Part shown: piece by piece, positions 1 through 64,000 of the stretch
Layout: every line of letters begins with the position of its first letter
Numbering within the stretch: the stretch's first letter is position 1
Assembly (NCBI GenBank): GCA_944324395.1
Contig: CALUWC010000010.1
Coordinates: 1 to 64,000, forward strand
Source of the DNA: Candidatus Gastranaerophilales bacterium
Lineage (GTDB): Bacteria > Cyanobacteriota > Vampirovibrionia > Gastranaerophilales > Gastranaerophilaceae
Direction of reading: 5' to 3'
DNA length: 64,000 bases
Notes under the pieces: model-generated
Seen by the model: only the letters and a program-made list of their open reading frames with translations
Databases searched by the model: none
Told to the model about the DNA's origin: nothing
Made by a program: the position numbers and the translations under genes

Positions 1-486
1 AGCCATTCTTTTGCCTTTGATAACACGAGAAGGAGTTGTACCTGCACCGATTGAACCAGGTTCTCTGTGGTTTTTAGAACCGTGAGCCATAGGTCCTCTT
101 CCAAAGTTCCATCTTTTTACTGTACCCTGGAAACCTTTACCTATTGATCTACCTGTAACGTCTACTTTTTCAACATTATCCAATACTGAAAGTTCAACTT
201 TATCGCCTACTTTGTAATCTTGAGGATTATCAACTCTGAATTCCTGAAGATGTCTGTAGTTTGATAAATTATTTTTCTTGAAATGACCTAATTGAGCTTT
301 AGTCAAGTGTTTTTCTTTAGCAGCAACGGTACCTACCTGGATAGCATTGTATCCGTCAGTTTCAACTGTCTTAACCTGAGTAACTACAGTTTCATCAACT
401 TTGATGACTGTTACAGGAACTGCCAAACCTTGTTCGTCAAAGATTTGAGTCATTCCAACTTTTTTTCCTATTACACCTAGTGTCAT
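1..486 (-). CDS. rplC: 50S ribosomal protein L3 (partial, C-terminus off window)
   Basis: Reading leftward from an ATG at 486, the 162 codons give a typical bacterial L3: an N-terminal MTLGVIGKKVGMTQIF segment, then GRSIGKGFQGTVKRWNFGRG and the MAHGSKNHREPGSIG loop that reaches toward the peptidyl transferase centre. L3 is an early assembly protein of the large subunit. The usual length is about 205-210 aa, so roughly 45 C-terminal residues lie beyond the window edge. An AAAGGTAG Shine-Dalgarno sits just upstream. It follows rpsJ in the same direction, as in the S10 operon, but after an unusually long 230-nt gap. Confidence 0.97.
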   Translation of the reverse strand, partial: MTLGVIGKKVGMTQIFDEQGLAVPVTVIKVDETVVTQVKTVETDGYNAIQVGTVAAKEKHLTKAQLGHFKKNNLSNYRHLQEFRVDNPQDYKVGDKVELSVLDNVEKVDVTGRSIGKGFQGTVKRWNFGRGPMAHGSKNHREPGSIGAGTTPSRVIKGKRMA

Positions 487-716
487 ATTCTACCTTTCTA
501 GCTCGCTCATGCCGGTATAATCTCAGACCATATCAGGCATTGAGTTTGCATTTTCTCTTGCGAGCGCTACTTTTGTACTGTCCTTTTACCTTTTGGAGGA
601 CTTTCACCTCCCTCCGCCTTTACCAATATTTGAACATTATCAGCTTTGACGGGTAGTAGATCACATTATTTATGCATAATGCTTATTCAATTTTCACGAT
701 TGCCGGTATCTTGCAA
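487..716 (-). promoter_or_regulatory. Long structured intergenic leader between rpsJ and rplC
   Basis: A 230-nt gap inside the S10 operon, where genes are normally nearly contiguous. Read on the minus strand it has a GGAGG-TGAAAGT-CCTCC hairpin (about 592-608). It also has a complementary pair, GCTCGC near 560 and GCGAGC near 504, that would enclose about 60 nt and bring a stem up to the rplC Shine-Dalgarno. No ORF is supported. I infer an internal ribosomal-protein leader or processing region; no known Rfam family is claimed. Confidence 0.4.
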
Positions 717-1034
717 CTATTTTGCTTCGATATCTACTCCGGCCGGTAAATCTAATCTACGTAACTCTTCCATTGTCTGTTGAGTTGGTTCGTATATATC
801 TATAATACGTTTATGAGTTCTCATTTCGAAATGTTCACGAGATTTTTTATCTACGTGAGGTGAACGCAACACGCAATATATACGTCTTTTTGTAGGTAAA
901 GGAATAGGGCCAGCAACTTTAGCGTCTGTTCTTTTTGCTGTTTCTACAATTTTTTCAGCAGATACATCAATAAGTTTGTGATCGTATGCTTTCAAACAAA
1001 CTCTGATTCTGTTTTTCTTAGTACTACTTGCCAT
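717..1034 (-). CDS. rpsJ: 30S ribosomal protein S10
   Basis: A 105-aa protein with the complete S10 pattern: [15 protein letters not shown] near the N-terminus, then [21 protein letters not shown], and the conserved [18 protein letters not shown] segment. S10 is part of the small-subunit head and doubles as NusE in transcription antitermination. Length matches the family (about 100-105 aa). An AAGGAA Shine-Dalgarno precedes the ATG. It is the first gene of the leftward ribosomal operon here; the usual upstream fusA/tuf genes are not adjacent, since a phosphohexomutase gene lies next door instead. Confidence 0.98.
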
Positions 1035-1171
1035 TTGTATTCCTTTTTCTTTTCTATGTACAACTGCCGACCTTGCGAGTTTCGAACCTGATGCCCGACC
1101 CTCCTGTTTTCGGCCCCTGAAGTGAGCTATTTATAAAATATTTCGGATATTTTACTTACTATACTTCAAGC
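1035..1171 (-). promoter_or_regulatory. 5' leader of the rpsJ operon, possible autoregulatory RNA
   Basis: About 137 nt lie between the predicted transcription start and rpsJ. On the minus strand GCCGA and TCGGC elements pair around an inner GAG/CTC stem topped by GTTCGAAAC. Ribosomal operons commonly carry such leaders as repressor-binding sites. The fold was judged by eye only, and no known leader motif was recognised. Confidence 0.4.
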
Positions 1172-1177
1172 ATATAT

Positions 1178-1206
1178 ATCTTAGGATAAACAAAATACAG
1201 TGTCAA
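1178..1206 (-). promoter_or_regulatory. Sigma-70 type promoter of the rpsJ operon
   Basis: On the minus strand TTGACA (1206-1201) and TAAGAT (1183-1178) are separated by exactly 17 nt, a near-consensus housekeeping promoter. Predicted start is near 1171. It is the strongest promoter match in the window, as expected for a ribosomal protein operon. Confidence 0.8.
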
Positions 1207-1301
1207 CCGTATTTTTCCATGTTTGTTTAGTTTTGTAACAAAGAAAATTTATTTATCGTAACAGACAAACGCTAATATTTTCAAAATTAACAATTCAACA
1301 G

Positions 1302-2678
1302 TTAGTGCAAAACGAAATTTTTTATTTTCTCAATTTTATCTTCAGAATCGCTTTCAATATAAATTCTGAGCAGCGGCTCAGTTCCTGAAGGTCTGACAAG
1401 AATCCATGAGGAATTATCTTCAAGATACAATTTCACCCCGTCTTTAAAATCTTTTCTGGAAACTTTAATACCTGCAATTTCATCAATAGCAGAAAATTTA
1501 TCCAGTACAGGTTTAACTTCAGCCTGATTATCAAGTTTTTTGTCAACTCTAGTGTTAATAAAACTGTGACCTGCAAATTTATGCAAATCTCTTTGCATTT
1601 GAACAAGTGTTCTGTTTTCATAAGCCATAGCTTCCAGAATTAAAAGATTTGCCAAAATTCCGTCTTTTTCCGGAATATGCCCTTGAATACTTAAGCCGCC
1701 TGACTCTTCACCTGCAATTATCGGATTGTATTTACGCATAGCTTCCCCAACATGCTTAAATCCTACGGGGGTTTCTATTACTTCAATTCCCAATTTTTGA
1801 GCAACAATATCAAGCAGTAAACTCGCCCCTACAGTTTTTACAAGAGGGCCTGAATATTTTTTATTCTTTTTAAGATGCATCAAAAGAATCGCTATAATTT
1901 CATTCGGTGTAACATATTCTCCGTTTTCGTTTATTGCCCCGAACCTGTCAGAATCACCGTCATTTGCAAATCCTACATAATTTTTATGAGTTTTTATAAA
2001 TTCTATCAACTCACCTAAATATTGAGGCTTCGGTTCAGGCATTCCGCCGCCGAAATTCGGATCATGATACATGTGAATTGCATCATACTCAATTCCTTTA
2101 TCAGACAATAATTTATCAAAATATCCGATACTTGCAGCATATAAGCCGTCAAAAATTATATGACTTTTTAATTCTTTAATTTTTTCAAAATCAATAATTT
2201 GTTTTATATGCTTAAAGTAATTATTTGAAAAATCGGTATATATTAACTTCCCTTTAACACAAGAAGGATAATCCGCCCCCAGATTCGCAACAATTTCATC
2301 AGTTATTTCACCAGTTGCTGGACCGGCATAATCAGGGATAAATTTTATGCCCAGATACTCCGGAGGATTATGCGAAGCAGTAAACATAACCGCACATGCA
2401 TCTAAATAATTTGCATTAAATGCCAGAACCGGTGTAGGCAAAACTTTATCACTGTATAAAACTTTAAAACCTTTATCTTTCAAAATTTCAGCACATTGCA
2501 TGGAATATTCACGTGCCTTATTTCTCGGATCATAACCGATAATTATTGTTTTATAAATTCCGTAATTATCAAAAACGTATTTTCCTATTGCATTTGAAAC
2601 TACAGAAACATTTTCCTCGTTAAAATCTTTTCCTACAACAGCACGCCAACCGTCTGTACCAAATTTTATACCGTTCAT
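1302..2678 (-). CDS. Phosphoglucomutase/phosphomannomutase family protein
   Basis: A 458-aa alpha-D-phosphohexomutase, interconverting 1- and 6-phosphosugars through a phosphoserine. All four signatures are visible: GTDGWRA at the N-terminus, the catalytic loop TASHNPP with phospho-Ser near residue 102, the Mg-binding loop NDGDSDRFG near 239-247, and the sugar loop GEESGG near 323-328. The C-terminal phosphate-binding RPSGTEP is near 432. Length is normal. It feeds sugar nucleotide and glycogen or envelope precursor metabolism; whether glucose, mannose or glucosamine is preferred cannot be told. It is divergent from pheA with a 58-nt shared promoter region. Confidence 0.92.
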   Translation of the reverse strand: MNGIKFGTDGWRAVVGKDFNEENVSVVSNAIGKYVFDNYGIYKTIIIGYDPRNKAREYSMQCAEILKDKGFKVLYSDKVLPTPVLAFNANYLDACAVMFTASHNPPEYLGIKFIPDYAGPATGEITDEIVANLGADYPSCVKGKLIYTDFSNNYFKHIKQIIDFEKIKELKSHIIFDGLYAASIGYFDKLLSDKGIEYDAIHMYHDPNFGGGMPEPKPQYLGELIEFIKTHKNYVGFANDGDSDRFGAINENGEYVTPNEIIAILLMHLKKNKKYSGPLVKTVGASLLLDIVAQKLGIEVIETPVGFKHVGEAMRKYNPIIAGEESGGLSIQGHIPEKDGILANLLILEAMAYENRTLVQMQRDLHKFAGHSFINTRVDKKLDNQAEVKPVLDKFSAIDEIAGIKVSRKDFKDGVKLYLEDNSSWILVRPSGTEPLLRIYIESDSEDKIEKIKNFVLH

Positions 2679-2701
2679 TTCTTCCCTTCTTTTTTATTTT
2701 C

Positions 2702-2728
2702 TGCTATAATTTTAATTGAAATAAGGAG
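2702..2728 (+). promoter_or_regulatory. Extended -10 promoter and strong RBS of pheA
   Basis: TGCTATAAT (2702-2710) is an extended -10 element with a perfect TATAAT hexamer. An AAGGAG ribosome binding site at 2723-2728 lies 8 nt before the ATG at 2737. No good -35 is visible, as is usual for extended -10 promoters. Confidence 0.6.
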
Positions 2729-2736
2729 TTAAGTAA

Positions 2737-3588
2737 ATGCTAAGTTTTGAATCTGTAAAAAATATTGCATACTTAGAACCTGAAACATCGTTTTCTGAAA
2801 TGGCAAAAGATGAATTCTGCAGGAAATTCGAAATTAAATGCGAATCAACACCAATAAAAACAATCAAACAAATTGTTGAATTTGTGGAGCAAAATCCTGA
2901 TAATCTCGGAGTTTTACCGGTCGAAAACACTCTGGACGGAACAGTCAGAGAATCATTTGACTGCCTTATTTCGTCAGCAAATCCTAATATAAGAATTCTT
3001 GCTGAAATGATTATGCCGATTGAATACTGCCTGTTATCAAAAACTACGGAATTTTACAGCCTGTCAGGACTTATCGCAACTCCGAGATTATTCGGGAAGT
3101 GCCATGATTTCATACAAAATGAAATGCCAAGAAACCTGAATCTTGTAGAAGCTCCGACAATGCTTGATGCAGCACATGAATTAAATAATTATAATCTTAC
3201 ATATTCTGCAATCGGAAATAGAAAAATCGCAGAAGTATGTATGTTAAATGTTTTAAAAGAAAATATACATGACGATAAAGATAACCGGACAACATATATT
3301 TTGATAGGGGACAGAGAAACCGTAGAAACCGGTAAAGATACTACTACGATTGCGTTTAGTACGAATAATACTCCGGGTGCATTATTGGAAATTTTAAAAA
3401 TATTTTTAGAGAATAATATCAATCTTTCATATATTTCTTCCCGCCCGTCAAAAACTAATCCGCATCAATACATTTTTATAGTAAACTTTGACGGACATAT
3501 CCACAACGAAAATATGCTCAGAGCAATAAATGACATCAAACCCAAAACATCTTTATTCAGATATCTGGGTTCATATAAAAAAGCCTAA
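2737..3588 (+). CDS. pheA: Prephenate dehydratase
   Basis: A 283-aa monofunctional prephenate dehydratase, converting prephenate to phenylpyruvate for phenylalanine synthesis. Residues 1-190 form the periplasmic-binding-like catalytic domain with AYLEPETSFSEMA (the usual YLGPxGTFS) and PVENTLDGTVRESFD. NRTTYILIG closes that domain and matches the family TRF motif, with Thr retained. Residues from about 200 are an ACT domain with GALLEIL and SSRPSK, corresponding to the GALV and ESRP phenylalanine-binding motifs, so feedback inhibition by Phe is likely. There is no chorismate mutase domain. Together with aroK and aroB it points to aromatic amino acid prototrophy. Confidence 0.93.
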   Translation: MLSFESVKNIAYLEPETSFSEMAKDEFCRKFEIKCESTPIKTIKQIVEFVEQNPDNLGVLPVENTLDGTVRESFDCLISSANPNIRILAEMIMPIEYCLLSKTTEFYSLSGLIATPRLFGKCHDFIQNEMPRNLNLVEAPTMLDAAHELNNYNLTYSAIGNRKIAEVCMLNVLKENIHDDKDNRTTYILIGDRETVETGKDTTTIAFSTNNTPGALLEILKIFLENNINLSYISSRPSKTNPHQYIFIVNFDGHIHNENMLRAINDIKPKTSLFRYLGSYKKA

Positions 3589-3666
3589 ATATATCTTTAT
3601 AAATTTTAAATTAAACAGCATTTTTCCAGAATAAAAAGTTTTATTAAATACATAGGGGAAATTTTA

Positions 3667-4395
3667 ATGTTTATAAAGCTCGGAACAAAACTGTTAAAAT
3701 CAGCTCAGCAAGCATACCCGCTCACCATCAGCGGGAAAATAAGAATGCCGCAGAATATAAGTTTCAGTCTTAAAAATCCTTATATTTTAGAAAATCTTTC
3801 TGAAAAAGAAATAAAGGAACTAAAAATTTTTGAAGGCAAAAAATTAAGAACTCTTTGCAGAATATTAGATAGTGAAAATTCTTCCGGCATACTAAACAGA
3901 TACATGCAGTACCTGACAAAATCCGGAGGTTTCAGTGAGCAAGATTTACAATTTTTATATAAAAAAGCGTTCCATAATACAAAAATTCCAACAGATGTAA
4001 ATTGCGATGCTTTTGTCTATTTAAATGAACTTTCTCCGGAAATCGGTTCAAAATTTGATGCCCATGGATTGGCAAAAGTCAGTGTAACAGATCAGCTAAA
4101 ACAACTGAACAGATTACTGACAGAAGGGATTAATAAAGATAAACCTTTTTATACAGCCCCGCTGGCTGCAAAAAGCAATCTAGGTTCAGGAATTGGAACA
4201 GCAGGAAGTCATGCCTATCGTGACGGTTCTTTTATATTAGTAAGTGAAAAATCTAAAATGCTTACTGAAAGCGGAATTAAACATGTTATAGTAAATGATG
4301 CTTATTATAATATAATTGACGATTTACGACAAAAATTTCCTCAAGTAAATTTTGTGCGTGCGGATAAAGCTGTTGATTATTTTTCAAAATTATAA
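3667..4395 (+). CDS. Hypothetical protein, 242 aa
   Basis: I do not recognise this protein. It has no convincing signal peptide or membrane segment. The N-terminus is basic and contains an ISFSLKNP stretch near residue 32. The C-terminal third alternates predicted strands and helices (GSFILVSEK, IKHVIVNDAYYNIIDDLRQ, QVNFVRADKAVDYF), suggesting a small alpha/beta domain. The start follows a short GGGGAA element, and the leader shares ACATAGGGGAAA with the leader of the LysM protein gene at 18127. It converges on miaB, and the two coding regions overlap by 6 nt at their stops. Confidence 0.7.
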   Translation: MFIKLGTKLLKSAQQAYPLTISGKIRMPQNISFSLKNPYILENLSEKEIKELKIFEGKKLRTLCRILDSENSSGILNRYMQYLTKSGGFSEQDLQFLYKKAFHNTKIPTDVNCDAFVYLNELSPEIGSKFDAHGLAKVSVTDQLKQLNRLLTEGINKDKPFYTAPLAAKSNLGSGIGTAGSHAYRDGSFILVSEKSKMLTESGIKHVIVNDAYYNIIDDLRQKFPQVNFVRADKAVDYFSKL

Positions 4396-5724
4396 TATCC
4401 GGAGTAATTCACCGTTCAAATACCAGGTTTTCACACCCGTAATTTTTACATTCACAAACTCACCAGTCAAATCTTTATCACACTGGATATGCACAATTTT
4501 ATTATTGCGGGTTCTGCCTGTTATAACATTTTTTCCTTTATGATTTTCAAAATTTTCAACCAGAACTTCCATTTCCCTGCCTAAAAATTTCTTATTTGAA
4601 GCAAGACAGCATTTTCTGTTTTGTTCATTCAATCTTGCAAGACGTTCAAACTTTGTATCTTCATCTATATACTTGTCAACCCACTTTGCGGCAACAGTTT
4701 TTTCTCTTGGCGAATAAGCCGCAGTATTTGAATAATCCAACTGCAATTCTTCCATTGCAGTCAAAGTTTCAACAAACTGCTCTTCAGTTTCACCAGGAAA
4801 ACCTGCTATAAAATCACTTGTTATTGTCACATCAGGAACCATCTCCCGAACTTTTTGAGCAATCTTAAAATAGGTTTCCCTGTCATAACGACGATTCATC
4901 TTCTTCAAAACTTCACTGCTACCTGACTGCATAGGAATATGAAAATATTCACAAACTTTATCTAACTCCACAACAGTTTTTATAAGATCATCCGTTATAT
5001 CCGTAGGATAAGAGGTTACAAAACGAATTCTAAAATTTCCCTCAATTGCATTAACATCACGCAACAAATCTGCCAGACGATAATTTCTATCCTTGAAATC
5101 TTTGCCGTAACTATCTACATTCTGACCGAGCAGAGTAACTTCCTTAAACCCTGCTGCTAACGCATCATTTACTTCTTTCAAAATAGTTTCAGGTAATCTT
5201 GAACGTTCACGACCTCTGGTATAAGGAACTATACAATATGTACAGAAATTATTACACCCTTCTGTTATCGGAATCCAGGCATTAACGGATTTTACCCTGT
5301 TAATTTTATATTGAACAGCTTTATCATCTTCAGTTGCATTAGTTTCTTCGCATTCACAAACTTTTTCTCCGTTTTCAACCGCTTTTATAATATCAGGTAA
5401 TGAATAAATTTTATGAGTTCCGAGAACGAAATCAACATAATGAGCCCGCTTGAATATTTGTTCCGCTTTTTGCTGGGCAACACACCCGCAAAAACCTATC
5501 TTTATTTCAGGTTTTGCTTTTTTCCATTTGCCCCACGTTCCAATTAAGCTATAGGCCTTGTCTTCGCTTAATTGTCTTATAGAACAAGTGTTTACCATCA
5601 ATAAATCTGCCTTTTTAGGCTCTGTTGTTTCTTCATATCCGAAATTCGACAACATTCCGAGCATTCGCTCTGTATCAGATTTATTCATCTGGCAGCCCAT
5701 TGTTTCTATATAAACCTTTTTCAT
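4390..5724 (-). CDS. miaB: tRNA-2-methylthio-N6-dimethylallyladenosine synthase MiaB
   Basis: A 444-aa radical SAM methylthiotransferase that converts i6A37 to ms2i6A37 in tRNAs reading UNN codons. The N-terminal UPF0004 domain has the three cluster-binding cysteines (TMGCQMN near 11, NTCSIR near 47, GCVAQQ near 81). The radical SAM motif CNNFCTYC lies near 157-164. A C-terminal TRAM domain follows (EVLVENFENHKGKNVITG onward). Length is normal. The MiaB rather than MtaB or RimO assignment rests on the whole-length pattern. The 3' end overlaps the convergent gene by 6 nt. Confidence 0.95.
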   Translation of the reverse strand: MKKVYIETMGCQMNKSDTERMLGMLSNFGYEETTEPKKADLLMVNTCSIRQLSEDKAYSLIGTWGKWKKAKPEIKIGFCGCVAQQKAEQIFKRAHYVDFVLGTHKIYSLPDIIKAVENGEKVCECEETNATEDDKAVQYKINRVKSVNAWIPITEGCNNFCTYCIVPYTRGRERSRLPETILKEVNDALAAGFKEVTLLGQNVDSYGKDFKDRNYRLADLLRDVNAIEGNFRIRFVTSYPTDITDDLIKTVVELDKVCEYFHIPMQSGSSEVLKKMNRRYDRETYFKIAQKVREMVPDVTITSDFIAGFPGETEEQFVETLTAMEELQLDYSNTAAYSPREKTVAAKWVDKYIDEDTKFERLARLNEQNRKCCLASNKKFLGREMEVLVENFENHKGKNVITGRTRNNKIVHIQCDKDLTGEFVNVKITGVKTWYLNGELLRIL

Positions 5725-5841
5725 TATTCAAAACCTCTTATATTTCAACTACTGTATTCTTTATCTTAGCTGAAAAATAAAGTTTGTAAAATTAATACAA
5801 GTTTGACCAAACGAAAAATTGAACATAAAATCGTAAATGTA

Positions 5842-6861
5842 ATGAGTATTAAAAATAATAAATTCTCCAAAATTTTTATAATTTTTACACTATTTCTACT
5901 GATTAGTGCCGGTATAACTTTTGTTGTATATTTTATAAATCTAAAAACTGCCCCGAAAAAATTTGAGACAGCAATTAAAAATATAACTGCAAATACTAAA
6001 TTAATTGATGCAAATACTGACCATAATCAGGCACTTGATGTTTCAGAATATGCAAAAAAACAAGGACTTGAAATTCCGGAAATTTTAATAAATTTTGATA
6101 CTCATAGCGATATTTATCTAAATTATCCGGTTATAGAACACGGGGAAGCAGGTGTCGAAAACTGGATAAATGAACTTATAGCCAAAAACCCTAAACTAAA
6201 TGAAATATACTGGGTAATGCCATTTGAAGAAGCGAATAACAGCAGTCTGCAAACCTTGTTTTCGGAACACAATCTGAAATCCGTAAAAAACGGAATCCCA
6301 TTATATGGAAACTGCTTAGATGAAAAACTTGATTATTTTACATTCGTTTTTAAACCGCTATATATAAAAGAATTCCGCCAAAATTTCCTCATTGAACCAA
6401 AATCCGGACAGTTAAACGAATATATTGAAAATAGCCTGCTTAACGATATTTTCTTTGACAAATCAAAAACCTACAAAAAAGTAAAAATTATAACCTGTAC
6501 AAAACAAACCCTTCCAGATTTTAAAAACAGAAAAGTCTTTTTAAGTATTGACGCAGATTATGTAAGCAATTCAGGATTTGATACTGCAGAAGATTTTAAA
6601 ATCGTCAAAACTCCTGAACAGGTGACTAAAAATTTTTATTCTATTTTTAATACAATAGACAAAAAAAATATCCGTCCTGAAGTAATCTCATTATCTTTAT
6701 CTCCGCAATATTTACCTCAAGAACATCATAAACATGTACAACAGATTTTTAACTACATTATAAAAACTGCAGGAATGAAAGATCCTATTAGTATCTATAA
6801 AAGAAAATATGATACTGATCCCGACTATTTAAAGAAAAAATATGGCAACACAGAAAATTAG
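5842..6861 (+). CDS. Membrane-anchored UPF0489/ureohydrolase-like protein
   Basis: A 339-aa protein from ATG 5842; an in-frame TTG at 5803 would add 13 residues, and neither start has a good ribosome binding site. One N-terminal transmembrane helix (IFIIFTLFLLISAGITFVVY) anchors it. The extracytoplasmic domain carries INFDTHSDIYLN and later FLSIDADYVSNSG. These resemble the DxHxD and DxD manganese-ligand motifs of arginase-like ureohydrolases and of the poorly known UPF0489 family. Function is not known. It converges on and overlaps by 4 nt the helicase gene that follows. Confidence 0.6.
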   Translation: MSIKNNKFSKIFIIFTLFLLISAGITFVVYFINLKTAPKKFETAIKNITANTKLIDANTDHNQALDVSEYAKKQGLEIPEILINFDTHSDIYLNYPVIEHGEAGVENWINELIAKNPKLNEIYWVMPFEEANNSSLQTLFSEHNLKSVKNGIPLYGNCLDEKLDYFTFVFKPLYIKEFRQNFLIEPKSGQLNEYIENSLLNDIFFDKSKTYKKVKIITCTKQTLPDFKNRKVFLSIDADYVSNSGFDTAEDFKIVKTPEQVTKNFYSIFNTIDKKNIRPEVISLSLSPQYLPQEHHKHVQQIFNYIIKTAGMKDPISIYKRKYDTDPDYLKKKYGNTEN

Positions 6862-9800
6862 TCAATACTCAGAACTCTGTCAAGGCAGGCATTTTTAGAA
6901 TATTGCCATTCTCTGTATGTTATTCGTTTTACCTTATATCCGCAGCGTTCAAGAATAGACTGTTTTTTCATATTGGACATATGAGTTTTTTTGTTATCGT
7001 CAACACCGTCTATTTCAATAATAAATTTATTATCAACCAACAAATCAGCACTAAGTCCGGCAACATCTGCTCCGGCAATAACTTTGTGGTCTAACTCTCT
7101 TATAGCTTCCGCCACTTCCCGCTCAAGTTTATTTTTGTAAATATTTTCATCAATTTCATTGTTTAGTAAAGATTCCCTGCGTTCTTTGTACTGTTTTAAA
7201 TATGAAACATAATGTCTGAAATGTCCGTCAGGCATTGTTTCTAAATCATGAGAAACAAAACTGATACATTTTAATCTTGCACGTGTAATTGCAACATTAA
7301 ATAAGTTCGGTTTTTGCAGGAATGTAATACTTTGCGGATAAGAATTATTAGCAAAAGCCCATGACATCAATATTATATCACGTTCATCACCCTGAAAGGT
7401 GTGAGCCGTACCGATTTCTATTCTGTGTTTTTTAATCATATAATCTGACAAAACTTTAGGAACAGAAATCTTTAATTGTTCAACCTGAGCCCTGAACGGA
7501 GAAATAATACCGATACTTACAGGGTTGTCAGGATTTTTCTTCTCATCCTCAATAATTATTTCATGCAAGGTCTTGACCAGTGCTTCAATTTCCGGAAGAT
7601 TTCTTGTTGCATCCATATCAACTTTTCCGTCAGGAACTTTGATAATATCAATTGCATTATCTTCCAGTGAATCCTTTTTCATAACGCGTATTCTGTCATT
7701 ATAAAATTCGTGATTTGAAAAATTGATAATCGGCGGAAGACTTCTGAAATGTTCATCCAGCATAACGGAATTCATAGAATAATAATCTGCAAGATCAAAC
7801 ATGGAATTTGTTCTGAATCTCCACATCAGTTGATACTTTTCAGGAATTCCATACTGACTTAAGAAAGACTGTTCTTTTGCTTTTTCTAAAAATGAAAGAT
7901 GAGGAAGCTGCTTGTCATCACCAACAACGACAGTTCTTTTTGCTCTGTACATTATCGGAAAACAGCTTGCTATATCACACTGGGAAGCTTCATCAATGAT
8001 TGCAACATCAAACATACCGGGTTTTAACGGCAAAGAATCAGATACTGCATAAGTTGTTACGCACCAGCATGGAAAAGCATCTAATAACGGCTTAAAATCT
8101 TCTTCCTCCATTATTTGATTAGTCTTTTTCTTTCTGCGTTCAACCAAAGCCATAGAATGAACTTTAATTCTGCGAACCTTCTTGGCATCACGCAACAAAG
8201 CTTTCAATGATTCTCTTCTTGTACTTTTCAAAATATTAACAGCAAGATATTTCTGTTTCTTTTTCATCTGGCGGATTTGTTCCATCATCACATGAAGGTT
8301 GCCTATTTTTTGAATATCCGATTCAATTTTTCTTAATCGCCATTTTTGAGTAATAAAATCTAATTCGACTTTCAATCTGTCAAGGTTCTCAGGTTCAACC
8401 TCAAAATCTTTAATATCTAAAATCTTCTTAAGCTGCCTTAAATTAGACATATTGGCAAATGATGCAAAAAAGCCTGACTTTTCCATATTATCGGACAATG
8501 CCCTGATAACATCATTGATATTATCAATTTCAGATTTTTTTAACGGTCTGTGAATATATTCCATTTCCCCAACATTTACAGTCTGTTGCTGGATTTCATC
8601 TTTTAAATCATGCCAGTCCTTTTCAAGCTTCAATATTTTTTCGCATTTACTTTCAGTTTCTCTGAGACAGTCAAGATGCTGTTTCATATCCTTTAAGTCA
8701 GCGAAAATAAAGTCTTCAACATCATTATCCAGCTCAAATTTGCCTGAGGTTAATTCCTGAAGCTGAAAACTCAATTGTTTTTGATAATTCATTCTGCCGG
8801 CTCGGAGAGCTAAATAAGGGGCCCCAAGATCATTTAACCTGTCTGCAACAACATCAACGGCCTTATCCATACGTGATGCAACAAGAACTGTTTTACCGTT
8901 GGCAATTAAATGTGCGACGAGATTAACAATTGTCTGGGATTTACCTGTTCCCGGAGGTCCCTGAACAGCAATCAATTTACTGTTTTCTACATTCCTTATA
9001 ACCCTTTCTTGAGAATCACTCAATGATAATGGAGTTATCGGATAAAAGTCTGAATTTGAATCTTTTAATGGGAAATTTTTTTCAACTGACTGGGTATATT
9101 CATCATTTATAACACTCAATGTCGTTTCACGAAAAACTCCGCTTGGTTTTTCAGCTATTTGAAGAAGTTCATGTAAAACTCCGGCAGTAACAGCAGGACG
9201 TTTTGTTAAAATAATAGCACTTTGATAAGTTACAGAAAGTTTTTTGATATCCCCCACAGCAGCTTTATGTTTTTGCTCCTGAATTTCCTCATCAATAATT
9301 TCATCAAAATTTTCACCTGTTATTTGAACATCTGAAAAATCGCCTGCTAAATGTTCATCTTTTTCAACATTATCTTCTTCAACATTTTCCGAAGGATCTT
9401 CACTTATTTCGATATCAGGAATCAGAGATTTTAGCGTAGTCAGAAAAATATCCATTTTTTCTTTTGTAATCGGAACATCAGGTACTACATCTAATATCCC
9501 TTCCAAAAACAAATCTACTTCATCATCATCTTCACCTTTCTTTAAAAGTGCAGCCAATGCCCCCGTATTCAAAGACAGAATATCGTCTTGCGGAATACAG
9601 TTTATATTCACACCATTGCGTTCAAGTTTACAAGGCACATACAAAAGCGGCGTCAAAAATTCATTGCTGCGTTTTGATTTTCCATTACGTCCAACAAGGA
9701 ACATATAACCATATATTAAATATTTATCTCTGGCACTGGAAACGCCCTGAAGCATCAATTCAGTTAAATTAGGATTTGAACCGTCAAGTTTTAAGTATTC

Positions 9801-9989
9801 TAAACCTTGAGTCAAAAGAGTTTCTTGTTCTTTTAAAAATATCCATTTATTATCTTTGTCACCTTTAAGATTTCGAAACGTAGAACTTTTAACCTCTTCT
9901 CTCACACAGTCATGTAAATACTGGCTTAATTTTTTTATAAAACTGTTATTAAATGCTGAATTAAGTGCCTTAGTCGCTTCTTGTAACAT
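6858..9989 (-). CDS. SF1 DNA/RNA helicase with C-terminal endonuclease-like domain
   Basis: A 1043-aa protein of the UPF1/DNA2-type SF1 (AAA_11/AAA_12) helicases. Walker A GPPGTGKSQT is at about 344-353 and Walker B DEAS at 666-669, followed by GDDKQLPHLSF. HTFQGDERDIILMSWA and NVAITRARLK are motifs V and VI. An alpha-helical insert lies at 420-620. The last 70 residues (AGLSADLLVDNKFIIEIDG) resemble the MTES_1575/DUF559 Vsr-like nuclease fold. The N-terminal 250 residues have an acidic linker. Such helicase-nuclease proteins are frequent in defence islands, but no restriction or CRISPR partner is adjacent. An RBS GGGTAAG precedes the ATG. Confidence 0.85.
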   Translation of the reverse strand: MLQEATKALNSAFNNSFIKKLSQYLHDCVREEVKSSTFRNLKGDKDNKWIFLKEQETLLTQGLEYLKLDGSNPNLTELMLQGVSSARDKYLIYGYMFLVGRNGKSKRSNEFLTPLLYVPCKLERNGVNINCIPQDDILSLNTGALAALLKKGEDDDEVDLFLEGILDVVPDVPITKEKMDIFLTTLKSLIPDIEISEDPSENVEEDNVEKDEHLAGDFSDVQITGENFDEIIDEEIQEQKHKAAVGDIKKLSVTYQSAIILTKRPAVTAGVLHELLQIAEKPSGVFRETTLSVINDEYTQSVEKNFPLKDSNSDFYPITPLSLSDSQERVIRNVENSKLIAVQGPPGTGKSQTIVNLVAHLIANGKTVLVASRMDKAVDVVADRLNDLGAPYLALRAGRMNYQKQLSFQLQELTSGKFELDNDVEDFIFADLKDMKQHLDCLRETESKCEKILKLEKDWHDLKDEIQQQTVNVGEMEYIHRPLKKSEIDNINDVIRALSDNMEKSGFFASFANMSNLRQLKKILDIKDFEVEPENLDRLKVELDFITQKWRLRKIESDIQKIGNLHVMMEQIRQMKKKQKYLAVNILKSTRRESLKALLRDAKKVRRIKVHSMALVERRKKKTNQIMEEEDFKPLLDAFPCWCVTTYAVSDSLPLKPGMFDVAIIDEASQCDIASCFPIMYRAKRTVVVGDDKQLPHLSFLEKAKEQSFLSQYGIPEKYQLMWRFRTNSMFDLADYYSMNSVMLDEHFRSLPPIINFSNHEFYNDRIRVMKKDSLEDNAIDIIKVPDGKVDMDATRNLPEIEALVKTLHEIIIEDEKKNPDNPVSIGIISPFRAQVEQLKISVPKVLSDYMIKKHRIEIGTAHTFQGDERDIILMSWAFANNSYPQSITFLQKPNLFNVAITRARLKCISFVSHDLETMPDGHFRHYVSYLKQYKERRESLLNNEIDENIYKNKLEREVAEAIRELDHKVIAGADVAGLSADLLVDNKFIIEIDGVDDNKKTHMSNMKKQSILERCGYKVKRITYREWQYSKNACLDRVLSID

Positions 9990-10042
9990 ACTTACCCTTC
10001 ATAAAAATAATATAACGTCTTTCATTTTACACTATTTTACGC

Positions 10043-10054
10043 TAAAATCAATCT
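10043..10054 (+). promoter_or_regulatory. -10 element adjacent to the cca-like start (leaderless candidate)
   Basis: TAAAAT at 10043-10048 ends 6 nt before the ATG at 10055 and there is no Shine-Dalgarno. The spacing places the transcription start on or next to the start codon. The -35 is weak. Confidence 0.35.
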
Positions 10055-11152
10055 ATGGGCATCATCAATTTACAGGATAAAAACCTATTTTATATAGGAG
10101 GAGTTGTCAGAGATGAACTTCTCGGTAAAAAAAGCTTTGACATAGACCTTACATATCAGGGAAATGCCATAGAGTATGCAGAAACAATTCCTGATGCGGA
10201 AATTCTGCAAATAAACGAACCGTTTGGAACAGTAAGAATTAAACTGAACAATCAAGAAATAGACATTGCTTCAACAAGAGATGAAACATACCCCCAAAAA
10301 GGACATCTGCCGCATGTGGAAAATATAGGCTGTTCATTAAAAGATGATATATTAAGACGTGATTTTACGGTAAATGCTCTTGCCAAATCAACTCTGACCG
10401 GAGAAATTATAGACTATACAGGCGGACTTGAAGATCTAAAAAATAAAAAACTTAAAGTGTTACATAATCAAAGTTTTATTGATGACCCGACAAGAATTAT
10501 CAGAGGACTGAAATTTGCGGTAAGATTCGGATTTCAACTTGATGAAAAAACAAAACAACTTCAAGATGAATACCTGAAAAATATAAATCATGACATGTCT
10601 TATAAAAGATTAAAAAAAGAACTTGTTGAAACATTCAATTTGAATTCTCAAAAAGCTTTTGAAAAATTTATAAATGAAAAAATATATAAGCTAATTACAA
10701 CTAAAGATTTTAAACTTCCTGATATAAATTTTGAAACAATTATAGATAAATATAATCCTGAATGTATATGGATTATATATGCAGGTTTGCTGCCCGATAT
10801 ATCAAAACTGCCGTTAACAAAAAATGAGAAAAAAATAATTGATGATTATAATGCATTAAAAACAAAAATATTTGTAAATGATTTTGACATTTATAAAACT
10901 TTTCAAAATATCAGTATTGAATCAATAATAATGTATTCATCAATCAATCAAGCTGTTGTCCACAAATATCTTGAAAACCTTCAAAACATAAAACTTGAAA
11001 TAACGGGAGAAGACCTGCACAGACTACATATAAAGCCATCTGTTGAATATCAAAAATGCTTTGATTATGTTCTGTCAGAAAAAATAAAAAATCCTGAAAT
11101 TAGGAAACCTCAGGAAATTTTATTAGCTAAAAAATATTTTAATCTTATTTAA
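10055..11152 (+). CDS. cca: CCA tRNA nucleotidyltransferase / poly(A) polymerase family
   Basis: A 365-aa class II nucleotidyltransferase. The head domain has the signature YIGGVVRDELLG followed by SFDIDLTY, giving the two metal-binding aspartates. Next come the DILRRDFTVNALA motif, IDYTGGLEDLKNKKLKVLH, and DDPTRIIRGLKFAVRFGFQLD, typical of CCA-adding enzymes and bacterial poly(A) polymerases. It completes or repairs the CCA end of tRNAs; the tRNA-Ala gene in this window lacks an encoded CCA, consistent with that need. Some lineages split CC- and A-adding activities, and sequence alone does not tell which this is. Confidence 0.88.
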   Translation: MGIINLQDKNLFYIGGVVRDELLGKKSFDIDLTYQGNAIEYAETIPDAEILQINEPFGTVRIKLNNQEIDIASTRDETYPQKGHLPHVENIGCSLKDDILRRDFTVNALAKSTLTGEIIDYTGGLEDLKNKKLKVLHNQSFIDDPTRIIRGLKFAVRFGFQLDEKTKQLQDEYLKNINHDMSYKRLKKELVETFNLNSQKAFEKFINEKIYKLITTKDFKLPDINFETIIDKYNPECIWIIYAGLLPDISKLPLTKNEKKIIDDYNALKTKIFVNDFDIYKTFQNISIESIIMYSSINQAVVHKYLENLQNIKLEITGEDLHRLHIKPSVEYQKCFDYVLSEKIKNPEIRKPQEILLAKKYFNLI

Positions 11153-11930
11153 TACCGTAACTTTCTTGAATTTTTTTCAGATTACCGTTTTTAGTTTCAA
11201 TTTTGATAATATTATTAACCGCATTGATAAGAGTTTTTGATTCCGGACCTTTTCTAAAAGCAACAGCATAGGGTTCTTTTGAGTATCTTTTCGGAAGTAA
11301 TTCGACACTGTCATCTTTTAGAGCAAGACCAAGTAAAATAGTATCATCGGAAACTATAGCATCAGCTTTTCCCTTTTTTAAAGCATTAAATGCATCAATA
11401 TATGTTTTATATCCTATTACACCAACTCCCGGAACAGCCATTTTCAAACTTCTTTCACTGGTTGATCCAAATACGATAATAGCTCTTTTTTTATTCAAAT
11501 CCTGTAAAGTTTTTACACTGCTGCCTTTTCTAACCAGTAAAGCCTGTCCGGCTGTATAATAAGGAACTGAAAAATCAAGAATTTCCTGACGTTTTGGAGT
11601 TATAGACATGGTTGCGATAATCATGTCTATATCACCCGAATACAATTTCATCATTCTGTCAGAGGCTGTGACAGGAATAAATTTAACTTTTTTATCACTG
11701 CCTAAAATTCCTCTTGCGATAAGTCTTGCCAATGCTGCGTCATAACCTGCAAAGTGTCCTTTTTCATCTAAATATCCAAAGGGATAAGTATCGGTTTTAA
11801 CACCTACATGAATTTCTCCTCTTGAAGTAATTAAATTCAAATCAGTGGTTGTCGGCTCACTCTCTTTTTTGCCGCACCCGCAGCAAGTAATTACAACAAG
11901 CATTAACAAAGTTATTATTTTTTTATACAT
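11145..11930 (-). CDS. Amino-acid type ABC transporter substrate-binding lipoprotein
   Basis: A 261-aa family 3 solute-binding protein. The N-terminus is a lipoprotein signal peptide ending in a cysteine cluster (LVVITCCGCGKK), so lipidation is likely at one of the cysteines near residues 17-20. The body has the SBP_bac_3 pattern: GEIHVGVKTDTYPFGYLDEKG, AGYDAALARLIA, GDIDMIIATMSITPKRQEILDFSVPYY and KKGKADAIVSDDTILL. It binds a polar amino acid or similar ligand and should deliver it to a permease. No ABC permease or ATPase gene is adjacent. It overlaps the 3' end of the convergent cca gene by 8 nt. Confidence 0.88.
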   Translation of the reverse strand: MYKKIITLLMLVVITCCGCGKKESEPTTTDLNLITSRGEIHVGVKTDTYPFGYLDEKGHFAGYDAALARLIARGILGSDKKVKFIPVTASDRMMKLYSGDIDMIIATMSITPKRQEILDFSVPYYTAGQALLVRKGSSVKTLQDLNKKRAIIVFGSTSERSLKMAVPGVGVIGYKTYIDAFNALKKGKADAIVSDDTILLGLALKDDSVELLPKRYSKEPYAVAFRKGPESKTLINAVNNIIKIETKNGNLKKIQESYGIK

Positions 11931-12015
11931 AAATTATCCTCTTTTATCTCATCATACCTTAATCTTATAACAAGTCAAAAAAGTTAAATATATTTATTTT
12001 TTTTAACTTTTCAGG

Positions 12016-12027
12016 TAATATAAACTT
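12016..12027 (+). promoter_or_regulatory. -10 element adjacent to the aroK start (leaderless candidate)
   Basis: TAATAT at 12016-12021 ends 6 nt before the ATG at 12028. The same GGTAATAT-N2-ACTTATG arrangement recurs before the TPR gene at 27147. No Shine-Dalgarno is at a useful spacing. Confidence 0.4.
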
Positions 12028-12528
12028 ATGAAAACCATAGTATTAATCGGTATGATGGGGTCTGGTAAAACAACTGTCGGAAAATTTTTGGCAGAAAAAT
12101 TGAATATGGTTTTTATTGATACCGATAACCTTATTGAACAGAATGAAAATATGACTATATCAGAAATATTTTCAACAAAAGGTGAAACTTATTTCAGAGT
12201 ACTTGAAAAAAATATTATAAAAAACACGTTTAAAAGTTTTGGAATGGTAATTTCACTTGGCGGAGGGGCTTATGAAGATATCCAAACCAGAAAAGTTTTG
12301 TCCGGAAATGCCACTGTAATTTATTTAAAAACAGAAGCTGAAACTATTTTTCAAAGAATAAAAAACGATAATACAAGACCTCTGCTTTGTGATAATATGT
12401 CTGTAGAAACAATTAGAAATATAATTGAAAAAAGAAAACAAAATTATGAATCCGCATCCTTAATAATTACAACAGATAACAGAAATCCAAAATTTATAGC
12501 GGAAGAAATTACAGGAGCTTTGAAATGA
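12028..12528 (+). CDS. aroK: Shikimate kinase
   Basis: A 166-aa P-loop kinase that phosphorylates shikimate at O3 in the pathway to chorismate. Walker A GMMGSGKTTVGKFLAEKL is at residues 8-25. FIDTDNLIE carries the substrate-binding Asp, SLGGGAY the GGG shikimate loop, and NDNTRPLL the lid arginine. Length is typical. Its stop overlaps the ATG of aroB by 4 nt, so the two are translationally coupled. Confidence 0.95.
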   Translation: MKTIVLIGMMGSGKTTVGKFLAEKLNMVFIDTDNLIEQNENMTISEIFSTKGETYFRVLEKNIIKNTFKSFGMVISLGGGAYEDIQTRKVLSGNATVIYLKTEAETIFQRIKNDNTRPLLCDNMSVETIRNIIEKRKQNYESASLIITTDNRNPKFIAEEITGALK

Positions 12529-13604
12529 TAAATCTATCCGTAAATATTACCGAAAAAGAAAAAAGTTATCCGATTTATATCAATAACATTGATATAAACA
12601 ATTTAAAATCCGCAATTTTAAATGAAATTGCCGACAAAAATTATATTGTTGTATTCAGCCAAAAAGTTCATAAATTATACGGGAAAATTCTGGATTTTCC
12701 AAAAGAAAAAACATTTATATTAAAGGATGGAGAAAAAGAAAAAAATTATAAAAATTATATAAAAATCTTAAATTTTGCATTATCCAAAAATCTAAAAAGA
12801 GAAGATGCAATAATTGCAATAGGAGGCGGAGTTATCGGAGATATCACAGGTTTTGCAGCATCAACATATATGAGAGGAATAAATTTTATTCAAGTTCCAA
12901 CAACACTACTTTCTGCAACAGACAGCTCCGTAGGCGGAAAAACCGCAATTAATTGTTCTTCCGGTAAAAATTTGGTAGGAACATTTTACCAGCCAAAAGC
13001 AGTATTTATCAATGTAAATTTCTTAAAAACACTTGATGAACAACAACTAAAAAGCGGACTCGGCGAAGTTTTGAAATACGGTTTTATTGAAAAAAGCTGC
13101 CGTCCGGAATATGATGCTCACCTTATCAATTTTTTGACAGAACATTATCAAAAAATATTATCAAAAGATTCAATGACACTCAAAGAACTTATTAAAATGT
13201 GTCTAGAATTAAAAATTGCAGTAGTCCAAAAAGACGAAAAAGAAACAAAATTAAGAAAAATTCTAAACTACGGACACACCTACGGACACGTAGTTGAAAA
13301 TCTTACAAAATACAAAAAATATACCCATGGTCAATGTGTTATAGAAGGAATCGAATTTGCACTGAAACTTGCATTATCTAAAAATCTGATAGACAAAGAA
13401 TACAAATTTCTTTGTGAAGATTTAATCAAAAAATTCAGCTATAACCCTTTGCCGAAATTTGATAAAACAAAAATTCTGAAAGTAATGACTAATGACAAAA
13501 AAGCAACAAATGATTATATAACATTTATTCTTCCTACAGAATATGCAAGCGTTGGAGAATTTAAATTTACCCCAGATGAAATACTAAATTTTTTAGAAGC
13601 TTAA
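12525..13604 (+). CDS. aroB: 3-dehydroquinate synthase
   Basis: A 359-aa NAD- and metal-dependent enzyme that cyclises DAHP to 3-dehydroquinate. Visible motifs are AIGGGVIGDITGFAASTYMRG (glycine-rich NAD site), QVPTTLLSATDSSVGGKTAIN (substrate loop), and the metal ligands in GLGEVLKYGF and LNYGHTYGHVVE, with a further His in THGQCVIEG. Length matches the family. Directly coupled to aroK. Confidence 0.96.
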   Translation: MINLSVNITEKEKSYPIYINNIDINNLKSAILNEIADKNYIVVFSQKVHKLYGKILDFPKEKTFILKDGEKEKNYKNYIKILNFALSKNLKREDAIIAIGGGVIGDITGFAASTYMRGINFIQVPTTLLSATDSSVGGKTAINCSSGKNLVGTFYQPKAVFINVNFLKTLDEQQLKSGLGEVLKYGFIEKSCRPEYDAHLINFLTEHYQKILSKDSMTLKELIKMCLELKIAVVQKDEKETKLRKILNYGHTYGHVVENLTKYKKYTHGQCVIEGIEFALKLALSKNLIDKEYKFLCEDLIKKFSYNPLPKFDKTKILKVMTNDKKATNDYITFILPTEYASVGEFKFTPDEILNFLEA

Positions 13605-13609
13605 TATTG

Positions 13610-13669
13610 TTGCATCGCTTATATTAACTATGTTATCATCATAAAAGTCATGGTAGCAAAAAGATACCA
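13610..13669 (+). promoter_or_regulatory. Promoter and palindromic operator of the HxlR-type regulator
   Basis: TTGCAT (13610-13615) and TATCAT (13634-13639) make a plausible promoter with an 18-nt spacer. Just downstream, TGGTA (13651-13655) and TACCA (13665-13669) form an inverted repeat separated by 9 nt, the size expected for a winged-helix dimer. I infer autoregulation by the following gene. Confidence 0.45.
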
Positions 13670-13681
13670 ATTGGAGCAGAT

Positions 13682-14029
13682 ATGAAATCTAAAGACCTGC
13701 CAAAATGCCCGATAGAAACAACTCTTATGATGCTTGGCTGCAAATGGAAAGTCCTTATTATAAGAGAACTTCTTAACGGAACAAAAAGATTTTGCGAATT
13801 AAAAAAATCAGTAAAAGGAATTACCCAGAAAGTTTTAACATCAAAACTAAGAGAGATGGAAGATTTAGGGCTGCTTGAAAGAAAAGTTTACCCCCAGACT
13901 CCGCCTAAAGTTGAATATACCCTGACTGATATCGGATATAGTCTTATGCCGGTATTGGAATCCTTAAAATCCTGGGGAAAAGATTACAAAAAATATACAA
14001 AACTTGTTGAAAAAATGAAAATGAGCTGA
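13682..14029 (+). CDS. HxlR family winged-helix transcriptional regulator
   Basis: A 115-aa HxlR/MarR-like DNA-binding protein. The start CPIETTLMMLGCKWKVLIIRELL has the family cysteine and the first helices. KRFCELKKSVKGITQKVLTSKLREMEDLGLL is the recognition helix region, and VEYTLTDIGYSLMPVLESLKSWG the wing and dimer helix. Cysteines near residues 8 and 18 could sense redox or electrophiles, as in some HxlR/YodB proteins; that is inference. The targets are unknown. It may control itself through the palindrome upstream. A stem-loop at 14021-14045 overlaps its stop codon. Confidence 0.9.
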   Translation: MKSKDLPKCPIETTLMMLGCKWKVLIIRELLNGTKRFCELKKSVKGITQKVLTSKLREMEDLGLLERKVYPQTPPKVEYTLTDIGYSLMPVLESLKSWGKDYKKYTKLVEKMKMS

Positions 14030-14045
14030 TAAAATATCAGCCCAT
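14021..14045. terminator. Stem-loop between convergent genes
   Basis: ATGAGCTGATA (14021-14031) pairs with TATCAGCCCAT (14035-14045) with one mismatch. It covers the HxlR stop codon and lies between two convergent genes. The T-tract is weak on both strands. Confidence 0.4.
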
Positions 14046-14068
14046 TTCAATAGAAATTTAAATTAAAT

Positions 14069-14284
14069 TTACTCCTCGTTAAAATCACTTTCTGCAACTA
14101 CGGAAGCTATCAAATCCCCGTAGCTGTTAACACAGCCGTTTGTTTCTTCAACAATATAACGAAGTCCTTTTTTGCCCTCAATTGCTTTTTCTGCACAATC
14201 CATAGCTTCATCATAATCTTTAAATTCTCCGACTAAATTTTTTGACATTTCTGATTTATCGCTTGATGTGTAAACTTGAAACAT
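14069..14284 (-). CDS. Small conserved-looking protein, 71 aa
   Basis: A short acidic protein with a good Shine-Dalgarno (AAGGAG) 7-9 nt before its ATG. It has one helix-rich half (DYDEAMDCAEKAIEGKKG) and one strand-rich half (LRYIVEETNGCVNSYGDLIASVV). I do not recognise a named family. No signal peptide or membrane segment. It is convergent with the HxlR gene and just downstream of the SulP transporter gene on the same strand, so co-transcription is possible. Confidence 0.7.
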   Translation of the reverse strand: MFQVYTSSDKSEMSKNLVGEFKDYDEAMDCAEKAIEGKKGLRYIVEETNGCVNSYGDLIASVVAESDFNEE

Positions 14285-14334
14285 AATATATCTCCTTCTT
14301 TTTCTATATCATAACACACATATAAAATTTCAAC

Positions 14335-15957
14335 TTACTCTGTTATATTATTCAGATGTAAATCTGTCAAAGCATTTTTAATTGCAGTATTTTCGTCATT
14401 TAAGACCGCATCTTCACCAAGCTGAGAAACTATCTTTAATGATTTAATCTGGTTATAAACTTTTTCGTTAGGAATAACAAGACAAAGCTTAATCTTTTGA
14501 GCTTCCAAGCGGACAATAATATCTTCCAATGCGAAAATTGCGGACATATCAAGTTCTGAATTGGACGAATAATTTAATATAATATACTCCGTTTCCAACA
14601 ATTCATCAAAATGAGAGACAATCTGAGTTATTGAACCAAAGAAAAACTGACCGTCGATATGCAAAATTCTTATCTTGTAATGAGAATCTCTTTCAACTTT
14701 AGTTTCGTAAGGAGTATAGGCATCTGGTTTATATTCATTAACTTTAATATTTGTATTATCTGCAACTCTTTTGGCATACAATAATGCAGCCAGCACTATT
14801 CCAAGCCCGAGTGCAAAAATCAAATTATAAAATACAGTTAAAAACAATACAGCAAGCAGCACATATAAATCATCTTTAGGTGCATATTTCAAAACTTTTA
14901 AAACTTTCAAATCCAAAATATCATACCCGATTTTTATTAAAATTGCCGCCAGAACACATATAGGAATCTGAGAAATAAATCCCGTAAATTTAAACAACAA
15001 TACAGCCATTATAAAGGCACACAGAATTGAAGCAACACGAGTTTTGGCTCCGATTTTAACAGCGGCAACACTACGCATTGTAGCCGCAGTACCGTACATT
15101 GAGCCGGTTACAGCACAGAATAAATTCCCGATACCTTGAGATGCAACAAGTCTTTTTGAATTGTGTTTAACCTTCATTAAAGAATCCATTATAATACCGG
15201 TAAGTAAACTTTCGCTGGTTGCAATAAATGCCAGAGTTAATGCTGCCGGAACACACTGCATTATCATATCCAATGAAAAATGCGGCAAATGAGCATGCGG
15301 AATTGAAAATGTTACACCCGAAATTTTTTCAACATCAAAACCCAGATAATAAGAAACCCCTGTCATAATAACCAATGCCAAAAGCTGAGACGGTATGAAT
15401 CTTGTTATACATTTCGGAGTAAAAAATAAAATTCCCAATGTAAAAACACCTAGAATTAAAGCCTGAATATTAATATGAGAAAATAATTCAGGATAATACA
15501 TCAAAACTTTAATTGTTGATGAAAATGTTGCCCCGCCCAGTAAAGGAGACAGCTGTAAAATAATAATTATAAGTCCGATACCGGTTAAAAATCCTGAAAT
15601 TACAGGATATGGAACATATTTTACCATTTTAGGAATTTGAGTCAGCGATATAAGTATCTGAAATACCGCAGCAATAATTAATATCGGGATAACTTTGTCA
15701 ATATTTCCGCTCATTTCACCGACTATAACCGCAACAATTATCGCACTGGGTCCTGTTGGCCCTGAAACAAAAGGTAAATTGCTGCCTAAAATACCTGCAA
15801 TCAAAGATAAAATTATTGCACCCCACAATCCTGCAGAAGCACCTAAGCCAGAAGCAACCCCGAAAGCCAGAGCCTGCGGAAACGCAATTATTGTTGCAAT
15901 AATCGCTCCAAATATATCACCTTTCAATTCTGCAGATTTTTCGCTAATATTTGCCAC
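14335..15957 (-). CDS. SulP family anion transporter with STAS domain
   Basis: A 540-aa SLC26/SulP transporter. The N-terminal 390 residues hold about a dozen transmembrane segments, beginning AIIATIIAFPQALAFGVASG, which matches the SulP pattern for the first substrate-binding helix. SGPTGPSAIIVAVIVGEM is the conserved second element. The C-terminal 130 residues form a cytoplasmic STAS domain (HIDGQFFFGSITQIV, YIILNYSSNSELDMSAIFAL). Family substrates are sulfate, bicarbonate or dicarboxylates, which sequence cannot separate. No sulfate assimilation genes are nearby. Confidence 0.9.
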   Translation of the reverse strand: MANISEKSAELKGDIFGAIIATIIAFPQALAFGVASGLGASAGLWGAIILSLIAGILGSNLPFVSGPTGPSAIIVAVIVGEMSGNIDKVIPILIIAAVFQILISLTQIPKMVKYVPYPVISGFLTGIGLIIIILQLSPLLGGATFSSTIKVLMYYPELFSHINIQALILGVFTLGILFFTPKCITRFIPSQLLALVIMTGVSYYLGFDVEKISGVTFSIPHAHLPHFSLDMIMQCVPAALTLAFIATSESLLTGIIMDSLMKVKHNSKRLVASQGIGNLFCAVTGSMYGTAATMRSVAAVKIGAKTRVASILCAFIMAVLLFKFTGFISQIPICVLAAILIKIGYDILDLKVLKVLKYAPKDDLYVLLAVLFLTVFYNLIFALGLGIVLAALLYAKRVADNTNIKVNEYKPDAYTPYETKVERDSHYKIRILHIDGQFFFGSITQIVSHFDELLETEYIILNYSSNSELDMSAIFALEDIIVRLEAQKIKLCLVIPNEKVYNQIKSLKIVSQLGEDAVLNDENTAIKNALTDLHLNNITE

Positions 15958-15994
15958 TCTTCTCTCCTGTATTCAATAATTATTATAAATATAA

Positions 15995-16026
15995 CAAAAA
16001 AATGAGAACTTATAATAAAGTTCTCA
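15995..16026 (-). terminator. Rho-independent terminator of the 118-aa protein gene
   Basis: Read on the minus strand, TGAGAACTT (16026-16018) pairs perfectly with AAGTTCTCA (16011-16003) and is followed by a run of T. It lies directly after the stop of the gene at 16053. Confidence 0.75.
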
Positions 16027-16052
16027 CTTTTAGTACAAATTATTTTAAAAAT

Positions 16053-16409
16053 CTATAAACTTGCAAGTTTTAAACTTATTGATTTAAAAAACGGAAGTTT
16101 TTCGTCTAATTTTATATCTGAAACTATAGGAAACTGAACAACAACTTCACTTGGATTTTCAACAATATATTCGGCGATTTCAGTATCATTAGCAGGCTCA
16201 ATTTCAACAGGCTGAGTAATCTCATCAAATATAGAATCATCCTCTCCTGTTTCAACGAGTTTTCCGTTCATTAAAATCTGCCTGATTTCTGACTTGTTCA
16301 ATTCAACTGTCGGAGCAGACTGAAACAAACTGCTGAACTTTGTTGTTTTCTTTCTCGTATTGAGACTTTTAATATTTGTAGAATTTTGCCTTACCGTTTT
16401 TGCTAACAT
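16053..16409 (-). CDS. Hypothetical protein, 118 aa
   Basis: Unrecognised. The N-terminal 40 residues are basic and Ser/Thr/Asn-rich (KTVRQNSTNIKSLNTRKK, then TKFSSLFQ); the rest is acidic. A segment SEIRQILMNGKLVETG near residue 40 shares RQILMNG with the ferritin-like protein at 36154 (TRQILMNGIEVEA). There is no signal peptide. The gene has its own strong terminator and an AGGTAGG ribosome binding site, which support it as real. Confidence 0.6.
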   Translation of the reverse strand: MLAKTVRQNSTNIKSLNTRKKTTKFSSLFQSAPTVELNKSEIRQILMNGKLVETGEDDSIFDEITQPVEIEPANDTEIAEYIVENPSEVVVQFPIVSDIKLDEKLPFFKSISLKLASL

Positions 16410-16575
16410 AAAACCTACCTCTCACCCACAAATTCAGTATATAAGTTATAAAATATTTTGACATACTCTATTTAGATGAAATTTTATATAAAATATAGAT
16501 AAAAACAGTTTAAAAAATTTTAAAAATAAATTATAATGGTAAATAAAAGACAGTTTTGAAAAGGTGTTTATTATT

Positions 16576-17967
16576 ATGAAATATTTTTGGTTGTATGTTG
16601 TTGCAATTGTTGCATCACTGGGTGGTTTATTATCCGGATACGATACCGGAGTAATTTCAGGTGCATTATTATTTATCAACGAGTCCTGGAATCTTGCAGA
16701 TACCGCTCAGGGAATTCTGGTCAGTTCCGTATTGATAGGAGCAGTAATAGGAGCTGCAACTAACGGTATTCTGGCAGATATGTTCGGACGTAAAAAAATC
16801 ATTATGGCAACAGCCGTCATATTTATCTTAGGTTCAATTTTATGTGCTGCGGCTCCAAATATATACGTACTGATTGCCTCAAGAATATTTGTAGGATTTG
16901 CTGTAGGAATAGTAAATTTTGTTGTCCCGCTGTATTTATCCGAAATTTCGCCTAAAAATCTCAGAGGAACACTTGTTTCTCTTTATCAATGGGCAATAAC
17001 AGCAGGTATTTTATTTTCATATTTTATAAATGCAGTATTTGCAGGAGCTGTTTACAACTGGAGATGGATGTTGTTTGCCGGAGTAGTTCCGGGATTAATA
17101 TTATTTATCGGAATGTGCTTTATGCATGACACCCCGAGATGGCTTGTCAGTAAAAAACGAGAAGAAGAAGCAAAAGAAGTTTTTGCAAAAATAGAACCTG
17201 ATATCAATGTCGAAAAAGAAATTGCGGATATCAAATCAACCCTGCAAACAGAAGAAAATAAGTCAGATAAAAAATTCAGATTTAAAAAATGGATGATTAT
17301 GCCGTTTGTAGTCGGTATCGGCATTATGTTCGCTCAAATCTGTACGGGTATCAATACGATTATTTACTATGCACCTACAATATTTAAAAATGCCGGATTT
17401 GAAAGCAATATAAGTGCAATTTATGCAACTACAGGCATTGGAATTATTAACTTTTTAATGACAATTGTTGCTTTATATTTTACAGACAGACTGGGAAGAA
17501 AACCTTTATTATATTTTGGTCTGACAGGAGTAATGCTTAGCTTGATAGCCTTAGGTGGAGCATTTGCATTTGCAGACTTTTTCGGAGATAACCTGAAATG
17601 GGTAACTATAGGAAGTTTAGTCACTTATATAATATGTTTTGCAATGAGTCTTGGACCGATCGGATGGATACTGGTTTCAGAAGTATTCCCTCTGCGAATA
17701 AGAGGAATTGCAATGAGTATATGTACAGTTTCAAACTTTGCATTTAATTTCTTTGTTGTAAGCAGTTTTCCGATATTGCTGAACAGAATAGGCGGGGCAT
17801 GGACATTCTGGGGTTTTGGAATTGTATCTTTATTATGCATAATATTTGTTTACTTCTTTGTTCCGGAAACCAAAGGTATTTCCTTAGAAAAAATTGAATC
17901 AAACTGGATACACGGAGTTAATCCGAGAAAATTTTTAATTAACAATAAGTTTCAAATCAAAGAATAG
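16576..17967 (+). CDS. MFS sugar porter (sugar:proton symporter)
   Basis: A 463-aa sugar porter of the XylE/AraE/GLUT family with 12 predicted membrane helices. Signatures: GYDTGVISGALLFI in helix 1, DMFGRKKIIM and the second-half DRLGRKPLLY loop repeats, ASRIFVGFAVGIVNFVVPLY, PRWLVSKKREEEA, GPIGWILVSEVFPLRIRG and PETKG near the C-terminus. I chose ATG 16576 rather than the upstream in-frame GTG at 16564, because the GTG lies inside the AAGGTG ribosome binding site. The exact sugar (xylose, arabinose, glucose) cannot be assigned. Confidence 0.92.
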   Translation: MKYFWLYVVAIVASLGGLLSGYDTGVISGALLFINESWNLADTAQGILVSSVLIGAVIGAATNGILADMFGRKKIIMATAVIFILGSILCAAAPNIYVLIASRIFVGFAVGIVNFVVPLYLSEISPKNLRGTLVSLYQWAITAGILFSYFINAVFAGAVYNWRWMLFAGVVPGLILFIGMCFMHDTPRWLVSKKREEEAKEVFAKIEPDINVEKEIADIKSTLQTEENKSDKKFRFKKWMIMPFVVGIGIMFAQICTGINTIIYYAPTIFKNAGFESNISAIYATTGIGIINFLMTIVALYFTDRLGRKPLLYFGLTGVMLSLIALGGAFAFADFFGDNLKWVTIGSLVTYIICFAMSLGPIGWILVSEVFPLRIRGIAMSICTVSNFAFNFFVVSSFPILLNRIGGAWTFWGFGIVSLLCIIFVYFFVPETKGISLEKIESNWIHGVNPRKFLINNKFQIKE

Positions 17968-17996
17968 CTGCTATTTTGACATAGCAGCTATTTTAA
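17965..17996 (+). terminator. Rho-independent terminator of the sugar porter gene
   Basis: A perfect 10-bp stem, TAGCTGCTAT (17965-17974) with ATAGCAGCTA (17981-17990), followed by TTTT. The stop codon TAG forms the first bases of the stem. Confidence 0.85.
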
Positions 17997-18126
17997 TATG
18001 TAAACAAATATTAAACAGAGTATATACACTTTAAATACGCAAAATCAATTTTAATATTCAAGAATTGTTTATAAAAACATAGGGGAAAATAAACACGATT
18101 AGTAGCCATAAAGGAGGATATTAAAA

Positions 18127-19299
18127 ATGGTAAAAGGAATTAGCGGAGTTGTATTAGCAGACAAAATTGCAGAAAACAGATTAACAGAATCAGACAAAAA
18201 AACTCTTGCAGCTAGAAAAGAAGAACAATTAAAAAAACAGAATTTATGGAAAGAAGCTCAAGAAAAGAAACAAGAATTTGGAAGAGGTTATCAGATAGAA
18301 CTGGAAAAAGAAAGAAGAGTCAAAGCAGGTTTACCTGAATATGACATTCAACAATCAACTGACCAAACAGCAGTAAGCAGTAAGAAAAAAGGTCAAACTG
18401 CAGAAGAAATAATTCAAAAACAAAAGGGTTCTGAAGAATTAGGACAATTACGCAACGAAAGCAGAGCAAAAGCTCTTATTGCCAAAGCTGAACACCAAGC
18501 ACAAACTCAATCAGCTTCAGGCAAACATATCCACAAAGAACTAAAAGAAGCTGAAAAACTCGATCCTGGAAGCACGAAAGGTATCAATGAGAAAAAACTT
18601 ATTGAAAAAGCCGGAGAAGATATTAAACCTGTAGCTAAAGAAACAAAAACTGCAAATATAGCAGATGATGTCGTAGACAACTTGAAGAAAACAGGTAAAA
18701 CCTCAGGTAAAAAATCCTTAAGTAAATTAGGTAAATTAGGCAAATTCGCTAAAAAAGCAGGTAAATTCGGTTTAATAGGTTTAGTTGGTGCTGCTTTGAT
18801 CAGCGGTGCTGCATACGCAATAGGAAAACTGCTAAGTGGTGATGATAAAGTTAAAGAAGATAAAACTCCGGCACCAGCTCCAACTCAACCAGATAAAACA
18901 AATCCTAAAGAAGAAAACAAACCGGCTCCAACCAATCCGGATGATAAAACAGATCCAAAAGACAAAGTAAATCCAAATCCGGTTCCAACCAATCCGGACG
19001 ACAAAACGGATCCAAAAGACAAAGTAAATCCAAATCCGGCTCCAACTAATCCGGATGACAAAACAGATCCAGATCCGGCAAAATCTAAAACAGAACATGT
19101 AGTTGTTAAAGGTGACAACGTTTGGAACATCGCAAAACAACATTTGAAAGAAATGAATCCGGATCCAAACTACAAACCAACTAACGCAGAAATTCTAAAA
19201 CATACCCAAGAACTTATGGAACTGAATCAATTGAAATTCGAACCGGACGGTTATGTGGTATTGATTAGACCAAATGATAGAATAAAATTGGTAGCATAG
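18127..19299 (+). CDS. LysM-domain protein with proline-rich tandem repeats
   Basis: A 390-aa protein. Residues 1-200 are charged, Lys/Glu/Gln-rich and probably coiled coil. A Lys/Gly-rich stretch leads into one hydrophobic segment (FGLIGLVGAALISGAAYAIG, about 217-236). Then comes a Pro/Asp/Lys linker with an exact 19-residue repeat (PAPTNPDDKTDPKDKVNPN). The C-terminal 70 residues are a LysM-like module (EHVVVKGDNVWNIAKQHL to DGYVVLIRPNDRIKL), a fold that binds N-acetylglucosamine in peptidoglycan. This layout suggests a membrane-anchored wall-binding protein. There is no classical signal peptide. A consensus AAAGGAGG RBS and strong terminator indicate high expression. Confidence 0.75.
   Translation: MVKGISGVVLADKIAENRLTESDKKTLAARKEEQLKKQNLWKEAQEKKQEFGRGYQIELEKERRVKAGLPEYDIQQSTDQTAVSSKKKGQTAEEIIQKQKGSEELGQLRNESRAKALIAKAEHQAQTQSASGKHIHKELKEAEKLDPGSTKGINEKKLIEKAGEDIKPVAKETKTANIADDVVDNLKKTGKTSGKKSLSKLGKLGKFAKKAGKFGLIGLVGAALISGAAYAIGKLLSGDDKVKEDKTPAPAPTQPDKTNPKEENKPAPTNPDDKTDPKDKVNPNPVPTNPDDKTDPKDKVNPNPAPTNPDDKTDPDPAKSKTEHVVVKGDNVWNIAKQHLKEMNPDPNYKPTNAEILKHTQELMELNQLKFEPDGYVVLIRPNDRIKLVA
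18922..19068 (+). repeat. 57-bp tandem repeat within the LysM gene (about 2.6 copies)
   Basis: Units begin at 18922, 18979 and 19036, each starting CCGG(C/T)TCCAAC, with only scattered silent or A/V changes. They encode the 19-residue NPDDKTDP linker repeat. Near-identity suggests recent slippage and likely copy-number variation between strains. Confidence 0.9.
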
Positions 19300-19320
19300 G
19301 TAATATAAGATAAAACAAAA

Positions 19321-19348
19321 AGTCTGCCCGACAGGGCAGGCTTTTTTA
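19321..19348 (+). terminator. Rho-independent terminator of the LysM gene
   Basis: AGTCTGCCC (19321-19329) pairs with GGGCAGGCT (19334-19342) across a 4-nt loop, with one G-T pair, followed by six T. Confidence 0.9.
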
Positions 19349-19361
19349 TTTGTAAAATTAC

Positions 19362-19390
19362 TTGACAATGTGTTAGGGTTGCCTTACAAT
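19362..19390 (+). promoter_or_regulatory. Promoter with embedded DtxR-like metal box
   Basis: TTGACA (19362-19367) and TACAAT (19385-19390) are 17 nt apart, a near-consensus promoter. Between and over the -10 lies TTAGGGTTGCCTTAC (19373-19387). This has TAnGG/CCnTA dyad symmetry and resembles the DtxR/IdeR box TTAGGnTAGnCTAA. A metal-loaded regulator bound there would block polymerase, so autorepression by the next gene is inferred. Confidence 0.65.
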
Positions 19391-19413
19391 TCTTTATAAG
19401 AAAGGATAATTAC

Positions 19414-19842
19414 ATGCCGGAAACAAAATTGCTAACATCAGGACTTGAAGACTATTTAGAAGAAATATATATCGCACATCTCAATAATACACCGCTGAAA
19501 GGTGCCGAACTTGCAAGGAAACTAAATATATCAAGAGCATCTGTTTCAGAAGCATTATCAAGACTTGTTGCCCGAAAACTTATTAAATATAACAGTTATG
19601 AAACAATTTCTCTGACATCAAAAGGTTTGAATGAAGCACAAAAAGTTTATGCAAAACACCACATTTTAAAAGATTTTTTTGAGGAAATTCTGGGAATTTC
19701 AGCAGATGAAGCAAGTGAAAATGCCTGCAAAATTGAACATATTATTTCCCAAAATATACTCGACAAAATGACAAAATATACAAACTACTGTAAAAATCAC
19801 AAAGAGTTGTTAGACAATTTCAAAAAGGAAAACTTTGACTAA
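19414..19842 (+). CDS. DtxR/MntR family metal-dependent transcriptional regulator
   Basis: A 142-aa regulator. The N-terminal winged helix has LTSGLEDYLEEIYIAHLN and the recognition helix region KLNISRASVSEALSRLVARKLI. The dimerisation domain (NEAQKVYAKHHILKDFFEEIL to ACKIEHIISQNILDKM) supplies the metal-binding His and Glu residues. It has no SH3-like third domain, as in MntR. The metal (Mn or Fe) cannot be fixed. The following membrane protein starts inside its stop codon (TAATG), so both would be controlled by the operator upstream. Confidence 0.9.
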   Translation: MPETKLLTSGLEDYLEEIYIAHLNNTPLKGAELARKLNISRASVSEALSRLVARKLIKYNSYETISLTSKGLNEAQKVYAKHHILKDFFEEILGISADEASENACKIEHIISQNILDKMTKYTNYCKNHKELLDNFKKENFD

Positions 19843-20861
19843 TGATTAAAATTTCATCAATCGGAAAATTTCTGGATCAGCCGTTATTAAGTGCCAGAAT
19901 AAAAAAAAATATCCCTGCAGTTTTAACCCTCGGCTGCTCTGCTATTGTTATTGACCAGATGAATCATACCCCGAAAGAAGATCGTAAAAAAACAGGAATT
20001 AAATCTTCCATAATATTAGGTGCTACAATTCTATCTGCTGTAAACGCATCAAAAATAGCAAGTTTCATTACAAAACGAGAAATTCCAAAATCAATCTCCG
20101 AAATTCAAAAAACTAATACGAAAATTATTAATGATTATTTATCAAAAAATACTACAGACAGTATTTCAGAAAGAATCTTGAACAAAGCAAAAAACAAAGT
20201 GCTTTCCTTAAAGGATATAAACATCCTTAACACAAAAGCCCCTTCTGAAATTTTGAATAAACTAATTCCGCCGCCTGAAAATATAAATGCCAAAGATATC
20301 TTTAAAGACATCGGCTGGTTATCAATATTTGGAGCAATTCCGGTAGCCGGAGGACTTCTGGGGGGAATTGCCGCAGATAAACTTACCGAAAAAAACTGGA
20401 AAGATAAAATTCCAAATAAAGTTAATGAAGGGATATATCAATACCTTGCAAATATATTTTTATGCAACGTAGGAGCAGGAATTGCATTGGGAATTCTGGA
20501 AAAATGTAATATAAAATCAAAATCTGCAAGATGCTTAGGAATGGTCACAGGAATATTATTAACAGGTGTAATAGGAGGAAGTGCCATTGCAAATTATATA
20601 GGCAAAAAGTTTATCAACCCTATACTTTCACCAAAAAACAAACAAGATACAAGAACTCCGGAACTAATAGATATAGGACTGCATACAGATGATATTGCAA
20701 CAGTTGCAGTATTATCAGGATTAAAATGGATAGAACCATCACTGCCAATCTTATATTCGGTTTCAGGTTATCGTGCAGGAATCGGCTATAGAAACAACCA
20801 AAAACATTCAAGCCGTACTTGTCACAAAGAAAGAGCTCATTTTTTACGAAGCAAGTGTTAG
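19842..20861 (+). CDS. Hypothetical membrane protein coupled to a metal regulator
   Basis: A 339-aa protein I cannot assign to a family. Hydrophobic segments are visible at about 25-37, 48-62, 155-180 (LSIFGAIPVAGGLLGGIAAD), 200-220 (YLANIFLCNVGAGIALGILE) and 230-255 (MVTGILLTGVIGGSAIANYIG), with glycine-zipper character. Soluble basic stretches lie between them. The start overlaps the stop of the DtxR-type regulator by one base, so the two are co-translated and probably metal-regulated together. It could take part in metal handling, but no metal-ligand motif is obvious. Confidence 0.65.
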   Translation: MIKISSIGKFLDQPLLSARIKKNIPAVLTLGCSAIVIDQMNHTPKEDRKKTGIKSSIILGATILSAVNASKIASFITKREIPKSISEIQKTNTKIINDYLSKNTTDSISERILNKAKNKVLSLKDINILNTKAPSEILNKLIPPPENINAKDIFKDIGWLSIFGAIPVAGGLLGGIAADKLTEKNWKDKIPNKVNEGIYQYLANIFLCNVGAGIALGILEKCNIKSKSARCLGMVTGILLTGVIGGSAIANYIGKKFINPILSPKNKQDTRTPELIDIGLHTDDIATVAVLSGLKWIEPSLPILYSVSGYRAGIGYRNNQKHSSRTCHKERAHFLRSKC

Positions 20862-20910
20862 GTAAAACTAACACTTCACCTTATTTTACAGCCCCACAAC
20901 TGTACACTAA

Positions 20911-20946
20911 ATGAGGTGAAACATAAAGTTTCACCTCATCTTTATT
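20911..20946. terminator. Bidirectional rho-independent terminator
   Basis: A perfect 12-bp stem ATGAGGTGAAAC (20911-20922) with GTTTCACCTCAT (20928-20939) and an ATAAA loop, lying between convergent genes. The same ACATAAAGT loop occurs in the terminator at 36120. Confidence 0.9.
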
Positions 20947-20962
20947 TTCTAATAATTTTTAT

Positions 20963-21532
20963 TTATTTACTAATAATTTCAACGGCATCATTAGTTTGAG
21001 CTTCAACTCCGACTCTTGTTAAAAATTTCATTTCTTTAGGATTTGCATAATGAACATATAATCTCGGAGCATCTTTTCTGCCGGTATAATCTCTTAATGC
21101 ATCAAGCATAGCAGCTGCAATATGTTTGATATCTCTTGTTCTACGGTTTTGTTCGTATGCATATTTAGGATTTGTTCCGATTTTAAAAATTTCTATATCT
21201 GATTCGCCTTTTCTAACTTTGCTTGTAGTCACCAGACCTAAAATATGATCAGGTAATACATGTTCAAAATTTGACTGCTGAAGAGTCAACCCATATACAT
21301 TAGATTTTCCGCCAAGAATATTTGCTTCTTCAGCTATAGAGGCAGATAAGTTTTTCCCGCCCCAGAGATAATTTACAGCATCAAGTTTTGTTCTATCTTC
21401 AACCTTATTTGTTTCAAATTTGATAAAACTGACATCAAAATCTTTCCAATATTTTCCTGCTTTGTATTTTATTTTTGCAGGACTAATCAATTTTGCACCA
21501 AAATGCGTATTGTCTACCGAATTTACTTGCAT
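20963..21532 (-). CDS. Hypothetical protein with N-terminal FG motif, 189 aa
   Basis: Unrecognised soluble protein. The N-terminus MQVNSVDNTHFGAKLISPAK is one of several in this window that place an N/H-F-G/T motif shortly after the start. The C-terminal part (RDIKHIAAAMLDALRDYTG followed by RLYVHYANPKEMKFLTRVGV) reads like the late helix-strand units of a GNAT acyltransferase, but the N-acyl donor motif is not clear. No signal peptide. RBS GAAAGGAAAGG precedes the ATG. Confidence 0.7.
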   Translation of the reverse strand: MQVNSVDNTHFGAKLISPAKIKYKAGKYWKDFDVSFIKFETNKVEDRTKLDAVNYLWGGKNLSASIAEEANILGGKSNVYGLTLQQSNFEHVLPDHILGLVTTSKVRKGESDIEIFKIGTNPKYAYEQNRRTRDIKHIAAAMLDALRDYTGRKDAPRLYVHYANPKEMKFLTRVGVEAQTNDAVEIISK

Positions 21533-21633
21533 TTATAAACCTTTCCTTTCATTTTATATATAGGGTAATCGTATAAAAGTTCCAAAAAAAATTTTTTTGC
21601 CTGTATTTATAAATTTATTAACAATACGTTATA

Positions 21634-24600
21634 TTATATTAAATCAAGCTTGCAAAGATATTTATATACACAATTCTTACAAACACCCTGTCTGTCATCT
21701 TTTATAGGATCAAATTTTAATGCTTTTATATTTTTATATGTATCTTTGATTAAATTTTCTATATAAAGCATATCGTCATCAGTTAAAACTTTATTTACAC
21801 TTTTTTCGTGATTTTCAACATATATTATCCCGACTTTTGAAACTTTGCAGCCTGTCAGCTTTTCATAAGCATATTTATATAAACAAAGCTGATTATAATA
21901 TCCTTCTTTGGCTTCCCCGGGAGCAATTTTCTTTTCTGATGTGTAATTTCCTGTCTTATAATCATACAGTTCATACGTACCGTCAGAATTTTTCTCAATC
22001 CTGTCTATTTTACCGGTGATTAAATCCCCGTCAACATCTACACCGAAGAAATTAAATTCAACATCAACAACCCTATTGGCAGGAATTTGCGAAAAATACG
22101 GATAATAATTCTTAATCAGATTTTCACCCTGTTTTAAGTATTTTTCTTTACGTGCAATAGATGTAAATCTTGAATTATCCATACCTGATTTAAATTCTTC
22201 CAAAACTTTTTCAAGCTCCGGATAGCTTTCATTTTCTTTAGCATATCTTACAGCACGTTCCAATAATGAATGAATTAAAGACCCAAAATTTGCACCGTCC
22301 CAATCTGCCTCTTCAACTTCAATTCCTAAAACCTTCACATAGAAAAATTTTCTTGGACAAGTTAAATATTCATTCATTCTGGAAGGAGATAATACAACAT
22401 TTTTAACTCTTTCCATTATCTCATTTTTGAAAGCATTCCTATTATCATAAACTTCAGATGAAACACTTCTGTATATTTCTTTTGTTAAATCTTCTGCATT
22501 ACAGTCATATCTTGAAGAATCGAAATCATAATTCGATGAAACAGATAAATATCTGGTAATCTGCTGTGCTTTGCCGCTATTGTTATCTGCAAACGAAATC
22601 ATTAAAGAATGTTTTGCTCTTGTTATTCCGACATATAAAAGTTTCAAAAGTTCAGAATCACGCTTTGCCTGAGCTGCTTCTTTATCCAAAACTTCATCGG
22701 TAACCAGTTTATATTCACCCGGCATTCTGAAATTTTCCCAATTAGAACTAATCAAATTAGGGAGATAAACATATTCAAATTCTCTGCCTTTTGAACCATG
22801 ATATGTCATTAACTGAACAGCATTCTGAACTCCTGATTCCTTATCTAGAACAATATCAATTTCATTTTGCAAACAATCATCAAGATATTTTACAAAATCA
22901 GAAAGACCTTTGGTCATATCAGAGCTTTGAAAATCATTTGCCTCCGCAATTATTCTGTTAATTCCAGCAAGATTTTCTATTCTATTCAATTCATTTTTGT
23001 AAAAATATTCAAGAATCCCCGTTCTGTTAACCACCTCTTTAATTGTATTGGATAGGGTATTTGCAGAAGCGTATTCTTGAAGATATTCAAATATTTTTAA
23101 AAACTCTTCGACTTTTGCAGAGTTTTCCCAGTCTGAAAGCCTTTTCATTATTGATATAAAATCATTAGGAATATCTTTTTTATACATCTGTTGTTCATGC
23201 AAAATTTTGTTATAATCCGAAATTTCTAACTTAAAAGGTTCTGACAACATCAATCCGAATAATTTATCACCTGCTGCAATATGATTATTTAAAGCCTTCA
23301 AGTAAAAATAAATCAAAATTGATGAACGTATTGAAAAAATACTTTTTCCTTCATCTATTTGAAACGGAATATTTTCACTTTTCAATAGCTCGGCAAAAGT
23401 CTGAAGTTCAGCACGTTTTTTACAAATCACCGCAACTTGAGAATAATCTTTTTCCTCGTCATTATTTACAGGACAATTCGCAGAATTAACAAGACTTTTT
23501 ATATCATCAACAATATAATTAAATTCCTGAATAGTTTCACCAAATTGGATACGTCTAATTTTTTTATCCTTAGCTATAATGTTTGGATTTTTGGCAGTTA
23601 ATTTTTTTGAAATATTATATTTATTTTTAAAATATTCATTATTATCAAGACGGTTGATATCCTGACTTACTATAAGATTGCCAAAATCCAAAATGGTCTG
23701 AGTAGAACGGTTATTCTCTTTAAGACATATAACTTTTGTCTGCGGATATTTTATTAAAAAATTTTCAATATTGTCACTTTTAGCACCCTGAAATCCATAT
23801 ATTATCTGGTCATCATCACCGACAACAAAAATATTATTTTCATTATTTCCGTCAACAAGATTAAATATAATTTGATTTTGTAAATCATTCGTATCCTGAT
23901 ATTCATCAACCAGAAAATATTTATATTTATTTGAAACTTCGCTCAAAAAAGTTATATCTTCTTCAAATGCTTCAAGAACAAAATTTATCATATCTGAAAA
24001 ATCAATAAGATTTTTTGATATCATTTTTTTTGAATAAAGTTCATAAATTGTCCATAGTTCCTTTGCTTTTTCAATATTTATTTTGATTTTCTCTAATTCT
24101 GAATATCTGCCTTTATTCTGGGTTTTCCCGGACTGTTCTCTTTCATAAATTTCACTTTCAAGCTCTTTATATCTGGGCATTAAAGAAGGATTTGAATCAA
24201 TATAAGAAAGATATTTTTCTTTTGAAAGCCGCTTTGATTTCAATCTTTCTATATAAGATATAAAATCTTTTGTGAAAAAATACTTATCCGCCCTGGAAGG
24301 AACAAAATATTCAAGCTTTGCCTCGTCAATACAATCTTTCATAATAGATATTTTTTCAGCATCAGTAATCAATCTGACACTTGACGACATTTCAAAATTG
24401 TTCGGATAAGTTTTAATCAATTCGTTGCAAAAAGAATGATACGTATAAATATCAACGGCAGAAGCAACAACACCCATTTTCTTTATAAGACGCTGACGCA
24501 TTTCAGATGCCGCAGCATCTGAAAATGTTAAACATAAAATTGAAGACGGATAAATCCCGTCAGAAAGCATTTTTTCAATTCGATGAATTACTGTAAAAGT

Positions 24601-24723
24601 TTTTCCTGTACCGGGACCCGCCAAAAGCATAACTGAGCCGTTTATGTTATCAATTGCTTCCTGCTGGCGTGAATTTGGTTTTATCTCAGATTTTACAAAT
24701 TGAAGCTGCATCTGCTGTGTCAT
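21634..24723 (-). CDS. UvrD/Rep-type helicase fused to RecB-like PD-(D/E)XK nuclease
   Basis: A 1029-aa protein. Residues 1-700 form an SF1A helicase: GPGTGKTFTVIHRI (about 36-49), VDEYQDTNDLQNQI, GDDDQIIYGFQGA, MTYHGSKGREFEYVYLP and YVGITRAKHSLMISF. The C-terminal 240 residues are a PDDEXK_1/AddB-like nuclease: LSPSRMNEYLTCPRKFF, GSLIHSLLERA, DLITGKIDRIE and YELYDYKTG with the catalytic Asp-Lys. A cysteine set (TCPRK plus CKNCVYKYLC) probably binds an Fe-S cluster as in AddAB. It should act in double-strand break processing. No separate AddB partner is adjacent. Confidence 0.88.
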   Translation of the reverse strand: MTQQMQLQFVKSEIKPNSRQQEAIDNINGSVMLLAGPGTGKTFTVIHRIEKMLSDGIYPSSILCLTFSDAAASEMRQRLIKKMGVVASAVDIYTYHSFCNELIKTYPNNFEMSSSVRLITDAEKISIMKDCIDEAKLEYFVPSRADKYFFTKDFISYIERLKSKRLSKEKYLSYIDSNPSLMPRYKELESEIYEREQSGKTQNKGRYSELEKIKINIEKAKELWTIYELYSKKMISKNLIDFSDMINFVLEAFEEDITFLSEVSNKYKYFLVDEYQDTNDLQNQIIFNLVDGNNENNIFVVGDDDQIIYGFQGAKSDNIENFLIKYPQTKVICLKENNRSTQTILDFGNLIVSQDINRLDNNEYFKNKYNISKKLTAKNPNIIAKDKKIRRIQFGETIQEFNYIVDDIKSLVNSANCPVNNDEEKDYSQVAVICKKRAELQTFAELLKSENIPFQIDEGKSIFSIRSSILIYFYLKALNNHIAAGDKLFGLMLSEPFKLEISDYNKILHEQQMYKKDIPNDFISIMKRLSDWENSAKVEEFLKIFEYLQEYASANTLSNTIKEVVNRTGILEYFYKNELNRIENLAGINRIIAEANDFQSSDMTKGLSDFVKYLDDCLQNEIDIVLDKESGVQNAVQLMTYHGSKGREFEYVYLPNLISSNWENFRMPGEYKLVTDEVLDKEAAQAKRDSELLKLLYVGITRAKHSLMISFADNNSGKAQQITRYLSVSSNYDFDSSRYDCNAEDLTKEIYRSVSSEVYDNRNAFKNEIMERVKNVVLSPSRMNEYLTCPRKFFYVKVLGIEVEEADWDGANFGSLIHSLLERAVRYAKENESYPELEKVLEEFKSGMDNSRFTSIARKEKYLKQGENLIKNYYPYFSQIPANRVVDVEFNFFGVDVDGDLITGKIDRIEKNSDGTYELYDYKTGNYTSEKKIAPGEAKEGYYNQLCLYKYAYEKLTGCKVSKVGIIYVENHEKSVNKVLTDDDMLYIENLIKDTYKNIKALKFDPIKDDRQGVCKNCVYKYLCKLDLI

Positions 24724-24744
24724 AATAACAATTTAGCATAAAAA

Positions 24745-26262
24745 CTAAACTTGGTGAACAATAATTCTGGTAGGATTGTTATCAACGACCCTCATTATAT
24801 CATCAGCAAATTTTGCAAACTGCTCAGCAGTACAAGAAACTCTGCCGGTAACTTTCTCCAGCTTTGGAGGGAATTTTGTAATTCTGGAATTAAATAATTT
24901 ATTTTTACTGTCCAAAATTAAATTTCCATCTATAACTTTTACATTTTTCAACAAATCATCTTCATCCAGTCCAAACATAGAATAAGGTATAGATATACCA
25001 CTATTTAAGTCCATATTATATGATGGTTTGTATGTAGAAATCTTCAAACTGTCATCCGGCAACTGTTCAACTTCAATCCCTAAATATTTAAGCATATCAA
25101 TATCATCTTTTTCTTTAATAGCTTTCGCAAATGATTTTTTTAGTTCAGGGATTGATTCATTTAGCTTTTTACTTATAAGGATTGCCTGATGAGCCTTAGG
25201 ACCTTCGTCAATAATACCGGATTGACACTGCAAACCCGATTTTTTAATAAAATCTTCAATATCATCCACAAGGGCTAAAGGAACAATATTATTATTTTCA
25301 ATCCCCTGAATTTGGTCAATTTTTCCTTTAGACATTGTCATCCCGACTAAAGGCTCCCACAAATTAAACTTTCCGCGTTCAAGATATATATAAAAATCTC
25401 CGTCATCTAATGCATCTTTTGCTTTATCAACACTTGAGCGGGTACACCAGTTTTTGCAGCTTAAAATTTCAAGTTTTTCAATATTTTTTTCACGATTTGC
25501 ACTATCATGTTTTAATGAAGGAATTTTTACCCAGACAGAATCTCTGTCAGACATCCCCATATCCATCAATAAATTATCACGAAGTCTATGAGTATAAATT
25601 TCCAAAAAAGATGGGGCTGCACAACGAACCGCCCTATCTTTAGGTTCAATTTTTTCAAAACCTACTATTGTTTCCAGTAAAGCTTTTTCATCAAACGGTA
25701 CCGGAATATGCCTGTTATTATCTTTAATTTCACCCGTTATAGCATTCCAAATAACAAATTTTAAAGATTTATCATCTTTTATTTTTTCTACCAATTCAGG
25801 ATTGTAAGTTTTTCCCAGTGGAGAAACATACTCTGGATTTTGAAGAAAATCTTTCCACTGATCCATTCTGGCTTCACGAGCCATATTAATTTTATCAATT
25901 GAGAATGTTCTAATATCTTGCGGAATATATGATTTCCATTTTATTTTCTCAACAAGACTTCTTTTGAACGGAACAAACACCTTGTCTTGTTCATATAAAC
26001 TCTCAACTGCATCTTTTATTTTTGAAGCAGACAACATACTTCCATCTATTTGAAATTTTTTATTGCCAGCTAAAAGTTCTGCAGCTAAATATTCAAATAC
26101 CGAACTATACATAGAAGGAGCAGACTTTCCAGTAAAATTCACAGTATCTCCATCATATTGATTTTTGTAAAAATTATTTGGCTGAAGTCCGTTTTGCTGT
26201 TTTATATTCTGAGAATAATTAATATAAGGGGATGATTTAAAACTATTTATAGTAAGCAACAT
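24745..26262 (-). CDS. Hypothetical protein with N-terminal NFTG motif and WCT domain, 505 aa
   Basis: Not assigned to a named family. The first 40 residues are Asn/Gln/Tyr-rich and disordered, then VNFTGKSAPSM (41-51), matching the NF/FG motif of neighbouring proteins. The middle has a distinctive NWCTRSSVDKAKDALDDGDF (271-290) followed by FYIYLERG and GKIDQIQGIENNNIVP, a compact alpha/beta unit around an invariant-looking Trp-Cys-Thr. There is no signal peptide. The C-terminal 100 residues are mixed strands. It could be a host- or self-interacting effector-like protein; that is speculation from context. Confidence 0.7.
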   Translation of the reverse strand: MLLTINSFKSSPYINYSQNIKQQNGLQPNNFYKNQYDGDTVNFTGKSAPSMYSSVFEYLAAELLAGNKKFQIDGSMLSASKIKDAVESLYEQDKVFVPFKRSLVEKIKWKSYIPQDIRTFSIDKINMAREARMDQWKDFLQNPEYVSPLGKTYNPELVEKIKDDKSLKFVIWNAITGEIKDNNRHIPVPFDEKALLETIVGFEKIEPKDRAVRCAAPSFLEIYTHRLRDNLLMDMGMSDRDSVWVKIPSLKHDSANREKNIEKLEILSCKNWCTRSSVDKAKDALDDGDFYIYLERGKFNLWEPLVGMTMSKGKIDQIQGIENNNIVPLALVDDIEDFIKKSGLQCQSGIIDEGPKAHQAILISKKLNESIPELKKSFAKAIKEKDDIDMLKYLGIEVEQLPDDSLKISTYKPSYNMDLNSGISIPYSMFGLDEDDLLKNVKVIDGNLILDSKNKLFNSRITKFPPKLEKVTGRVSCTAEQFAKFADDIMRVVDNNPTRIIVHQV

Positions 26263-26415
26263 ATTAATATATCCTTTATTTAACCTTCTTTATGACGATT
26301 AAAAATACATCAATAAAAAATTTTGCTATTAAAAATTTTTACCCCTTAATAAAATTTAACAAACAAAGTAACAAAAAATATATTCAGAAACTTTAATAAA
26401 AAAAAGGAGTATAAA

Positions 26416-27000
26416 ATGACAGAAATCAATTTTGGATCAACTTACAGAATACCTATTACGCAAGCAGGTGTAAATAAAGCTAAAAAAGCTAAATTAAAAG
26501 AACTTATTGAATCATATCCCAACGGACTCATCGGGAAAAGCAAAACGGGACAAGCAAGAATTTCAGTACCAGATAGCGAAGATAACAATTTTATTGCTAA
26601 ACTTAAAGCAATAGGATACAAAGTTTACCAAAAATTTGAAGGAGATAATATTCCAAAAGAAAACATTGATACTCATATAAAAACACGTCTTGATATAAGA
26701 GAATTTGACCAAAAGGGTAAAAATCCGCAAAGATTACCTAAAGAAATAAAAGCTAAAAGACGATTTGAAAGAAATTATACAGAACCCTATAAAATAGAAA
26801 CTCCTGAAGAAATTTCTTCTAGAACTTCGACAGAAAGAGTTGAAGAAACTAAAAAAGAAGCAATAAAGCAGCCTAAATCAGATGTTGAACAGCCTTATAA
26901 CAGAAATGCAAAGATAAAAGAATCAAAAGGTTATCAGGAATTAAAAGAAAAATATGGTGAAGAATTTGCAGAAGCAGTCTTTTTCGGGATAAAAGAATAA
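26416..27000 (+). CDS. Hypothetical protein with N-terminal NFGSTY motif, 194 aa
   Basis: Unrecognised, highly charged protein. It begins MTEINFGSTYRIPITQ, putting the NFG motif at residues 5-7. FGSTYRIP resembles FGSIYNV in the 791-aa protein at 33327. The central region is Lys/Glu/Arg-rich and likely disordered. The C-terminus GYQELKEKYGEEFAEAVFFG looks like a terminal helix pair. A good AAAGGAG RBS precedes the ATG. Confidence 0.7.
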   Translation: MTEINFGSTYRIPITQAGVNKAKKAKLKELIESYPNGLIGKSKTGQARISVPDSEDNNFIAKLKAIGYKVYQKFEGDNIPKENIDTHIKTRLDIREFDQKGKNPQRLPKEIKAKRRFERNYTEPYKIETPEEISSRTSTERVEETKKEAIKQPKSDVEQPYNRNAKIKESKGYQELKEKYGEEFAEAVFFGIKE

Positions 27001-27134
27001 AAATTATATTCCGTATTTGATTTTACCTGACAATATTAGTCAGAATAATATGCGTTTGTATAGAAATCCTGTACTATAGTCGGTTTAAATTTATTCTATT
27101 TATAATATAATAATTATTGTTGTAAAATTATTGG

Positions 27135-27146
27135 TAATATTTACTT
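27135..27146 (+). promoter_or_regulatory. -10 element adjacent to the TPR gene start (leaderless candidate)
   Basis: TAATAT at 27135-27140 ends 6 nt before the ATG at 27147, in the same GGTAATAT-N2-ACTTATG context as aroK. No Shine-Dalgarno is present. Confidence 0.4.
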
Positions 27147-27632
27147 ATGGCAGAAGATTATACATATTATATTGATAACGGAATATTTGATATTCAAAAC
27201 GGAAAATACGAAAGTGCGATTAATAATATAAATAAATCAATCGAATTAAAAAAGGATTGGGAAATTTCGTATTTTTACCGGGGAGTTGCAAATCAGGCAT
27301 TAGAAAAATATGATGATGCAATGCTTGATTATACAAAAGCCTTGCAAATAAATGACAAAATGACAGATGCTTATTATAACAGAGCAAGAATTACTTTATC
27401 CAGAAAAGATATTGAAAATCCTGATATAAATAAGGCTGTTTCGGATTTAGAACATGCACTTGAGCTTGACGATAAATTTGTAGATGCAATGTATGCAATG
27501 GCAGCAGCTTATAAAAAGCTTGGAGATTACCACAAAGCTCTGGTTTATTTGGAAAAACTCTTAAAAATAGAACCTGACGCTGTGAATGCAAAGGCTTTAA
27601 AAAAATTAATTTTGCAAAAATATATAGTATAA
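27147..27632 (+). CDS. Tetratricopeptide repeat protein, 161 aa
   Basis: About four consecutive TPR units are readable: IDNGIFDIQNGKYESAINNI, then WEISYFYRGVANQALEKYDD, TDAYYNRARITLSRKDIENP, and VDAMYAMAAAYKKLGDYHKA with YLEKLLKIEPDA. Each has the W/L-G/Y-A-P spacing of the 34-residue TPR. It is a small protein-protein interaction scaffold with no signal peptide or catalytic domain. The partner is unknown. Confidence 0.88.
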   Translation: MAEDYTYYIDNGIFDIQNGKYESAINNINKSIELKKDWEISYFYRGVANQALEKYDDAMLDYTKALQINDKMTDAYYNRARITLSRKDIENPDINKAVSDLEHALELDDKFVDAMYAMAAAYKKLGDYHKALVYLEKLLKIEPDAVNAKALKKLILQKYIV

Positions 27633-27642
27633 AAAGGTTTAT

Positions 27643-27960
27643 GAGATTCTTCGCTCCGCTCAGAATGACAGGTAAATGACGAGATCCTGAAACGAATTCA
27701 GAATGACAAGACAGTATGAGGTGACAAAGCTGTTCTGAATAACGTTAACCGTCATCCTGAGGTGAAAGCCGAAGGATCTCTGACAAGTAAAAAGATTCTG
27801 AAACACCAAGTAGGAACAGAAAATTACATTTCGAGCTTACTCTCAACTTATTTTCTAATGAGTTCAGCATGACAAAGGATTGTTCCTTCGTCCGTTTGCG
27901 GGCGAGGATCTGGGGTATGCTTTGAACAATATTAAACTAAAGGGGTAAAAGGGGGTAAAC
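27643..27960. repeat. Cluster of degenerate dispersed palindromic repeats
   Basis: This gene-free stretch holds copies of a repeat of the type GAGATNCTTCG-N-CTCAGNATGAC. Unit a is at 27643-27670 and a worn unit b at 27681-27708. Unit c is inverted at 27751-27780 (GTCATCCTGAG...CGAAGGATCTC). Further fragments lie at about 27858-27915. The same repeat, in hairpin form, fills the MITE at 51831. No coding sequence is supported between 27633 and 27989. Confidence 0.75.
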
Positions 27961-27989
27961 GCATCATTTGGAATTAAGAAATAAAATTT

Positions 27990-29834
27990 TTACAATTCGA
28001 AAGAAGATTTTTCAGGAAAAGTTTCTTCTAAGAAAATTTTCATTCTTCTTCTGTCAAAATCGGTTATTCCCTCTCCGTCATTTGTACAAAATAACGATGG
28101 TTTGTATTTACGCAATTTTCCGTAGGGATTTTTATTGTTTAAATTTATTACAATAGAATCAGCCTGATAAATCTTTTTTGCACAATTAAAAATGCGTTTA
28201 AGCAATGGCAAATATTTATCTACACGAGAATACCTTTTCAATCTGCCGTTATTAACCGCAAGCATATAATATGTGATTGCAACTCTTTGAATATCTCCTT
28301 CTTCCCTGAATTTATGTGACTTCGTTTTTTGAAATAAATTTTCAAATATTATTTGACAATCCTGATAACAAGATTTTAAATATGCATCAATATTATGATG
28401 CGGAGCATACGGGAAAAATTTTCCAAATTTATCTTTGACTATTTTCTGCTGATTTAAAATAGATCTTGTAAACATTGATGTTGCAATATGTTTTTTAGAC
28501 ACTTGAGATTTTAAACGAATAACCGGTTTACCTTCTTTATCAAAAAAGAAATTTTTCGTAAGATATCTGCCCAAATACATATCGTCATTGCCAAATATAA
28601 AATGCTCGGATAAATCAGGAATATCTGCAAGGAAAGTTTCTATAGCCTCGCTGTTAAATAAAGGCAAATATTTTTCAGGAATGAAATCCCTGTGAAATAC
28701 CATTTGAATTTTTGGATTAGATGTATCAAGCCATTTTGGCACCTGACTATCTGTCACTATATAAATTTTATTTATCCATGAAACATACTTTTCAGCTGAT
28801 CTCAGAGAATACTTTAATTCTTCGTTATCAACAAATCGCCCTGCCGTAATTGCCTGAGCATCTATATCATGCCCGTACTGTTTCTGCCAGTATAACTTTT
28901 TGGAAAGCCACTGCGGGTCGCTTCCGTCTACCCATAAATAAACCAAATCAACAGGGAAACTCAAATCATTATTCATTCTTTTCAATGGAATAAAACCAAA
29001 TAATAAATCCTTCTGCTGATATTCTCCGATATAAGTTTTAACAAACGGATTATACCAGCAGGAAGTATAATAGTTTAATCTTTCAGGTAATATAATTTTA
29101 TTTTTTCGACAAAACTGTTGAAGATTTTGATACGCAAATATTAAATCTTGTGCCTTTTTACCATTTGAATCAGTTCGCCTGATTGAAGAATTTTTTCGTT
29201 CTTTATAGTGATATTTAACTTTCGGAACAGAAACAATTTTGTTAGAGTAATACAAAGCCCTTACAGCAAAAGGAACATCTTCATAAATTCTGCCTTCACT
29301 AAATTTTATATTATTTGTTTTTAATAAATTCGTTTTATAGATTTTGTTCCATGCATAAAAGAAAAAATTTTTAGTATCACCGCACAATCTGATTTTGTCT
29401 TGAATATTTTCTGCAAACAAAACTTTATTATACCTGACATTATATTTTTTAAATTGCTTTTTATGCTTCAAAATACTTGCAACAGCAATATCACAGTTCT
29501 TACAAACGGCTGTATTATATAATTTTTCAAAATAATCCGAATCAACAAAATCATCGCTGTCAACAAATCCTATATATTCCCCTTTAGCAATTTCAATCCC
29601 TTTATTTCTCGCATAACCCTGTCCCATATTCTCACTCAGAGTAAGAATATTTATTCTTGCATCTTTCTTTTTGTATTCTTCAAGAATTTTCGGAGTTTCA
29701 TCATTTGAACAATCATCTACAACAATAATTTCAATTTCTGCAAGTGTTTGAACCAAAATACTATTCAAACATCTTTCTATATAATACATACTGTTATACG
29801 CAGGAATTATAACGGATAATTTAATATCGGACAT
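27990..29834 (-). CDS. GT2 glycosyltransferase fused to Stealth phosphotransferase
   Basis: A 614-aa two-domain protein. Residues 1-230 are a GT-A family 2 glycosyltransferase (LSVIIPAYNSMYYIERCLNS, EIIVVDDCSNDETP, GEYIGFVDSDDFVD). From about 295 a Stealth domain follows. CR1 is VDLVYLWVDGSDPQWL. CR2 spans ELKYSLRSAEKYVSWINKIY through HFIFGNDDMYLG, CR3 is PYAPHHNIDAYL, and the C-terminal NDGEG is CR4. Stealth proteins transfer hexose-1-phosphates in capsule synthesis; the GlcNAc-phosphotransferase catalytic aspartates are present. It probably builds a phosphodiester-linked surface glycan. No other capsule genes are adjacent. RBS AAGGAG. Confidence 0.9.
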   Translation of the reverse strand: MSDIKLSVIIPAYNSMYYIERCLNSILVQTLAEIEIIVVDDCSNDETPKILEEYKKKDARINILTLSENMGQGYARNKGIEIAKGEYIGFVDSDDFVDSDYFEKLYNTAVCKNCDIAVASILKHKKQFKKYNVRYNKVLFAENIQDKIRLCGDTKNFFFYAWNKIYKTNLLKTNNIKFSEGRIYEDVPFAVRALYYSNKIVSVPKVKYHYKERKNSSIRRTDSNGKKAQDLIFAYQNLQQFCRKNKIILPERLNYYTSCWYNPFVKTYIGEYQQKDLLFGFIPLKRMNNDLSFPVDLVYLWVDGSDPQWLSKKLYWQKQYGHDIDAQAITAGRFVDNEELKYSLRSAEKYVSWINKIYIVTDSQVPKWLDTSNPKIQMVFHRDFIPEKYLPLFNSEAIETFLADIPDLSEHFIFGNDDMYLGRYLTKNFFFDKEGKPVIRLKSQVSKKHIATSMFTRSILNQQKIVKDKFGKFFPYAPHHNIDAYLKSCYQDCQIIFENLFQKTKSHKFREEGDIQRVAITYYMLAVNNGRLKRYSRVDKYLPLLKRIFNCAKKIYQADSIVINLNNKNPYGKLRKYKPSLFCTNDGEGITDFDRRRMKIFLEETFPEKSSFEL

Positions 29835-29959
29835 TTATTCTCCTTATTTGTTTGTATTTTATATCATTTTTCGCACTGCATGTTATATTATCCACTAAAT
29901 AATACGAATGTCAACAAAATATCACCCGATATGTTAGTTTTCAATGACAAATTATACTT

Positions 29960-29971
29960 TATAATGAGAAA
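29960..29971 (+). promoter_or_regulatory. -10 element adjacent to the XRE gene start (leaderless candidate)
   Basis: A perfect TATAAT at 29960-29965 ends 6 nt before the ATG at 29972. No Shine-Dalgarno is present, so a leaderless transcript is inferred. Confidence 0.45.
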
Positions 29972-30301
29972 ATGCAGAGCCTTAAAAAGACAATCGGGAG
30001 TATTATAAAAAAACACAGAAAACGGCAAAAGCTGACCCAATTTGAACTTGCCGAAAAAATCGGTGTTGACCCCAAATATATAAGCCGGATAGAAACCGGT
30101 GTATCTTCTCCTTCACTTACTATAGTTGAAAAGATTTTCGAAATTCTGCATATCAATATAAAAAATTTATTTGAAAATGAACCCGCAGAACTCGACAAAC
30201 CAACAATGATTTCTATGATAAATGAAAGTTTGCAGTCAACTTCCGCAAAAAATGTACGAGTCATAAAATCTTTTGTAGATTCTATAGTCGAAGAATTTTA
30301 A
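29972..30301 (+). CDS. XRE (Cro/CI) family helix-turn-helix regulator
   Basis: A 109-aa protein with a complete HTH_3 domain at residues 5-65: IGSIIKKHRKRQKLTQFELA, EKIGVDPKYISRIETG, SSPSLTIVEKIFEILHINI. The remaining 40 residues are a short helical tail, possibly for dimerisation. Such stand-alone XRE proteins are common, and the target is unknown. It is divergent from the GT2-Stealth gene and upstream of an EamA transporter on the same strand. Confidence 0.9.
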   Translation: MQSLKKTIGSIIKKHRKRQKLTQFELAEKIGVDPKYISRIETGVSSPSLTIVEKIFEILHINIKNLFENEPAELDKPTMISMINESLQSTSAKNVRVIKSFVDSIVEEF

Positions 30302-30361
30302 CATATTTATACTATAGACTGACTGAACATTTAAATATATAATATTGGCAGAAGGAATATT

Positions 30362-31324
30362 ATGGCTGAAAATAAAAAAATGCTGGCAAATTTTGCACTA
30401 CTGCTGACTGCTTTTTTGTGGGGGATATCATTTGTTGCTCAGAAAGCAGGAATGCAATATATGGGTCCGTTTAGTTTTAACTGCGTAAGAAGTTTTTTAG
30501 GAGGTTTAAGTCTTATTCCTGTTATATATATTGCAAAATTGATAAAAGAAGATAAAAGAACTCCGAAATTGAAACAACTGCAACACATATTACTTGCAAA
30601 AGCAGGAATTTCATGCGGAGCCGCATTGTTTGCGGCAATGTCTATACAGCAATATAGTATGCTTTCAGCATCTGCAGGAAAAGCAGGGTTTATTTCTTCT
30701 TTATATATAATTTTTGTTCCGATTATATCAATGTTTTTCGGTCATAAATTATCAAAAAATGTCAAAATCAGCCTTGTACTGGCTGTTATAGGACTGTACC
30801 TTTTATGTTTTAAAAGTAACACAGCAGGATTTGATTTTTATGATGTATTACTGCTGATAAGTGCATTTTTCTACGGAGTGCAGATACTTGTTGTAAATTA
30901 TTTTTCAAAACGACTCAATGCAGTAAAAGTATGCTGCCTGCAATTTTTTGTTGTAGGTATTTTGTCAATACCTTTAGTTTTATTTTTTGAAACTTTGCAC
31001 TTTCAAGATATAATGGCCTGCAAAGTTCCGCTATTTTTTGCGGGAATATTAACATGCGGAGTAGCATATACTCTGCAGATTTTCGGACAAAAATACACAA
31101 CTCCTGTCATTGCAGTACTCATCTTATGTTTGGAATCTGTCTTTGCAGTTTTAGGCGGAGCTGTTGTTTTGCATGAAACAATGACCTCAAAAGAAATTTC
31201 AGGCTGTATATTTATGATAACAGCTGTCATCCTGTCGCAACTGCACTGGAATACCTTCAAGAAAGCGATTCAACAACCTTCTCCGCAAGAAGAAGTGCAG
31301 ACTGAGGATTTTGCCCAGTTATAA
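30362..31324 (+). CDS. EamA/DMT family transporter
   Basis: A 320-aa drug/metabolite transporter superfamily protein with ten predicted membrane helices in two EamA repeats. The first repeat starts ALLLTAFLWGISFVAQKAGM and the second near DFYDVLLLISAFFYGVQILV. The conserved end of the second repeat, LILCLESVFAVLGGAVVLHE, is clear. Substrate unknown (amino acids, metabolites or drugs). RBS AAGGAA. Its C-terminal tail overlaps the convergent DJ-1/PfpI gene by 68 nt, an unusually long antisense overlap. Confidence 0.9.
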   Translation: MAENKKMLANFALLLTAFLWGISFVAQKAGMQYMGPFSFNCVRSFLGGLSLIPVIYIAKLIKEDKRTPKLKQLQHILLAKAGISCGAALFAAMSIQQYSMLSASAGKAGFISSLYIIFVPIISMFFGHKLSKNVKISLVLAVIGLYLLCFKSNTAGFDFYDVLLLISAFFYGVQILVVNYFSKRLNAVKVCCLQFFVVGILSIPLVLFFETLHFQDIMACKVPLFFAGILTCGVAYTLQIFGQKYTTPVIAVLILCLESVFAVLGGAVVLHETMTSKEISGCIFMITAVILSQLHWNTFKKAIQQPSPQEEVQTEDFAQL

Positions 31325-31937
31325 GCCTGCCTTCCATACAAACGCACACATGCTCTGCCCAAGGTGCAGCATCTTCAAACCTTGCACCGAGTTCCCTTAT
31401 TTTTGTTTCTAATAAGAATGGAACTTCTTCATCAAGTTTAACAATATGTTCTTCTTTATTCGTAAAACAGGTAACTTTTTTATCTTTCAAAATAGACTCT
31501 CCGTCTTTTGTTTTTGCTAATATAAGCCCTGCCGGGCCATGACAAACTGCACTTATAATTTTTTCATGTTCATAAAAATATTCAACAATTTCTTTTAATA
31601 GTTCATCCTTTGCAAGATCAAACATCGGACCATGTCCGCCCGGAATAAATAAAACATCATAATCTTTGTAATCAATTTCAGAGAGTCTTGTCGTATCACG
31701 CAAAATTTTTATACATGGATCCCACTCTTCAGGATTTGAACAGGACATACTCTTTTCATCAACCGGAGATAAGCCGCCAAGAGGACTTGCTATAGTAATA
31801 TCATAACCCGTATCTTTAAAAACAAGATACGGCACCGCAAATTCTTCCAGCCAAACACCCGTTTCTTTAAGATTTGAATTTTTATCTCCGCCGTAATTTG
31901 TTGTAACTATAAGAATTTTCTTATTTTTATCTGTCAT
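31257..31937 (-). CDS. DJ-1/PfpI family protein (type 1 glutamine amidotransferase-like)
   Basis: A 226-aa protein of the Hsp31/DJ-1/PfpI group. The nucleophile elbow SAVCHGPAGLILA has the catalytic Cys. Upstream is DVLFIPGGHGPMFDLAKDE and the N-terminal strand KKILIVTTNYGG. A C-terminal LITGQNPQSALLLAEKVV is typical of the class. Family members act as glyoxalase III, deglycase or chaperones. I take ATG 31937, which has AAAGGAG upstream; the longer frame would begin at a TTG that overlaps the ribosome binding site. The 3' end overlaps the EamA gene. Confidence 0.88.
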   Translation of the reverse strand: MTDKNKKILIVTTNYGGDKNSNLKETGVWLEEFAVPYLVFKDTGYDITIASPLGGLSPVDEKSMSCSNPEEWDPCIKILRDTTRLSEIDYKDYDVLFIPGGHGPMFDLAKDELLKEIVEYFYEHEKIISAVCHGPAGLILAKTKDGESILKDKKVTCFTNKEEHIVKLDEEVPFLLETKIRELGARFEDAAPWAEHVCVCMEGRLITGQNPQSALLLAEKVVESLS

Positions 31938-32007
31938 AATTATAAACTCCTTTTTCAAAGAGTTTATTTTAAACGGAGAAAACTTCTATCCGCCGACAGG
32001 AGAATTT

Positions 32008-32814
32008 TTATAAATAGCATTTGCGTTCCTGACCCGCAACACCTGCATACAATTCAACAAACTGTTTGGCAGGACTGGCATCAATCTTGGTCAGCAAAAC
32101 TTCTTCTATCTGGAAAAATCCTACATCTCCTGACATTTCAATATCAATTTTTATAGGCTTTCTTTCTCCTCTGTGAATACCTATACGATTTATTGCATTT
32201 GCAGAATACTTATGAATATCTCCGACTCTTGGAGTTGTATTTATAGCCATAGGTATTCTTGCTCTTCCTTTTGTCATATCGCAGCCATCAGCAATAAGTA
32301 TAATTCCGGCTTCAATTGAATGAATTTTTCTTGTTGACATGTGACCGATAATTGCTTCTGTTGCTATAGACTTGATAACTACACGTCTATGCAAATCATC
32401 AGGCAATATATGCATCAAAGCTCTTTCAATAATCGGTTGAGCCAAAAGTGCAGACATATTTTCATGTCCCTGTCTGCCGATTGACATACCCAAATCGTGC
32501 ATCAAACCCGCAAGAATAACGGCACACATACTGTCTTCAAAAGAACCTATTTCCTCTTGCTCTAAAGAAGTTTTTATTCCTGCTTCATGCAAGATATTCA
32601 ACATCTTTATTCCGTTGCCGACCACCTGACGCATATGAACAGGTCCGTGGTCATTGTATCCGAGTCTTCTTATTGAGACATTATTTGCATATTCTTGCAT
32701 TTCCTGCAATTCTGCATCTGCAAATAAATATTTTACCAATTCCAAACATATAGGAATCTTTTTTAATCTGTCTTGTATTTTTGATTCTGTTGTTATTTCT
32801 TTGACTGATTTCAT
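32008..32814 (-). CDS. HD-domain metal-dependent phosphohydrolase
   Basis: A 268-aa protein with an HD domain: the first metal His in NDHGPVHMRQV, the His-Asp doublet in LAGLMHDLGMSIGRQGHE, and further His and Asp in IGHMSTRKI and LIADGCDMTKGRARIPM. Members hydrolyse phosphates of nucleotides, ppGpp or cyclic dinucleotides; the substrate is not evident. No receiver or sensor domain is attached. The tail after residue 200 is a strand-rich extension. Confidence 0.82.
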   Translation of the reverse strand: MKSVKEITTESKIQDRLKKIPICLELVKYLFADAELQEMQEYANNVSIRRLGYNDHGPVHMRQVVGNGIKMLNILHEAGIKTSLEQEEIGSFEDSMCAVILAGLMHDLGMSIGRQGHENMSALLAQPIIERALMHILPDDLHRRVVIKSIATEAIIGHMSTRKIHSIEAGIILIADGCDMTKGRARIPMAINTTPRVGDIHKYSANAINRIGIHRGERKPIKIDIEMSGDVGFFQIEEVLLTKIDASPAKQFVELYAGVAGQERKCYL

Positions 32815-32932
32815 ATCTGTATTTCTCTGGTTAACTAATATCTATTTATATAATAACGCATTAATTATAAAAAGTTAAGTCTAAAAAACAAAATATCAAT
32901 TATAAAATATTTATATTATAATATTTACGGAT

Positions 32933-33241
32933 ATGAAAAAATTTTTATCAATACCATTATTTATAATACTTATTTCAACTCAAGCATTCGCTTCTGAAGA
33001 AGTTTATCTGGATTTCAATAACAATTTCAAAAAACATACTATAAACAATAACCGCACAATTCCTAAAGAAACATCTTATGCTGATGAAGAAATGGACGAA
33101 GATATTGATAATTTTATCGGGGAAGATGACGAAGTTAATATTTCTCCGCCGTTAAATTCAGCAGATATGATTCAAAATTCGAACACAGTTAATCCACAAA
33201 CAAGACTATTTAATGGCATTTACCCGTCAGCAAGATTTTAG
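32933..33241 (+). CDS. Small secreted hypothetical protein, 102 aa
   Basis: A clear Sec signal peptide (MKKFLSIPLFIILISTQAFA, cleavage after AFA) is followed by an acidic, low-complexity mature part of about 80 residues (YADEEMDEDIDNFIGEDDE). No family recognised. A TATAAT at 32917-32922 lies 10 nt upstream of the ATG and no Shine-Dalgarno is seen. It precedes the 791-aa gene on the same strand by 85 nt. Confidence 0.7.
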   Translation: MKKFLSIPLFIILISTQAFASEEVYLDFNNNFKKHTINNNRTIPKETSYADEEMDEDIDNFIGEDDEVNISPPLNSADMIQNSNTVNPQTRLFNGIYPSARF

Positions 33242-33326
33242 ATTGTAAATTTTCAGTAATACTTTTTCAAAATATATCAAAATTATATTTTCACAATACT
33301 TTAAGTTATCGTTAAAAGGAAAAAAT

Positions 33327-35702
33327 ATGCATATTAAAAATATTACACTTTACCCTGTACAGAATAACTATCTTCAATATCACAGACAGCCTGAAAAAAA
33401 TGGCAGCAGCCAGGTTTCAATATCATTAACATCCGAACCGCAAAAAGAAATAAACTATTCCCAAATAGCATTCGGTTCAATATATAATGTAAAAAATGTA
33501 AAAGTTAAAAAAGTCGATATTGATGCTGAAAAAGCAAAACTTCTCAAACAGATTTCAGGAATGCTTGATATTGATATTGAAGATACCGATATTGAAGACA
33601 TTATAACAAATTCAATAAGAAAAGCCCTACTGTCAATTCGTACCAAATTAATAAAACAGGATAAACTTTTAAAACAAGCAGATGAGTTATTTGAAAATAA
33701 AACTCTTAACCCTATGCAAAAATTTGAAAGAATAAATCAAATAAGAAAAGAAGCTAAACGCCTTGAAAAACCTATTAAAACAACAACACAAAAAAATAAA
33801 CAAACCAAAACTCCTGATGAAAGAATAGACTATCAACTTCTAAATAAATTTAAAACAGCCATCGAAGAAGATAATTTCAACCTCAAAAAAATTGTTCAAG
33901 GATACTACAGCAATCTAAACACGATTTCAACAATTGAAGAATTAAATAAAAAATACCCGAAAATTAAAACACCAAAAAGACCTGAACAAGTTATTGCTGA
34001 AAAAATTGCAGATACAATGACAAGAGATTTCTATGAAGAAATCGACAGATTATACGAAAATAATGCCGGTCAGGAATTAGAAACTCTTATTTTTCGTAAA
34101 ATTGCGGATGTATGTAACGGACTTGCTCTAAAATATGTTGATCCGGAAACTTTTTGCAAAAAAATCATTAATCCGACAGTCCAAACCATCTGCGACAGAT
34201 ATGTTACGGCAAAAACAAGTACAGGATTTTCTTCGCTGCCTGAAAATCGTAAAATGAAAACTCCGCAAATAAACGATGCCGATATGAAATTACTAGCAGT
34301 GGATTTTGATGATTTTGTATTATCAACAGTTAGAAAACATTATCTGGAATCACAAAGATTGAGTGATATAACTTATAATTCCGGAAATATAAAAATTTCA
34401 CTAACAGAATTGAGAAGTTCAGATTATAAATTTGAAAAAATGCCGGAAAAAATAAGAAGCTTTATAAAAACTTCAGACTCACTTTTTGCAGCTCAAAGAA
34501 ATTACGACAACTATGATATCAATCAGTTAAAAACCAGATTGAATTACTTTGCAAATCGTGAATTAGGAAACAATGAAGAAATTCTAAAAAATATTATAGA
34601 TTTTGATGCTTGCAATTTTACTGACGAAGATATCAAACTTCTAACCAGATTTTTAAAAGAATTAGACAGCATAAATGACGGTGAGAAAACCATTGATGCC
34701 GGACTTGCAGCTATTCATTATCAAGGCATAAGACCAAAAGGAACCGAAAAATTAAACGAACTTGAAAAACAAAAAGCTGCAGAAACTCTTAAAGCCCGCC
34801 AGCAAGAAGTATTCAAGTTAAATGAACTTAAAACAAACTTTGATAATGCAATAAATATTCTTTATAACAACAATTTAAATAATATTGCAAACACATGTTC
34901 AAAATATCGTCCGAAATCACTGGATGCCGAAGAAATTAAAAATGCAGAAATTTTAATAAAAATAATAAATGAAAATATCAACTCTGAGACAATAAACAAA
35001 GCTAAACTTGAAGCAAACATTTCAAGATGGGATACATTTAATTATTACAAAAAAACAGATCCGACAAATCCCATCATTACAGCCTGTGAAAATGGTTCAA
35101 TAGATATTGATAAAGCCGGACAGCTTATTATCAATACTGAAATTGTAAATGCTTATCCAGGCAGTCTTGAATTTGTACATGAACCTGAAGTTTTAACAAA
35201 AATAATGGAAAAAACAGGAAATGACACAGAAGCAGCGATTTATTATCTCACAAAATTTGACGATTATAAAACACTTCTGCCTGAAGAAAAAAGCCGGCTT
35301 TCAGTACTTTTAAAAATATTTGATACAAAAGATAATGTCGACAAAACCATTTTGAAATATATCATTGAAAATGATTATATTACATCTGACACAAAAGTTC
35401 TAACAACTATTCATAATGGCACCAGCGATGAAACTATTCCGGCAGAAATTTTGGCACCGGCAAAACAACAGATTTATAACAAATACAAATATCCAACCTG
35501 TATTCAATACATGGCAGCATTTGAAGATGCATTGTCATCTTTTGCAAGGGCTACCGGTACATCCGGAATAAAAATGACCGGCAGAAATAATAAAACCATA
35601 GAATATAAAATGGAATTAAAAATAAAAGGCTATGACGATAGATTATTCTCAAGCCGTAATGATTACCGTTTTGATATATTCTCAGACAGAGGAATGCATT
35701 AA
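33327..35702 (+). CDS. Large hypothetical protein with N-terminal AFGSIY motif, 791 aa
   Basis: Unrecognised. The first 45 residues are polar and disordered, then IAFGSIYNVKN (47-57), the NF/FG-type motif seen in other proteins here. The remainder is predicted almost all helical, Lys/Glu/Asn-rich, with probable coiled coils around 60-160 and 480-570. No signal peptide, membrane helix or catalytic motif is visible. A moderate RBS (AAAAGGAAAA) precedes the ATG. Base composition is like the neighbours, so recent foreign origin is not indicated. Confidence 0.7.
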   Translation: MHIKNITLYPVQNNYLQYHRQPEKNGSSQVSISLTSEPQKEINYSQIAFGSIYNVKNVKVKKVDIDAEKAKLLKQISGMLDIDIEDTDIEDIITNSIRKALLSIRTKLIKQDKLLKQADELFENKTLNPMQKFERINQIRKEAKRLEKPIKTTTQKNKQTKTPDERIDYQLLNKFKTAIEEDNFNLKKIVQGYYSNLNTISTIEELNKKYPKIKTPKRPEQVIAEKIADTMTRDFYEEIDRLYENNAGQELETLIFRKIADVCNGLALKYVDPETFCKKIINPTVQTICDRYVTAKTSTGFSSLPENRKMKTPQINDADMKLLAVDFDDFVLSTVRKHYLESQRLSDITYNSGNIKISLTELRSSDYKFEKMPEKIRSFIKTSDSLFAAQRNYDNYDINQLKTRLNYFANRELGNNEEILKNIIDFDACNFTDEDIKLLTRFLKELDSINDGEKTIDAGLAAIHYQGIRPKGTEKLNELEKQKAAETLKARQQEVFKLNELKTNFDNAINILYNNNLNNIANTCSKYRPKSLDAEEIKNAEILIKIINENINSETINKAKLEANISRWDTFNYYKKTDPTNPIITACENGSIDIDKAGQLIINTEIVNAYPGSLEFVHEPEVLTKIMEKTGNDTEAAIYYLTKFDDYKTLLPEEKSRLSVLLKIFDTKDNVDKTILKYIIENDYITSDTKVLTTIHNGTSDETIPAEILAPAKQQIYNKYKYPTCIQYMAAFEDALSSFARATGTSGIKMTGRNNKTIEYKMELKIKGYDDRLFSSRNDYRFDIFSDRGMH

Positions 35703-35783
35703 ATCTTAGCAGATATTACACATTTTGGCATTGAATAATATTATCAAATATTATAAAATAATCTGCAAAAGGAGGCTATATTT

Positions 35784-36125
35784 ATGTGGGAAATAATAAT
35801 TAAATGGGTTGCCTTTGCTCTGGTGATAGCTTTTGTCGGCTGGCTGACCCCGGGACTTGAAATTGACAACTTTCTTACAGCTATGATAGCGGCTGTCGTT
35901 ATCACTTTAATCAACGCTATTATAAAACCTGTTGTTATGTTCTTAACACTTCCGATAAATGTATTTACGCTTGGTATTTTTACACTTGTAATTAACGCAC
36001 TGTTATTTATGTTTGCGGCATATTTAGTACCGGGAATAGAACTTGACGGATTTTTGAGTGCATTGATTGCTTCTGTTCTAATTTCTATATTTTCAGTTGT
36101 ACTATCAATTTTCAAATTAAAATAG
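35784..36125 (+). CDS. Phage holin family IV-type small membrane protein
   Basis: A 113-aa integral membrane protein with four hydrophobic helices and two conserved P/G-rich loops (GWLTPGLEIDNFLTAMIAA and AYLVPGIELDGFLSALIAS), the pattern of the PF04020 family named after mycobacterial phage holins. NAIIKPVVMFLTLPINVFTLG is the signature middle segment. In chromosomes such proteins are widespread outside prophages, and the true role is unclear. No phage genes are nearby. RBS AAAGGAGG and strong terminator. Confidence 0.88.
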   Translation: MWEIIIKWVAFALVIAFVGWLTPGLEIDNFLTAMIAAVVITLINAIIKPVVMFLTLPINVFTLGIFTLVINALLFMFAAYLVPGIELDGFLSALIASVLISIFSVVLSIFKLK

Positions 36126-36150
36126 GGAACATAAAGTTCCCTATTTTTTA
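36120..36150. terminator. Rho-independent terminator after the holin-like gene
   Basis: AAATAGGGAAC (36120-36130) pairs perfectly with GTTCCCTATTT (36136-36146) around an ATAAA loop, followed by T-rich sequence. Between convergent genes, so it can serve both. Confidence 0.9.
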
Positions 36151-36153
36151 TAT

Positions 36154-37449
36154 TTACATCTCAAATTTTTGAAGAGCTGCTTTTTTATATTCCTCTGGAG
36201 TAAAAGTATCAGGAGCCTGAGCTTTAGGTTCCAAGCCCTTTTCCAACAGTTTCGGTGCAGCTTTTGCAAGTTTGTCTGATGTTATAAGTAAATCTCTGTC
36301 TTTCTGTTTAGAAATCAGATGAATTGTCATTTCAGTCGGAGCACCGTCCGACGATACTTTTTCCTGAACTTTATAACTTGACCATTCTTCAGGCAAATTT
36401 TCTATTTTAGAATAATCTTTTTTTACACCCAGCCTCTTGTCAATTTCATTTTCAAGTATATTTGAAACATACTCTTTTTGAGATTCAAAATGGCATGGGT
36501 AAATTATTTCAGAGCCGATAACTTCTTCCGGATCCCTATTTTCATGTTTTTTGAACAGTTCTGCAGCCACAGCAAGATGAGCCAGTTCGTAATCAAGAAA
36601 TTCTTCCCATATAGGTTTTAAGATATCATCAACTTCATCTTCCATACAATTATAATAAGTACAAACTTCAGTAAATTCATGGATAAGAAGTTTTTCATAT
36701 AGAGATTCCGTCGGATCAATCAGAGATTCATACATAGTAACATGTTCTTCTTCAACATCTTTTATTTCTGCATAAGTTTCTCTTAAACATTCATTACCAT
36801 ATTCCATACCATGTTCTGCATAATAGTTATGAGTCTGCTGTTCTCCGGAAACTAAAGTTAAAATATTAACTTTGGTCTGCGGAGATGCTGTAGCTTTGTC
36901 ATAATGCTTGCGAAGTCTTAAAACATTATCATTATGGTGATTTTGTGTCGGACGACTGAGCATAACATCAGTTTGATTTTGCAAAATATCATCAGGGTCA
37001 ACACCATGTTCCATATATGCCCACTGACTATATCGGTATAAATGGTCAAAATCTTCTAATAAACCAAAATCGAAAGTTTCTCTGACATAAGCATCAGGTT
37101 CATTTTGTGCAAGCCAAGCTGTTAAATCAACAGCAACCTGCTCATAACCTAATGTCGTTTCTAACACAGATTGATCAGACGGGGTCAGCCAATTAACGGT
37201 TGTTTGCTGCATATCTTCAATACGCTTTGCCATTGCAAGAAATTCTTTTGTTTCATCATCATCAGTAGTTCGTGCAAAGTGATGTTTAAAATTCCATGCT
37301 TCGACTTCAATCCCGTTCATCAAAATCTGACGAGTTCGGGTATAACAATCCACTCCGTATTTATTAAATTTTCTATGTGCAATATCATGCCAGCTTCTAA
37401 GTTGTTTAGAAAGAGATACCCCTTTCTCTTTTAATGGATTAAAACTCAT
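36154..37449 (-). CDS. Ferritin-like (di-iron type) superfamily protein, 431 aa
   Basis: A soluble helical protein with ExxH-type metal motifs in several helices: YEQVAVDLTAWLA, EEEHVTMYESL, HEFTEVCTYY and DYELAHLAVAAELFKKHE. LLEDFDHLYRYSQWAYME is another helix with likely ligands. This resembles a long ferritin/rubrerythrin-like family found in anaerobes, which may act in oxidative stress or iron handling; the exact activity is unknown. The N-terminal RQILMNGIEVEAWNFKHHFA shares RQILMNG with the 118-aa protein at 16053. RBS AAAGGAG. Confidence 0.72.
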   Translation of the reverse strand: MSFNPLKEKGVSLSKQLRSWHDIAHRKFNKYGVDCYTRTRQILMNGIEVEAWNFKHHFARTTDDDETKEFLAMAKRIEDMQQTTVNWLTPSDQSVLETTLGYEQVAVDLTAWLAQNEPDAYVRETFDFGLLEDFDHLYRYSQWAYMEHGVDPDDILQNQTDVMLSRPTQNHHNDNVLRLRKHYDKATASPQTKVNILTLVSGEQQTHNYYAEHGMEYGNECLRETYAEIKDVEEEHVTMYESLIDPTESLYEKLLIHEFTEVCTYYNCMEDEVDDILKPIWEEFLDYELAHLAVAAELFKKHENRDPEEVIGSEIIYPCHFESQKEYVSNILENEIDKRLGVKKDYSKIENLPEEWSSYKVQEKVSSDGAPTEMTIHLISKQKDRDLLITSDKLAKAAPKLLEKGLEPKAQAPDTFTPEEYKKAALQKFEM

Positions 37450-37552
37450 TATAAATCTCCTTTCTTTAAGGTAAATTTATAATAATCTAATCCAAGCTCT
37501 TTTATATTACATAGCCGATTATATTAAATACTTATCTTTTTCTATTATAAAA

Positions 37553-37936
37553 TTATTTTTTAAAAAAGCCTTCATATTTATTTATTAAATAGTTTTCATC
37601 AATTTTTGCCAATTTTCTGCACAAATCAGATTCTTCAGTTCCATGTGTTGTAAAATAAAAAAATTGACCTTCATTAGGAATCCCGCGAAATTTGTTAAGA
37701 AGCTTATTGAATATATTTACAGGAGAAATATTATTTATTATCAATGCAGGATGAGCAATTTTATTATCTTTTGAACTACCCATCATTACATAGTTAATCT
37801 CAGCATTATATTTTTTCCCGAATTTATTGACAGCTTTAGAACTTTTAACAGCATCATAAACAGCACCCGGCATACTTTCAAAACCCGGAACTCTTATCGC
37901 AGTGAAATTAGGTGATTGTATAGACTTAACATCCAT
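37553..37936 (-). CDS. Hypothetical protein with N-terminal NFTA motif, 127 aa
   Basis: Unrecognised. I place the start at ATG 37936 (MDVKSIQSPNFTAIRVPG), preceded by GAAAGGAT; the longer frame runs back into the tRNA gene and is not credible. NFT at 10-12 matches the N-terminal motif of other proteins in this region. The rest is a small alpha/beta domain (AEINYVMMGSS, HPALIINNISP, FFYFTTHGTEESD). No signal peptide. Confidence 0.68.
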   Translation of the reverse strand: MDVKSIQSPNFTAIRVPGFESMPGAVYDAVKSSKAVNKFGKKYNAEINYVMMGSSKDNKIAHPALIINNISPVNIFNKLLNKFRGIPNEGQFFYFTTHGTEESDLCRKLAKIDENYLINKYEGFFKK

Positions 37937-37977
37937 TTTATAAATCCTTTCTGTAACAAAATCAAAACATAATAAAA

Positions 37978-38050
37978 TGGAGCGTAGGGGACTTGAACCC
38001 CTGACCCCCACACTGCCAGTGTGATGCGCTACCAGCTGCGCTAACGCCCC
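37978..38050 (-). tRNA. tRNA-Ala (anticodon GGC)
   Basis: A full cloverleaf of 73 nt on the minus strand. The acceptor GGGGCGT/ACGCTCC contains the G3-U70 pair that defines alanine tRNAs. The D arm is GCGC-AGCTGGTA-GCGC. The anticodon loop CTGGCAG carries GGC on a TCACA/TGTGG stem, and the T arm has GGTTCAAGTCC. The discriminator base is A. The 3' CCA is not encoded. Confidence 0.95.
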
Positions 38051-38090
38051 ATATATCTAATCTTATCAAAAAAATATTTTTAATAAAGAC

Positions 38091-38855
38091 CTACGACAAT
38101 TTTTTGATATAAAACATTACATGTTTTATCCACTGATCAGCGACGGATTTATCACAATATTTTCCGGAATGAGCTAATTCATAAAGAGTATTAAGATGTC
38201 TTTCTTTATGATGTTTAGCTACAGTTGCAGCCATTACATCAATACAAGATTCAACGTTTGAAAATTTTCTTAAACCCTTTTTTCCCATAATTCCGCCAAC
38301 ATTATTTTTATTCAATGCGGCAGAAGAAGTTCCTCTTGCGGATTCAGTCATAGAAATAGCCATTAATAAAACCGGATTCACCCCATACTTATCTGCTTTA
38401 TTCAAAAATACCGCAGCTTTATTTTTAAGCGGGTTTGCCGCTGATATCTTTTTAGTAAGAAGATTGTTTAAAGAATCATTTAACTCTTTAGCGGATTTAT
38501 AAGCCCCGTCCATAAGAAGAACATCCTTTGCAGATTTTATAACAGGAACTTTCGGTACATTTTTACTGACTGTAGAAACTTTTGTTTTTGAGCCAAAACA
38601 GTCTGTAATTATTCCCGGTGCTGTATGGACAAATAAATCACCTTCACTTGCGGCAAAGCTTGCGGATTTATTTGCAATCTGAGAGTTAAAACCGCCGGAC
38701 ATAAACACAGCAGCTACAACAGCTTTTTTACCTTTATCACCAACCTGTTCCGCACATTTTTTCGTACTTTTTAATATATATTTTCCTGACTTGAGCGTAA
38801 AATTCACAGCACTATTTACACTTATATTATGTATATGGGGTATTTTCATTTTCAC
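38091..38855 (-). CDS. Glucosaminidase/FlgJ-LytD-type peptidoglycan hydrolase
   Basis: A 254-aa protein whose C-terminal 110 residues are a glucosaminidase-like lysozyme domain: ADKYGVNPVLLMAISMTESA with the catalytic Glu, GTSSAALNKNNVGGIMG, and FSNVESCIDVMAATVAKHH. It should cleave the glycan strand of peptidoglycan. The N-terminus (ISVNSAVNFTLKSGKYI) carries the NFT motif at 18-20 and no classical signal peptide, although a weak hydrophobic stretch (AVVAAVFMSGGF) follows. How it reaches the wall is therefore unclear. Confidence 0.82.
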   Translation of the reverse strand: MKMKIPHIHNISVNSAVNFTLKSGKYILKSTKKCAEQVGDKGKKAVVAAVFMSGGFNSQIANKSASFAASEGDLFVHTAPGIITDCFGSKTKVSTVSKNVPKVPVIKSAKDVLLMDGAYKSAKELNDSLNNLLTKKISAANPLKNKAAVFLNKADKYGVNPVLLMAISMTESARGTSSAALNKNNVGGIMGKKGLRKFSNVESCIDVMAATVAKHHKERHLNTLYELAHSGKYCDKSVADQWIKHVMFYIKKLS

Positions 38856-38980
38856 AATCCTTCTAACAACTATATTTTACAATAATAAAAACAAATGAAA
38901 CAAAAAATTTACTATTTATTAATATTTGTTCATATATAGCCGCCATTTTAAGATATTTTACCTTCGAAATTTATTCTCTT

Positions 38981-39403
38981 TTAACGATAAGAACCGGTTT
39001 TTCTTCCATACCGGTCATAACGAACAGTACGACCTGATGAGTCCTTTTTTAACGTTCCGGTTTTCCTGCCATATTGATCGTATATTGTAGTTGTTCCGCC
39101 GGAATTTGTTTTATATGAGCCTGTTTTGCGTCCATATTTGTCATAAGTATTATAACCGTTTTGAGTTTCTCGATAGGAACCTGTTTTACGGCCGTAGCGG
39201 TCATACGTATTATAACCATTTGAAGTTTCACGATAAGAACCAGTTTTACGACCATATTTGTCATAAGTATTGTAGCCGTTTGGAGTTTCTTTGTATGAAC
39301 CTGTCTTGCGGCCGTACTGGTCATAAATATTACCTGCCCAAACACTATTTAAAGATAGAGCAAATATAAACAAAACCGCCAAACCGGAAAATATATTTTT
39401 CAC
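38981..39403 (-). CDS. Secreted YGRKTG-repeat protein, 140 aa
   Basis: A Sec signal peptide (IFSGLAVLFIFALSLNSVWA, cleavage after VWA or WAG) precedes six copies of YDxYGRKTGSY at residues 27, 47, 67, 87, 108 and 129. The first four units are exactly 20 residues long (ending NGYNT). The mature protein is basic and rich in Tyr, Gly, Arg and Lys, resembling RHS/YD-type beta repeats in miniature. It probably sits on the surface or in the periplasm and binds anionic polymers; that is inference. RBS AGGAGG. Confidence 0.82.
   Translation of the reverse strand: MKNIFSGLAVLFIFALSLNSVWAGNIYDQYGRKTGSYKETPNGYNTYDKYGRKTGSYRETSNGYNTYDRYGRKTGSYRETQNGYNTYDKYGRKTGSYKTNSGGTTTIYDQYGRKTGTLKKDSSGRTVRYDRYGRKTGSYR
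38984..39325 (-). repeat. 60-bp tandem repeats encoding the YGRKTG units
   Basis: Four 60-bp units followed by two diverged 63-bp units. They differ mainly at third positions and at K/R or P/S/Q residues, so the array is conserved at protein level while drifting in DNA. Confidence 0.85.
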
Positions 39404-39458
39404 TCCGCAGCCTCCTATATATCTTATGATACTAAAATTATCGCAAAATAATTATATT

Positions 39459-39487
39459 TTGGCAACACATAAAAAATGTAATATAAT
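39459..39487 (+). promoter_or_regulatory. Promoter of the DNA glycosylase gene (leaderless)
   Basis: TTGGCA (39459-39464) and TATAAT (39482-39487) are 17 nt apart. The ATG at 39494 lies exactly where transcription should start, and no Shine-Dalgarno exists. This is the best-supported leaderless start in the window. Confidence 0.65.
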
Positions 39488-39493
39488 ATAACT

Positions 39494-39985
39494 ATGACAA
39501 ACTGCAAGAGTTTTTCTCCTAAAATAACAACTAAATCAAAAATTTTGATACTCGGGTCAATGCCAGGAGTAAAATCTCTGGAAGAACAACAGTATTATGC
39601 CCACCCACAGAATCGTTTCTGGAAATTGATGGGATTGTTCTGTAAATGTGCAAACATGAATGATTTAAATTACAGCAACAAAATAAATATTCTTCTTGAT
39701 AATGGATTTGCACTCTGGGATGTAATAAAATTTTGCAGCAGAGAAGGAAGCTTAGACTCAAATATTCAAGATGAAATCCCGAATGAAATTCCTGAACTTT
39801 TAAAAAATTACCCTAATATAGAAAAAATATGTTTGAACGGAAATACGGCATATACCACTTTCACGAAATATTATCCGCAATTGTTACAAGAGTACAAATG
39901 CTATAATATGCCATCAACCAGCCCTGCAAATGCAAAATATACCCTGAACAAACTCTATGACAAATGGTCTGATGCCATAAAATAA
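39494..39985 (+). CDS. Hypoxanthine-DNA (deoxyinosine) glycosylase, UDG superfamily
   Basis: A 163-aa family 6-like uracil-DNA glycosylase superfamily member. KILILGSMPGVKSLEEQQYY contains the GSMPG motif I, and YYAHPQNRFWKLMG is the substrate pocket typical of the hypoxanthine-DNA glycosylases. FALWDVI and LNGNTAYTTF follow, and MPSTSPANA is motif II. It removes deaminated adenine (and possibly uracil) from DNA in base excision repair. Length matches the family. Confidence 0.9.
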   Translation: MTNCKSFSPKITTKSKILILGSMPGVKSLEEQQYYAHPQNRFWKLMGLFCKCANMNDLNYSNKINILLDNGFALWDVIKFCSREGSLDSNIQDEIPNEIPELLKNYPNIEKICLNGNTAYTTFTKYYPQLLQEYKCYNMPSTSPANAKYTLNKLYDKWSDAIK

Positions 39986-40000
39986 TTCTTTTGTATAAAA

Positions 40001-41227
40001 CTACGGCATAACTTTAAAAATTAAAGATGTATTGATTCCGCCAAAGGCAAAATTGTTTGTCATTACAATATCGGTATCTATTTCTCGGCCTGAACCCGTA
40101 ATATAATCAAGCTTTCCGCATTCTTCATCAACTTCACTAAGGTTCAATGTAGGACAGAACCATTTTTTCTTTGCCATATCTATCGTTAATATTGCTTCTA
40201 TAGCACCGCAGGCACCAAGAGTATGACCTGTGTAGCTCTTTATAGAACTTACCGGAACCGCACGTTTAAAAACATCATAAGTTGCATTGGATTCAGCAGT
40301 ATCACCTTGAATTGTCGCCGTACCATGTGCATTTACATACCCGATAACATCAGGAGAAATTCCTGCATCTTTTAGAGCCAGTTCTAATGCCGATTTCATT
40401 TTATCCCGATTTGGACTTGTTATATGAGTTCCGTCTGTACTCGTTCCAAATCCTAAAACTTCTGCGTAAATCTTTGCTCCGCGTTTTTTAGCATGCTCAT
40501 ATTCTTCCAGAATTACAGTACCTGCACCTTCGCCCACAACAAGTCCATCGCGGTTTTTGTCAAAAGGTGACGGGGTTAATTCCGGAGTACCGTTTTTCTG
40601 GCTTGTCGCATACAAAGTGTCAAATATAGCAATCTGTGTCGGATGAAGTTCATCAGCTCCGCCTGCAATCATTATATCAGCATAACCGTTTTTAATAGCT
40701 TCATATCCGTAACCTATTCCCATAGCTCCTGATGTACAGGCTGTTGATGAAGGAATTAATCTGCCGGTTGTTTTAAAATACAACGAAATATTAACAGCAG
40801 AAGTCTGCGGCATCATCTTAACATAACTTCCGGATGTTACTGTTCTGACCTCTTTTTTATCCATCATTGAATAAAAATCAATAATACTTTCCAAAGAGCC
40901 GGAAGAAGAACCGTAGCTTACACCCGTTTGACCATTAGTAATAATTTCATCACCAAACAAACCTGCATCTTTCAATGCTTCTTCAGCCGTTACAACACTC
41001 ATAATTGCAACCCTGCCCATTGTCCTAAGATCCTTACGGGTATAATGTGCAGGAATAACAAAATCTCCGGCAGGAGCTGCAAGTTTCGTATTTAATCTGG
41101 TAAATACTTCCAACTCAGGCATATATTTTACACAATTTTTCAAGTTCAAAAGACGCTCAAATGCTTGCACTCTTGAATTGCCCAGAGGTGAAGTCTGAGC
41201 CATGCCGGTAACAACAACACGCCTCAT
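40001..41227 (-). CDS. Beta-ketoacyl-ACP synthase, aryl-polyene type (ApeO/R-like)
   Basis: A 408-aa FabF-like ketosynthase with the complete Cys-His-His triad: STACTSGAMGIG (nucleophile), NAHGTATIQGDTAE and SYTGHTLGACGAIE. It condenses malonyl-ACP with the growing chain. Last gene of the leftward half of the APE-like cluster, directly after the reductase (TAATG stop-start overlap). Partners in APE systems work as ketosynthase pairs with the chain-length factor. A primary fatty-acid FabF is possible in isolation, but the neighbourhood argues for polyene synthesis. Confidence 0.87.
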   Translation of the reverse strand: MRRVVVTGMAQTSPLGNSRVQAFERLLNLKNCVKYMPELEVFTRLNTKLAAPAGDFVIPAHYTRKDLRTMGRVAIMSVVTAEEALKDAGLFGDEIITNGQTGVSYGSSSGSLESIIDFYSMMDKKEVRTVTSGSYVKMMPQTSAVNISLYFKTTGRLIPSSTACTSGAMGIGYGYEAIKNGYADIMIAGGADELHPTQIAIFDTLYATSQKNGTPELTPSPFDKNRDGLVVGEGAGTVILEEYEHAKKRGAKIYAEVLGFGTSTDGTHITSPNRDKMKSALELALKDAGISPDVIGYVNAHGTATIQGDTAESNATYDVFKRAVPVSSIKSYTGHTLGACGAIEAILTIDMAKKKWFCPTLNLSEVDEECGKLDYITGSGREIDTDIVMTNNFAFGGINTSLIFKVMP

Positions 41228-41952
41228 TAATACAACCCTCCGTTAACTGAAATAACTTGTCCTGTAATATATCCGGCATCTTCACTCATAAGATAATTGA
41301 CAAGACTTGCCACCTCTTTTGCTGTTCCGAAACGTTTCATCGGAATATGTTTTTTTATTTCTTCAACAGGTAAATCATGTGTCATATCGGATTCTATAGC
41401 TCCGGGAGCAACACAATTTACTGTAATTTTACGTTTGGCAAGTTCAAGTGCCAAGGCCTTTGCGGCACCGATAATGCCAGCCTTGGAAGCACTGTAATTA
41501 ACCTGCCCGTAGTTGCCTCTAATACCTGATACAGATGACATGGCAACAATCCTGCCCTTAATTCGAGAAGCTATCATTGGCATAACTATAGGTTTTAATA
41601 CATTGTAAAATCCACCGAGATTTGTATTTAAAACGTTATCCCAATCCTCATCGGTCATTGAGGGAAATACTGAATCACTTGTAATCCCTGCATTTAAGAC
41701 CACTCCATAATAAATTCCATTCTTTTCAATATCCTTAGATATAACTTTTTGACACTGCTCTCTGTTTGTAGTATCAAATTGCAAAATCCGTCCGCGTACC
41801 CCGTATTTTTTTATTTCTTCAAGTACTTCCTGAGCTTTTTGAATATTTTTATTACAGTGCAACACTATATCAAACCCGTTTTGAGCCAGATATAAAGCTG
41901 TTTCTTTTCCTATTCCCCTGCTGGAACCGGTTATTAGTACAACTTTTCCCAT
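41227..41952 (-). CDS. fabG: 3-oxoacyl-ACP reductase, FabG type (ApeQ-like)
   Basis: A 241-aa short-chain dehydrogenase: TGSSRGIGKETALYLA for the NADPH site, NAGITSD, the catalytic Ser in AMSSVSGIRGNYGQVNYSAS and the YxxxK in YSASK, then VAPGAIESDM. It reduces the 3-keto group after each condensation. Placed between a hot-dog dehydratase and a ketosynthase, as in APE clusters (apeP-apeQ). The symbol reflects the family; a dedicated pathway role is inferred from position. Confidence 0.9.
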   Translation of the reverse strand: MGKVVLITGSSRGIGKETALYLAQNGFDIVLHCNKNIQKAQEVLEEIKKYGVRGRILQFDTTNREQCQKVISKDIEKNGIYYGVVLNAGITSDSVFPSMTDEDWDNVLNTNLGGFYNVLKPIVMPMIASRIKGRIVAMSSVSGIRGNYGQVNYSASKAGIIGAAKALALELAKRKITVNCVAPGAIESDMTHDLPVEEIKKHIPMKRFGTAKEVASLVNYLMSEDAGYITGQVISVNGGLY

Positions 41953-41956
41953 AATA

Positions 41957-42409
41957 TTATACTCCGATGCTATTCAAGTATTGCTGTGCATCCTGAGGCT
42001 GGTAAGCATTTATTGTAGCCTTTGCACACTCAACACCACTATTATAAATTAAACATTCAAATGAAACAAGTTCATTATCACAAAATATTTCTTTTGCCTT
42101 AATTAAATATTTTCTGCCGTTTTCAAATTTATCAACAGAACACTTATAAGAACGTGTTCCTAATAAAAAACCAATTTTAGGTGTAACATTATGATTTCTA
42201 AAATGAGTATAAGCAGCAATAGACTGTGCCATAAATTCAATTCCCAAAAGATAAGACACACCGTTTAGTTCTTTTTCAAAAAATACATTATCCTCTCTAA
42301 TTGTGACATTTGTCAGAATATATTCTTCTTTAATATTAACTTCTTCAATATCGTCTATTAGTATCATCGGATAATTATGCGGTAATATTTTTTCCAAATC
42401 GTATTTCAT
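41957..42409 (-). CDS. 3-hydroxyacyl-ACP dehydratase, hot-dog fold (ApeP-like)
   Basis: A 150-aa FabZ/FabA-like dehydratase. LPHNYPMILIDDIEEV contains the active-site His-x4-Pro/Met pattern of the hot-dog dehydratases, and LGIEFMAQSIAAYTHF the helix that carries the acidic partner. IGFLLGTRSYKC is the next strand. In APE clusters this enzyme leaves double bonds unreduced, giving a conjugated polyene, because no enoyl reductase is encoded. None is encoded here either. Co-directional with the ketosynthase upstream, 1 nt apart. Confidence 0.85.
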   Translation of the reverse strand: MKYDLEKILPHNYPMILIDDIEEVNIKEEYILTNVTIREDNVFFEKELNGVSYLLGIEFMAQSIAAYTHFRNHNVTPKIGFLLGTRSYKCSVDKFENGRKYLIKAKEIFCDNELVSFECLIYNSGVECAKATINAYQPQDAQQYLNSIGV

Positions 42410-42410
42410 G

Positions 42411-43487
42411 TTACTTCCCTAAAATTATAACTGCGTTTGTGCCACCAAAACCAAAAGCGTTACACATAATATTTTTAACTTCTTTAACTTTAGTTCCTTT
42501 TTTTACAAGATTTATTTTCGGAATTCCCGGGTTATACTCACCATCATAAATATGCGGAGGCAAAGTACAACTGCCGCTTCTTAAAAGCTCATAACATATT
42601 GCCGTTTCTATACTGGCAGATGCACCCAAACAGTGACCCGTAAGAGGCTTAGTAGCACCGGCAAAAATGTTTTCGCCGAAAACATTATATATTGCATTGG
42701 CTTCCATTGTATCATTAGCAAGAGTTCCCGTACCATGAAGATTTATATAATCAATATCTTTTGGAGCTAATCCTGATTCTTTCAACGCTAAAAGCATTGC
42801 ATTTGCAGCCTCAATGCCTTCTGGTTCCGGAGTCGAAGCATGATATGCATCCGACGTTTCGCCTATCCCGAGAACTTTTATCCCCTCGTCTTTTTTATCG
42901 AGTATAAATACAGCAGCCGCTTCAGAAATATTTATACCTGTCGGATTTTTACTGAACGGATTTGAACGCTTCTCCGACAGAACTTCTAACGATTTAAATC
43001 CTGCCAGCGGGAATTGGGAAATTTCATCTGTTCCGCCTGCAATAACAGCATCACAAAGTCCGCATTCAATCCATTGTTTTGCAGTCAAAAAAGCTTTTAT
43101 ACCTGAAGAGCAAGCCGTTGATACCCCGCAGCAAAGTCCTTCTAAGCCCAGATAATCTTTTACAAACTCTGCAGGATTACTCATTTTTAAAAATTCATAA
43201 TTGTGAGTTTTTTCGTAATCATCAATTCCGGTATTTGTGGTTGAAAATACGACACCTATTCTTTTAGAACCGTATTCCTTTATAAGTTTTTCAATATCCG
43301 GCTGGATTTTATTTAAACAATGCAAAAGCATTCTGTTACAACGAATGTTATAAACTTCCTTATGTATTTCAGGCAGAAGAGTTGTAATTTTAAAATCAAC
43401 AATTTTCCCATCAATAATATTTTGGAAAATTTCTTCTAAATTTTCACCTAAATTACATATAGCAGCTGCTTTTGTAATTCTAATCAT
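42411..43487 (-). CDS. Beta-ketoacyl-ACP synthase, short form (ApeR/O-like)
   Basis: A 358-aa ketosynthase, about 50 residues shorter than FabF. The triad is intact: VSTACSSGIKAFLTA, NLHGTGTLANDTMEA and PLTGHCLGASASIET. The N-terminal region before the fold is abbreviated. First gene of the leftward operon, with an AGAGGAA ribosome binding site and a minus-strand TATAAT at 43525-43520. It probably partners the other ketosynthase or the chain-length factor to set polyene length. Confidence 0.86.
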   Translation of the reverse strand: MIRITKAAAICNLGENLEEIFQNIIDGKIVDFKITTLLPEIHKEVYNIRCNRMLLHCLNKIQPDIEKLIKEYGSKRIGVVFSTTNTGIDDYEKTHNYEFLKMSNPAEFVKDYLGLEGLCCGVSTACSSGIKAFLTAKQWIECGLCDAVIAGGTDEISQFPLAGFKSLEVLSEKRSNPFSKNPTGINISEAAAVFILDKKDEGIKVLGIGETSDAYHASTPEPEGIEAANAMLLALKESGLAPKDIDYINLHGTGTLANDTMEANAIYNVFGENIFAGATKPLTGHCLGASASIETAICYELLRSGSCTLPPHIYDGEYNPGIPKINLVKKGTKVKEVKNIMCNAFGFGGTNAVIILGK

Positions 43488-43536
43488 TATTCCTCTTCTT
43501 GCAGAATTTTTCTATCAATATTATACTTATAATATC

Positions 43537-44127
43537 ATGAAGGAAATTATTTTTGATATAAAAAAATATTCTTATGTTAAAGATGAAGAGTGTGACGTTT
43601 CTTTCATTCCAATGATGACAAGAAGAAAACTCAACAAATTTGGAAGATGTGCTTTATATACTCTTTACAAAGTATATGAAAAGAATTCACCCCGTCTAGT
43701 ATTCGCTTCCGAATACGGGGACACAGAAAGAGTTGATAAGTTGATTAATCAACGAGTAACAGACGGTGACGTTTCACCCAACGGTTTCAGTTCATCTGTT
43801 CATAATGCTTCTATCGGATTATTTTCCTTGCTTGAAAAAAATAAAACAGGTTACAATTCTATTTCTGCAGGCGAAAGAACTATTGCACAAGGATTTCTGG
43901 AAAGTATTTTATCAAAGAATGCTGTTTTTTGTTATGCGGAAAGCCTTGGCGGCTTAAAAAGTGTTTCTGTATCAATCAATAATTCTAATGACGGAAAATA
44001 TTTACTATCAGAAAATATTGAAAATCTTGAATCAAAAGATTCTTTTGAAGATTTCATCAGATTTCTTGACGGGAAAGAAGATTTATTTGTAAGTGAGGTA
44101 TTCAAAATTCAAAGGATTGCACCATGA
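43537..44127 (+). CDS. Ketosynthase-like chain-length factor (ApeC-like)
   Basis: A 196-aa protein resembling the ketoacyl-synt_2 family used as chain-length factor in aryl polyene clusters. SPRLVFASEYGDTERVDKLI and DGDVSPNGFSSSVHNASIGL match the N-terminal ketosynthase half, followed by ISAGERTIAQGF. There is no Cys nucleophile or second His, so it is non-catalytic. First gene of the rightward operon; it shares only 49 bp with the divergent ketosynthase gene. A TATAAT ends just 3 nt before the ATG, so the true transcription start is uncertain. Confidence 0.8.
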   Translation: MKEIIFDIKKYSYVKDEECDVSFIPMMTRRKLNKFGRCALYTLYKVYEKNSPRLVFASEYGDTERVDKLINQRVTDGDVSPNGFSSSVHNASIGLFSLLEKNKTGYNSISAGERTIAQGFLESILSKNAVFCYAESLGGLKSVSVSINNSNDGKYLLSENIENLESKDSFEDFIRFLDGKEDLFVSEVFKIQRIAP

Positions 44128-44855
44128 AATTTCTCAGAGCAATTCTTGTACTGGCTGAAATATGTTTCTTTGGCATTGGAGCGTTAATAATAGGCTGCAT
44201 TATATTTCCGTTATTATCTTTATTCATAAAAGAAGAAAACCGACGAAAATTATTTTCAAATATAATACATTCATCATGGAATTTCTTTGTAGGATTGATG
44301 AAAAATACAAGAATAATCAATATCAACATTGATGGAGATTTGTCTAAAGTAAAAGGTAAAATTATTGCAGCTTCCCACCCCAGTTTAATTGATATTGTTA
44401 TTCTTATAGGAAACATGCCCAATTCTTTGTGCCTTGCCAAAAAAGAGCTTTTAAAAAATCCTGTTATGCACAATATTGTAAAATCCCTTTATATAATCAA
44501 TAATATAGAACCTGAAATTTTCCAAAAAAATGCAATGAAGGCACTGGCTGACGGATACAATATTGTAATTTTTCCGACAGGAACAAGAACTCTGCCGGGA
44601 GAACAAATTAAAATTCATAAAGGAGCCGCACAACTTTCATTGGTATCCGGAATTAATATTGTACCGGTGAATATAAAAACAGATTATCCGTTTTTAATAA
44701 AACATCACTCCCCGCTTGATGCAGGAAATAAGCCGGTGAATTACAATATAAAAATCATGCCTGAAATAAATCCTGAAAATTATATAAATGACACAGACAG
44801 TGAAATAAAAGCTCGCAACCGAATATCAGAAAAAATTAAAGAATATATAAATTGA
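44124..44855 (+). CDS. 1-acylglycerol-3-phosphate acyltransferase-like (ApeD-like)
   Basis: A 243-aa PlsC family acyltransferase with an N-terminal membrane helix (ILVLAEICFFGIGALIIGC). Catalytic HPSLID provides the HxxxxD motif and FPTGTRTLPG the glycerol-phosphate loop. In APE clusters ApeD loads or transfers acyl groups to form the membrane-bound aryl polyene lipid. It overlaps the chain-length factor by 4 nt (ATGA), so it is in the same operon. Confidence 0.86.
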   Translation: MKFLRAILVLAEICFFGIGALIIGCIIFPLLSLFIKEENRRKLFSNIIHSSWNFFVGLMKNTRIININIDGDLSKVKGKIIAASHPSLIDIVILIGNMPNSLCLAKKELLKNPVMHNIVKSLYIINNIEPEIFQKNAMKALADGYNIVIFPTGTRTLPGEQIKIHKGAAQLSLVSGINIVPVNIKTDYPFLIKHHSPLDAGNKPVNYNIKIMPEINPENYINDTDSEIKARNRISEKIKEYIN

Positions 44856-44901
44856 CTTTAGAAAGGGATTAAGTTATAAATTTAGTATAGGAATTAGATA
44901 A

Positions 44902-45159
44902 ATGACACTGGAAAATGATATAAAAGAATTAATAATAAAATCGCTGGAATTAGAGGACATTAAATCTTCTGATATAAAAGATGAAGAACCGCTTTTTGGC
45001 GACGGTTTGGGGCTTGATTCGATTGATGCTCTTGAACTTGGTATGGCTTTAAAAAAACAGTATAATATTACCTTATCATCAGATAAAGATGAAAATTCAG
45101 AATATTTTTATTCTGTAAAAACAATTGCCGATTTTATCAGGAGTAATAGCAGTGACTAA
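44902..45159 (+). CDS. Acyl carrier protein 1 (ApeE-like)
   Basis: An 85-aa acyl carrier protein with the 4'-phosphopantetheine serine in GLGLDSIDALELGMAL. LFGDGLGLDS is the standard DSL-type motif. Acidic, four-helix fold. It carries the growing polyene. The Sfp-type transferase at 51317 would install the prosthetic group. A second ACP follows immediately, as in apeE-apeF. Confidence 0.92.
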   Translation: MTLENDIKELIIKSLELEDIKSSDIKDEEPLFGDGLGLDSIDALELGMALKKQYNITLSSDKDENSEYFYSVKTIADFIRSNSSD

Positions 45160-45412
45160 AACTTTTACATACGATGAAATTATGAATAAATTGACAGAAA
45201 TCCTTGTTGATGATTTTGAAATTGACAAATCTGTTATCCGGCCGGAAGCAAATCTTTTTGAAGATCTGGAACTTGATAGTATTGATGCAGTTGATTTAGC
45301 AGTAAAGCTTCAATATTTTACCGACAAAAAAATCCCGCCTGAAAATTTTAAAAAAATTAAAACAGTTGAAGATGTTGCAAAAACTATTGAAGAACTCGTA
45401 AAATGCGATTAA
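45152..45412 (+). CDS. Acyl carrier protein 2 (ApeF-like)
   Basis: An 86-aa ACP from a GTG start at 45152, which has AGGAG 8 nt upstream. The attachment serine lies in FEDLELDSIDAVDLAVKL. It overlaps the preceding ACP by 8 nt. The longer in-frame start at 45125 is unlikely because it lies inside the preceding ACP coding region upstream of the good RBS. Two different ACPs are a hallmark of the APE/flexirubin pathways. Confidence 0.9.
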   Translation: MTKTFTYDEIMNKLTEILVDDFEIDKSVIRPEANLFEDLELDSIDAVDLAVKLQYFTDKKIPPENFKKIKTVEDVAKTIEELVKCD

Positions 45413-45834
45413 AATATATATTTCCAATATTGATTACTTTTGCAGTTATTCTGGTATTTCATTATACAAAAATATATTTTATAAAATTTTATCCTGTAGC
45501 TGCAAATTTAACAACATTTCTGGTATTTTTTGCATCATCATTTTCAAAAGAAACAGTTATCCAAAAATTTGCCAAAAGTCTTGAAGGCGGCATATTAGAT
45601 GATTTTACTAAGAATTACACAAGAAAATTAACTTATATATGGTGTATTATAACCTTTATAAATTTTATAATTTCAATAATAACAGTCTTTTTACCGGAAA
45701 AATGGTGGGCATTATATAACGGATGTATTTCATATTTTGCAATTGGAATGGTGTTTGTGGTTGAATATATTATAAGAATAGTTTTGAGAAAGAAATATAG
45801 AAAAAATGATATTAGAGAAATTTCAAACCGATAA
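45403..45834 (+). CDS. COG4648-like membrane protein (ApeG-like)
   Basis: A 143-aa polytopic protein with about four membrane helices (ILITFAVILVFHYTK, LTTFLVFFASSFSK, IWCIITFINFIISIITVFL, YFAIGMVFVVEYIIRIV). AKSLEGGILDDFTKNYTRKLTY between helices is the conserved loop of the COG4648 family that accompanies APE clusters. Function unknown. It overlaps the ACP gene by 10 nt and the ligase gene by 29 nt. Confidence 0.83.
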   Translation: MRLKYIFPILITFAVILVFHYTKIYFIKFYPVAANLTTFLVFFASSFSKETVIQKFAKSLEGGILDDFTKNYTRKLTYIWCIITFINFIISIITVFLPEKWWALYNGCISYFAIGMVFVVEYIIRIVLRKKYRKNDIREISNR

Positions 45835-47350
45835 ATATGATAATGAGCTTGTATTTATAAACCCTGATATTACTCTGGGAGAACTTAAGCAATATATCTC
45901 ATATCAATGCAAAGAGTTTGAAAAATCAGAAATTAAAAATATTATTTTATTCGGCAGTGATTATTTCAATTTTGCAATAAACTTTTTTGCCGCAGCTTTT
46001 ACGAGTAAACAAATATATCTTATATCTGACAAAGAACGTCTAAAATTGTTAAATGTTGATTATTTGATACCGGATAATGCCAAAAAGCTCAATGAAAAAA
46101 TCAATATCAATAATATACAGCCAAAAGATATTTTAATAAACTTTTTTACTTCAGGTTCAACCGGAGAACCCCAGAATATTCAAAAAAATTTATATAATCT
46201 TGAAGTTGAAGCTCGAACTACAATTGAAGAATTTAACTTGAAATCTGATCGTATATTCGTCGCCACAACATCATGGGCTCATAGTTTCGGAATAGTTTTT
46301 GATTTTATTCTTCCATTTGGCTACGGCTGCAGAATAAATAAAAAAAGAATAGATTTTCCGGAACAGCTGGATTTTGAAGATAATTACATATTAATTTCAA
46401 CCCCGTCTTTTATGGAAAAACTAGCAAAATATGATTACACTTTCTACAAGTCGCCTGAAAAAATCTTCCTTGCAGGAGCAAAATTAAAACCGGAAATTAT
46501 CGACTATTTTAAACAATACACAGACCTGATTGACATTTACGGAAGCACTGAAACAGGTAACATTGCATACAAAAGAGGCTACACAAATTTTACACCGTTT
46601 AGAGATGTCGAAGTAACAACCGATAATAAAAGTCAGGCTATTATAAAATCCGAATATTTTCCGCAAGAACAAGCTCTATTATCTGATATAATTGAATTTG
46701 TTAACGATAAAGAATTTGTCTTTAAAAAACGTTCCGACAGAATTGTTAAAGTATTTGAAAAAAGAATATCTCTTGATGAAATAGAAACTAATTTAAAAAA
46801 ACATAATAAAGTAAAAGATTGTTATTGCTTTATGTACAATGATAAATTAGCCTGTATTGTATCAACTGATGATATTAGCCTTGAAAAAGCCGACTTGAAG
46901 CATTTCCTTACAAATTATGGTGAAGTTGTACCTAAAAAATGGAGGCTCGTAGACGAACTTCCTAAAACTGCAACAGGCAAAATTGACAGATCAAAATTAT
47001 TAAAACTTTTCGGAATGAATCAATCTCTGCCTTTCGTAATTTCCAAAACAATAGAACATAACGAAGCAAACATTACACTAATATTTAAAAGAAATTCCAA
47101 CTTCTTTAATGGGCATTTTGATATGATGTCAATATTACCAGGAGTTGTTCAGCTTTATTATGCAAAATTTTTTGCAGACAATATTTTTAATATTGAAATT
47201 CCGCCAAAAGAAGTCAAACGGGTAAAATTTTCTAATATAATAAGACCTGACACCCCTGTTACTCTAACCTTGAAGAATAATGAAAATTCAGTTGAATTTG
47301 CCTACATGACTGATGCTAAAACATATTCTTCAGGTATATTTGTAAAGTAA
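45806..47350 (+). CDS. Acyl-AMP ligase fused to hot-dog dehydratase (ApeH-ApeI-like)
   Basis: A 514-aa two-domain protein. Residues 1-400 are an ANL-superfamily adenylating enzyme: NFFTSGSTGEPQNIQK (P-loop), DIYGSTETGNIAYK, KKRSDRIVKVFEK and the catalytic Lys in ELPKTATGKIDRS. In APE systems it activates the aromatic starter, for example 4-hydroxybenzoate, and loads it on ACP. Residues from about 405 form a thioester dehydratase-like hot-dog domain, with NGHFDMMSILPGVVQLYYA corresponding to FabA/Z HFPxxPxxPGV. In E. coli these are separate genes, apeH and apeI. The AMP-ligase core is short compared with normal acyl-CoA synthetases. Confidence 0.86.
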   Translation: MILEKFQTDKYDNELVFINPDITLGELKQYISYQCKEFEKSEIKNIILFGSDYFNFAINFFAAAFTSKQIYLISDKERLKLLNVDYLIPDNAKKLNEKININNIQPKDILINFFTSGSTGEPQNIQKNLYNLEVEARTTIEEFNLKSDRIFVATTSWAHSFGIVFDFILPFGYGCRINKKRIDFPEQLDFEDNYILISTPSFMEKLAKYDYTFYKSPEKIFLAGAKLKPEIIDYFKQYTDLIDIYGSTETGNIAYKRGYTNFTPFRDVEVTTDNKSQAIIKSEYFPQEQALLSDIIEFVNDKEFVFKKRSDRIVKVFEKRISLDEIETNLKKHNKVKDCYCFMYNDKLACIVSTDDISLEKADLKHFLTNYGEVVPKKWRLVDELPKTATGKIDRSKLLKLFGMNQSLPFVISKTIEHNEANITLIFKRNSNFFNGHFDMMSILPGVVQLYYAKFFADNIFNIEIPPKEVKRVKFSNIIRPDTPVTLTLKNNENSVEFAYMTDAKTYSSGIFVK

Positions 47351-47370
47351 TTTAAAGTTTGAGGTAAAAA

Positions 47371-47784
47371 ATGAAATTTGAATCAGAAACATTTATAACA
47401 GTACAATTCTATGATCTGGATCCAATGAACGTTGTATGGCACGGGAATTATATAAAATATCTTGAAACAGCAAGATGTGATTTGCTTGCAAAACTGGGGT
47501 ATGATTATGAATCTATGAAACGGGATAATGTTATGTATCCTGTTGCTACAATGGAAATGAAATATATTAAACCCTGCGAATTTCAGCAAAAATTGAGAAT
47601 CGTTTCTTCTCTTGAAGAAATTGAACCCTGTATGATTATTAAATATACAATATTTGATGCACAAACAAATGAGAAAATATTCAAAGCTAAAACAATGCAA
47701 ATCTGCGTGAATTCAAAAACTAAAGAAAGTTTATATTCTGCCCCTGAAGGTTTGAAAGATAAACTTGCTTGTTGTAATCTTTAA
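47371..47784 (+). CDS. Acyl-CoA/ACP thioesterase, 4HBT hot-dog family (ApeK-like)
   Basis: A 137-aa 4-hydroxybenzoyl-CoA-type thioesterase. TVQFYDLDPMNVVWHGNYIK contains the catalytic Asp with the WHGNY pattern of the YbgC/4HBT group, followed by LETARCDLLAKLGYDYESM. It may release or edit the aryl polyene or recycle stalled ACP. RBS GAGGT. Same operon, 20 nt after the ligase. Confidence 0.88.
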   Translation: MKFESETFITVQFYDLDPMNVVWHGNYIKYLETARCDLLAKLGYDYESMKRDNVMYPVATMEMKYIKPCEFQQKLRIVSSLEEIEPCMIIKYTIFDAQTNEKIFKAKTMQICVNSKTKESLYSAPEGLKDKLACCNL

Positions 47785-47786
47785 TT

Positions 47787-48308
47787 ATGAAAAGATTTAT
47801 TGTTATAGTATTATCAATTTTTCTGGCTGGAAGCTGTGTATCTGCAAAAGATGCGATATATCAATATCCCGCAAATATTGCAAATGTCAAAATACCTCAA
47901 AACACAAATGTTACCTGTAAGTTTACACAAACAAAAACTATTCCTAATTCACAAGCCTGCATTAAATCTGGGGGAAATTTTAAATTCAATATAAATAACG
48001 GGGTAATATTTGATACCCAGTATCCGGTTAAATCAACAACTGCATACACCTCAGACCAGAGCAAACGAATAAGTGATATAATCATTGCAATTTCAAAAAA
48101 AGATTACTCTTATATAAATAAAAATTTTAATGTTTATCATTTGAAAAATCAAAAGAATTGGGAACTTGCACTTCAACCAAAAAAAGAGTCAAAAATTCAT
48201 AATGTTATGGATTCAATAGTTATTCATGGAAACAATTATATAGATACTATTGAAATTAATACACTAAAAAACGGAAGTACCAAAATAAATTTTACAGAAT
48301 GCAGATAG
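47787..48308 (+). CDS. LolA-like periplasmic protein (ApeL-like)
   Basis: A 173-aa secreted protein with a Sec signal peptide (FIVIVLSIFLAGSCVSAK). The mature part has the LolA beta-strand pattern: VTCKFTQTKTIPNSQACIKS, GGNFKFNINNGVIFDTQYP, SITIHGN-like IVIHGNNY. LolA proteins escort lipids or lipoproteins across the periplasm. In APE clusters this member is paired with the MMPL exporter for transport of the polyene lipid to the outer membrane, supporting a two-membrane cell envelope. Confidence 0.8.
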   Translation: MKRFIVIVLSIFLAGSCVSAKDAIYQYPANIANVKIPQNTNVTCKFTQTKTIPNSQACIKSGGNFKFNINNGVIFDTQYPVKSTTAYTSDQSKRISDIIIAISKKDYSYINKNFNVYHLKNQKNWELALQPKKESKIHNVMDSIVIHGNNYIDTIEINTLKNGSTKINFTECR

Positions 48309-48309
48309 T

Positions 48310-50415
48310 ATGAAAAATATTTTAAGAATTTTATACATTTTACTTTTTGTCATAGCAGGAATATGGGTTTTTCTCCACCCTGTTAAAACAGAAACAAATT
48401 TACTAAGAGCAGTATATTCAAACAGCTATTCCGATGAAATAGTAGTAACCCTTAGCGGAAGATACTCTTCAAAAATAAATGTGTTGATAGAATCATCTTC
48501 TGTTCAATCAGCTTCACAGGCTGCTGACAAATTCTTAAATTCAATTGATAAAAAATCTTTTATGATTAAAGATTTTGATTTCTCAAAAATTCTTTCAACC
48601 CTGCAAATATATAATCAAAATCTGTTATCCGCATCAACTGCAAAAGAATTGGAAAATAAACAATATGACGCAGTTACAACACAAGCATACAACAGGCTGC
48701 TTGACCCTTTCGGAATTATGCTTCTGCCATTGAATGAAGATCCGTTTGTCCTGTTCGGAGATTATTTGAAATCTTTAGGAAACGATAATTCGGACACTCT
48801 TGAATATAACGGAAAACATTATAAATTTTTATCTCTGGAAGTGAACAATAATATTGCATTATCGCCTGATATTGTAAACAAAAAAATTAAAGAACTGACA
48901 CGTTTGCAATCCGAAATGTCAAACAGTGACGTAAAAATTTATCTTACAGGGACACCTATCCATTCTTACTATGCAAGCTCAAAATCAATGATAGAAATTA
49001 ATATTATTTGTGCATTATCCTCACTATTTATACTTGCAATCTGCTATTTTTATTTCAGGAATTTAAAACTTCTAATACCCATAGCAATAAGTCTTGGCGG
49101 AGGAATTCTGGCAGGATATCTGCTATGTGCAATATTTTTCCCTTCAATACATGTTTTAACATTTGTTTTTTCAACAACATTAATCGGTATCTGTATTGAT
49201 TATTCTTTGCACTACTTTATAGAAAAAGATATTGAAAAAATATTTAAAAGCCTCACCGTTAGTATGCTGACAACAGTAAGTGCCTTTGCAATACTTCTTT
49301 TTTCAGGTGTAGAACTTTTGAAACAAATATCAGTATTTACAATGACCGGATTATTTACGGTTTATTCAATGGTAGTTTTATTTTACCCGCTGTTCAAATT
49401 TTCCGGTCAATCCGGCAAAATCAATTTTAATCTTACTCCAAAATTCAAAAAAATATTTTCAGTAGTCATTATTCTGGTATCAGTATGCGGAATTTTCTGT
49501 CTAAAATTTAATGATGATATAAGAAACTTATATGTTCCGTCTAAAAAACTTATGAAGGCAGAAAAACTGTTTGCTGAAGTTACCGGAGGAAACAAAAAGA
49601 CAACATTTGCCCTTATTAAGGGAGAAAACATGCAAGAAATCTTGCAAAAAGAAGAAAATATTACCAAAAATCTGATGCCTCAGGATTATCAGGCAATAAG
49701 TAAATATATACCATCAATTAAACGCCAGCAGGAAAATTTTAATCTGAGAAAAGTCTTATACCAAAAAGAATTGAATAAATATGCACAGTTTTTATCACCA
49801 AAAGAAAAACAGAAATTATTAAATTCAAAACAAACTAACAAATATTTAGAATATAAAGATTTACCTGAATTTTCCGAATTCATGCCGGATAAAAACACTT
49901 CACTTATAGTTCTTTATGATATAAAAAATCCGGAAATCATAACGAAAAACGGTGCCGAATATATAGACGTAACCCAAAGTATTACAACAAAAATAAGAAA
50001 CTGCAGAATCAACTGTGTGAAAATGCTTCTGCCAATTTTTATAATTCTTTTTGCTCTTTTATCCTGCATCTATAAACCTAAAACAGCATTAAAAATAACA
50101 TCCCCATCAATCATTGCCGCTGTATTTTCAATCGCACTGGTATCATTAACCGGACAAGAAATTAACCTGTTCCATATACTTGCAATATTTCTCATAGTAG
50201 GTTTCGGACTTGATTATTCCGTATTCAGGGCAAGCGGAATACAATCAGCTTCCGATGCAGTTTTACTATCCTGTTTAACAAGTATTTTTTCATTTTTACT
50301 ACTGGCATTTACAAGTTTCAAACTCATCAGTTCTCTCGGCTTTATATTATCTGCAGGGTTGACAGTATCATATCTTGCAAGTCTTCTGTTTGACTACAAA
50401 AAGGAGAACGGTTAA
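48310..50415 (+). CDS. MMPL/RND-type exporter (ApeM-like)
   Basis: A 701-aa MMPL family membrane protein with two halves. Each half has a long periplasmic loop and about five membrane helices. Signature regions are LLIPIAISLGGGILAGYLLC, STTLIGICIDYSLHYFIEKD (helix 4 Asp-Tyr motif) and FLIVGFGLDYSVFRASG in the second half. It uses proton motive force to export lipids. Its place right after a LolA-like gene suggests export of the aryl polyene. Length is short relative to RND pumps but normal for ApeM. Confidence 0.88.
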   Translation: MKNILRILYILLFVIAGIWVFLHPVKTETNLLRAVYSNSYSDEIVVTLSGRYSSKINVLIESSSVQSASQAADKFLNSIDKKSFMIKDFDFSKILSTLQIYNQNLLSASTAKELENKQYDAVTTQAYNRLLDPFGIMLLPLNEDPFVLFGDYLKSLGNDNSDTLEYNGKHYKFLSLEVNNNIALSPDIVNKKIKELTRLQSEMSNSDVKIYLTGTPIHSYYASSKSMIEINIICALSSLFILAICYFYFRNLKLLIPIAISLGGGILAGYLLCAIFFPSIHVLTFVFSTTLIGICIDYSLHYFIEKDIEKIFKSLTVSMLTTVSAFAILLFSGVELLKQISVFTMTGLFTVYSMVVLFYPLFKFSGQSGKINFNLTPKFKKIFSVVIILVSVCGIFCLKFNDDIRNLYVPSKKLMKAEKLFAEVTGGNKKTTFALIKGENMQEILQKEENITKNLMPQDYQAISKYIPSIKRQQENFNLRKVLYQKELNKYAQFLSPKEKQKLLNSKQTNKYLEYKDLPEFSEFMPDKNTSLIVLYDIKNPEIITKNGAEYIDVTQSITTKIRNCRINCVKMLLPIFIILFALLSCIYKPKTALKITSPSIIAAVFSIALVSLTGQEINLFHILAIFLIVGFGLDYSVFRASGIQSASDAVLLSCLTSIFSFLLLAFTSFKLISSLGFILSAGLTVSYLASLLFDYKKENG

Positions 50416-50416
50416 T

Positions 50417-51289
50417 ATGCAGTGGTATCAAATGAGAGAACAAGCAGCAGGTGCAACAAGACTTCTAATTATCTGGAATTTATATAAAGTTTTTGGCAAA
50501 AAATTTGTAAGATTACTCGTATTTTTTATAACCTTTTTTGCTTTTTTAGGTGCCTCAGAACCACGTAAATACTCTAAAAAATACCTTGAAATTGCCGGGT
50601 TGAACTCAGGAATATTAAACCAGTTTAGACATTTTCTGGCATTTTCTGACACTTTGCTTGATAAAATGGAGGTTTTTTCAGGAAAATATGAGCCGAAAAA
50701 TATGATTTTTGATAATGAAAAAGATAAAGATATGTTTATTGAGGATTTAAAAAGAGGAATATTTGTTATAGGTTCGCATCTTGGCAATATAGAAATGATG
50801 AGAGCATTTTTGCGGACAAATATTTGCAAACATTTGAATATTTTCCTGTCTGCAGATCAATGCAAAATATTCAACCATTTTATAAAACAAATAGAAATTC
50901 AAAGTCCTGTTGACATTTATCCTGTTGAGAATATCACTGTAAACACTTCAATCGAAATAAAAGAAAAAATTTCGAAAGGTGAAGTCGTTGTAATGGCAGG
51001 AGATAGGATCTCGCAAAACAGCATAAACACTAATGCTGTCTTTTTAGGTAAAAAAATCCGAATTCCTTCAGGCACATTTAAATTTGCATATCTTATGGAA
51101 AGTCCGATATATTTTATCTGCACACTTAAAGAAGGTGAAAAATACAGAATATATCTAAAAAAATTTAAATACAACGGAAATAAAAAAGAAACAATCCAGC
51201 AAATGCAAAAAGAATACCTGGAATTTTTAGAAAAACTTACACATAAATATCCTTTCCAGTTTTTCCATTTTTATGATTTTTTTGAGTAA
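50417..51289 (+). CDS. Lipid A/LpxL-type acyltransferase (ApeJ-like)
   Basis: A 290-aa LABLAT family acyltransferase. GSHLGNIEMMRAF gives the HxxxxE catalytic motif and VVVMAGDRISQNS the second block. The N-terminus has one hydrophobic segment (VRLLVFFITFFAFLGAS). I take ATG 50417 with AAGGAG upstream, just after the stop of the exporter gene. In E. coli ApeJ is a larger protein that also has a glycosyltransferase domain; only the acyltransferase part is present here. It may attach the polyene to a lipid carrier. Confidence 0.82.
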   Translation: MQWYQMREQAAGATRLLIIWNLYKVFGKKFVRLLVFFITFFAFLGASEPRKYSKKYLEIAGLNSGILNQFRHFLAFSDTLLDKMEVFSGKYEPKNMIFDNEKDKDMFIEDLKRGIFVIGSHLGNIEMMRAFLRTNICKHLNIFLSADQCKIFNHFIKQIEIQSPVDIYPVENITVNTSIEIKEKISKGEVVVMAGDRISQNSINTNAVFLGKKIRIPSGTFKFAYLMESPIYFICTLKEGEKYRIYLKKFKYNGNKKETIQQMQKEYLEFLEKLTHKYPFQFFHFYDFFE

Positions 51290-51310
51290 CATAAAGTTTT
51301 ATAGTAATAT
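51282..51310 (+). promoter_or_regulatory. Promoter of the phosphopantetheinyl transferase gene (leaderless)
   Basis: TTGAGT (51282-51287) and TAATAT (51305-51310) with a 17-nt spacer. The ATG at 51317 is 6 nt after the -10 and lacks a Shine-Dalgarno. It overlaps the end of the acyltransferase gene, so the transferase has its own promoter. Confidence 0.5.
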
Positions 51311-51316
51311 ACTTTT

Positions 51317-51835
51317 ATGGAAATATATTATATAAATTCCGAAAAATTTTTAAAAACACACGATATTGAATTTCTGCATCAATATGCTGATAATAAAAAA
51401 TTTAAATCACTAAAGAGATTTATACAGTACACTCTTGGCAGGTATATTGTAAAAACTGCCGGAGAAAAAATCTACAACCTTCCGGATACAACAATAGAAA
51501 TTCAAAATAAAAAACCAAAATTTAAATATGGAAATATAAAATTCAGTATAAGCCACAGCAGCAAAATAATAGCTACAGCTTTTGATAAATTTGAATGCGG
51601 ACTTGATATAGAAGAAATGAAACCAAGAAATCTTAATGAACTATCAAAATACTATGAACAAAAGTTTGAAACTCAAGAGGATTTTTACAAATTCTGGACA
51701 GAAAACGAAGCAACAATAAAACTTCAGCAAAAAGCAAAAACAAAATATAGTAAAATTATAGAAAATAAATACATGCTAACAGTTGTTTCTTCTGATGAAA
51801 AATTTTCCGAACCTACGGATATTATTGAATTATAA
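51317..51835 (+). CDS. Sfp-type 4'-phosphopantetheinyl transferase (ApeB-like)
   Basis: A 172-aa compact Sfp-family enzyme, activating ACPs by adding 4'-phosphopantetheine from CoA. KFSISHSSKIIATAF is the ISHS motif and CGLDIEEMKPRN carries the metal-binding Asp-x-Glu. FYKFWTENEATIKLQQK corresponds to the WxxKEA motif, with Asn-Glu in place of Lys-Glu. Its likely substrates are the two ACPs upstream. Its stop codon falls inside the left end of the MITE-like element, so the C-terminus may have been set by the insertion. Confidence 0.86.
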   Translation: MEIYYINSEKFLKTHDIEFLHQYADNKKFKSLKRFIQYTLGRYIVKTAGEKIYNLPDTTIEIQNKKPKFKYGNIKFSISHSSKIIATAFDKFECGLDIEEMKPRNLNELSKYYEQKFETQEDFYKFWTENEATIKLQQKAKTKYSKIIENKYMLTVVSSDEKFSEPTDIIEL

Positions 51836-51991
51836 AGGAACTTATGTAGCAAATTTCACTGATACTATAAAAGCCCGTCACTCTGAGGACTAAAGTCCGA
51901 AGAATCTTTTTATTGAGATACTTCGTTAACACTCAGTATGACACCGTTTTTAAAAATTTCTGGTAGGATTTGCTACATAAGTTCCTTTATA
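51831..51991. mobile_element. MITE-like element, 161 bp, with perfect 24-bp terminal inverted repeats
   Basis: The left end TATAAAGGAACTTATGTAGC (24 nt, 51831-51854) is the exact reverse complement of 51968-51991. The outermost bases are TA, matching the TA target duplications of IS630/Tc1-mariner-like transposons. The interior has the hairpin-forming GTCACTCTGAG...CGAAGAATCT / GAGATACTTCG...CTCAGTATGAC repeat, related to the repeat cluster at 27643. No transposase is encoded, so movement would depend on an element elsewhere in the genome. Confidence 0.85.
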
Positions 51992-52054
51992 AATATATTC
52001 ACAATTTATTGATTATATGGTAAAATCAATGAATAAAAAGGAAAAGAGGATATT

Positions 52055-53107
52055 ATGTACTATCAAGGACTAATCAATAAATACAGAGAATATTTACCCG
52101 TAACGGATTCAACACCTGTCGTTACCTTAAATGAAGGTAATACTCCTTTAATTAAAGCTGAAAACTTAGCAAAAAAAATCGGGGTTGATGCTGAAATATA
52201 TTTGAAATTTGAAGGCTGTAACCCGACAGGCAGCTTTAAAGACCGTGGAATGACAATGGCTGTCACAAAAGCGAAAGAATCCGGTTCGGGTGCTATAATT
52301 TGTGCTTCAACAGGTAATACTTCTGCTTCAGCTGCAGCCTACGGAGCTAAAGCAGGCTTGAAAACTTATGTTTTAATTCCTGACGGTTATATTGCACTAG
52401 GCAAACTATCTCAAGCTATGATGTACGGAGCTGAAATTATTGCTATTCAGGGAAATTTTGACAGAGCCCTTGAAGTGGTAAGAGAAATCGCTGAAAAATA
52501 CCCGATAACATTGGTTAATTCCGTAAACCCTTACAGAATTGAAGGTCAAAAAACAGGAGCTTTTGAAATCTGTGAAGCATTAGGTCAGGCTCCTGATTAC
52601 CATTTTATACCTGTTGGCAATGCCGGTAATATTACCGCATACTGGAAAGGCTATAAGGAATGGAACAAATTAGGAAAAATTCCTGCACTTCCGAAAATGA
52701 TGGGCTTTGAAGCAGAAGGAGCTGCCGCAATCGTTAAAGGCGAAAGAATTATGAATCCTGAAACAATCGCAACAGCTATCCGTATAGGAAATCCTGCAAG
52801 CTGGAAATATGCTGAAGCAGCCAGAGATGAAAGCAACGGCATGATTAATTTTGTTACGGATGAAGAAATTGTAAAAGCCTATAAACTCATAGCCTCTTCA
52901 GAAGGTATTCTGGCAGAACCTGCATCAGCAGCTTCTGTAGCAGGACTTATAAAAGTAAAAAATCTAATCAAAGAAGGTTCCAAAATAGTTTGTATCCTAA
53001 CAGGAAACGGCTTAAAAGACCCTGATAATGCCATAAAATATTCAAATGACGAAGTTAAAAAAACTTCTTCAAATTTGACAGATATTCTCAAAGCCATGAA
53101 TATATAA
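52055..53107 (+). CDS. thrC: Threonine synthase
   Basis: A 350-aa PLP enzyme of the short bacterial class that forms threonine from O-phosphohomoserine. The PLP lysine is in [18 protein letters not shown], and the phosphate loop follows in [35 protein letters not shown] and [11 protein letters not shown] are further conserved blocks. AAAAGGAAAAGAGGA provides the RBS. It stands alone, without thrA or thrB beside it. Confidence 0.95.
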
Positions 53108-53125
53108 CATTAAAGGTAGGTTAAG

Positions 53126-53593
53126 ATGAAAAAAATGTTTTGGGTCGTTGGAATTTCAGTAATAACTTTATGCAGCTGTATTTGTGTAAGAACTTTTGCT
53201 TACAGTGATGATTCTGCCGCTAAACTACAAGAATTCAAAAAACAGCAGGCTCAAATAAAAAAATATATACCATATTATAACAATCTGGCAACCTGCATTC
53301 CATATAAAAGTGATATGTATAAAATTTACGGAAAAGTAAACGGGGGATGCCATATTTATCTGCAAGATGATATCGGAAACGGTTATGACTGTCATGTTCC
53401 TATGACCGTAGCAAAAGCTAACAGTTCTTATGGTAAAAGTGTAACCAGCAAAATGTCTGCTATAAATTTGGAAGAACTTGCTTCTAATAATGCAGAACAA
53501 TTTATAAAAGAATTTACAATGATTATAAATGACTTGAAGCCTCTAACAAAAATGGAAAATGCTATTTTACAATATCATTGTAAGAAACTATAA
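53126..53593 (+). CDS. Secreted hypothetical protein, 155 aa
   Basis: A hydrophobic N-terminal signal (VVGISVITLCSCICVRTFAYS), probably Sec type with cleavage after FAY. The mature protein has three cysteines (ATCIPY, GGCHIYL, YDCHVPM) spaced like disulfide partners and a fourth near the C-terminus (YHCKKL). Helical at both ends. I recognise no family. It sits 18 nt after thrC, possibly in the same transcript, and ends in a strong terminator. Confidence 0.75.
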   Translation: MKKMFWVVGISVITLCSCICVRTFAYSDDSAAKLQEFKKQQAQIKKYIPYYNNLATCIPYKSDMYKIYGKVNGGCHIYLQDDIGNGYDCHVPMTVAKANSSYGKSVTSKMSAINLEELASNNAEQFIKEFTMIINDLKPLTKMENAILQYHCKKL

Positions 53594-53624
53594 AATATTA
53601 TTATAAGCATTTAATGCAGCAAAT

Positions 53625-53660
53625 ACAAGGCAAAACTATAATAGTTTTGCCTTGTTATAT
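53625..53660. terminator. Strong bidirectional terminator
   Basis: ACAAGGCAAAACTAT (53625-53639) and ATAGTTTTGCCTTGT (53641-53655) form a perfect 15-bp inverted repeat with a 1-nt centre, flanked by AT-rich sequence. It separates the convergent secreted-protein and graspetide precursor genes. Confidence 0.88.
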
Positions 53661-53680
53661 GTTTAAATTATATTCATCTG

Positions 53681-55330
53681 TTACAGAAGCTTAGGTTCAG
53701 AATCTCCGCCTTCTTCTCCAAGTGCCATTGTAGTGATTTGCCCGCCGCCTTCTTCTCCGATAGACATTGTGGTAACAGGAACATCACCATTTTCATTTAA
53801 TCCGTAAGTGCCTGCATCAACCTCGTTATTAGGCAGTTTAATTTCACCGTTTCTTATTTTTTCCAATAATTCCAGTATATTTTTTGTGGCTTTTTCATCC
53901 AAAATAGGCTTATCATTTTTATTTTTTAAATCTTCAATTAGTTTACGGAATTTCTCTTTAACATCATCAGATAATATGACAGAATCTCCGCCTTCTTCGC
54001 CCATAGCATAAGTTGTTATTGTCTCAAAGCCACCGTCTTCACCAATTGCCGCTGTAAAAGCTGTACCACCCTCTTCATTTGTAGCTTTGGTTGTTATGCC
54101 ATCACCGCTTTCACCAATTGCCGTTGTAACAGCTGAGCCGCCTTCTTCATTCAAAGCCATTGTGGTAATATTTTCACCACCCTCTTCACCAAGTGCCATT
54201 GTTGTTGGTGCTGCATCACCGGTTTCACCCAAGCTATATGTACCTGGCTCAATTGGACTCTTCGGAAGCTTTATTTCTCCATTTTTTATTTTCTCTAAAA
54301 CTTCTTGAAGTGTTTTCCAAGTATCGTCATCAATTTTTACGTCAGCACCTGTTTTATTTTTCAACTGTTCTACTGCCTCTTGAATTTTTTTTGACATTTC
54401 ATCATCGACTTTTACCGAACCGCCACCTTCTTCACCAAGTGCCATTGTTGTTGCTGCATCTCCGTTCTCGCCTAAAGCATATGTACCGGCTCCGATTGGA
54501 GGTTTTGGAAATTCTATTTCTCCATTTTTTATTTTTTCACTGTAGTCTTGAAGCATTTTCAATGTTTCCGGATCCAGATGTACCGGTAAGTCATGCCGAT
54601 ATATCCTGAAATCACCTTCTTCCTCTTTAGGAACAGATAGTTTTCCCGGACCATAAGTACCTTCCTCCTCCAGAGCTACAGATATTTGCCCCGGGCCATA
54701 AGTACCTTCCTCCTCTAGAGGTACAGATATTTCCCTCGGACCAACCATAGGCGACAAATCAGCTTGCTTTTTCTCCCGACGTTCAGCCATTTTTTCCAAA
54801 GCTTCCTGCATTAGTTTTGGAAGTTCTACTCCTCCGTTTTTCATTTTCTCTATATTTTCCCGAATTTGTTTCTGTGCTTCTTCATCCATTTCAGGAAGTT
54901 TTATTTCACCGTTTTGAACTTTCTCCCAAAATTCCTGACCTATTTTTGGATCTATTAATTTTCCAATAGTCATTGGAGGTTCGCCTTGTTCTTCACTTAA
55001 ATAAGATATACCTATCTTAGGATCAATACCTTGTTCTTTATCCGGGTAAGATATATTAAGTTTCTGGTTTCTTGCCCCATCATTGAAGTTTACAAAAGTA
55101 TTCTCATCAGGATTCTTTTCAACGTAAAATCCTTTCACTTTTAAATCTTTTGCATTATTTAAATCTTTTTTAGATTCAGTTTTCTTAGCAAGTTTGTCTA
55201 TTTCAGCATTTATTTGCTCGGAAGTAGGTTTTTTCACACCTTGAGCATTTAACTCTTCTTTTGCTTTTCTAGTCAACAAATCCTTATTATAATCATCACC
55301 GGATCCGCCATCTACTCTAAATGTTGTCAT
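53681..55330 (-). CDS. Putative multi-core graspetide precursor, 549 aa
   Basis: The start is ATG 55330 with AAAGGAG upstream. No signal peptide or enzyme motif. The N-terminal 80 residues are a charged helical region (DLLTRKAKEELNAQG). The rest alternates helical modules with short repeats of consensus x-[T/S]-x4-E-x-G. Seven match TTxxxxEE exactly (starting at residues 294, 376, 389, 413, 439, 520 and 533, for example TTMALGEEGG). Five keep one Thr and one Glu (GTYALGENG, GTYSLGETG, VTTAIGESG, FTAAIGEDG, GTYGLNENG), and five use Ser (ISVPLEEEG, ISVALEEEG, LSVPKEEEG, ISYPDKEQG, ISYLSEEQG). TTxxxxEE is the core motif of plesiocin-type graspetides, whose Thr and Glu side chains are joined by ATP-grasp ligases, and such a ligase is divergently adjacent. 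Alternative: a structural repeat protein. Confidence 0.75.
   Translation of the reverse strand: MTTFRVDGGSGDDYNKDLLTRKAKEELNAQGVKKPTSEQINAEIDKLAKKTESKKDLNNAKDLKVKGFYVEKNPDENTFVNFNDGARNQKLNISYPDKEQGIDPKIGISYLSEEQGEPPMTIGKLIDPKIGQEFWEKVQNGEIKLPEMDEEAQKQIRENIEKMKNGGVELPKLMQEALEKMAERREKKQADLSPMVGPREISVPLEEEGTYGPGQISVALEEEGTYGPGKLSVPKEEEGDFRIYRHDLPVHLDPETLKMLQDYSEKIKNGEIEFPKPPIGAGTYALGENGDAATTMALGEEGGGSVKVDDEMSKKIQEAVEQLKNKTGADVKIDDDTWKTLQEVLEKIKNGEIKLPKSPIEPGTYSLGETGDAAPTTMALGEEGGENITTMALNEEGGSAVTTAIGESGDGITTKATNEEGGTAFTAAIGEDGGFETITTYAMGEEGGDSVILSDDVKEKFRKLIEDLKNKNDKPILDEKATKNILELLEKIRNGEIKLPNNEVDAGTYGLNENGDVPVTTMSIGEEGGGQITTMALGEEGGDSEPKLL
53708..55054 (-). repeat. Array of 17 TTxxxxEE-like core repeats and five EKxxNGxIxLP spacer repeats
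   Basis: Core-like repeats lie between residues 93 and 541 of the precursor. Between them the helix-cap motif E-K-x-[KQR]-N-G-[EG]-[IV]-[EK]-[LF]-P recurs at residues 136, 161, 265, 346 and 490. The last three copies each precede a GTYxLxE(N/T)G core and then full TTxxxxEE cores. This spacer-core-core order suggests duplication of a whole leader-core module rather than of single cores. Confidence 0.8.
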
Positions 55331-55464
55331 CTTTGCTCCTTTCAAAATTATACACACAAACAATTCTTACGGCAGACAAATAAAAAATCTTTAGAAAAAA
55401 TTTTTAAATCGTTACAATTGGAAATATAAAAAAAAATCCTTTACTATATAAAAGGAGGCTGAAA
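55331..55464. promoter_or_regulatory. Divergent promoter region of precursor and ATP-grasp genes
   Basis: 134 bp separate the two start codons. On the minus strand TATAAT (in TGTGTATAATTTTG, near 55348-55353) is a good -10 for the precursor, though close to its AAAGGAG site. On the plus strand ACTATATAAAAGGAGG supplies a -10-like TATATAA and RBS for the ligase. A shared regulator site would fit here, but no clear palindrome is seen. Confidence 0.4.
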
Positions 55465-56337
55465 ATGATTCTTATTATAGGAAGTGACGAAGATTTTCAT
55501 TCAAAATACATACTGGAAAAGTTACATGAACAAAATACCCCGGCAAAATATTTTGATACAAGGAAATATCCTGTATTAAACTGGTCGCCGGAAGGTGAAA
55601 ATGATTATATTATACTTGATGATGAGAAAATTTACCTGAAAGATGTCACAGGAATATACTGGAGATGGTACTACGGGGTAATTTATGGAACGTCTGACAT
55701 AGTATACAGAGAAAAGACATCCGCCCTTGAAAGCTTCCTGTGTTCGCTTGAGGATATCAGCTGGAACTCGCTGCAATCTGTTGAATTACATCGAAAAAAA
55801 GGGCTGCAAAGTAAAATTATGCAAAATAACGGAATAAGAATTCCTAAAACTATCGTTACTAATGACCAGGATGCCCTTGAAAAATTCTACCTTGAAAATA
55901 ACAAAAACATTATCTACAAACCTGTTAGAGGCGGAGCTTATACTCAAAAATTAAAAGAGGAAGATTTTTTACGCAAAGATACACTGATAAATTGTCCATG
56001 CCAGCTTCAGGAATGCATTGACGGCATTGATATTAGAGTTTATGCATTTGAAACAGGAGAAATTTTTTCAGGTGAAATACTTGCAAACAGTATAGATTTC
56101 AGAGCAGATGACAAAGCAAAAATTAACAAACACCCATTGCCGGAAAATATTCAAAAAGATTGTCTGAAAATATTAAAACTTCTTGGATTAAAATACTCAG
56201 GTATTGATATACGATTGAGCAATAGCGGAGAATACGTATTTATTGAAGCTAATCCTGCCCCAATGTTTACTCACTTTGAAAACATGACAGGTTATGAAAT
56301 TACAAACACGCTTATAAAAAATTTGAAAAAAGTTTAA
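55465..56337 (+). CDS. ATP-grasp peptide ligase, graspetide (MvdD/PsnB-like) type
   Basis: A 290-aa ATP-grasp enzyme. The N-terminal domain starts MILIIGSDEDFHSKYILEKL and has GIYWRWYYGVIYG near 63-75, matching the W-x-R segment of microviridin ligases. ATP and metal residues are visible: K152 in YKPVRGGAY, QECIDGIDIRVY (182-193), GIDIRLSNSGEYVFIEANP (247-265) with E263 and N265, and a C-terminal TGYEITNTLIKNL. The last block closely follows the MvdC/MvdD/PsnB pattern. RimK-like or other carboxylate-amine ligases are the alternative. RBS AAAGGAGG. Divergent to the repeat-bearing precursor. No protease or transporter is adjacent. Confidence 0.82.
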   Translation: MILIIGSDEDFHSKYILEKLHEQNTPAKYFDTRKYPVLNWSPEGENDYIILDDEKIYLKDVTGIYWRWYYGVIYGTSDIVYREKTSALESFLCSLEDISWNSLQSVELHRKKGLQSKIMQNNGIRIPKTIVTNDQDALEKFYLENNKNIIYKPVRGGAYTQKLKEEDFLRKDTLINCPCQLQECIDGIDIRVYAFETGEIFSGEILANSIDFRADDKAKINKHPLPENIQKDCLKILKLLGLKYSGIDIRLSNSGEYVFIEANPAPMFTHFENMTGYEITNTLIKNLKKV

Positions 56338-56352
56338 TATAGATATAATAAT

Positions 56353-56637
56353 TTAGCTCAATTCAATATCTAAACGTGTTTTGCCTTCACCACGATTTAT
56401 AATACCGTCGCCATTTTGCTCAAGATAAAAATATTTTTGTTGTTTACCGTCAGAAGATTGAATGTTCATTTGATCAACAGAAATAATATTCCCTGAGTTA
56501 TCTTTTTGAACAGAAACTATAAGATTTTTCCCGTCTTCATTATAATAAGACTCTATAATCCTGCCACTTTCTCCTCGTTCTGTTTCTACCCTATATCCCG
56601 GACTATTTTTTAATATTTCTACAAGAACATGTAAATA
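56353..56637 (-). pseudogene. 5'-truncated remnant of an unknown gene
   Basis: An open frame of about 94 codons on the minus strand ends at a TAA (56355-56353) but has no start codon for its first 60 codons; the first ATG is internal. The translation is protein-like, with beta-strand rhythm (PGYRVETERGESGRIIESYY, LIVSVQKDNSGNIISVDQ, YFYLEQNGDGIINRGEG). I infer a C-terminal domain left after deletion of the upstream part. The rest of the 377-nt gap up to rpoC2 holds only the terminator. Confidence 0.55.
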
Positions 56638-56656
56638 TTATTTATATTTTAATAAC

Positions 56657-56687
56657 AGGAACGCTCCTGAAATTCAGGAGCGTTCCT
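56657..56687. terminator. Terminator hairpin downstream of rpoC2
   Basis: AGGAACGCTCCTGAA (56657-56671) and TTCAGGAGCGTTCCT (56673-56687) form a perfect 15-bp inverted repeat with a 1-nt centre. It lies 27 nt after the rpoC2 stop on the minus strand. T-tracts are weak, but it is the only strong hairpin in the gap. Confidence 0.75.
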
Positions 56688-56714
56688 CATTGATTTTTAT
56701 TCTAATTTATTAAA

Positions 56715-59700
56715 TTAGTGTTCTTCATCATCAATATTGAAATCAGGAGCACCGAACATTCCCTCAATTTCTTCCAAAATTGCGGAAGGTTTTCTTGCTT
56801 GATTTCTTTGAGCAACAGCACGTTTTCTTTCTTCTCTGTCACGTTCCTCATCAGCATTTATAAGATGATGGAAACCTGTACCTGCAGGTATCAAACGACC
56901 GATAATAACGTTTTCTTTCAAACCTCTTAACATGTCTTTTTTACCTTCGACTGCTGCTTCTGTCAAGATTCTTGTTGTTTCCTGGAATGATGCTGCAGAA
57001 ATGAAACTTTCAGTATTCAATGAAGCTTTTGTAATACCCAGCAGCATATATTCACAAGTTGCAGGAGTCTTACCTTCTGCTTCAGCTGCTTTATTTACAT
57101 TTTCAAATGTCTGCATTTCAATCAATTCACCAGGCAGCAGGTTAGTTTCGCCTGCATCAATAACCTTAACTTTCTTAGTCATTTGACGAACAATAATTTC
57201 AATGTGCTTATCAGCAATTTCTACACCTTGAGAACGATATACACGCTGAACTTCGTCAACCAAATATTGCTGAGCTGCCTCAGGCCCGCATAATCTCATA
57301 ACGTCATGAGGATTCATAGGACCGGATGTTAAAGGCTGACCTTTTGTAATTTTTTGTCCGTTTGAAACAATCACATTAGTATCAATTGCATATTTGATTT
57401 CAACAGATGAGCCGTCATTATCAACTAAGAACAATCTTGGCAATCCGTCATCATCAATTTCAATTTTTGCAGTACCGTCGTATTCTGCTAAAATAGCACA
57501 ATCTTTAGGTTTTCTGCCTTCAAGCAACTCTTCTACCTTCGGAAGACCTTGAACGATATCGCCTGTCTTTTCTCTTTCAAATACTAATGTTGCAAGCAAA
57601 TCGCCTCTTAATACAAGAGCACCTGAATCAATTTGAAGCATTGTACCAGGGCTGATTAAGTAAGGACGACCGTTTCTGATAGAAATTTCGCCTTTATTAA
57701 CAGCTGTAACAACACCTGAAACAGGAGATATTTCACCGCTTTCGGCAAGAACTTTATCAGTTTTAATAAATTCGCCTTTCTTTATAACAGCTTTGCCTTT
57801 TATTGCAACTTTAGTTTCTGAACTGTCAGAGATTAAAAGAAGTCTTCTTACGTCTTCTTCGTCAGACTTGATAGAAGCAACTGCATCATTCATTGCTAAT
57901 ACCTGAGTCTTAGCAACAGGAGTCTTAGGTTCGATAGTTTCACCATCTTTAACCAATAATTCTGTTTGTAATGATGATGCTTTTGAAGAACCTTCCAATT
58001 CACGACGTACAATCAAGTTTTCTAATACTACAATTCTTAAAGCACCTTTAGAATCGAGTTCTACCATACCTTTTAAGTGTGATAAGTAACCTTGCATTTG
58101 AAGAACTAAGCTTGTTCTTGTAATTGTAGCACCGTCAACATTTCTAACTCTTGCTCCGTCTTTGTATTGCAATTGAGTTACAGGAATGATATCAATCAAT
58201 TCATCAGTTGTATTGAATTTGATTGAAACATCTTTTTGCGTAACTTCTAATACCTGAACCGGTCTTACAAGAATTTGAACAGGCTGGTTAGCAATAGAAT
58301 CATCATCTAAAGACAATGCAGAATCCAATTCTTCATCTAAATCATCCAGCGGAAGATCATCTACTGAAGAATCCATAATTGTAACTATTGAAGTTTCTTT
58401 TGCTTTGATACCTTCAGCTATTAAAGTACCTTTTTTAACAACTTCGCCTTCATCAACTTTCAATTCTGAAATACTAGACAATGTATGAACTTCACCAGGT
58501 CTGATTGTGATTTCATGGATAACATCATTGTATTCTTTAAATTCAACAACACCATCAATATGGCAATACACGTCTTTTACAACTTCAGTACCTGCAGTAA
58601 CAGCAGTACCGTTTTCTACCATTTTCAACGTGCTGTCTTTATTAATTTGATGAATTTCTTCAGGAATAAATACAACCTTACCAGGTTTTGTAATTATTTG
58701 ATTTTCATCAACTTCAACATCTACATATCTAATTTCACCTGAAGATGAAACAGAACATTCATCGTCAATCAATTCGGCAATAATCATACCGTTTTCTACT
58801 GTTGTATCAACAGGAGCCTTAACAATATATTTCTCACCGGTTTTGTCAACGGTCCAGAGCTGTTCTTTTTTAGTATGTTCAAAAGATGCATTTTCTGGCT
58901 GTAATGAAGCGATAACAATTGTCAATTCTTTACCATGAACAATTTTCTTAATCTTCTTACCGTCAAATTTATCTTCTTCAATAACTAAATCTTCACCGAC
59001 TCTAACTTCGCCGCCATGCTCTGAAATTGTCAGTGTTTCTGCCAATTTCTCACCTGCAGAAACTTTTTGACCGTCTTTAACAAGAACTTTTGAGCCGCCA
59101 GGTAATGTATAAACATCTCCGCCTAATACCCAGATAATACCTTGTTTGTTGGTTGTTCTTGAGATATTACCCTGTCTGTCTTTCTTTTCATCAGCTTTGA
59201 AGTCTTCAAATACAACTTCACCTGAAATATCAGTTGTAATATCTTTTGTAGCTTTTTCAGTCAAACGAGAACTGTCACCTTGTGAAGTCGGAGCATGTTC
59301 AGCCATTTTGAAGCCTTTGTCAACCTGCATGCCATCTGTGATAAATAAAGTTGCACCTGCAGGAATATGATATTTAGTAGTTCTTTTTTCACCTTTAACT
59401 TCAATATCTGCTTCATACATAGAAACCTGTACAATATCACCGTGACGTGTTCTGAGTTCTCTTGCTTTAATCTTAGAAACTACAGTACCGGCTTCTCTTG
59501 CAATAATTTCTTTTTTAGCTTCTTTAACACCAACAGCACCGCCTGTGTGGAAGGTTCTCATTGTCAACTGAGTACCCGGCTCACCAATTGATTGTGCTGC
59601 GATAATACCTATTGCTTCACCGATATCAACTAATTTCTGGGTTGTCATAGCCCAGCCGTAACATTTTTGACATACACCGTATTCCAATCCGCAGGTTAAA

Positions 59701-60575
59701 CCTGAACGAACTTTCAACTCATGTAAATCAAGACTTGAAATTTTCTTGATATCGTCACGATTCATTGTTGTACCTTTAGCAACAAGAACATTACCGTCAG
59801 CATCAACAATATCTTCTGCAACTGTTCTGCCTAGCAATCTGTCTATTAGAGGAACAATAACAACATCTCCGTCCATAATAGGTTTCATGTTGATATATTT
59901 TTCAGTATGGCAGTCATCTGCTCTGATTATAACATCTTGAGCAACGTCAACCAAACGTCTTGTTAAATATCCTGAGTCAGCTGTTTTCAACGCAGTATCT
60001 ACAAGACCTTTACGTGCACCGTATGATGAAATAATGTATTCAGTAACTGACAAACCTTCTTTAAAGTTAGATTTAATAGGCAAGTCAATGATTTGACCCT
60101 GTGCATCAGCCATCAAACCTCTCATACCTACCAGCTGTGATACCTGTGATAAGTTACCACGAGCACCTGAGAATGCCATCATATATACAGGGTTTAATTT
60201 GTCAAAGTTTTCTACAACCTGTTCAGTCAATTTAGCAGTTGTTTCAGACCAGGTATCAATAACTTTTGTATATCTTTCAACCTCTGTAATTTCACCTTTT
60301 AAGTATCTGTTTGTTGATTTTTCGATTTCTTTTTCAGCTGATTCCAATAATTCTTTCTTAACAGACGGAACTGATAAGTCGGCAATTGAAATGGTTGTAC
60401 CTGAAATAGTAGCATACTTATAACCTAAGTTTTTCAAAGCGTTAGCCAATGCTGCTGCTTTTGCCCCGCCGTATTCCAAATACATTTGACCCAATAATTT
60501 TTTCAATGAACCTTTGTCCATTTGTTTGTTAATGAAATCAGGTGTTTTCTTTGTATTTGTATATGTTCTTTCCAT
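56715..60575 (-). CDS. rpoC2: DNA-directed RNA polymerase subunit beta-prime C-terminal part (RpoC2)
   Basis: A 1286-aa protein equal to the C-terminal two-thirds of bacterial beta-prime. [21 protein letters not shown] is the bridge-helix/F-loop region. The zinc-ribbon cysteines are in [27 protein letters not shown], and [25 protein letters not shown] is the trigger loop. A large insertion of sandwich-barrel domains (roughly 370-950, [16 protein letters not shown] and similar) resembles the cyanobacterial SI3 insert. [14 protein letters not shown] and [21 protein letters not shown] close the protein. The length is typical for cyanobacterial RpoC2 and supports the lineage call. Confidence 0.96.
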
Positions 60576-60667
60576 TCTAATTTTCCTTCAATTAGTTAAT
60601 TAACATTCTGATTTATATTCGGGAATTTCTATATTATTTATAACAATATATAAAACCCGTTCTACCC

Positions 60668-62377
60668 TTATACAAGAGCTTTTCTAACCTCTTCGTTGAA
60701 GATAATTCTACCAACAGTGGTTTCTATTCTTTCACCTTTATCATCTCTCACAACAATTTTATCGTGAAGTTTAATAACTCCGACTTCAAGTGCAGAGATT
60801 GCATCTTGGAAATTGTAGAAGTAACCTTTAACTTCTTGACTAGGATCTTTAATAGTAGTCAGGTAATACATACCCAATACCATATCCTGAGATGGTGTAA
60901 CAATAGGTTTACCGTTAGCAGGAGCCAACAGGTTGTTAGTAGCCAGCATCAACATTCTTGCTTCAGCCTGAGCCTCAATAGACAGAGGTACGTGAACAGC
61001 CATCTGGTCACCGTCGAAGTCAGCGTTGAATGCTGTACAAGCCAACGGGTGCAATTGAATAGCACGACCTTCAACAAGTTTAGGTTCAAATGCCTGAATA
61101 CCTAATCTGTGAAGGGTTGGAGCTCTGTTCAATAATACAGGGTGTCCGTCAATTACCTCTTCTAATATATCCCAGACAATATGTTCTGAACGTTCAATCT
61201 TCTTCTTAGCAGATTTGATATTTTGAACATATCCTCTTTCGATAAGTTTATTAACAACAAATGGCTTGAACAATTCAATTGCCATTTCTTTCGGCAAACC
61301 ACACTGATTTAATTGTAATGAAGGACCTACAACGATAACTGAACGACCGGAATAGTCAACACGTTTACCAAGTAAGTTCTGTCTGAATCGGCCTTGTTTA
61401 CCTTCAATAATATTAGATAATGACTTCAATGCTCTGTTATTAGGACCAACAACGGTTCTGCCTCTGCGACCGTTATCAATCAATGCATCAACTGCTTCTT
61501 GAAGCATTCTTTTTTCGTTTCTAACAATGATTTCAGGAGCACCCATTTCCAAAAGTCTTTGTAAACGGTTATTTCTGTTAATTACACGTCTGTACAAATC
61601 ATTCAAATCTGATGTTGCAAAACGTCCGCCGTCTAATTGAACCATAGGTCTCAAATCCGGAGGTGTAACAGGAAGTACATCCATAATCATCCAGGTTGGA
61701 TCAGTTTCTGAAGAAATTAAGCTGTCTAACAGTCTTAATCTCTTAATTAACTTAGATTTTTTCTGAACAGAAGTAACATTACCGGCTAATTCTGTTCTGA
61801 TTTCTTCTGCCAATCCTTTAACATCAATTTCTGAAAGAAGTTCTTTTATAGCTTCAGCTCCGATACCAACTTTTAAAGTTGATTCTTCGTTTTCAGTCAT
61901 ATAATCTTCATATTCTTCTTCAGTTAATAATTGAAGTTTTTTGAAATCACTATCACCGCCATCAATTACAACATAGCTGTTGAAATAAATGACCTGTTCA
62001 AGATCTTTCAATGTCATATCTAAAAGTAAGCCAAGGTATGACGGGATACCTTTAAGGAACCAGATATGAGAAACCGGTGCCGCTAATTTGATATGTCCCA
62101 TTCTGTGACGACGAACTTTTGAATCTGTAACTTCAACACCGCAGCGTTCACAGATGATACCTTTGTGTCTTACTCTTTTATATTTTCCGCAATAACATTC
62201 CCAGTCCTTTGTCGGTCCGAAAATTCTTTCGCAGAATAAACCGTCTCTTTCAGGTTTTAATGTACGGTAGTTTATTGTTTCCGGTTTAGTAACTTCGCCG
62301 TGTGACCATTGAAGTATTCTTTCCGGAGACGCTATACTTATTCGTATATAATCAAAATAATCAATACTTGTAGACAA
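60668..62377 (-). CDS. rpoC1: DNA-directed RNA polymerase subunit gamma (RpoC1)
   Basis: A 569-aa protein equal to the N-terminal part of beta-prime. The zinc-binding domain is [20 protein letters not shown], the rudder/lid region follows, and the active-site [16 protein letters not shown] binds the catalytic Mg. [20 protein letters not shown] precedes it. It ends shortly after [13 protein letters not shown], where intact RpoC would continue into the rpoC2 portion. A 92-nt gap separates it from rpoC2. The split is ancestral in Cyanobacteria and not a frameshift here, since both parts have proper starts and stops. Confidence 0.97.
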
Positions 62378-62395
62378 TTTTAATTCTCCTTATAA

Positions 62396-64000
62396 TTATA
62401 GATCACCGAAAGTAGTTGGAGTTTCAAAGAAGTTGATATTCAACAACTCTGAATCAACGTCTGACAGAGTACGTTTTGGAGCGGCCTTTCTAAGATCGTC
62501 CATATCTGTCATCAAGTCTACTTCCTGACCGTCTTTCTTCGCTACTGTTATATCTAAACCGATACTTTGCAATTCTCTTACAAGTACCTTGAATGATTCA
62601 GGAATACCAGGTCTAGGGATATTGTCACCCTTAACGATTGCTTCGTATGCTCTGTTTCTTCCGTTAACATCATCTGATTTGATAGTTAACATTTCTTGCA
62701 GAGTATAAGCTGCACCGTAAGCTTCCAATGCCCAAACTTCCATTTCCCCGAATCTCTGACCGCCGAATTGAGCTTTACCGCCCAATGGCTGTTGAGTTAC
62801 AAGTGAGTAAGGACCGGTACTTCTTGCGTGAATCTTGTCATCAACTAAGTGAACAAGTTTCAAGAAGTATGTCAAACCAACAGCAACAGGTCTGTCAAAC
62901 GGTTCACCTGTTCTGCCGTCAATCAACATTACTTTACCGTCTTCGCCAACCCAATCGCATCCTGATTCTTTTATACCACGTAAAAGTTCAGCTTTTGTTG
63001 CGATTTCTGATTGGTTATCACCGTACATTTCATCAAATGCAGGAGCTTCATAATAATCTCCTGTTAAGTATGAAGCCAAACCTAACAATAATTCATAAGT
63101 CTGACCTACGTTCATACGTGACGGAACACCCAGAGGATTCAATACGATATCAACAGGAGTACCATCAGGCAAGAAAGGCATATCTTCTTTTGGAAGAATA
63201 CGTGATACGATACCTTTGTTACCATGACGTCCTGAAAGTTTATCACCTACAGAAACTTTACGTTTTTGTGCAATGTAAACTCTGATAACAGTATTAGCAC
63301 CAGGCGGTAATTCATCGCCTTTTTCTCTGTCAAATACCTTGACGTCGAGAACTCTTCCGCCTTCGCCATGAGGTACTCTTAATGAATTATCTTTTACATC
63401 TCTTGCTTTTTCAGCAAAGATTGCTCTTAACAATTTTTCTTCCGGCGGATGTTCTGATTCACCTTTCGGCGTAACTTTACCAACCAGAATATCATCAGCA
63501 TAAACTCTTGCACCGATTCTGACAATACCGCGTTCATCCAAGTGTCTTAAAGCATCTTCAGACACATTCGGGATTTCACGTGTAATTTCTTCCGGTCCGA
63601 GTTTTGTTTGACGAGCTTCTATTTCTAATTTTTCGATGTGCAATGAAGTAAATATATCATCATGAACACAACGTTCTGATAAAAGAATAGCATCTTCGAA
63701 GTTGTAACCTTCCCAAGGCATATACGCAACTAAGATATTTTTACCTAAAGAAAGTTCGCCGCCGCAAGTTGAAGCACCATCAGCAATTACATCACCTGCT
63801 TTAACCTTATCTCCTTCATGAACGATAGGTCTTTGGTTAATACAAGTATCCTGGTTACTTCTTACATATTTCATCAATGTGTAAATATGCTGTTTGCCAT
63901 GAGTATCTCTTACTACAATTTCTTCACCTACAACTCTTTCAACTGTACCGTCTACATCGGCAACGATAACCATACCAGAGTCTTTTGCTACACGAGATTC
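62396..64000 (-). CDS. rpoB: DNA-directed RNA polymerase subunit beta (partial, N-terminus off window)
   Basis: The 3' 534 codons of rpoB. The open frame continues to the window edge ([18 protein letters not shown]), so the internal ATG at 63973 is not a true start. Visible are [56 protein letters not shown] and [20 protein letters not shown], then the C-terminal clamp. Stops 18 nt before rpoC1, same operon. The rifampicin region lies upstream of the visible part. Confidence 0.97.

Follow-up and report, generated by a model that had tools for sequence, protein, structure and literature searches.

Several graspetide systems in which more than one core is modified on a single precursor have been described. 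Plesiocin is a four-repeat graspetide that carries two esters per repeat and gains potency with the number of its rings (PMC12291112, PMC13097080). According to the latter, a 2026 survey, group 2 graspetides are usually accompanied by an NHLM/PCAT transporter (PMC13097080). The AMdnA/AMdnC system of Anabaena relies on one ATP-grasp enzyme that acts distributively on three microviridin cores from one leader (PMC5934393). Corallotide, of group 15, is formed on CorA, a chain of ~22 kDa with five modified repeats, and the same survey also names the RODEO groups 34 and 35, with long repetitive precursors, where group 35 consists of synthetase and precursor alone (PMC13097080). Makarova et al., finally, took candidate precursors of 150 aa or less (PMC8939145).

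The locus presented here combines a synthetase-like enzyme with a very long repetitive protein. It lies in the window, i.e. the whole stretch of 64,000 nucleotides that was analyzed, on a contig of 90 kb. The genome, of 1.89 Mb and 99.4% complete, comes from the Gastranaerophilales, non-photosynthetic relatives of the cyanobacteria. Each of the two genes is single-copy in the genome. The initial annotation had put a 290-aa ATP-grasp gene divergently adjacent to a 549-aa repetitive protein at 53681-56337, and both reading frames were indeed found at those positions, separated by a gap of 134 bp. The features are:

53625..53655, plus strand: terminator-like palindromic hairpin just 3' of the precursor gene (consensus match only)
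53681..55330, minus strand: giant graspetide-type precursor (549 aa, 59.8 kDa, pI 4.6, no Cys)
53705..55054, minus strand: core region with 17 decapeptide cores, 7 of them exact TTxxxxEEGG (inner pair T/S2-E7, G9)
53705..53773, minus strand: exact cores TTMALGEEGG and TTMSIGEEGG
53987..54016, minus strand: exact core TTYAMGEEGG
54065..54205, minus strand: exact cores TTKATNEEGG, TTMALNEEGG and TTMALGEEGG, with the variant VTTAIGESGD between
54422..54451, minus strand: exact core TTMALGEEGG, beside the variant GTYALGENGD
55073..55114, minus strand: conserved leader block NPDENTFVNFNDGA (aa 73-86), with the motif TFVNF at aa 78-82
55331..55464: divergent intergenic region of 134 bp, containing both ribosome-binding sites
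55465..56337, plus strand: gene of the PsnB/MvdD-like ATP-grasp graspetide synthetase (290 aa; sequence, profile, tree and fold searches)
56657..56687, plus strand: terminator-like hairpin between the synthetase gene and rpoC (consensus match only)

The ATG of the precursor is preceded by a ribosome-binding site, GAAAGGAG (identified by eye), and the homologues at four related loci (L045-L048) start at the same place; an alternative TTG start at 55363 would yield a precursor of 560 aa instead of 549 aa. Promoter-like matches within the divergent gap were not informative. On the minus strand at 56353-56622 a short open stretch reads ...MNIQSSDGKQQKYFYLEQNGDGIINRGEGKTRLDIELS, with no long ORF upstream; these may be the remains of a gene, located between that of the synthetase and rpoC. 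The region that adjoins the system at ~40000-51835 encodes ketoacyl synthases, a ketoreductase, an acyltransferase and an AMP-binding/ApeI-like dehydratase, together with a large RND/MMPL-like membrane protein and a small Sfp-like ORF (both by eye), and looks like an aryl-polyene-type cluster.

Plesiocin (PsnB/PsnA2, group 2) provides the nearest solved enzyme, and shares with the window a single synthetase, several cores per precursor and the motif TTxxxxEE, which we take to be the core of plesiocin. The differences concern scale and organization: against four repeats in plesiocin, the window precursor has ~550 aa with 7 exact or 17 relaxed cores, its cores are a mixture of one-pair and two-pair types, the genes are divergent, an NHLM/PCAT transporter is absent from the locus, and the phylum is another one. 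The AMdnA/AMdnC system likewise has one ATP-grasp enzyme for several cores behind one leader, but its cores are three and of the microviridin type, and its enzymes fall in a separate, well-supported clade. Corallotide (CorA/CorB) is comparable as an unusually large graspetide with repeated modified sites, whereas its links are Lys-Asp isopeptides accompanied by hydroxylation, its motif is different and its locus includes oxygenase and beta-lactamase genes. The RODEO groups 34 and 35 resemble the window in their long precursors with repeated donor/acceptor motifs, and group 35 also in its two-gene make-up (PMC13097080); the window family may be a member of either group. The size of the precursor had been called exceptional. 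With 549 aa, above the ~150-aa cut for short precursors (PMC8939145), and 17 cores it is certainly extreme, but with long repetitive precursors already reported (groups 34/35) and corallotide characterised at ~22 kDa (PMC13097080), it does have precedents. In the literature searched, no graspetide report from Gastranaerophilales was found. The locus is best read as a plesiocin-type system that has been scaled up, multi-core and long repetitive precursors being known already and the order being new among the literature searched.

The ATP-grasp enzyme and the leader motif

On its sequence and predicted fold, the 290-aa enzyme is a graspetide synthetase. Of the NCBIfam families, MvdC (104 bits, 7.8e-30), MvdD (103 bits, 2e-29) and SAV_5884 (94 bits) were matched alongside rimK_fam (55.6 bits, 53.7 in a second search, with a cut-off of 143.4), all four under their curated cut-offs, and the same families were obtained for 25 out of 25 aligned relatives. 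The Pfam domain, PF08443, is common to RimK. The best PDB sequence match was 7drm (1.4e-30), whose entry title names PsnB, the plesiocin enzyme; the identity to PsnB is 27%. A family profile likewise placed PsnB first (193 bits), followed by MdnC (129), AMdnB (113), CdnC (111) and RimK (42), with E-values of 9e-56 for PsnB versus 7e-10 for RimK. Moreover, Foldseek ranks 1-31 of the AF2 model (pLDDT 91.7) were all graspetide macrocyclases (PsnB, MdnC, AMdnB, CdnC, PruB and MdnB; PsnB at 8e-26), with RimK appearing first at rank 32, and the structural comparison (VIA) gave a Z of 29.3 for PsnB and of 24.6 for RimK. The likeness to MvdD/PsnB that had been noted from the sequence thus holds, with PsnB as the best match in profile and fold; a grouping with RimK or glutathione synthetase devoid of graspetide relatives, the outcome that had been named as speaking against it, was not observed.

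Among the relatives of the synthetase the residues K152, E183, R191, R213, D248, E261 and N263 are invariant, and they align with identical residues in the PsnB blocks YKPV, QE, VRVY, DFR, MDI and ELN. Presumably they serve in the binding of ATP and Mg, as is general for ATP-grasp enzymes. A tree separates the enzymes of the Gastranaerophilales, together with their Moorena-type relatives, from both the microviridin clade (100/99) and the RimK/ligase outgroup, but has PsnB on a long, unsupported branch.

The N-terminal part of the precursor contains a putative docking site. The block NPDENTFVNFNDGA is largely invariant in five precursors, and 14 of the 15 precursors show a motif [PTS]F[VI]x[FY] N-terminal to their cores, where 0.10 would be expected. 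This motif fits, loosely, the leader motif Phhx(1,2)h described for graspetides (PMC8939145): a Pro heads it in L054 and L058, a Thr in the window. Given that TFVNF occupies residues 78-82, the last core lies ~450 residues away from the presumed docking site. The precursor had no family match in Pfam/NCBIfam-type profile searches and no credible PDB match. Its AF2 model (pLDDT 37, with weak helices between the cores only) was unusable, and therefore no structural claim is built on it.

The cores and the precursor family

The precursor contains exactly seven copies of TTxxxxEE, each directly followed by GG, whereas residue-shuffled versions average 0.047 copies and never exceed 2; other TT-x(k)-EE spacings (k = 1-9) do not occur in it. 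When the definition is relaxed to [T/S]2-x4-E7-x-G9, which is keyed on the inner pair only, 17 cores are found versus 0.9 expected. Both figures in the initial annotation, seven exact motifs and about 17 cores, were thus recovered, the latter under this relaxed definition. Over 63 distinct cores, T/S at position 1 coincides with E/D at position 8 in 37 and both are absent in 13, whereas the donor alone is absent in 11 and the acceptor alone in 2 (p = 1.6e-5). The pattern supports, but does not prove, that a predicted outer T1-E8 ring disappears with both of its residues together and that the inner T2-E7 ring is retained; position 10 also tracks the outer pair and the core types share descent, and the association could stem from the descent of a few core types and not from the chemistry. 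Variability peaks at position 3 (K, M, Q, Y, L, I and E; 2.9 bits among the exact cores), which may represent a recognition residue.

A precursor with the same core adjoins most synthetase loci, either divergent or neighbouring, and sizes in the family run from 58 aa with one core to 549 aa with 17 cores. Neighbouring precursors of 464, 409, 387, 454, 386, 384, 188, 247 and 374 aa hold 2-17 relaxed cores, the small ones of 58, 60 and 72 aa have one TT[MQ]ALGEEGG each, and the precursor at L052 is a tandem array of TTMALGEEGGDSERTV repeats. In the g23 genus (L063-L066, beside fusA) the partners of 160-174 aa show a different repeat, TxAYPSDDAxG, possibly a separate core type. Precursors also occur away from the synthetase, in G054 at 13 kb on the same contig and in G047 and G272 on other contigs; their linkers are Pro-rich or plain and the N-terminal SFVRF or TFINF is kept. 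Among such detached precursors, those at L159 (4649-5236) and L160 (4277-4957 and 5083-5670) have Pro-rich PPxGPPIKPP spacers and the same leader motif and cores. Second precursors in G303 and G202 were rejected: they end at contig borders and are therefore probably one gene broken by repeats.

The spacers of two precursors from another genus (L049, 6619-7779; L050, 6300-7454) are of a distinct kind. These proteins start with MFWLNGCF, including a Cys, and have DKPSWGKPDC repeats and long HHWGHHHWGH runs between the cores, a His/Trp/Gly- and Cys-rich composition that would suit the binding of metals. The enzymes of these loci branch from within the genus of the window in the tree, a hint of transfer. 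Two other loci (L067, 318-2790; L068, 6743-10352) contain a distant ATP-grasp paralogue and a HExGH metallopeptidase-like gene, followed by a TKISEK/TSEK repeat protein, with a second ATP-grasp-sized gene before the paralogue in L068; this arrangement is possibly another repetitive-substrate system.

A comparison with the nearest relative, G042 (L045), is informative on how the cores change. The DNA of enzyme, promoter and leader is 72-88% identical between the two, versus 95-100% for the core region (53701-55112), in which a block of ~100 codons is found in the window alone and 24 codons in G042 alone; the cores show a dN of 0 with 5 synonymous changes. Because of this difference in identity the ring-bearing core region appears, at the level of the DNA, to recombine between species independently of leader and enzyme. 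A second near-identical tract between the two genomes covers the 3' half of thrC (52501-53200).

The distribution of the core motif matches that of the enzyme. The synthetase is present in 6 of 46 genomes of the genus and in 23 of 383 genomes of the order, spread over 8 genera. A scan for TTxxxxEEGG at the DNA level gave 54 matches in the 46 genus genomes, all in the precursor gene or at contig ends, and 97 matches in 20 of the 383 order genomes, 18 of which have the synthetase (Fisher test 2e-24, kinship ignored); a reversed-pattern control gave 6 matches. The pairing of precursor and enzyme that had been proposed is in line with this co-occurrence. As to the two other genomes, in G035 the pattern-bearing sequence stops at a contig end, and G098 has a single match and carries a different, MvdC-like enzyme. 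The latter (L119, C9:51856-52794; 4.6e-51) is much more MvdC-like and distinct from the window family. Conversely, the exact motif is missing from five synthetase-positive genomes; these show other core types or a paralogue. In G033 the synthetase is gone and a 133-aa precursor remnant with no exact core is left. A further relative of the synthetase was found in photosynthetic Moorena, beside a 133-aa ORF with SITTFPIGEEGGASTLCLEEEGGD, and none was found in viral contigs. Nearly all genomes of the family are metagenome assemblies; the locus recurs in many species.

The predicted product and its alternatives

Considered together, enzyme and precursor very probably constitute a two-gene graspetide system, with ester/amide chemistry predicted from sequence and model. 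A conserved third gene is absent from the 20 loci compared, among which enzyme and precursor alone recur. Chorismate synthase, phosphopentomutase and nadA were rejected as parts of the system, being housekeeping genes of closely related loci. There is no protease conserved near the locus (20 loci), no NHLM/PCAT transporter at the locus and no signal peptide to be seen on the precursor. Peptidase_C39, present in 8 of 14 control genomes, was not found in the 99.4% complete host genome, and a dedicated double-glycine peptidase-transporter was set aside for that reason. The absence of protease and transporter that had been annotated thus extends from the locus to a C39 domain anywhere in the genome. 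Generic proteases or lysis may provide the route of processing or release.

According to the proposed mechanism, the synthetase would dock on the TFVNF motif of the 549-aa precursor, phosphorylate Glu side chains with ATP and have these esterified to Thr/Ser in the same decapeptide core. Each of the 17 cores would obtain an inner T2-E7 ring, and the seven of the TTxxxxEE type an outer T1-E8 ring as well, up to ~24 esters in total, such that the product would be a ~60-kDa chain in which spacers separate ester-locked hairpins. Since no dedicated peptidase or transporter is seen, this product is probably large, and either intact or just generically trimmed. That it stays fully intact as a large protein is a tentative proposal. 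With comparable caution, and by analogy with plesiocin, itself a blocker of proteases, it could act as a multi-headed serine-protease inhibitor; to reach proteases outside the cell such an inhibitor would have to be exported, of which no sign was seen. The complete picture is plausible at best: maturation would leave a polyvalent ~60-kDa chain intact, with mono- and bicyclic ester hairpins on spacers and with varied recognition loops, the enzyme would reach ~450 residues from its docking site, and repeat expansion together with recombination would let species change how many rings they make and of which kind.

The same chemistry could possibly result in an ester-cross-linked structural, scaffold or metal-binding protein in or on the cell, and not in an inhibitor. 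The missing signal peptide, transporter and C39 peptidase are in line with such a role, as are the spacers, which vary widely by species from predicted helices to Pro-rich and to the His/Trp/Gly- and Cys-rich stretches of L049/L050; in addition, corallotide is large and has been likened to collagen (PMC13097080). Against this role, it is core position 3 that varies most within the loop, as in a recognition loop, the single-core relatives of 58-72 aa resemble ordinary small graspetides, and the potency of plesiocin rises with the number of rings (PMC13097080). An unlikely course of events is that housekeeping proteases cut the precursor between the cores and release many small bicyclic peptides. 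Almost all cores are followed by GG, a sequence at which RiPPs are commonly cleaved (PMC8939145), and tandem arrays like the TTMALGEEGGDSERTV repeats of L052 resemble concatemers. However, the GG after E7-E8 is inside the conserved decapeptide and not at a leader/core border, long, partly conserved spacers separate the cores within the genus, and neither a C39 domain in the genome nor a conserved nearby protease is available for the cutting. Finally, it is very improbable that a RimK-like ligase adds glutamates to an acidic repeat protein without cyclisation: RimK does come next in similarity of fold (Z 24.6) and has PF08443 in common, but it scores far below the PsnB/Mdn enzymes in every comparison, the window enzyme reaches 55.6 of the 143.4 bits of the rimK_fam cut-off, and glutamylation would not require the Thr-Thr and Glu-Glu pairs that the substrate has at a constant distance.

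If the reading as a polyvalent graspetide is true, graspetides would extend from short peptides to proteins, a class of system that surveys limited to precursors of ~150 aa would miss. The natural series, in which related enzymes serve precursors with 1 to 17 cores, would lend itself to the study of many-site processing from one leader, and the Gastranaerophilales would offer a defined ring-forming system. Were the product an inhibitor, it could bear on how gut bacteria meet the proteases of host or rivals.

Follow-up and report, generated by a model that had tools for sequence, protein, structure and literature searches.

Genes at the Locus

The window, that is, the whole stretch analyzed here, comprises 64,000 nucleotides from a Candidatus Gastranaerophilales bacterium (GCA_944324395.1, contig CALUWC010000010.1, positions 1–64,000, forward strand). 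As Table 1 shows, it encodes a 549-residue precursor, whose ATG is preceded by GGAG, and a divergently oriented protein of 290 residues. The latter matches the NCBIfam MvdC, MvdD, and GRASP models at E ∼1e-29, under the curated cutoffs, so that no equivalog is assigned. Its closest solved protein by sequence is PsnB, the plesiocin ligase (PDB, E 1.4e-30), which is also its best fold match, with 27% identity in the fold alignment. On these matches, the divergent gene is provisionally assigned as that of a plesiocin-type (PsnB-like) ATP-grasp ligase. Pfam and NCBIfam assign no family to the precursor. Within its repeated cores, however, Thr/Ser donors lie ahead of Glu/Asp acceptors, the peptide ligase is encoded next to it, and the gene pair has orthologues elsewhere. 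The ligase matches and the repeated Thr/Ser...Glu/Asp cores thus support the first-pass annotation, which had predicted a graspetide-type precursor adjoining its ligase. The seven TTxxxxEE cores, arranged in tandem, are those of the plesiocin type (group 2).

The named relatives of the ligase come from Candidatus Gastranaerophilales genomes, and the distribution of the ligase is patchy: 6 of 46 genomes of the window's genus and 23 of 383 in a sample of the order carry one, and no relative was found in viral contigs. A seventh genome of the genus (G026, 84% complete) has a core-like fragment beside thrC (L065) and no ligase match.

Table 1. Features of the precursor locus, in window coordinates
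Feature	Position	Strand	Basis
Graspetide precursor (549 aa) with leader and helix/core body	53681..55330	-	ORF; orthologues adjoin orthologous ligases
ATP-grasp graspetide ligase (290 aa), transcribed divergently from precursor	55465..56337	+	NCBIfam, PsnB match
Candidate terminator 3′ of precursor, 14-pair hairpin with T tail	53625..53655	.	Near-identical tract ends within hairpin
Tract ∼99% identical to sister species G067 (L018), save two in-frame indels	53627..55114	.	DNA comparison
Leader region, residues 11–51, two predicted helices (11–29, 37–51)	55178..55300	-	AlphaFold2 block, pLDDT 55–80
Conserved leader block VKGFYVEKNPDENTFVNFNDGAR, residues 65–87; TFVNF (78–82), proposed ligase-recognition motif	55070..55138	-	Precursor comparison
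Helix 1, residues 125–140, shorter family member	54911..54958	-	Translation, AlphaFold2
Helix 2, residues 148–165	54836..54889	-	AlphaFold2, profile
Helix 3, residues 252–269	54524..54577	-	AlphaFold2, profile
Helix 4, residues 308–325, without NGxIxLP tail	54356..54409	-	AlphaFold2, profile
Helix 5, residues 333–350	54281..54334	-	AlphaFold2, profile
Helix 6, residues 453–470, without NGxIxLP tail	53921..53974	-	AlphaFold2, profile
Helix 7, residues 477–494	53849..53902	-	AlphaFold2, profile
Motif copy 1, EKVQNGEIKLP, residues 136–146	54893..54925	-	Translation, motif match
Motif copy 2, EKMKNGGVELP, residues 161–171; junction of 98-aa indel vs G067	54818..54850	-	Motif match, G067 comparison
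Motif copy 3, EKIKNGEIEFP, residues 265–275	54506..54538	-	Motif match
Motif copy 4, EKIKNGEIKLP, residues 346–356	54263..54295	-	Motif match
Motif copy 5, EKIRNGEIKLP, residues 490–500	53831..53863	-	Motif match
Candidate single-ring cores ISYPDKEQ (93), ISYLSEEQ (108)	54980..55054	-	Pattern-based
Candidate single-ring cores ISVPLEEE (201), ISVALEEE (216), LSVPKEEE (231)	54611..54730	-	Pattern; least certain cores
Cores GTYALGEN (282, single ring), TTMALGEE (294, two rings)	54422..54487	-	Core pattern
Cores GTYSLGET (363), TTMALGEE (376)	54176..54244	-	Core pattern
Cores TTMALNEE, VTTAIGES, TTKATNEE, FTAAIGED, TTYAMGEE (389–448)	53987..54166	-	Core pattern
Cores GTYGLNEN (507), TTMSIGEE (520), TTMALGEE (533)	53705..53812	-	Core pattern

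Cores and Predicted Rings

We write the core positions as T1 T2 x x x x E7 E8, where a two-ring core has all four residues and a single-ring core keeps T/S2 and E7. By this pattern the precursor contains ∼17 predicted cores, 7 with two rings and 10 with one, which is more than the first reading of the sequence had named. That reading had taken GTYxLxEx for a core, and rightly so: Thr2 and Glu7 are kept while Thr1 and Glu8 are missing, which predicts a single ring. The distance of 8–11 residues that it gave between the upstream repeat and this core needs correction, since GTYxLxE starts 7 residues after the Pro of the repeat in copies 3–5.

The loss of Thr1 and that of Glu8 are coupled. Among 73 unique cores, both residues are present in 43 and both are lost in 17, with only 6 and 7 cores in the two classes that retain a single one (Fisher p 9e-7 for unique cores, ancestry ignored). 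When E8 is permuted within precursors and the G067 duplicate is removed, p is 5e-5, the minimum attainable with 20,000 permutations. This coupling predicts an outer Thr1–Glu8 ring that nests an inner Thr2–Glu7 ring, so that the ring chemistry is predicted from sequence alone; a nested hairpin is described for plesiocin-type graspetides (PMC13097080). Within the selected two-ring cores, variability peaks at position 3 (3.2 bits) and positions 7–8 are invariant, a pattern in which the variable residue would suit a protease-facing reactive loop. PMC13097080 also reports that more repeats give plesiocin stronger inhibition of serine proteases. The product of the present precursor would most likely inhibit several serine proteases.

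Other linker types occur between cores in relatives. One two-core precursor (L036, 4138–4914, minus strand) has its cores split by tandem GTPGPGVHLDEGQ-like units, and two others (L022, 3712–4881, and L023, 3706–4866, both minus strand) have graspetide-like cores spaced by long linkers rich in His/Trp/Asp and in Cys (KPSWGDKPD, HHHWG), linkers that possibly bind metal.

Leader and Ligase Recruitment

A KPTSxQI helix of the leader region is also conserved in four further precursors from the genus. Downstream of this region, the pattern [TSP][FY][VIL]x[FY] has one match in the window precursor, TFVNF at residue 78, ahead of all cores. This pattern is common to precursors encoded beside related ligases (42–91% identical), some of which have a single core and no helix, and all the other full precursors in the genus carry it, as do the single-core precursors. 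It reads TFV[DN][YF] in the window's genus, PFIKF in L028, TFIRF in L025, and SYLNF in L030 and L031; it reads SFVDF (L033), PFVKF (L035), TFINF (L032), or SFVKF (L036) in short precursors whose TTxxxxEE cores number one or two. The element is the apparent counterpart of PFFARFL in microviridins, in which the ligase is bound by a leader helix (PMC7823629), and the pattern Phhx(1,2)h is present in many graspetide leaders (PMC8939145). A point against the assignment is that AlphaFold2 models the motif as a weak strand, unlike the helical PFFARFL.

On these comparisons, the ligase is most likely recruited by the single N-terminal leader motif. The first-pass annotation had proposed instead that the repeated helices bind the ligase, with one such element in every module. 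That proposal is not sustained, as no internal helix of the window precursor contains [TSP][FY][VIL]x[FY], and the internal modules lack the motif, which is found once, at residues 78–82. Nor are the helices general where this ligase family acts, since both single-core and multi-core precursors do without them. A helix profile did not find them in the precursors at L022, L025, L028, and L030, or in the sequenced parts of the precursor of G009, a genome of the same genus whose ligase is 73% identical to that of the window and whose precursor is interrupted by a run of N. The ligase family would thus appear not to need the helices. Of the claimed new architecture, what stands is a real and unusual variant among multi-core graspetide precursors; a repeated ligase-binding role is not supported.

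A better candidate than the window for a truly repeated leader is found in a rumen relative (L037, 5967–7112, minus strand), in which three leader-like repeats (KQFIPTPENNPDW, KPFIPIPEDNPDW, and QPFLPIEEDNPDP) lie ahead of most cores.

Repeated Helices

Five copies of an EKxxNGxIxLP-type motif had been reported at residues 136, 161, 265, 346, and 490, and they lie exactly there. Three are strict matches and five fit the relaxed form EKxxNGx[IV]x[LF]P, with none in 20,000 shuffles. Each copy had been placed after a predicted helix; the association with a helix holds, and the position does not, because the motif itself makes up the helix's C-terminal end together with its NG cap. In the AlphaFold2 model of the precursor, which is weak (mean pLDDT 39.5), a helix ends at every motif copy and further helices are predicted at 170–184, 310–326, and 455–470. 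The copies form the tail of a wider family of helices, ∼18 residues in length, found in other Gastranaerophilales precursors. In the window precursor itself, at least two members of this family (308–325 and 453–470) are without the NGxIxLP tail.

The homology of the window helices rests on a BLOSUM-based profile built from the helices of three relatives only, with helices and register picked by hand. With this profile, six window helices outscore all ∼17,000 natural 18-mers from other ORFs. A strict HMM of the relatives' helices left the leader helix undetected and did not place the window helices clearly above shuffles. The leader's own second helix (residues 32–49) resembles the internal family weakly, with a chance expectation of 0.013 in the window and of 0.03–0.7 in four relatives, values that are not independent of one another. 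Helix-rich precursors are mainly the longest ones (14–17 cores), the exception being L026, truncated at the end of its contig, and helices and cores alternate strictly in G006 and L026. Across the five motif copies pS is 0.65 and pN 0.12, and the ratio of 0.19 is similar to the 0.25 of the two-ring cores. With many synonymous and few replacement differences, the copies are constrained rather than fresh duplicates. The NGxIxLP tail is missing from most relatives and present only in the window species and sister species G067; as these two share one payload, which has probably been exchanged, the tail counts as a single evolutionary instance.

Probable Payload Exchange with a Sister Species

The near-identical tract shared with G067 covers most of the precursor gene. 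Outside it, the leader and ligase DNA are only ∼74–84% identical, and the two ligases are 91% identical. In the payload (codons 88–549) dS is 0.031 and dN 0.004, as against a dS of ∼1.06 in leader codons 1–64, saturated synonymous sites in the ligase, and a dS of 0.24 in thrC and 0.53 in rpoC2. The tract ends at 55114 within the conserved leader block and at 53627 within the terminator-like hairpin. The copies are also set apart by two in-frame indels, one of 98 and one of 24 aa; both fall at repeats, and the first brings two EKxKNG elements together. On the simplest reading of these data, the payload would have been exchanged recently between the species and joined to resident leaders. An assembly artefact is unlikely, because the copies differ by about ten substitutions plus the two indels and sit in contigs of 90 and 191 kb from different genomes. 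Since the resident ligases are 91% identical, such an exchange would support leader-borne specificity, short of proof.

Beside the precursor, the 3′ part of the threonine synthase gene (thrC) and the DNA following it (52401–53200) are 95–99.5% identical to G067, compared with 86–89% for the 5′ part, which suggests a second exchange tract there. Within thrC this 3′ part is 98–99.5% identical, a level seen as well in one stretch near 62,600–62,800. Given the thrC match, the region is a mosaic and exchange is not confined to the payload.

Proposed Scheme and Alternatives

We favor, with moderate confidence, a two-gene plesiocin-type system in which one leader motif docks the ligase, ∼17 cores are esterified, the helices act as spacers, and the payload is exchangeable. 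The ligase would dock on the single N-terminal TFVNF within GFYVEKNPDENTFVNFNDGA and would esterify the cores along the body, probably distributively. The seven TTxxxxEE cores would receive an outer Thr1–Glu8 and an inner Thr2–Glu7 ester, and the ∼ten single-ring cores only the Thr/Ser2–Glu7 ester. The repeated helices, which in this species carry the NGEIKLP tail, may be structural spacers in helix–core modules that duplicate and recombine, and the payload beyond the leader motif could pass between species. The product would most likely be an array of ester-locked hairpins directed against several serine proteases. Of this scheme, the sequence establishes the repeat and the constraint on it, the single leader motif, the joint loss of Thr1 and Glu8, and the near-identity of the payload; the docking of the enzyme, the formation of rings, the role of the helices, and the inhibition of proteases are inferred. 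Distributive catalysis on many cores from one leader is known for AMdnC and PsnB (PMC5934393). Two observations weigh against a single leader: 17 cores over 460 residues per leader surpasses the literature examples found, and it is chiefly the longest precursors that contain helices. Against a spacer role, the constraint on EKxxNGxIxLP, like that on the cores, goes beyond the needs of a bare spacer.

In a weaker form of the first-pass proposal, the internal helices would be secondary docking sites, with the N-terminal motif starting the reaction and each helix re-recruiting or positioning the ligase near its own cores. The purifying constraint on the copies speaks for it. The spread of the helix family across species, the weak likeness of the leader's second helix to it, and the bias toward long precursors point the same way, and adding a second leader to an engineered graspetide raised the modification of its three cores (PMC13003496). 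Against it, the leader's F[VI]x[FY] motif is missing from the helices, and no helices were found in several precursors that adjoin related ligases, among them the sequenced parts of one from the same genus; the outcome with the stricter HMM also counts against this idea, and the five-core run (389–448) has no internal helix. We regard it as the foremost of the alternatives and nevertheless unlikely. A version with distributed recognition, which combines a primary N-terminal motif, helix docking sites by which one ligase serves the ∼17 cores, and payload exchange at the leader boundary, is likewise unlikely.

Alternatively, the helix and its NGEIKLP tail may be recognized by some other factor, for example an exporter, a partner protein, or a protease of maturation, the chain being cut into helix–core units. 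The constrained tail does sit between helix and cores, and the strict alternation in G006 and L026 would fit such cutting. Its lack in most relatives speaks against a recognizer of this kind, as does the failure to recognize a protease or transporter among the large adjoining ORFs, although remote genes could serve, and we consider this explanation improbable. That the body is a low-constraint slippage or recombination repeat, with helices of no further function, accords with the placement of both indels at repeats but is strongly disfavored by the high synonymous and low replacement divergence of the copies and by a helix common to several species.

The favored scheme, one leader docking the ligase for the whole body, would offer a natural case in which one leader, or a leader plus helpers, serves many cores, and it would test the reach of leader-directed modification.

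Comparison with Known Systems

A literature search, with most subscription journals outside its scope, found no graspetide report for Melainabacteria/Gastranaerophilales. The nearest known system is plesiocin (PsnA2/PsnB, group 2), which shares the repeated TTxxxxEE-type two-ester hairpins, predicted in the present case, and the single ATP-grasp ligase. Plesiocin has four repeats (PMC5934393, PMC12291112), whereas the window precursor has ∼17 cores, single-ring variants, and interspersed helices. Neither the precursor nor single-core relatives retrieved PsnA2 when searched against the PDB. The single-ring cores, of which VTYALGEN from a relative is an example, have a parallel in the engineered deletion of the outer ring by Thr to Val and Asp to Asn changes (PMC12291112).

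The microviridin system AMdnA/AMdnC resembles the present one in having one leader, several cores per polypeptide, and one ligase; it differs in having three microviridin cores, and the available text of PMC5934393 describes no internal helix repeat. Graspetide groups 34 and 35 of a 2026 survey also have long precursors with repeating motifs, and group 35 clusters consist of ligase and precursor only (PMC13097080). The idea of more than one recognition element per precursor, put forward in the first-pass annotation, has a precedent in the engineered fuscimiditide ThfA15, which has two leaders (PMC13003496). Both elements of ThfA15 are true leader copies, unlike the internal helices of the window precursor, which are without the leader motif. 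A payload swapped behind a retained leader would be the natural counterpart of RiPP engineering that joins a leader to any core.
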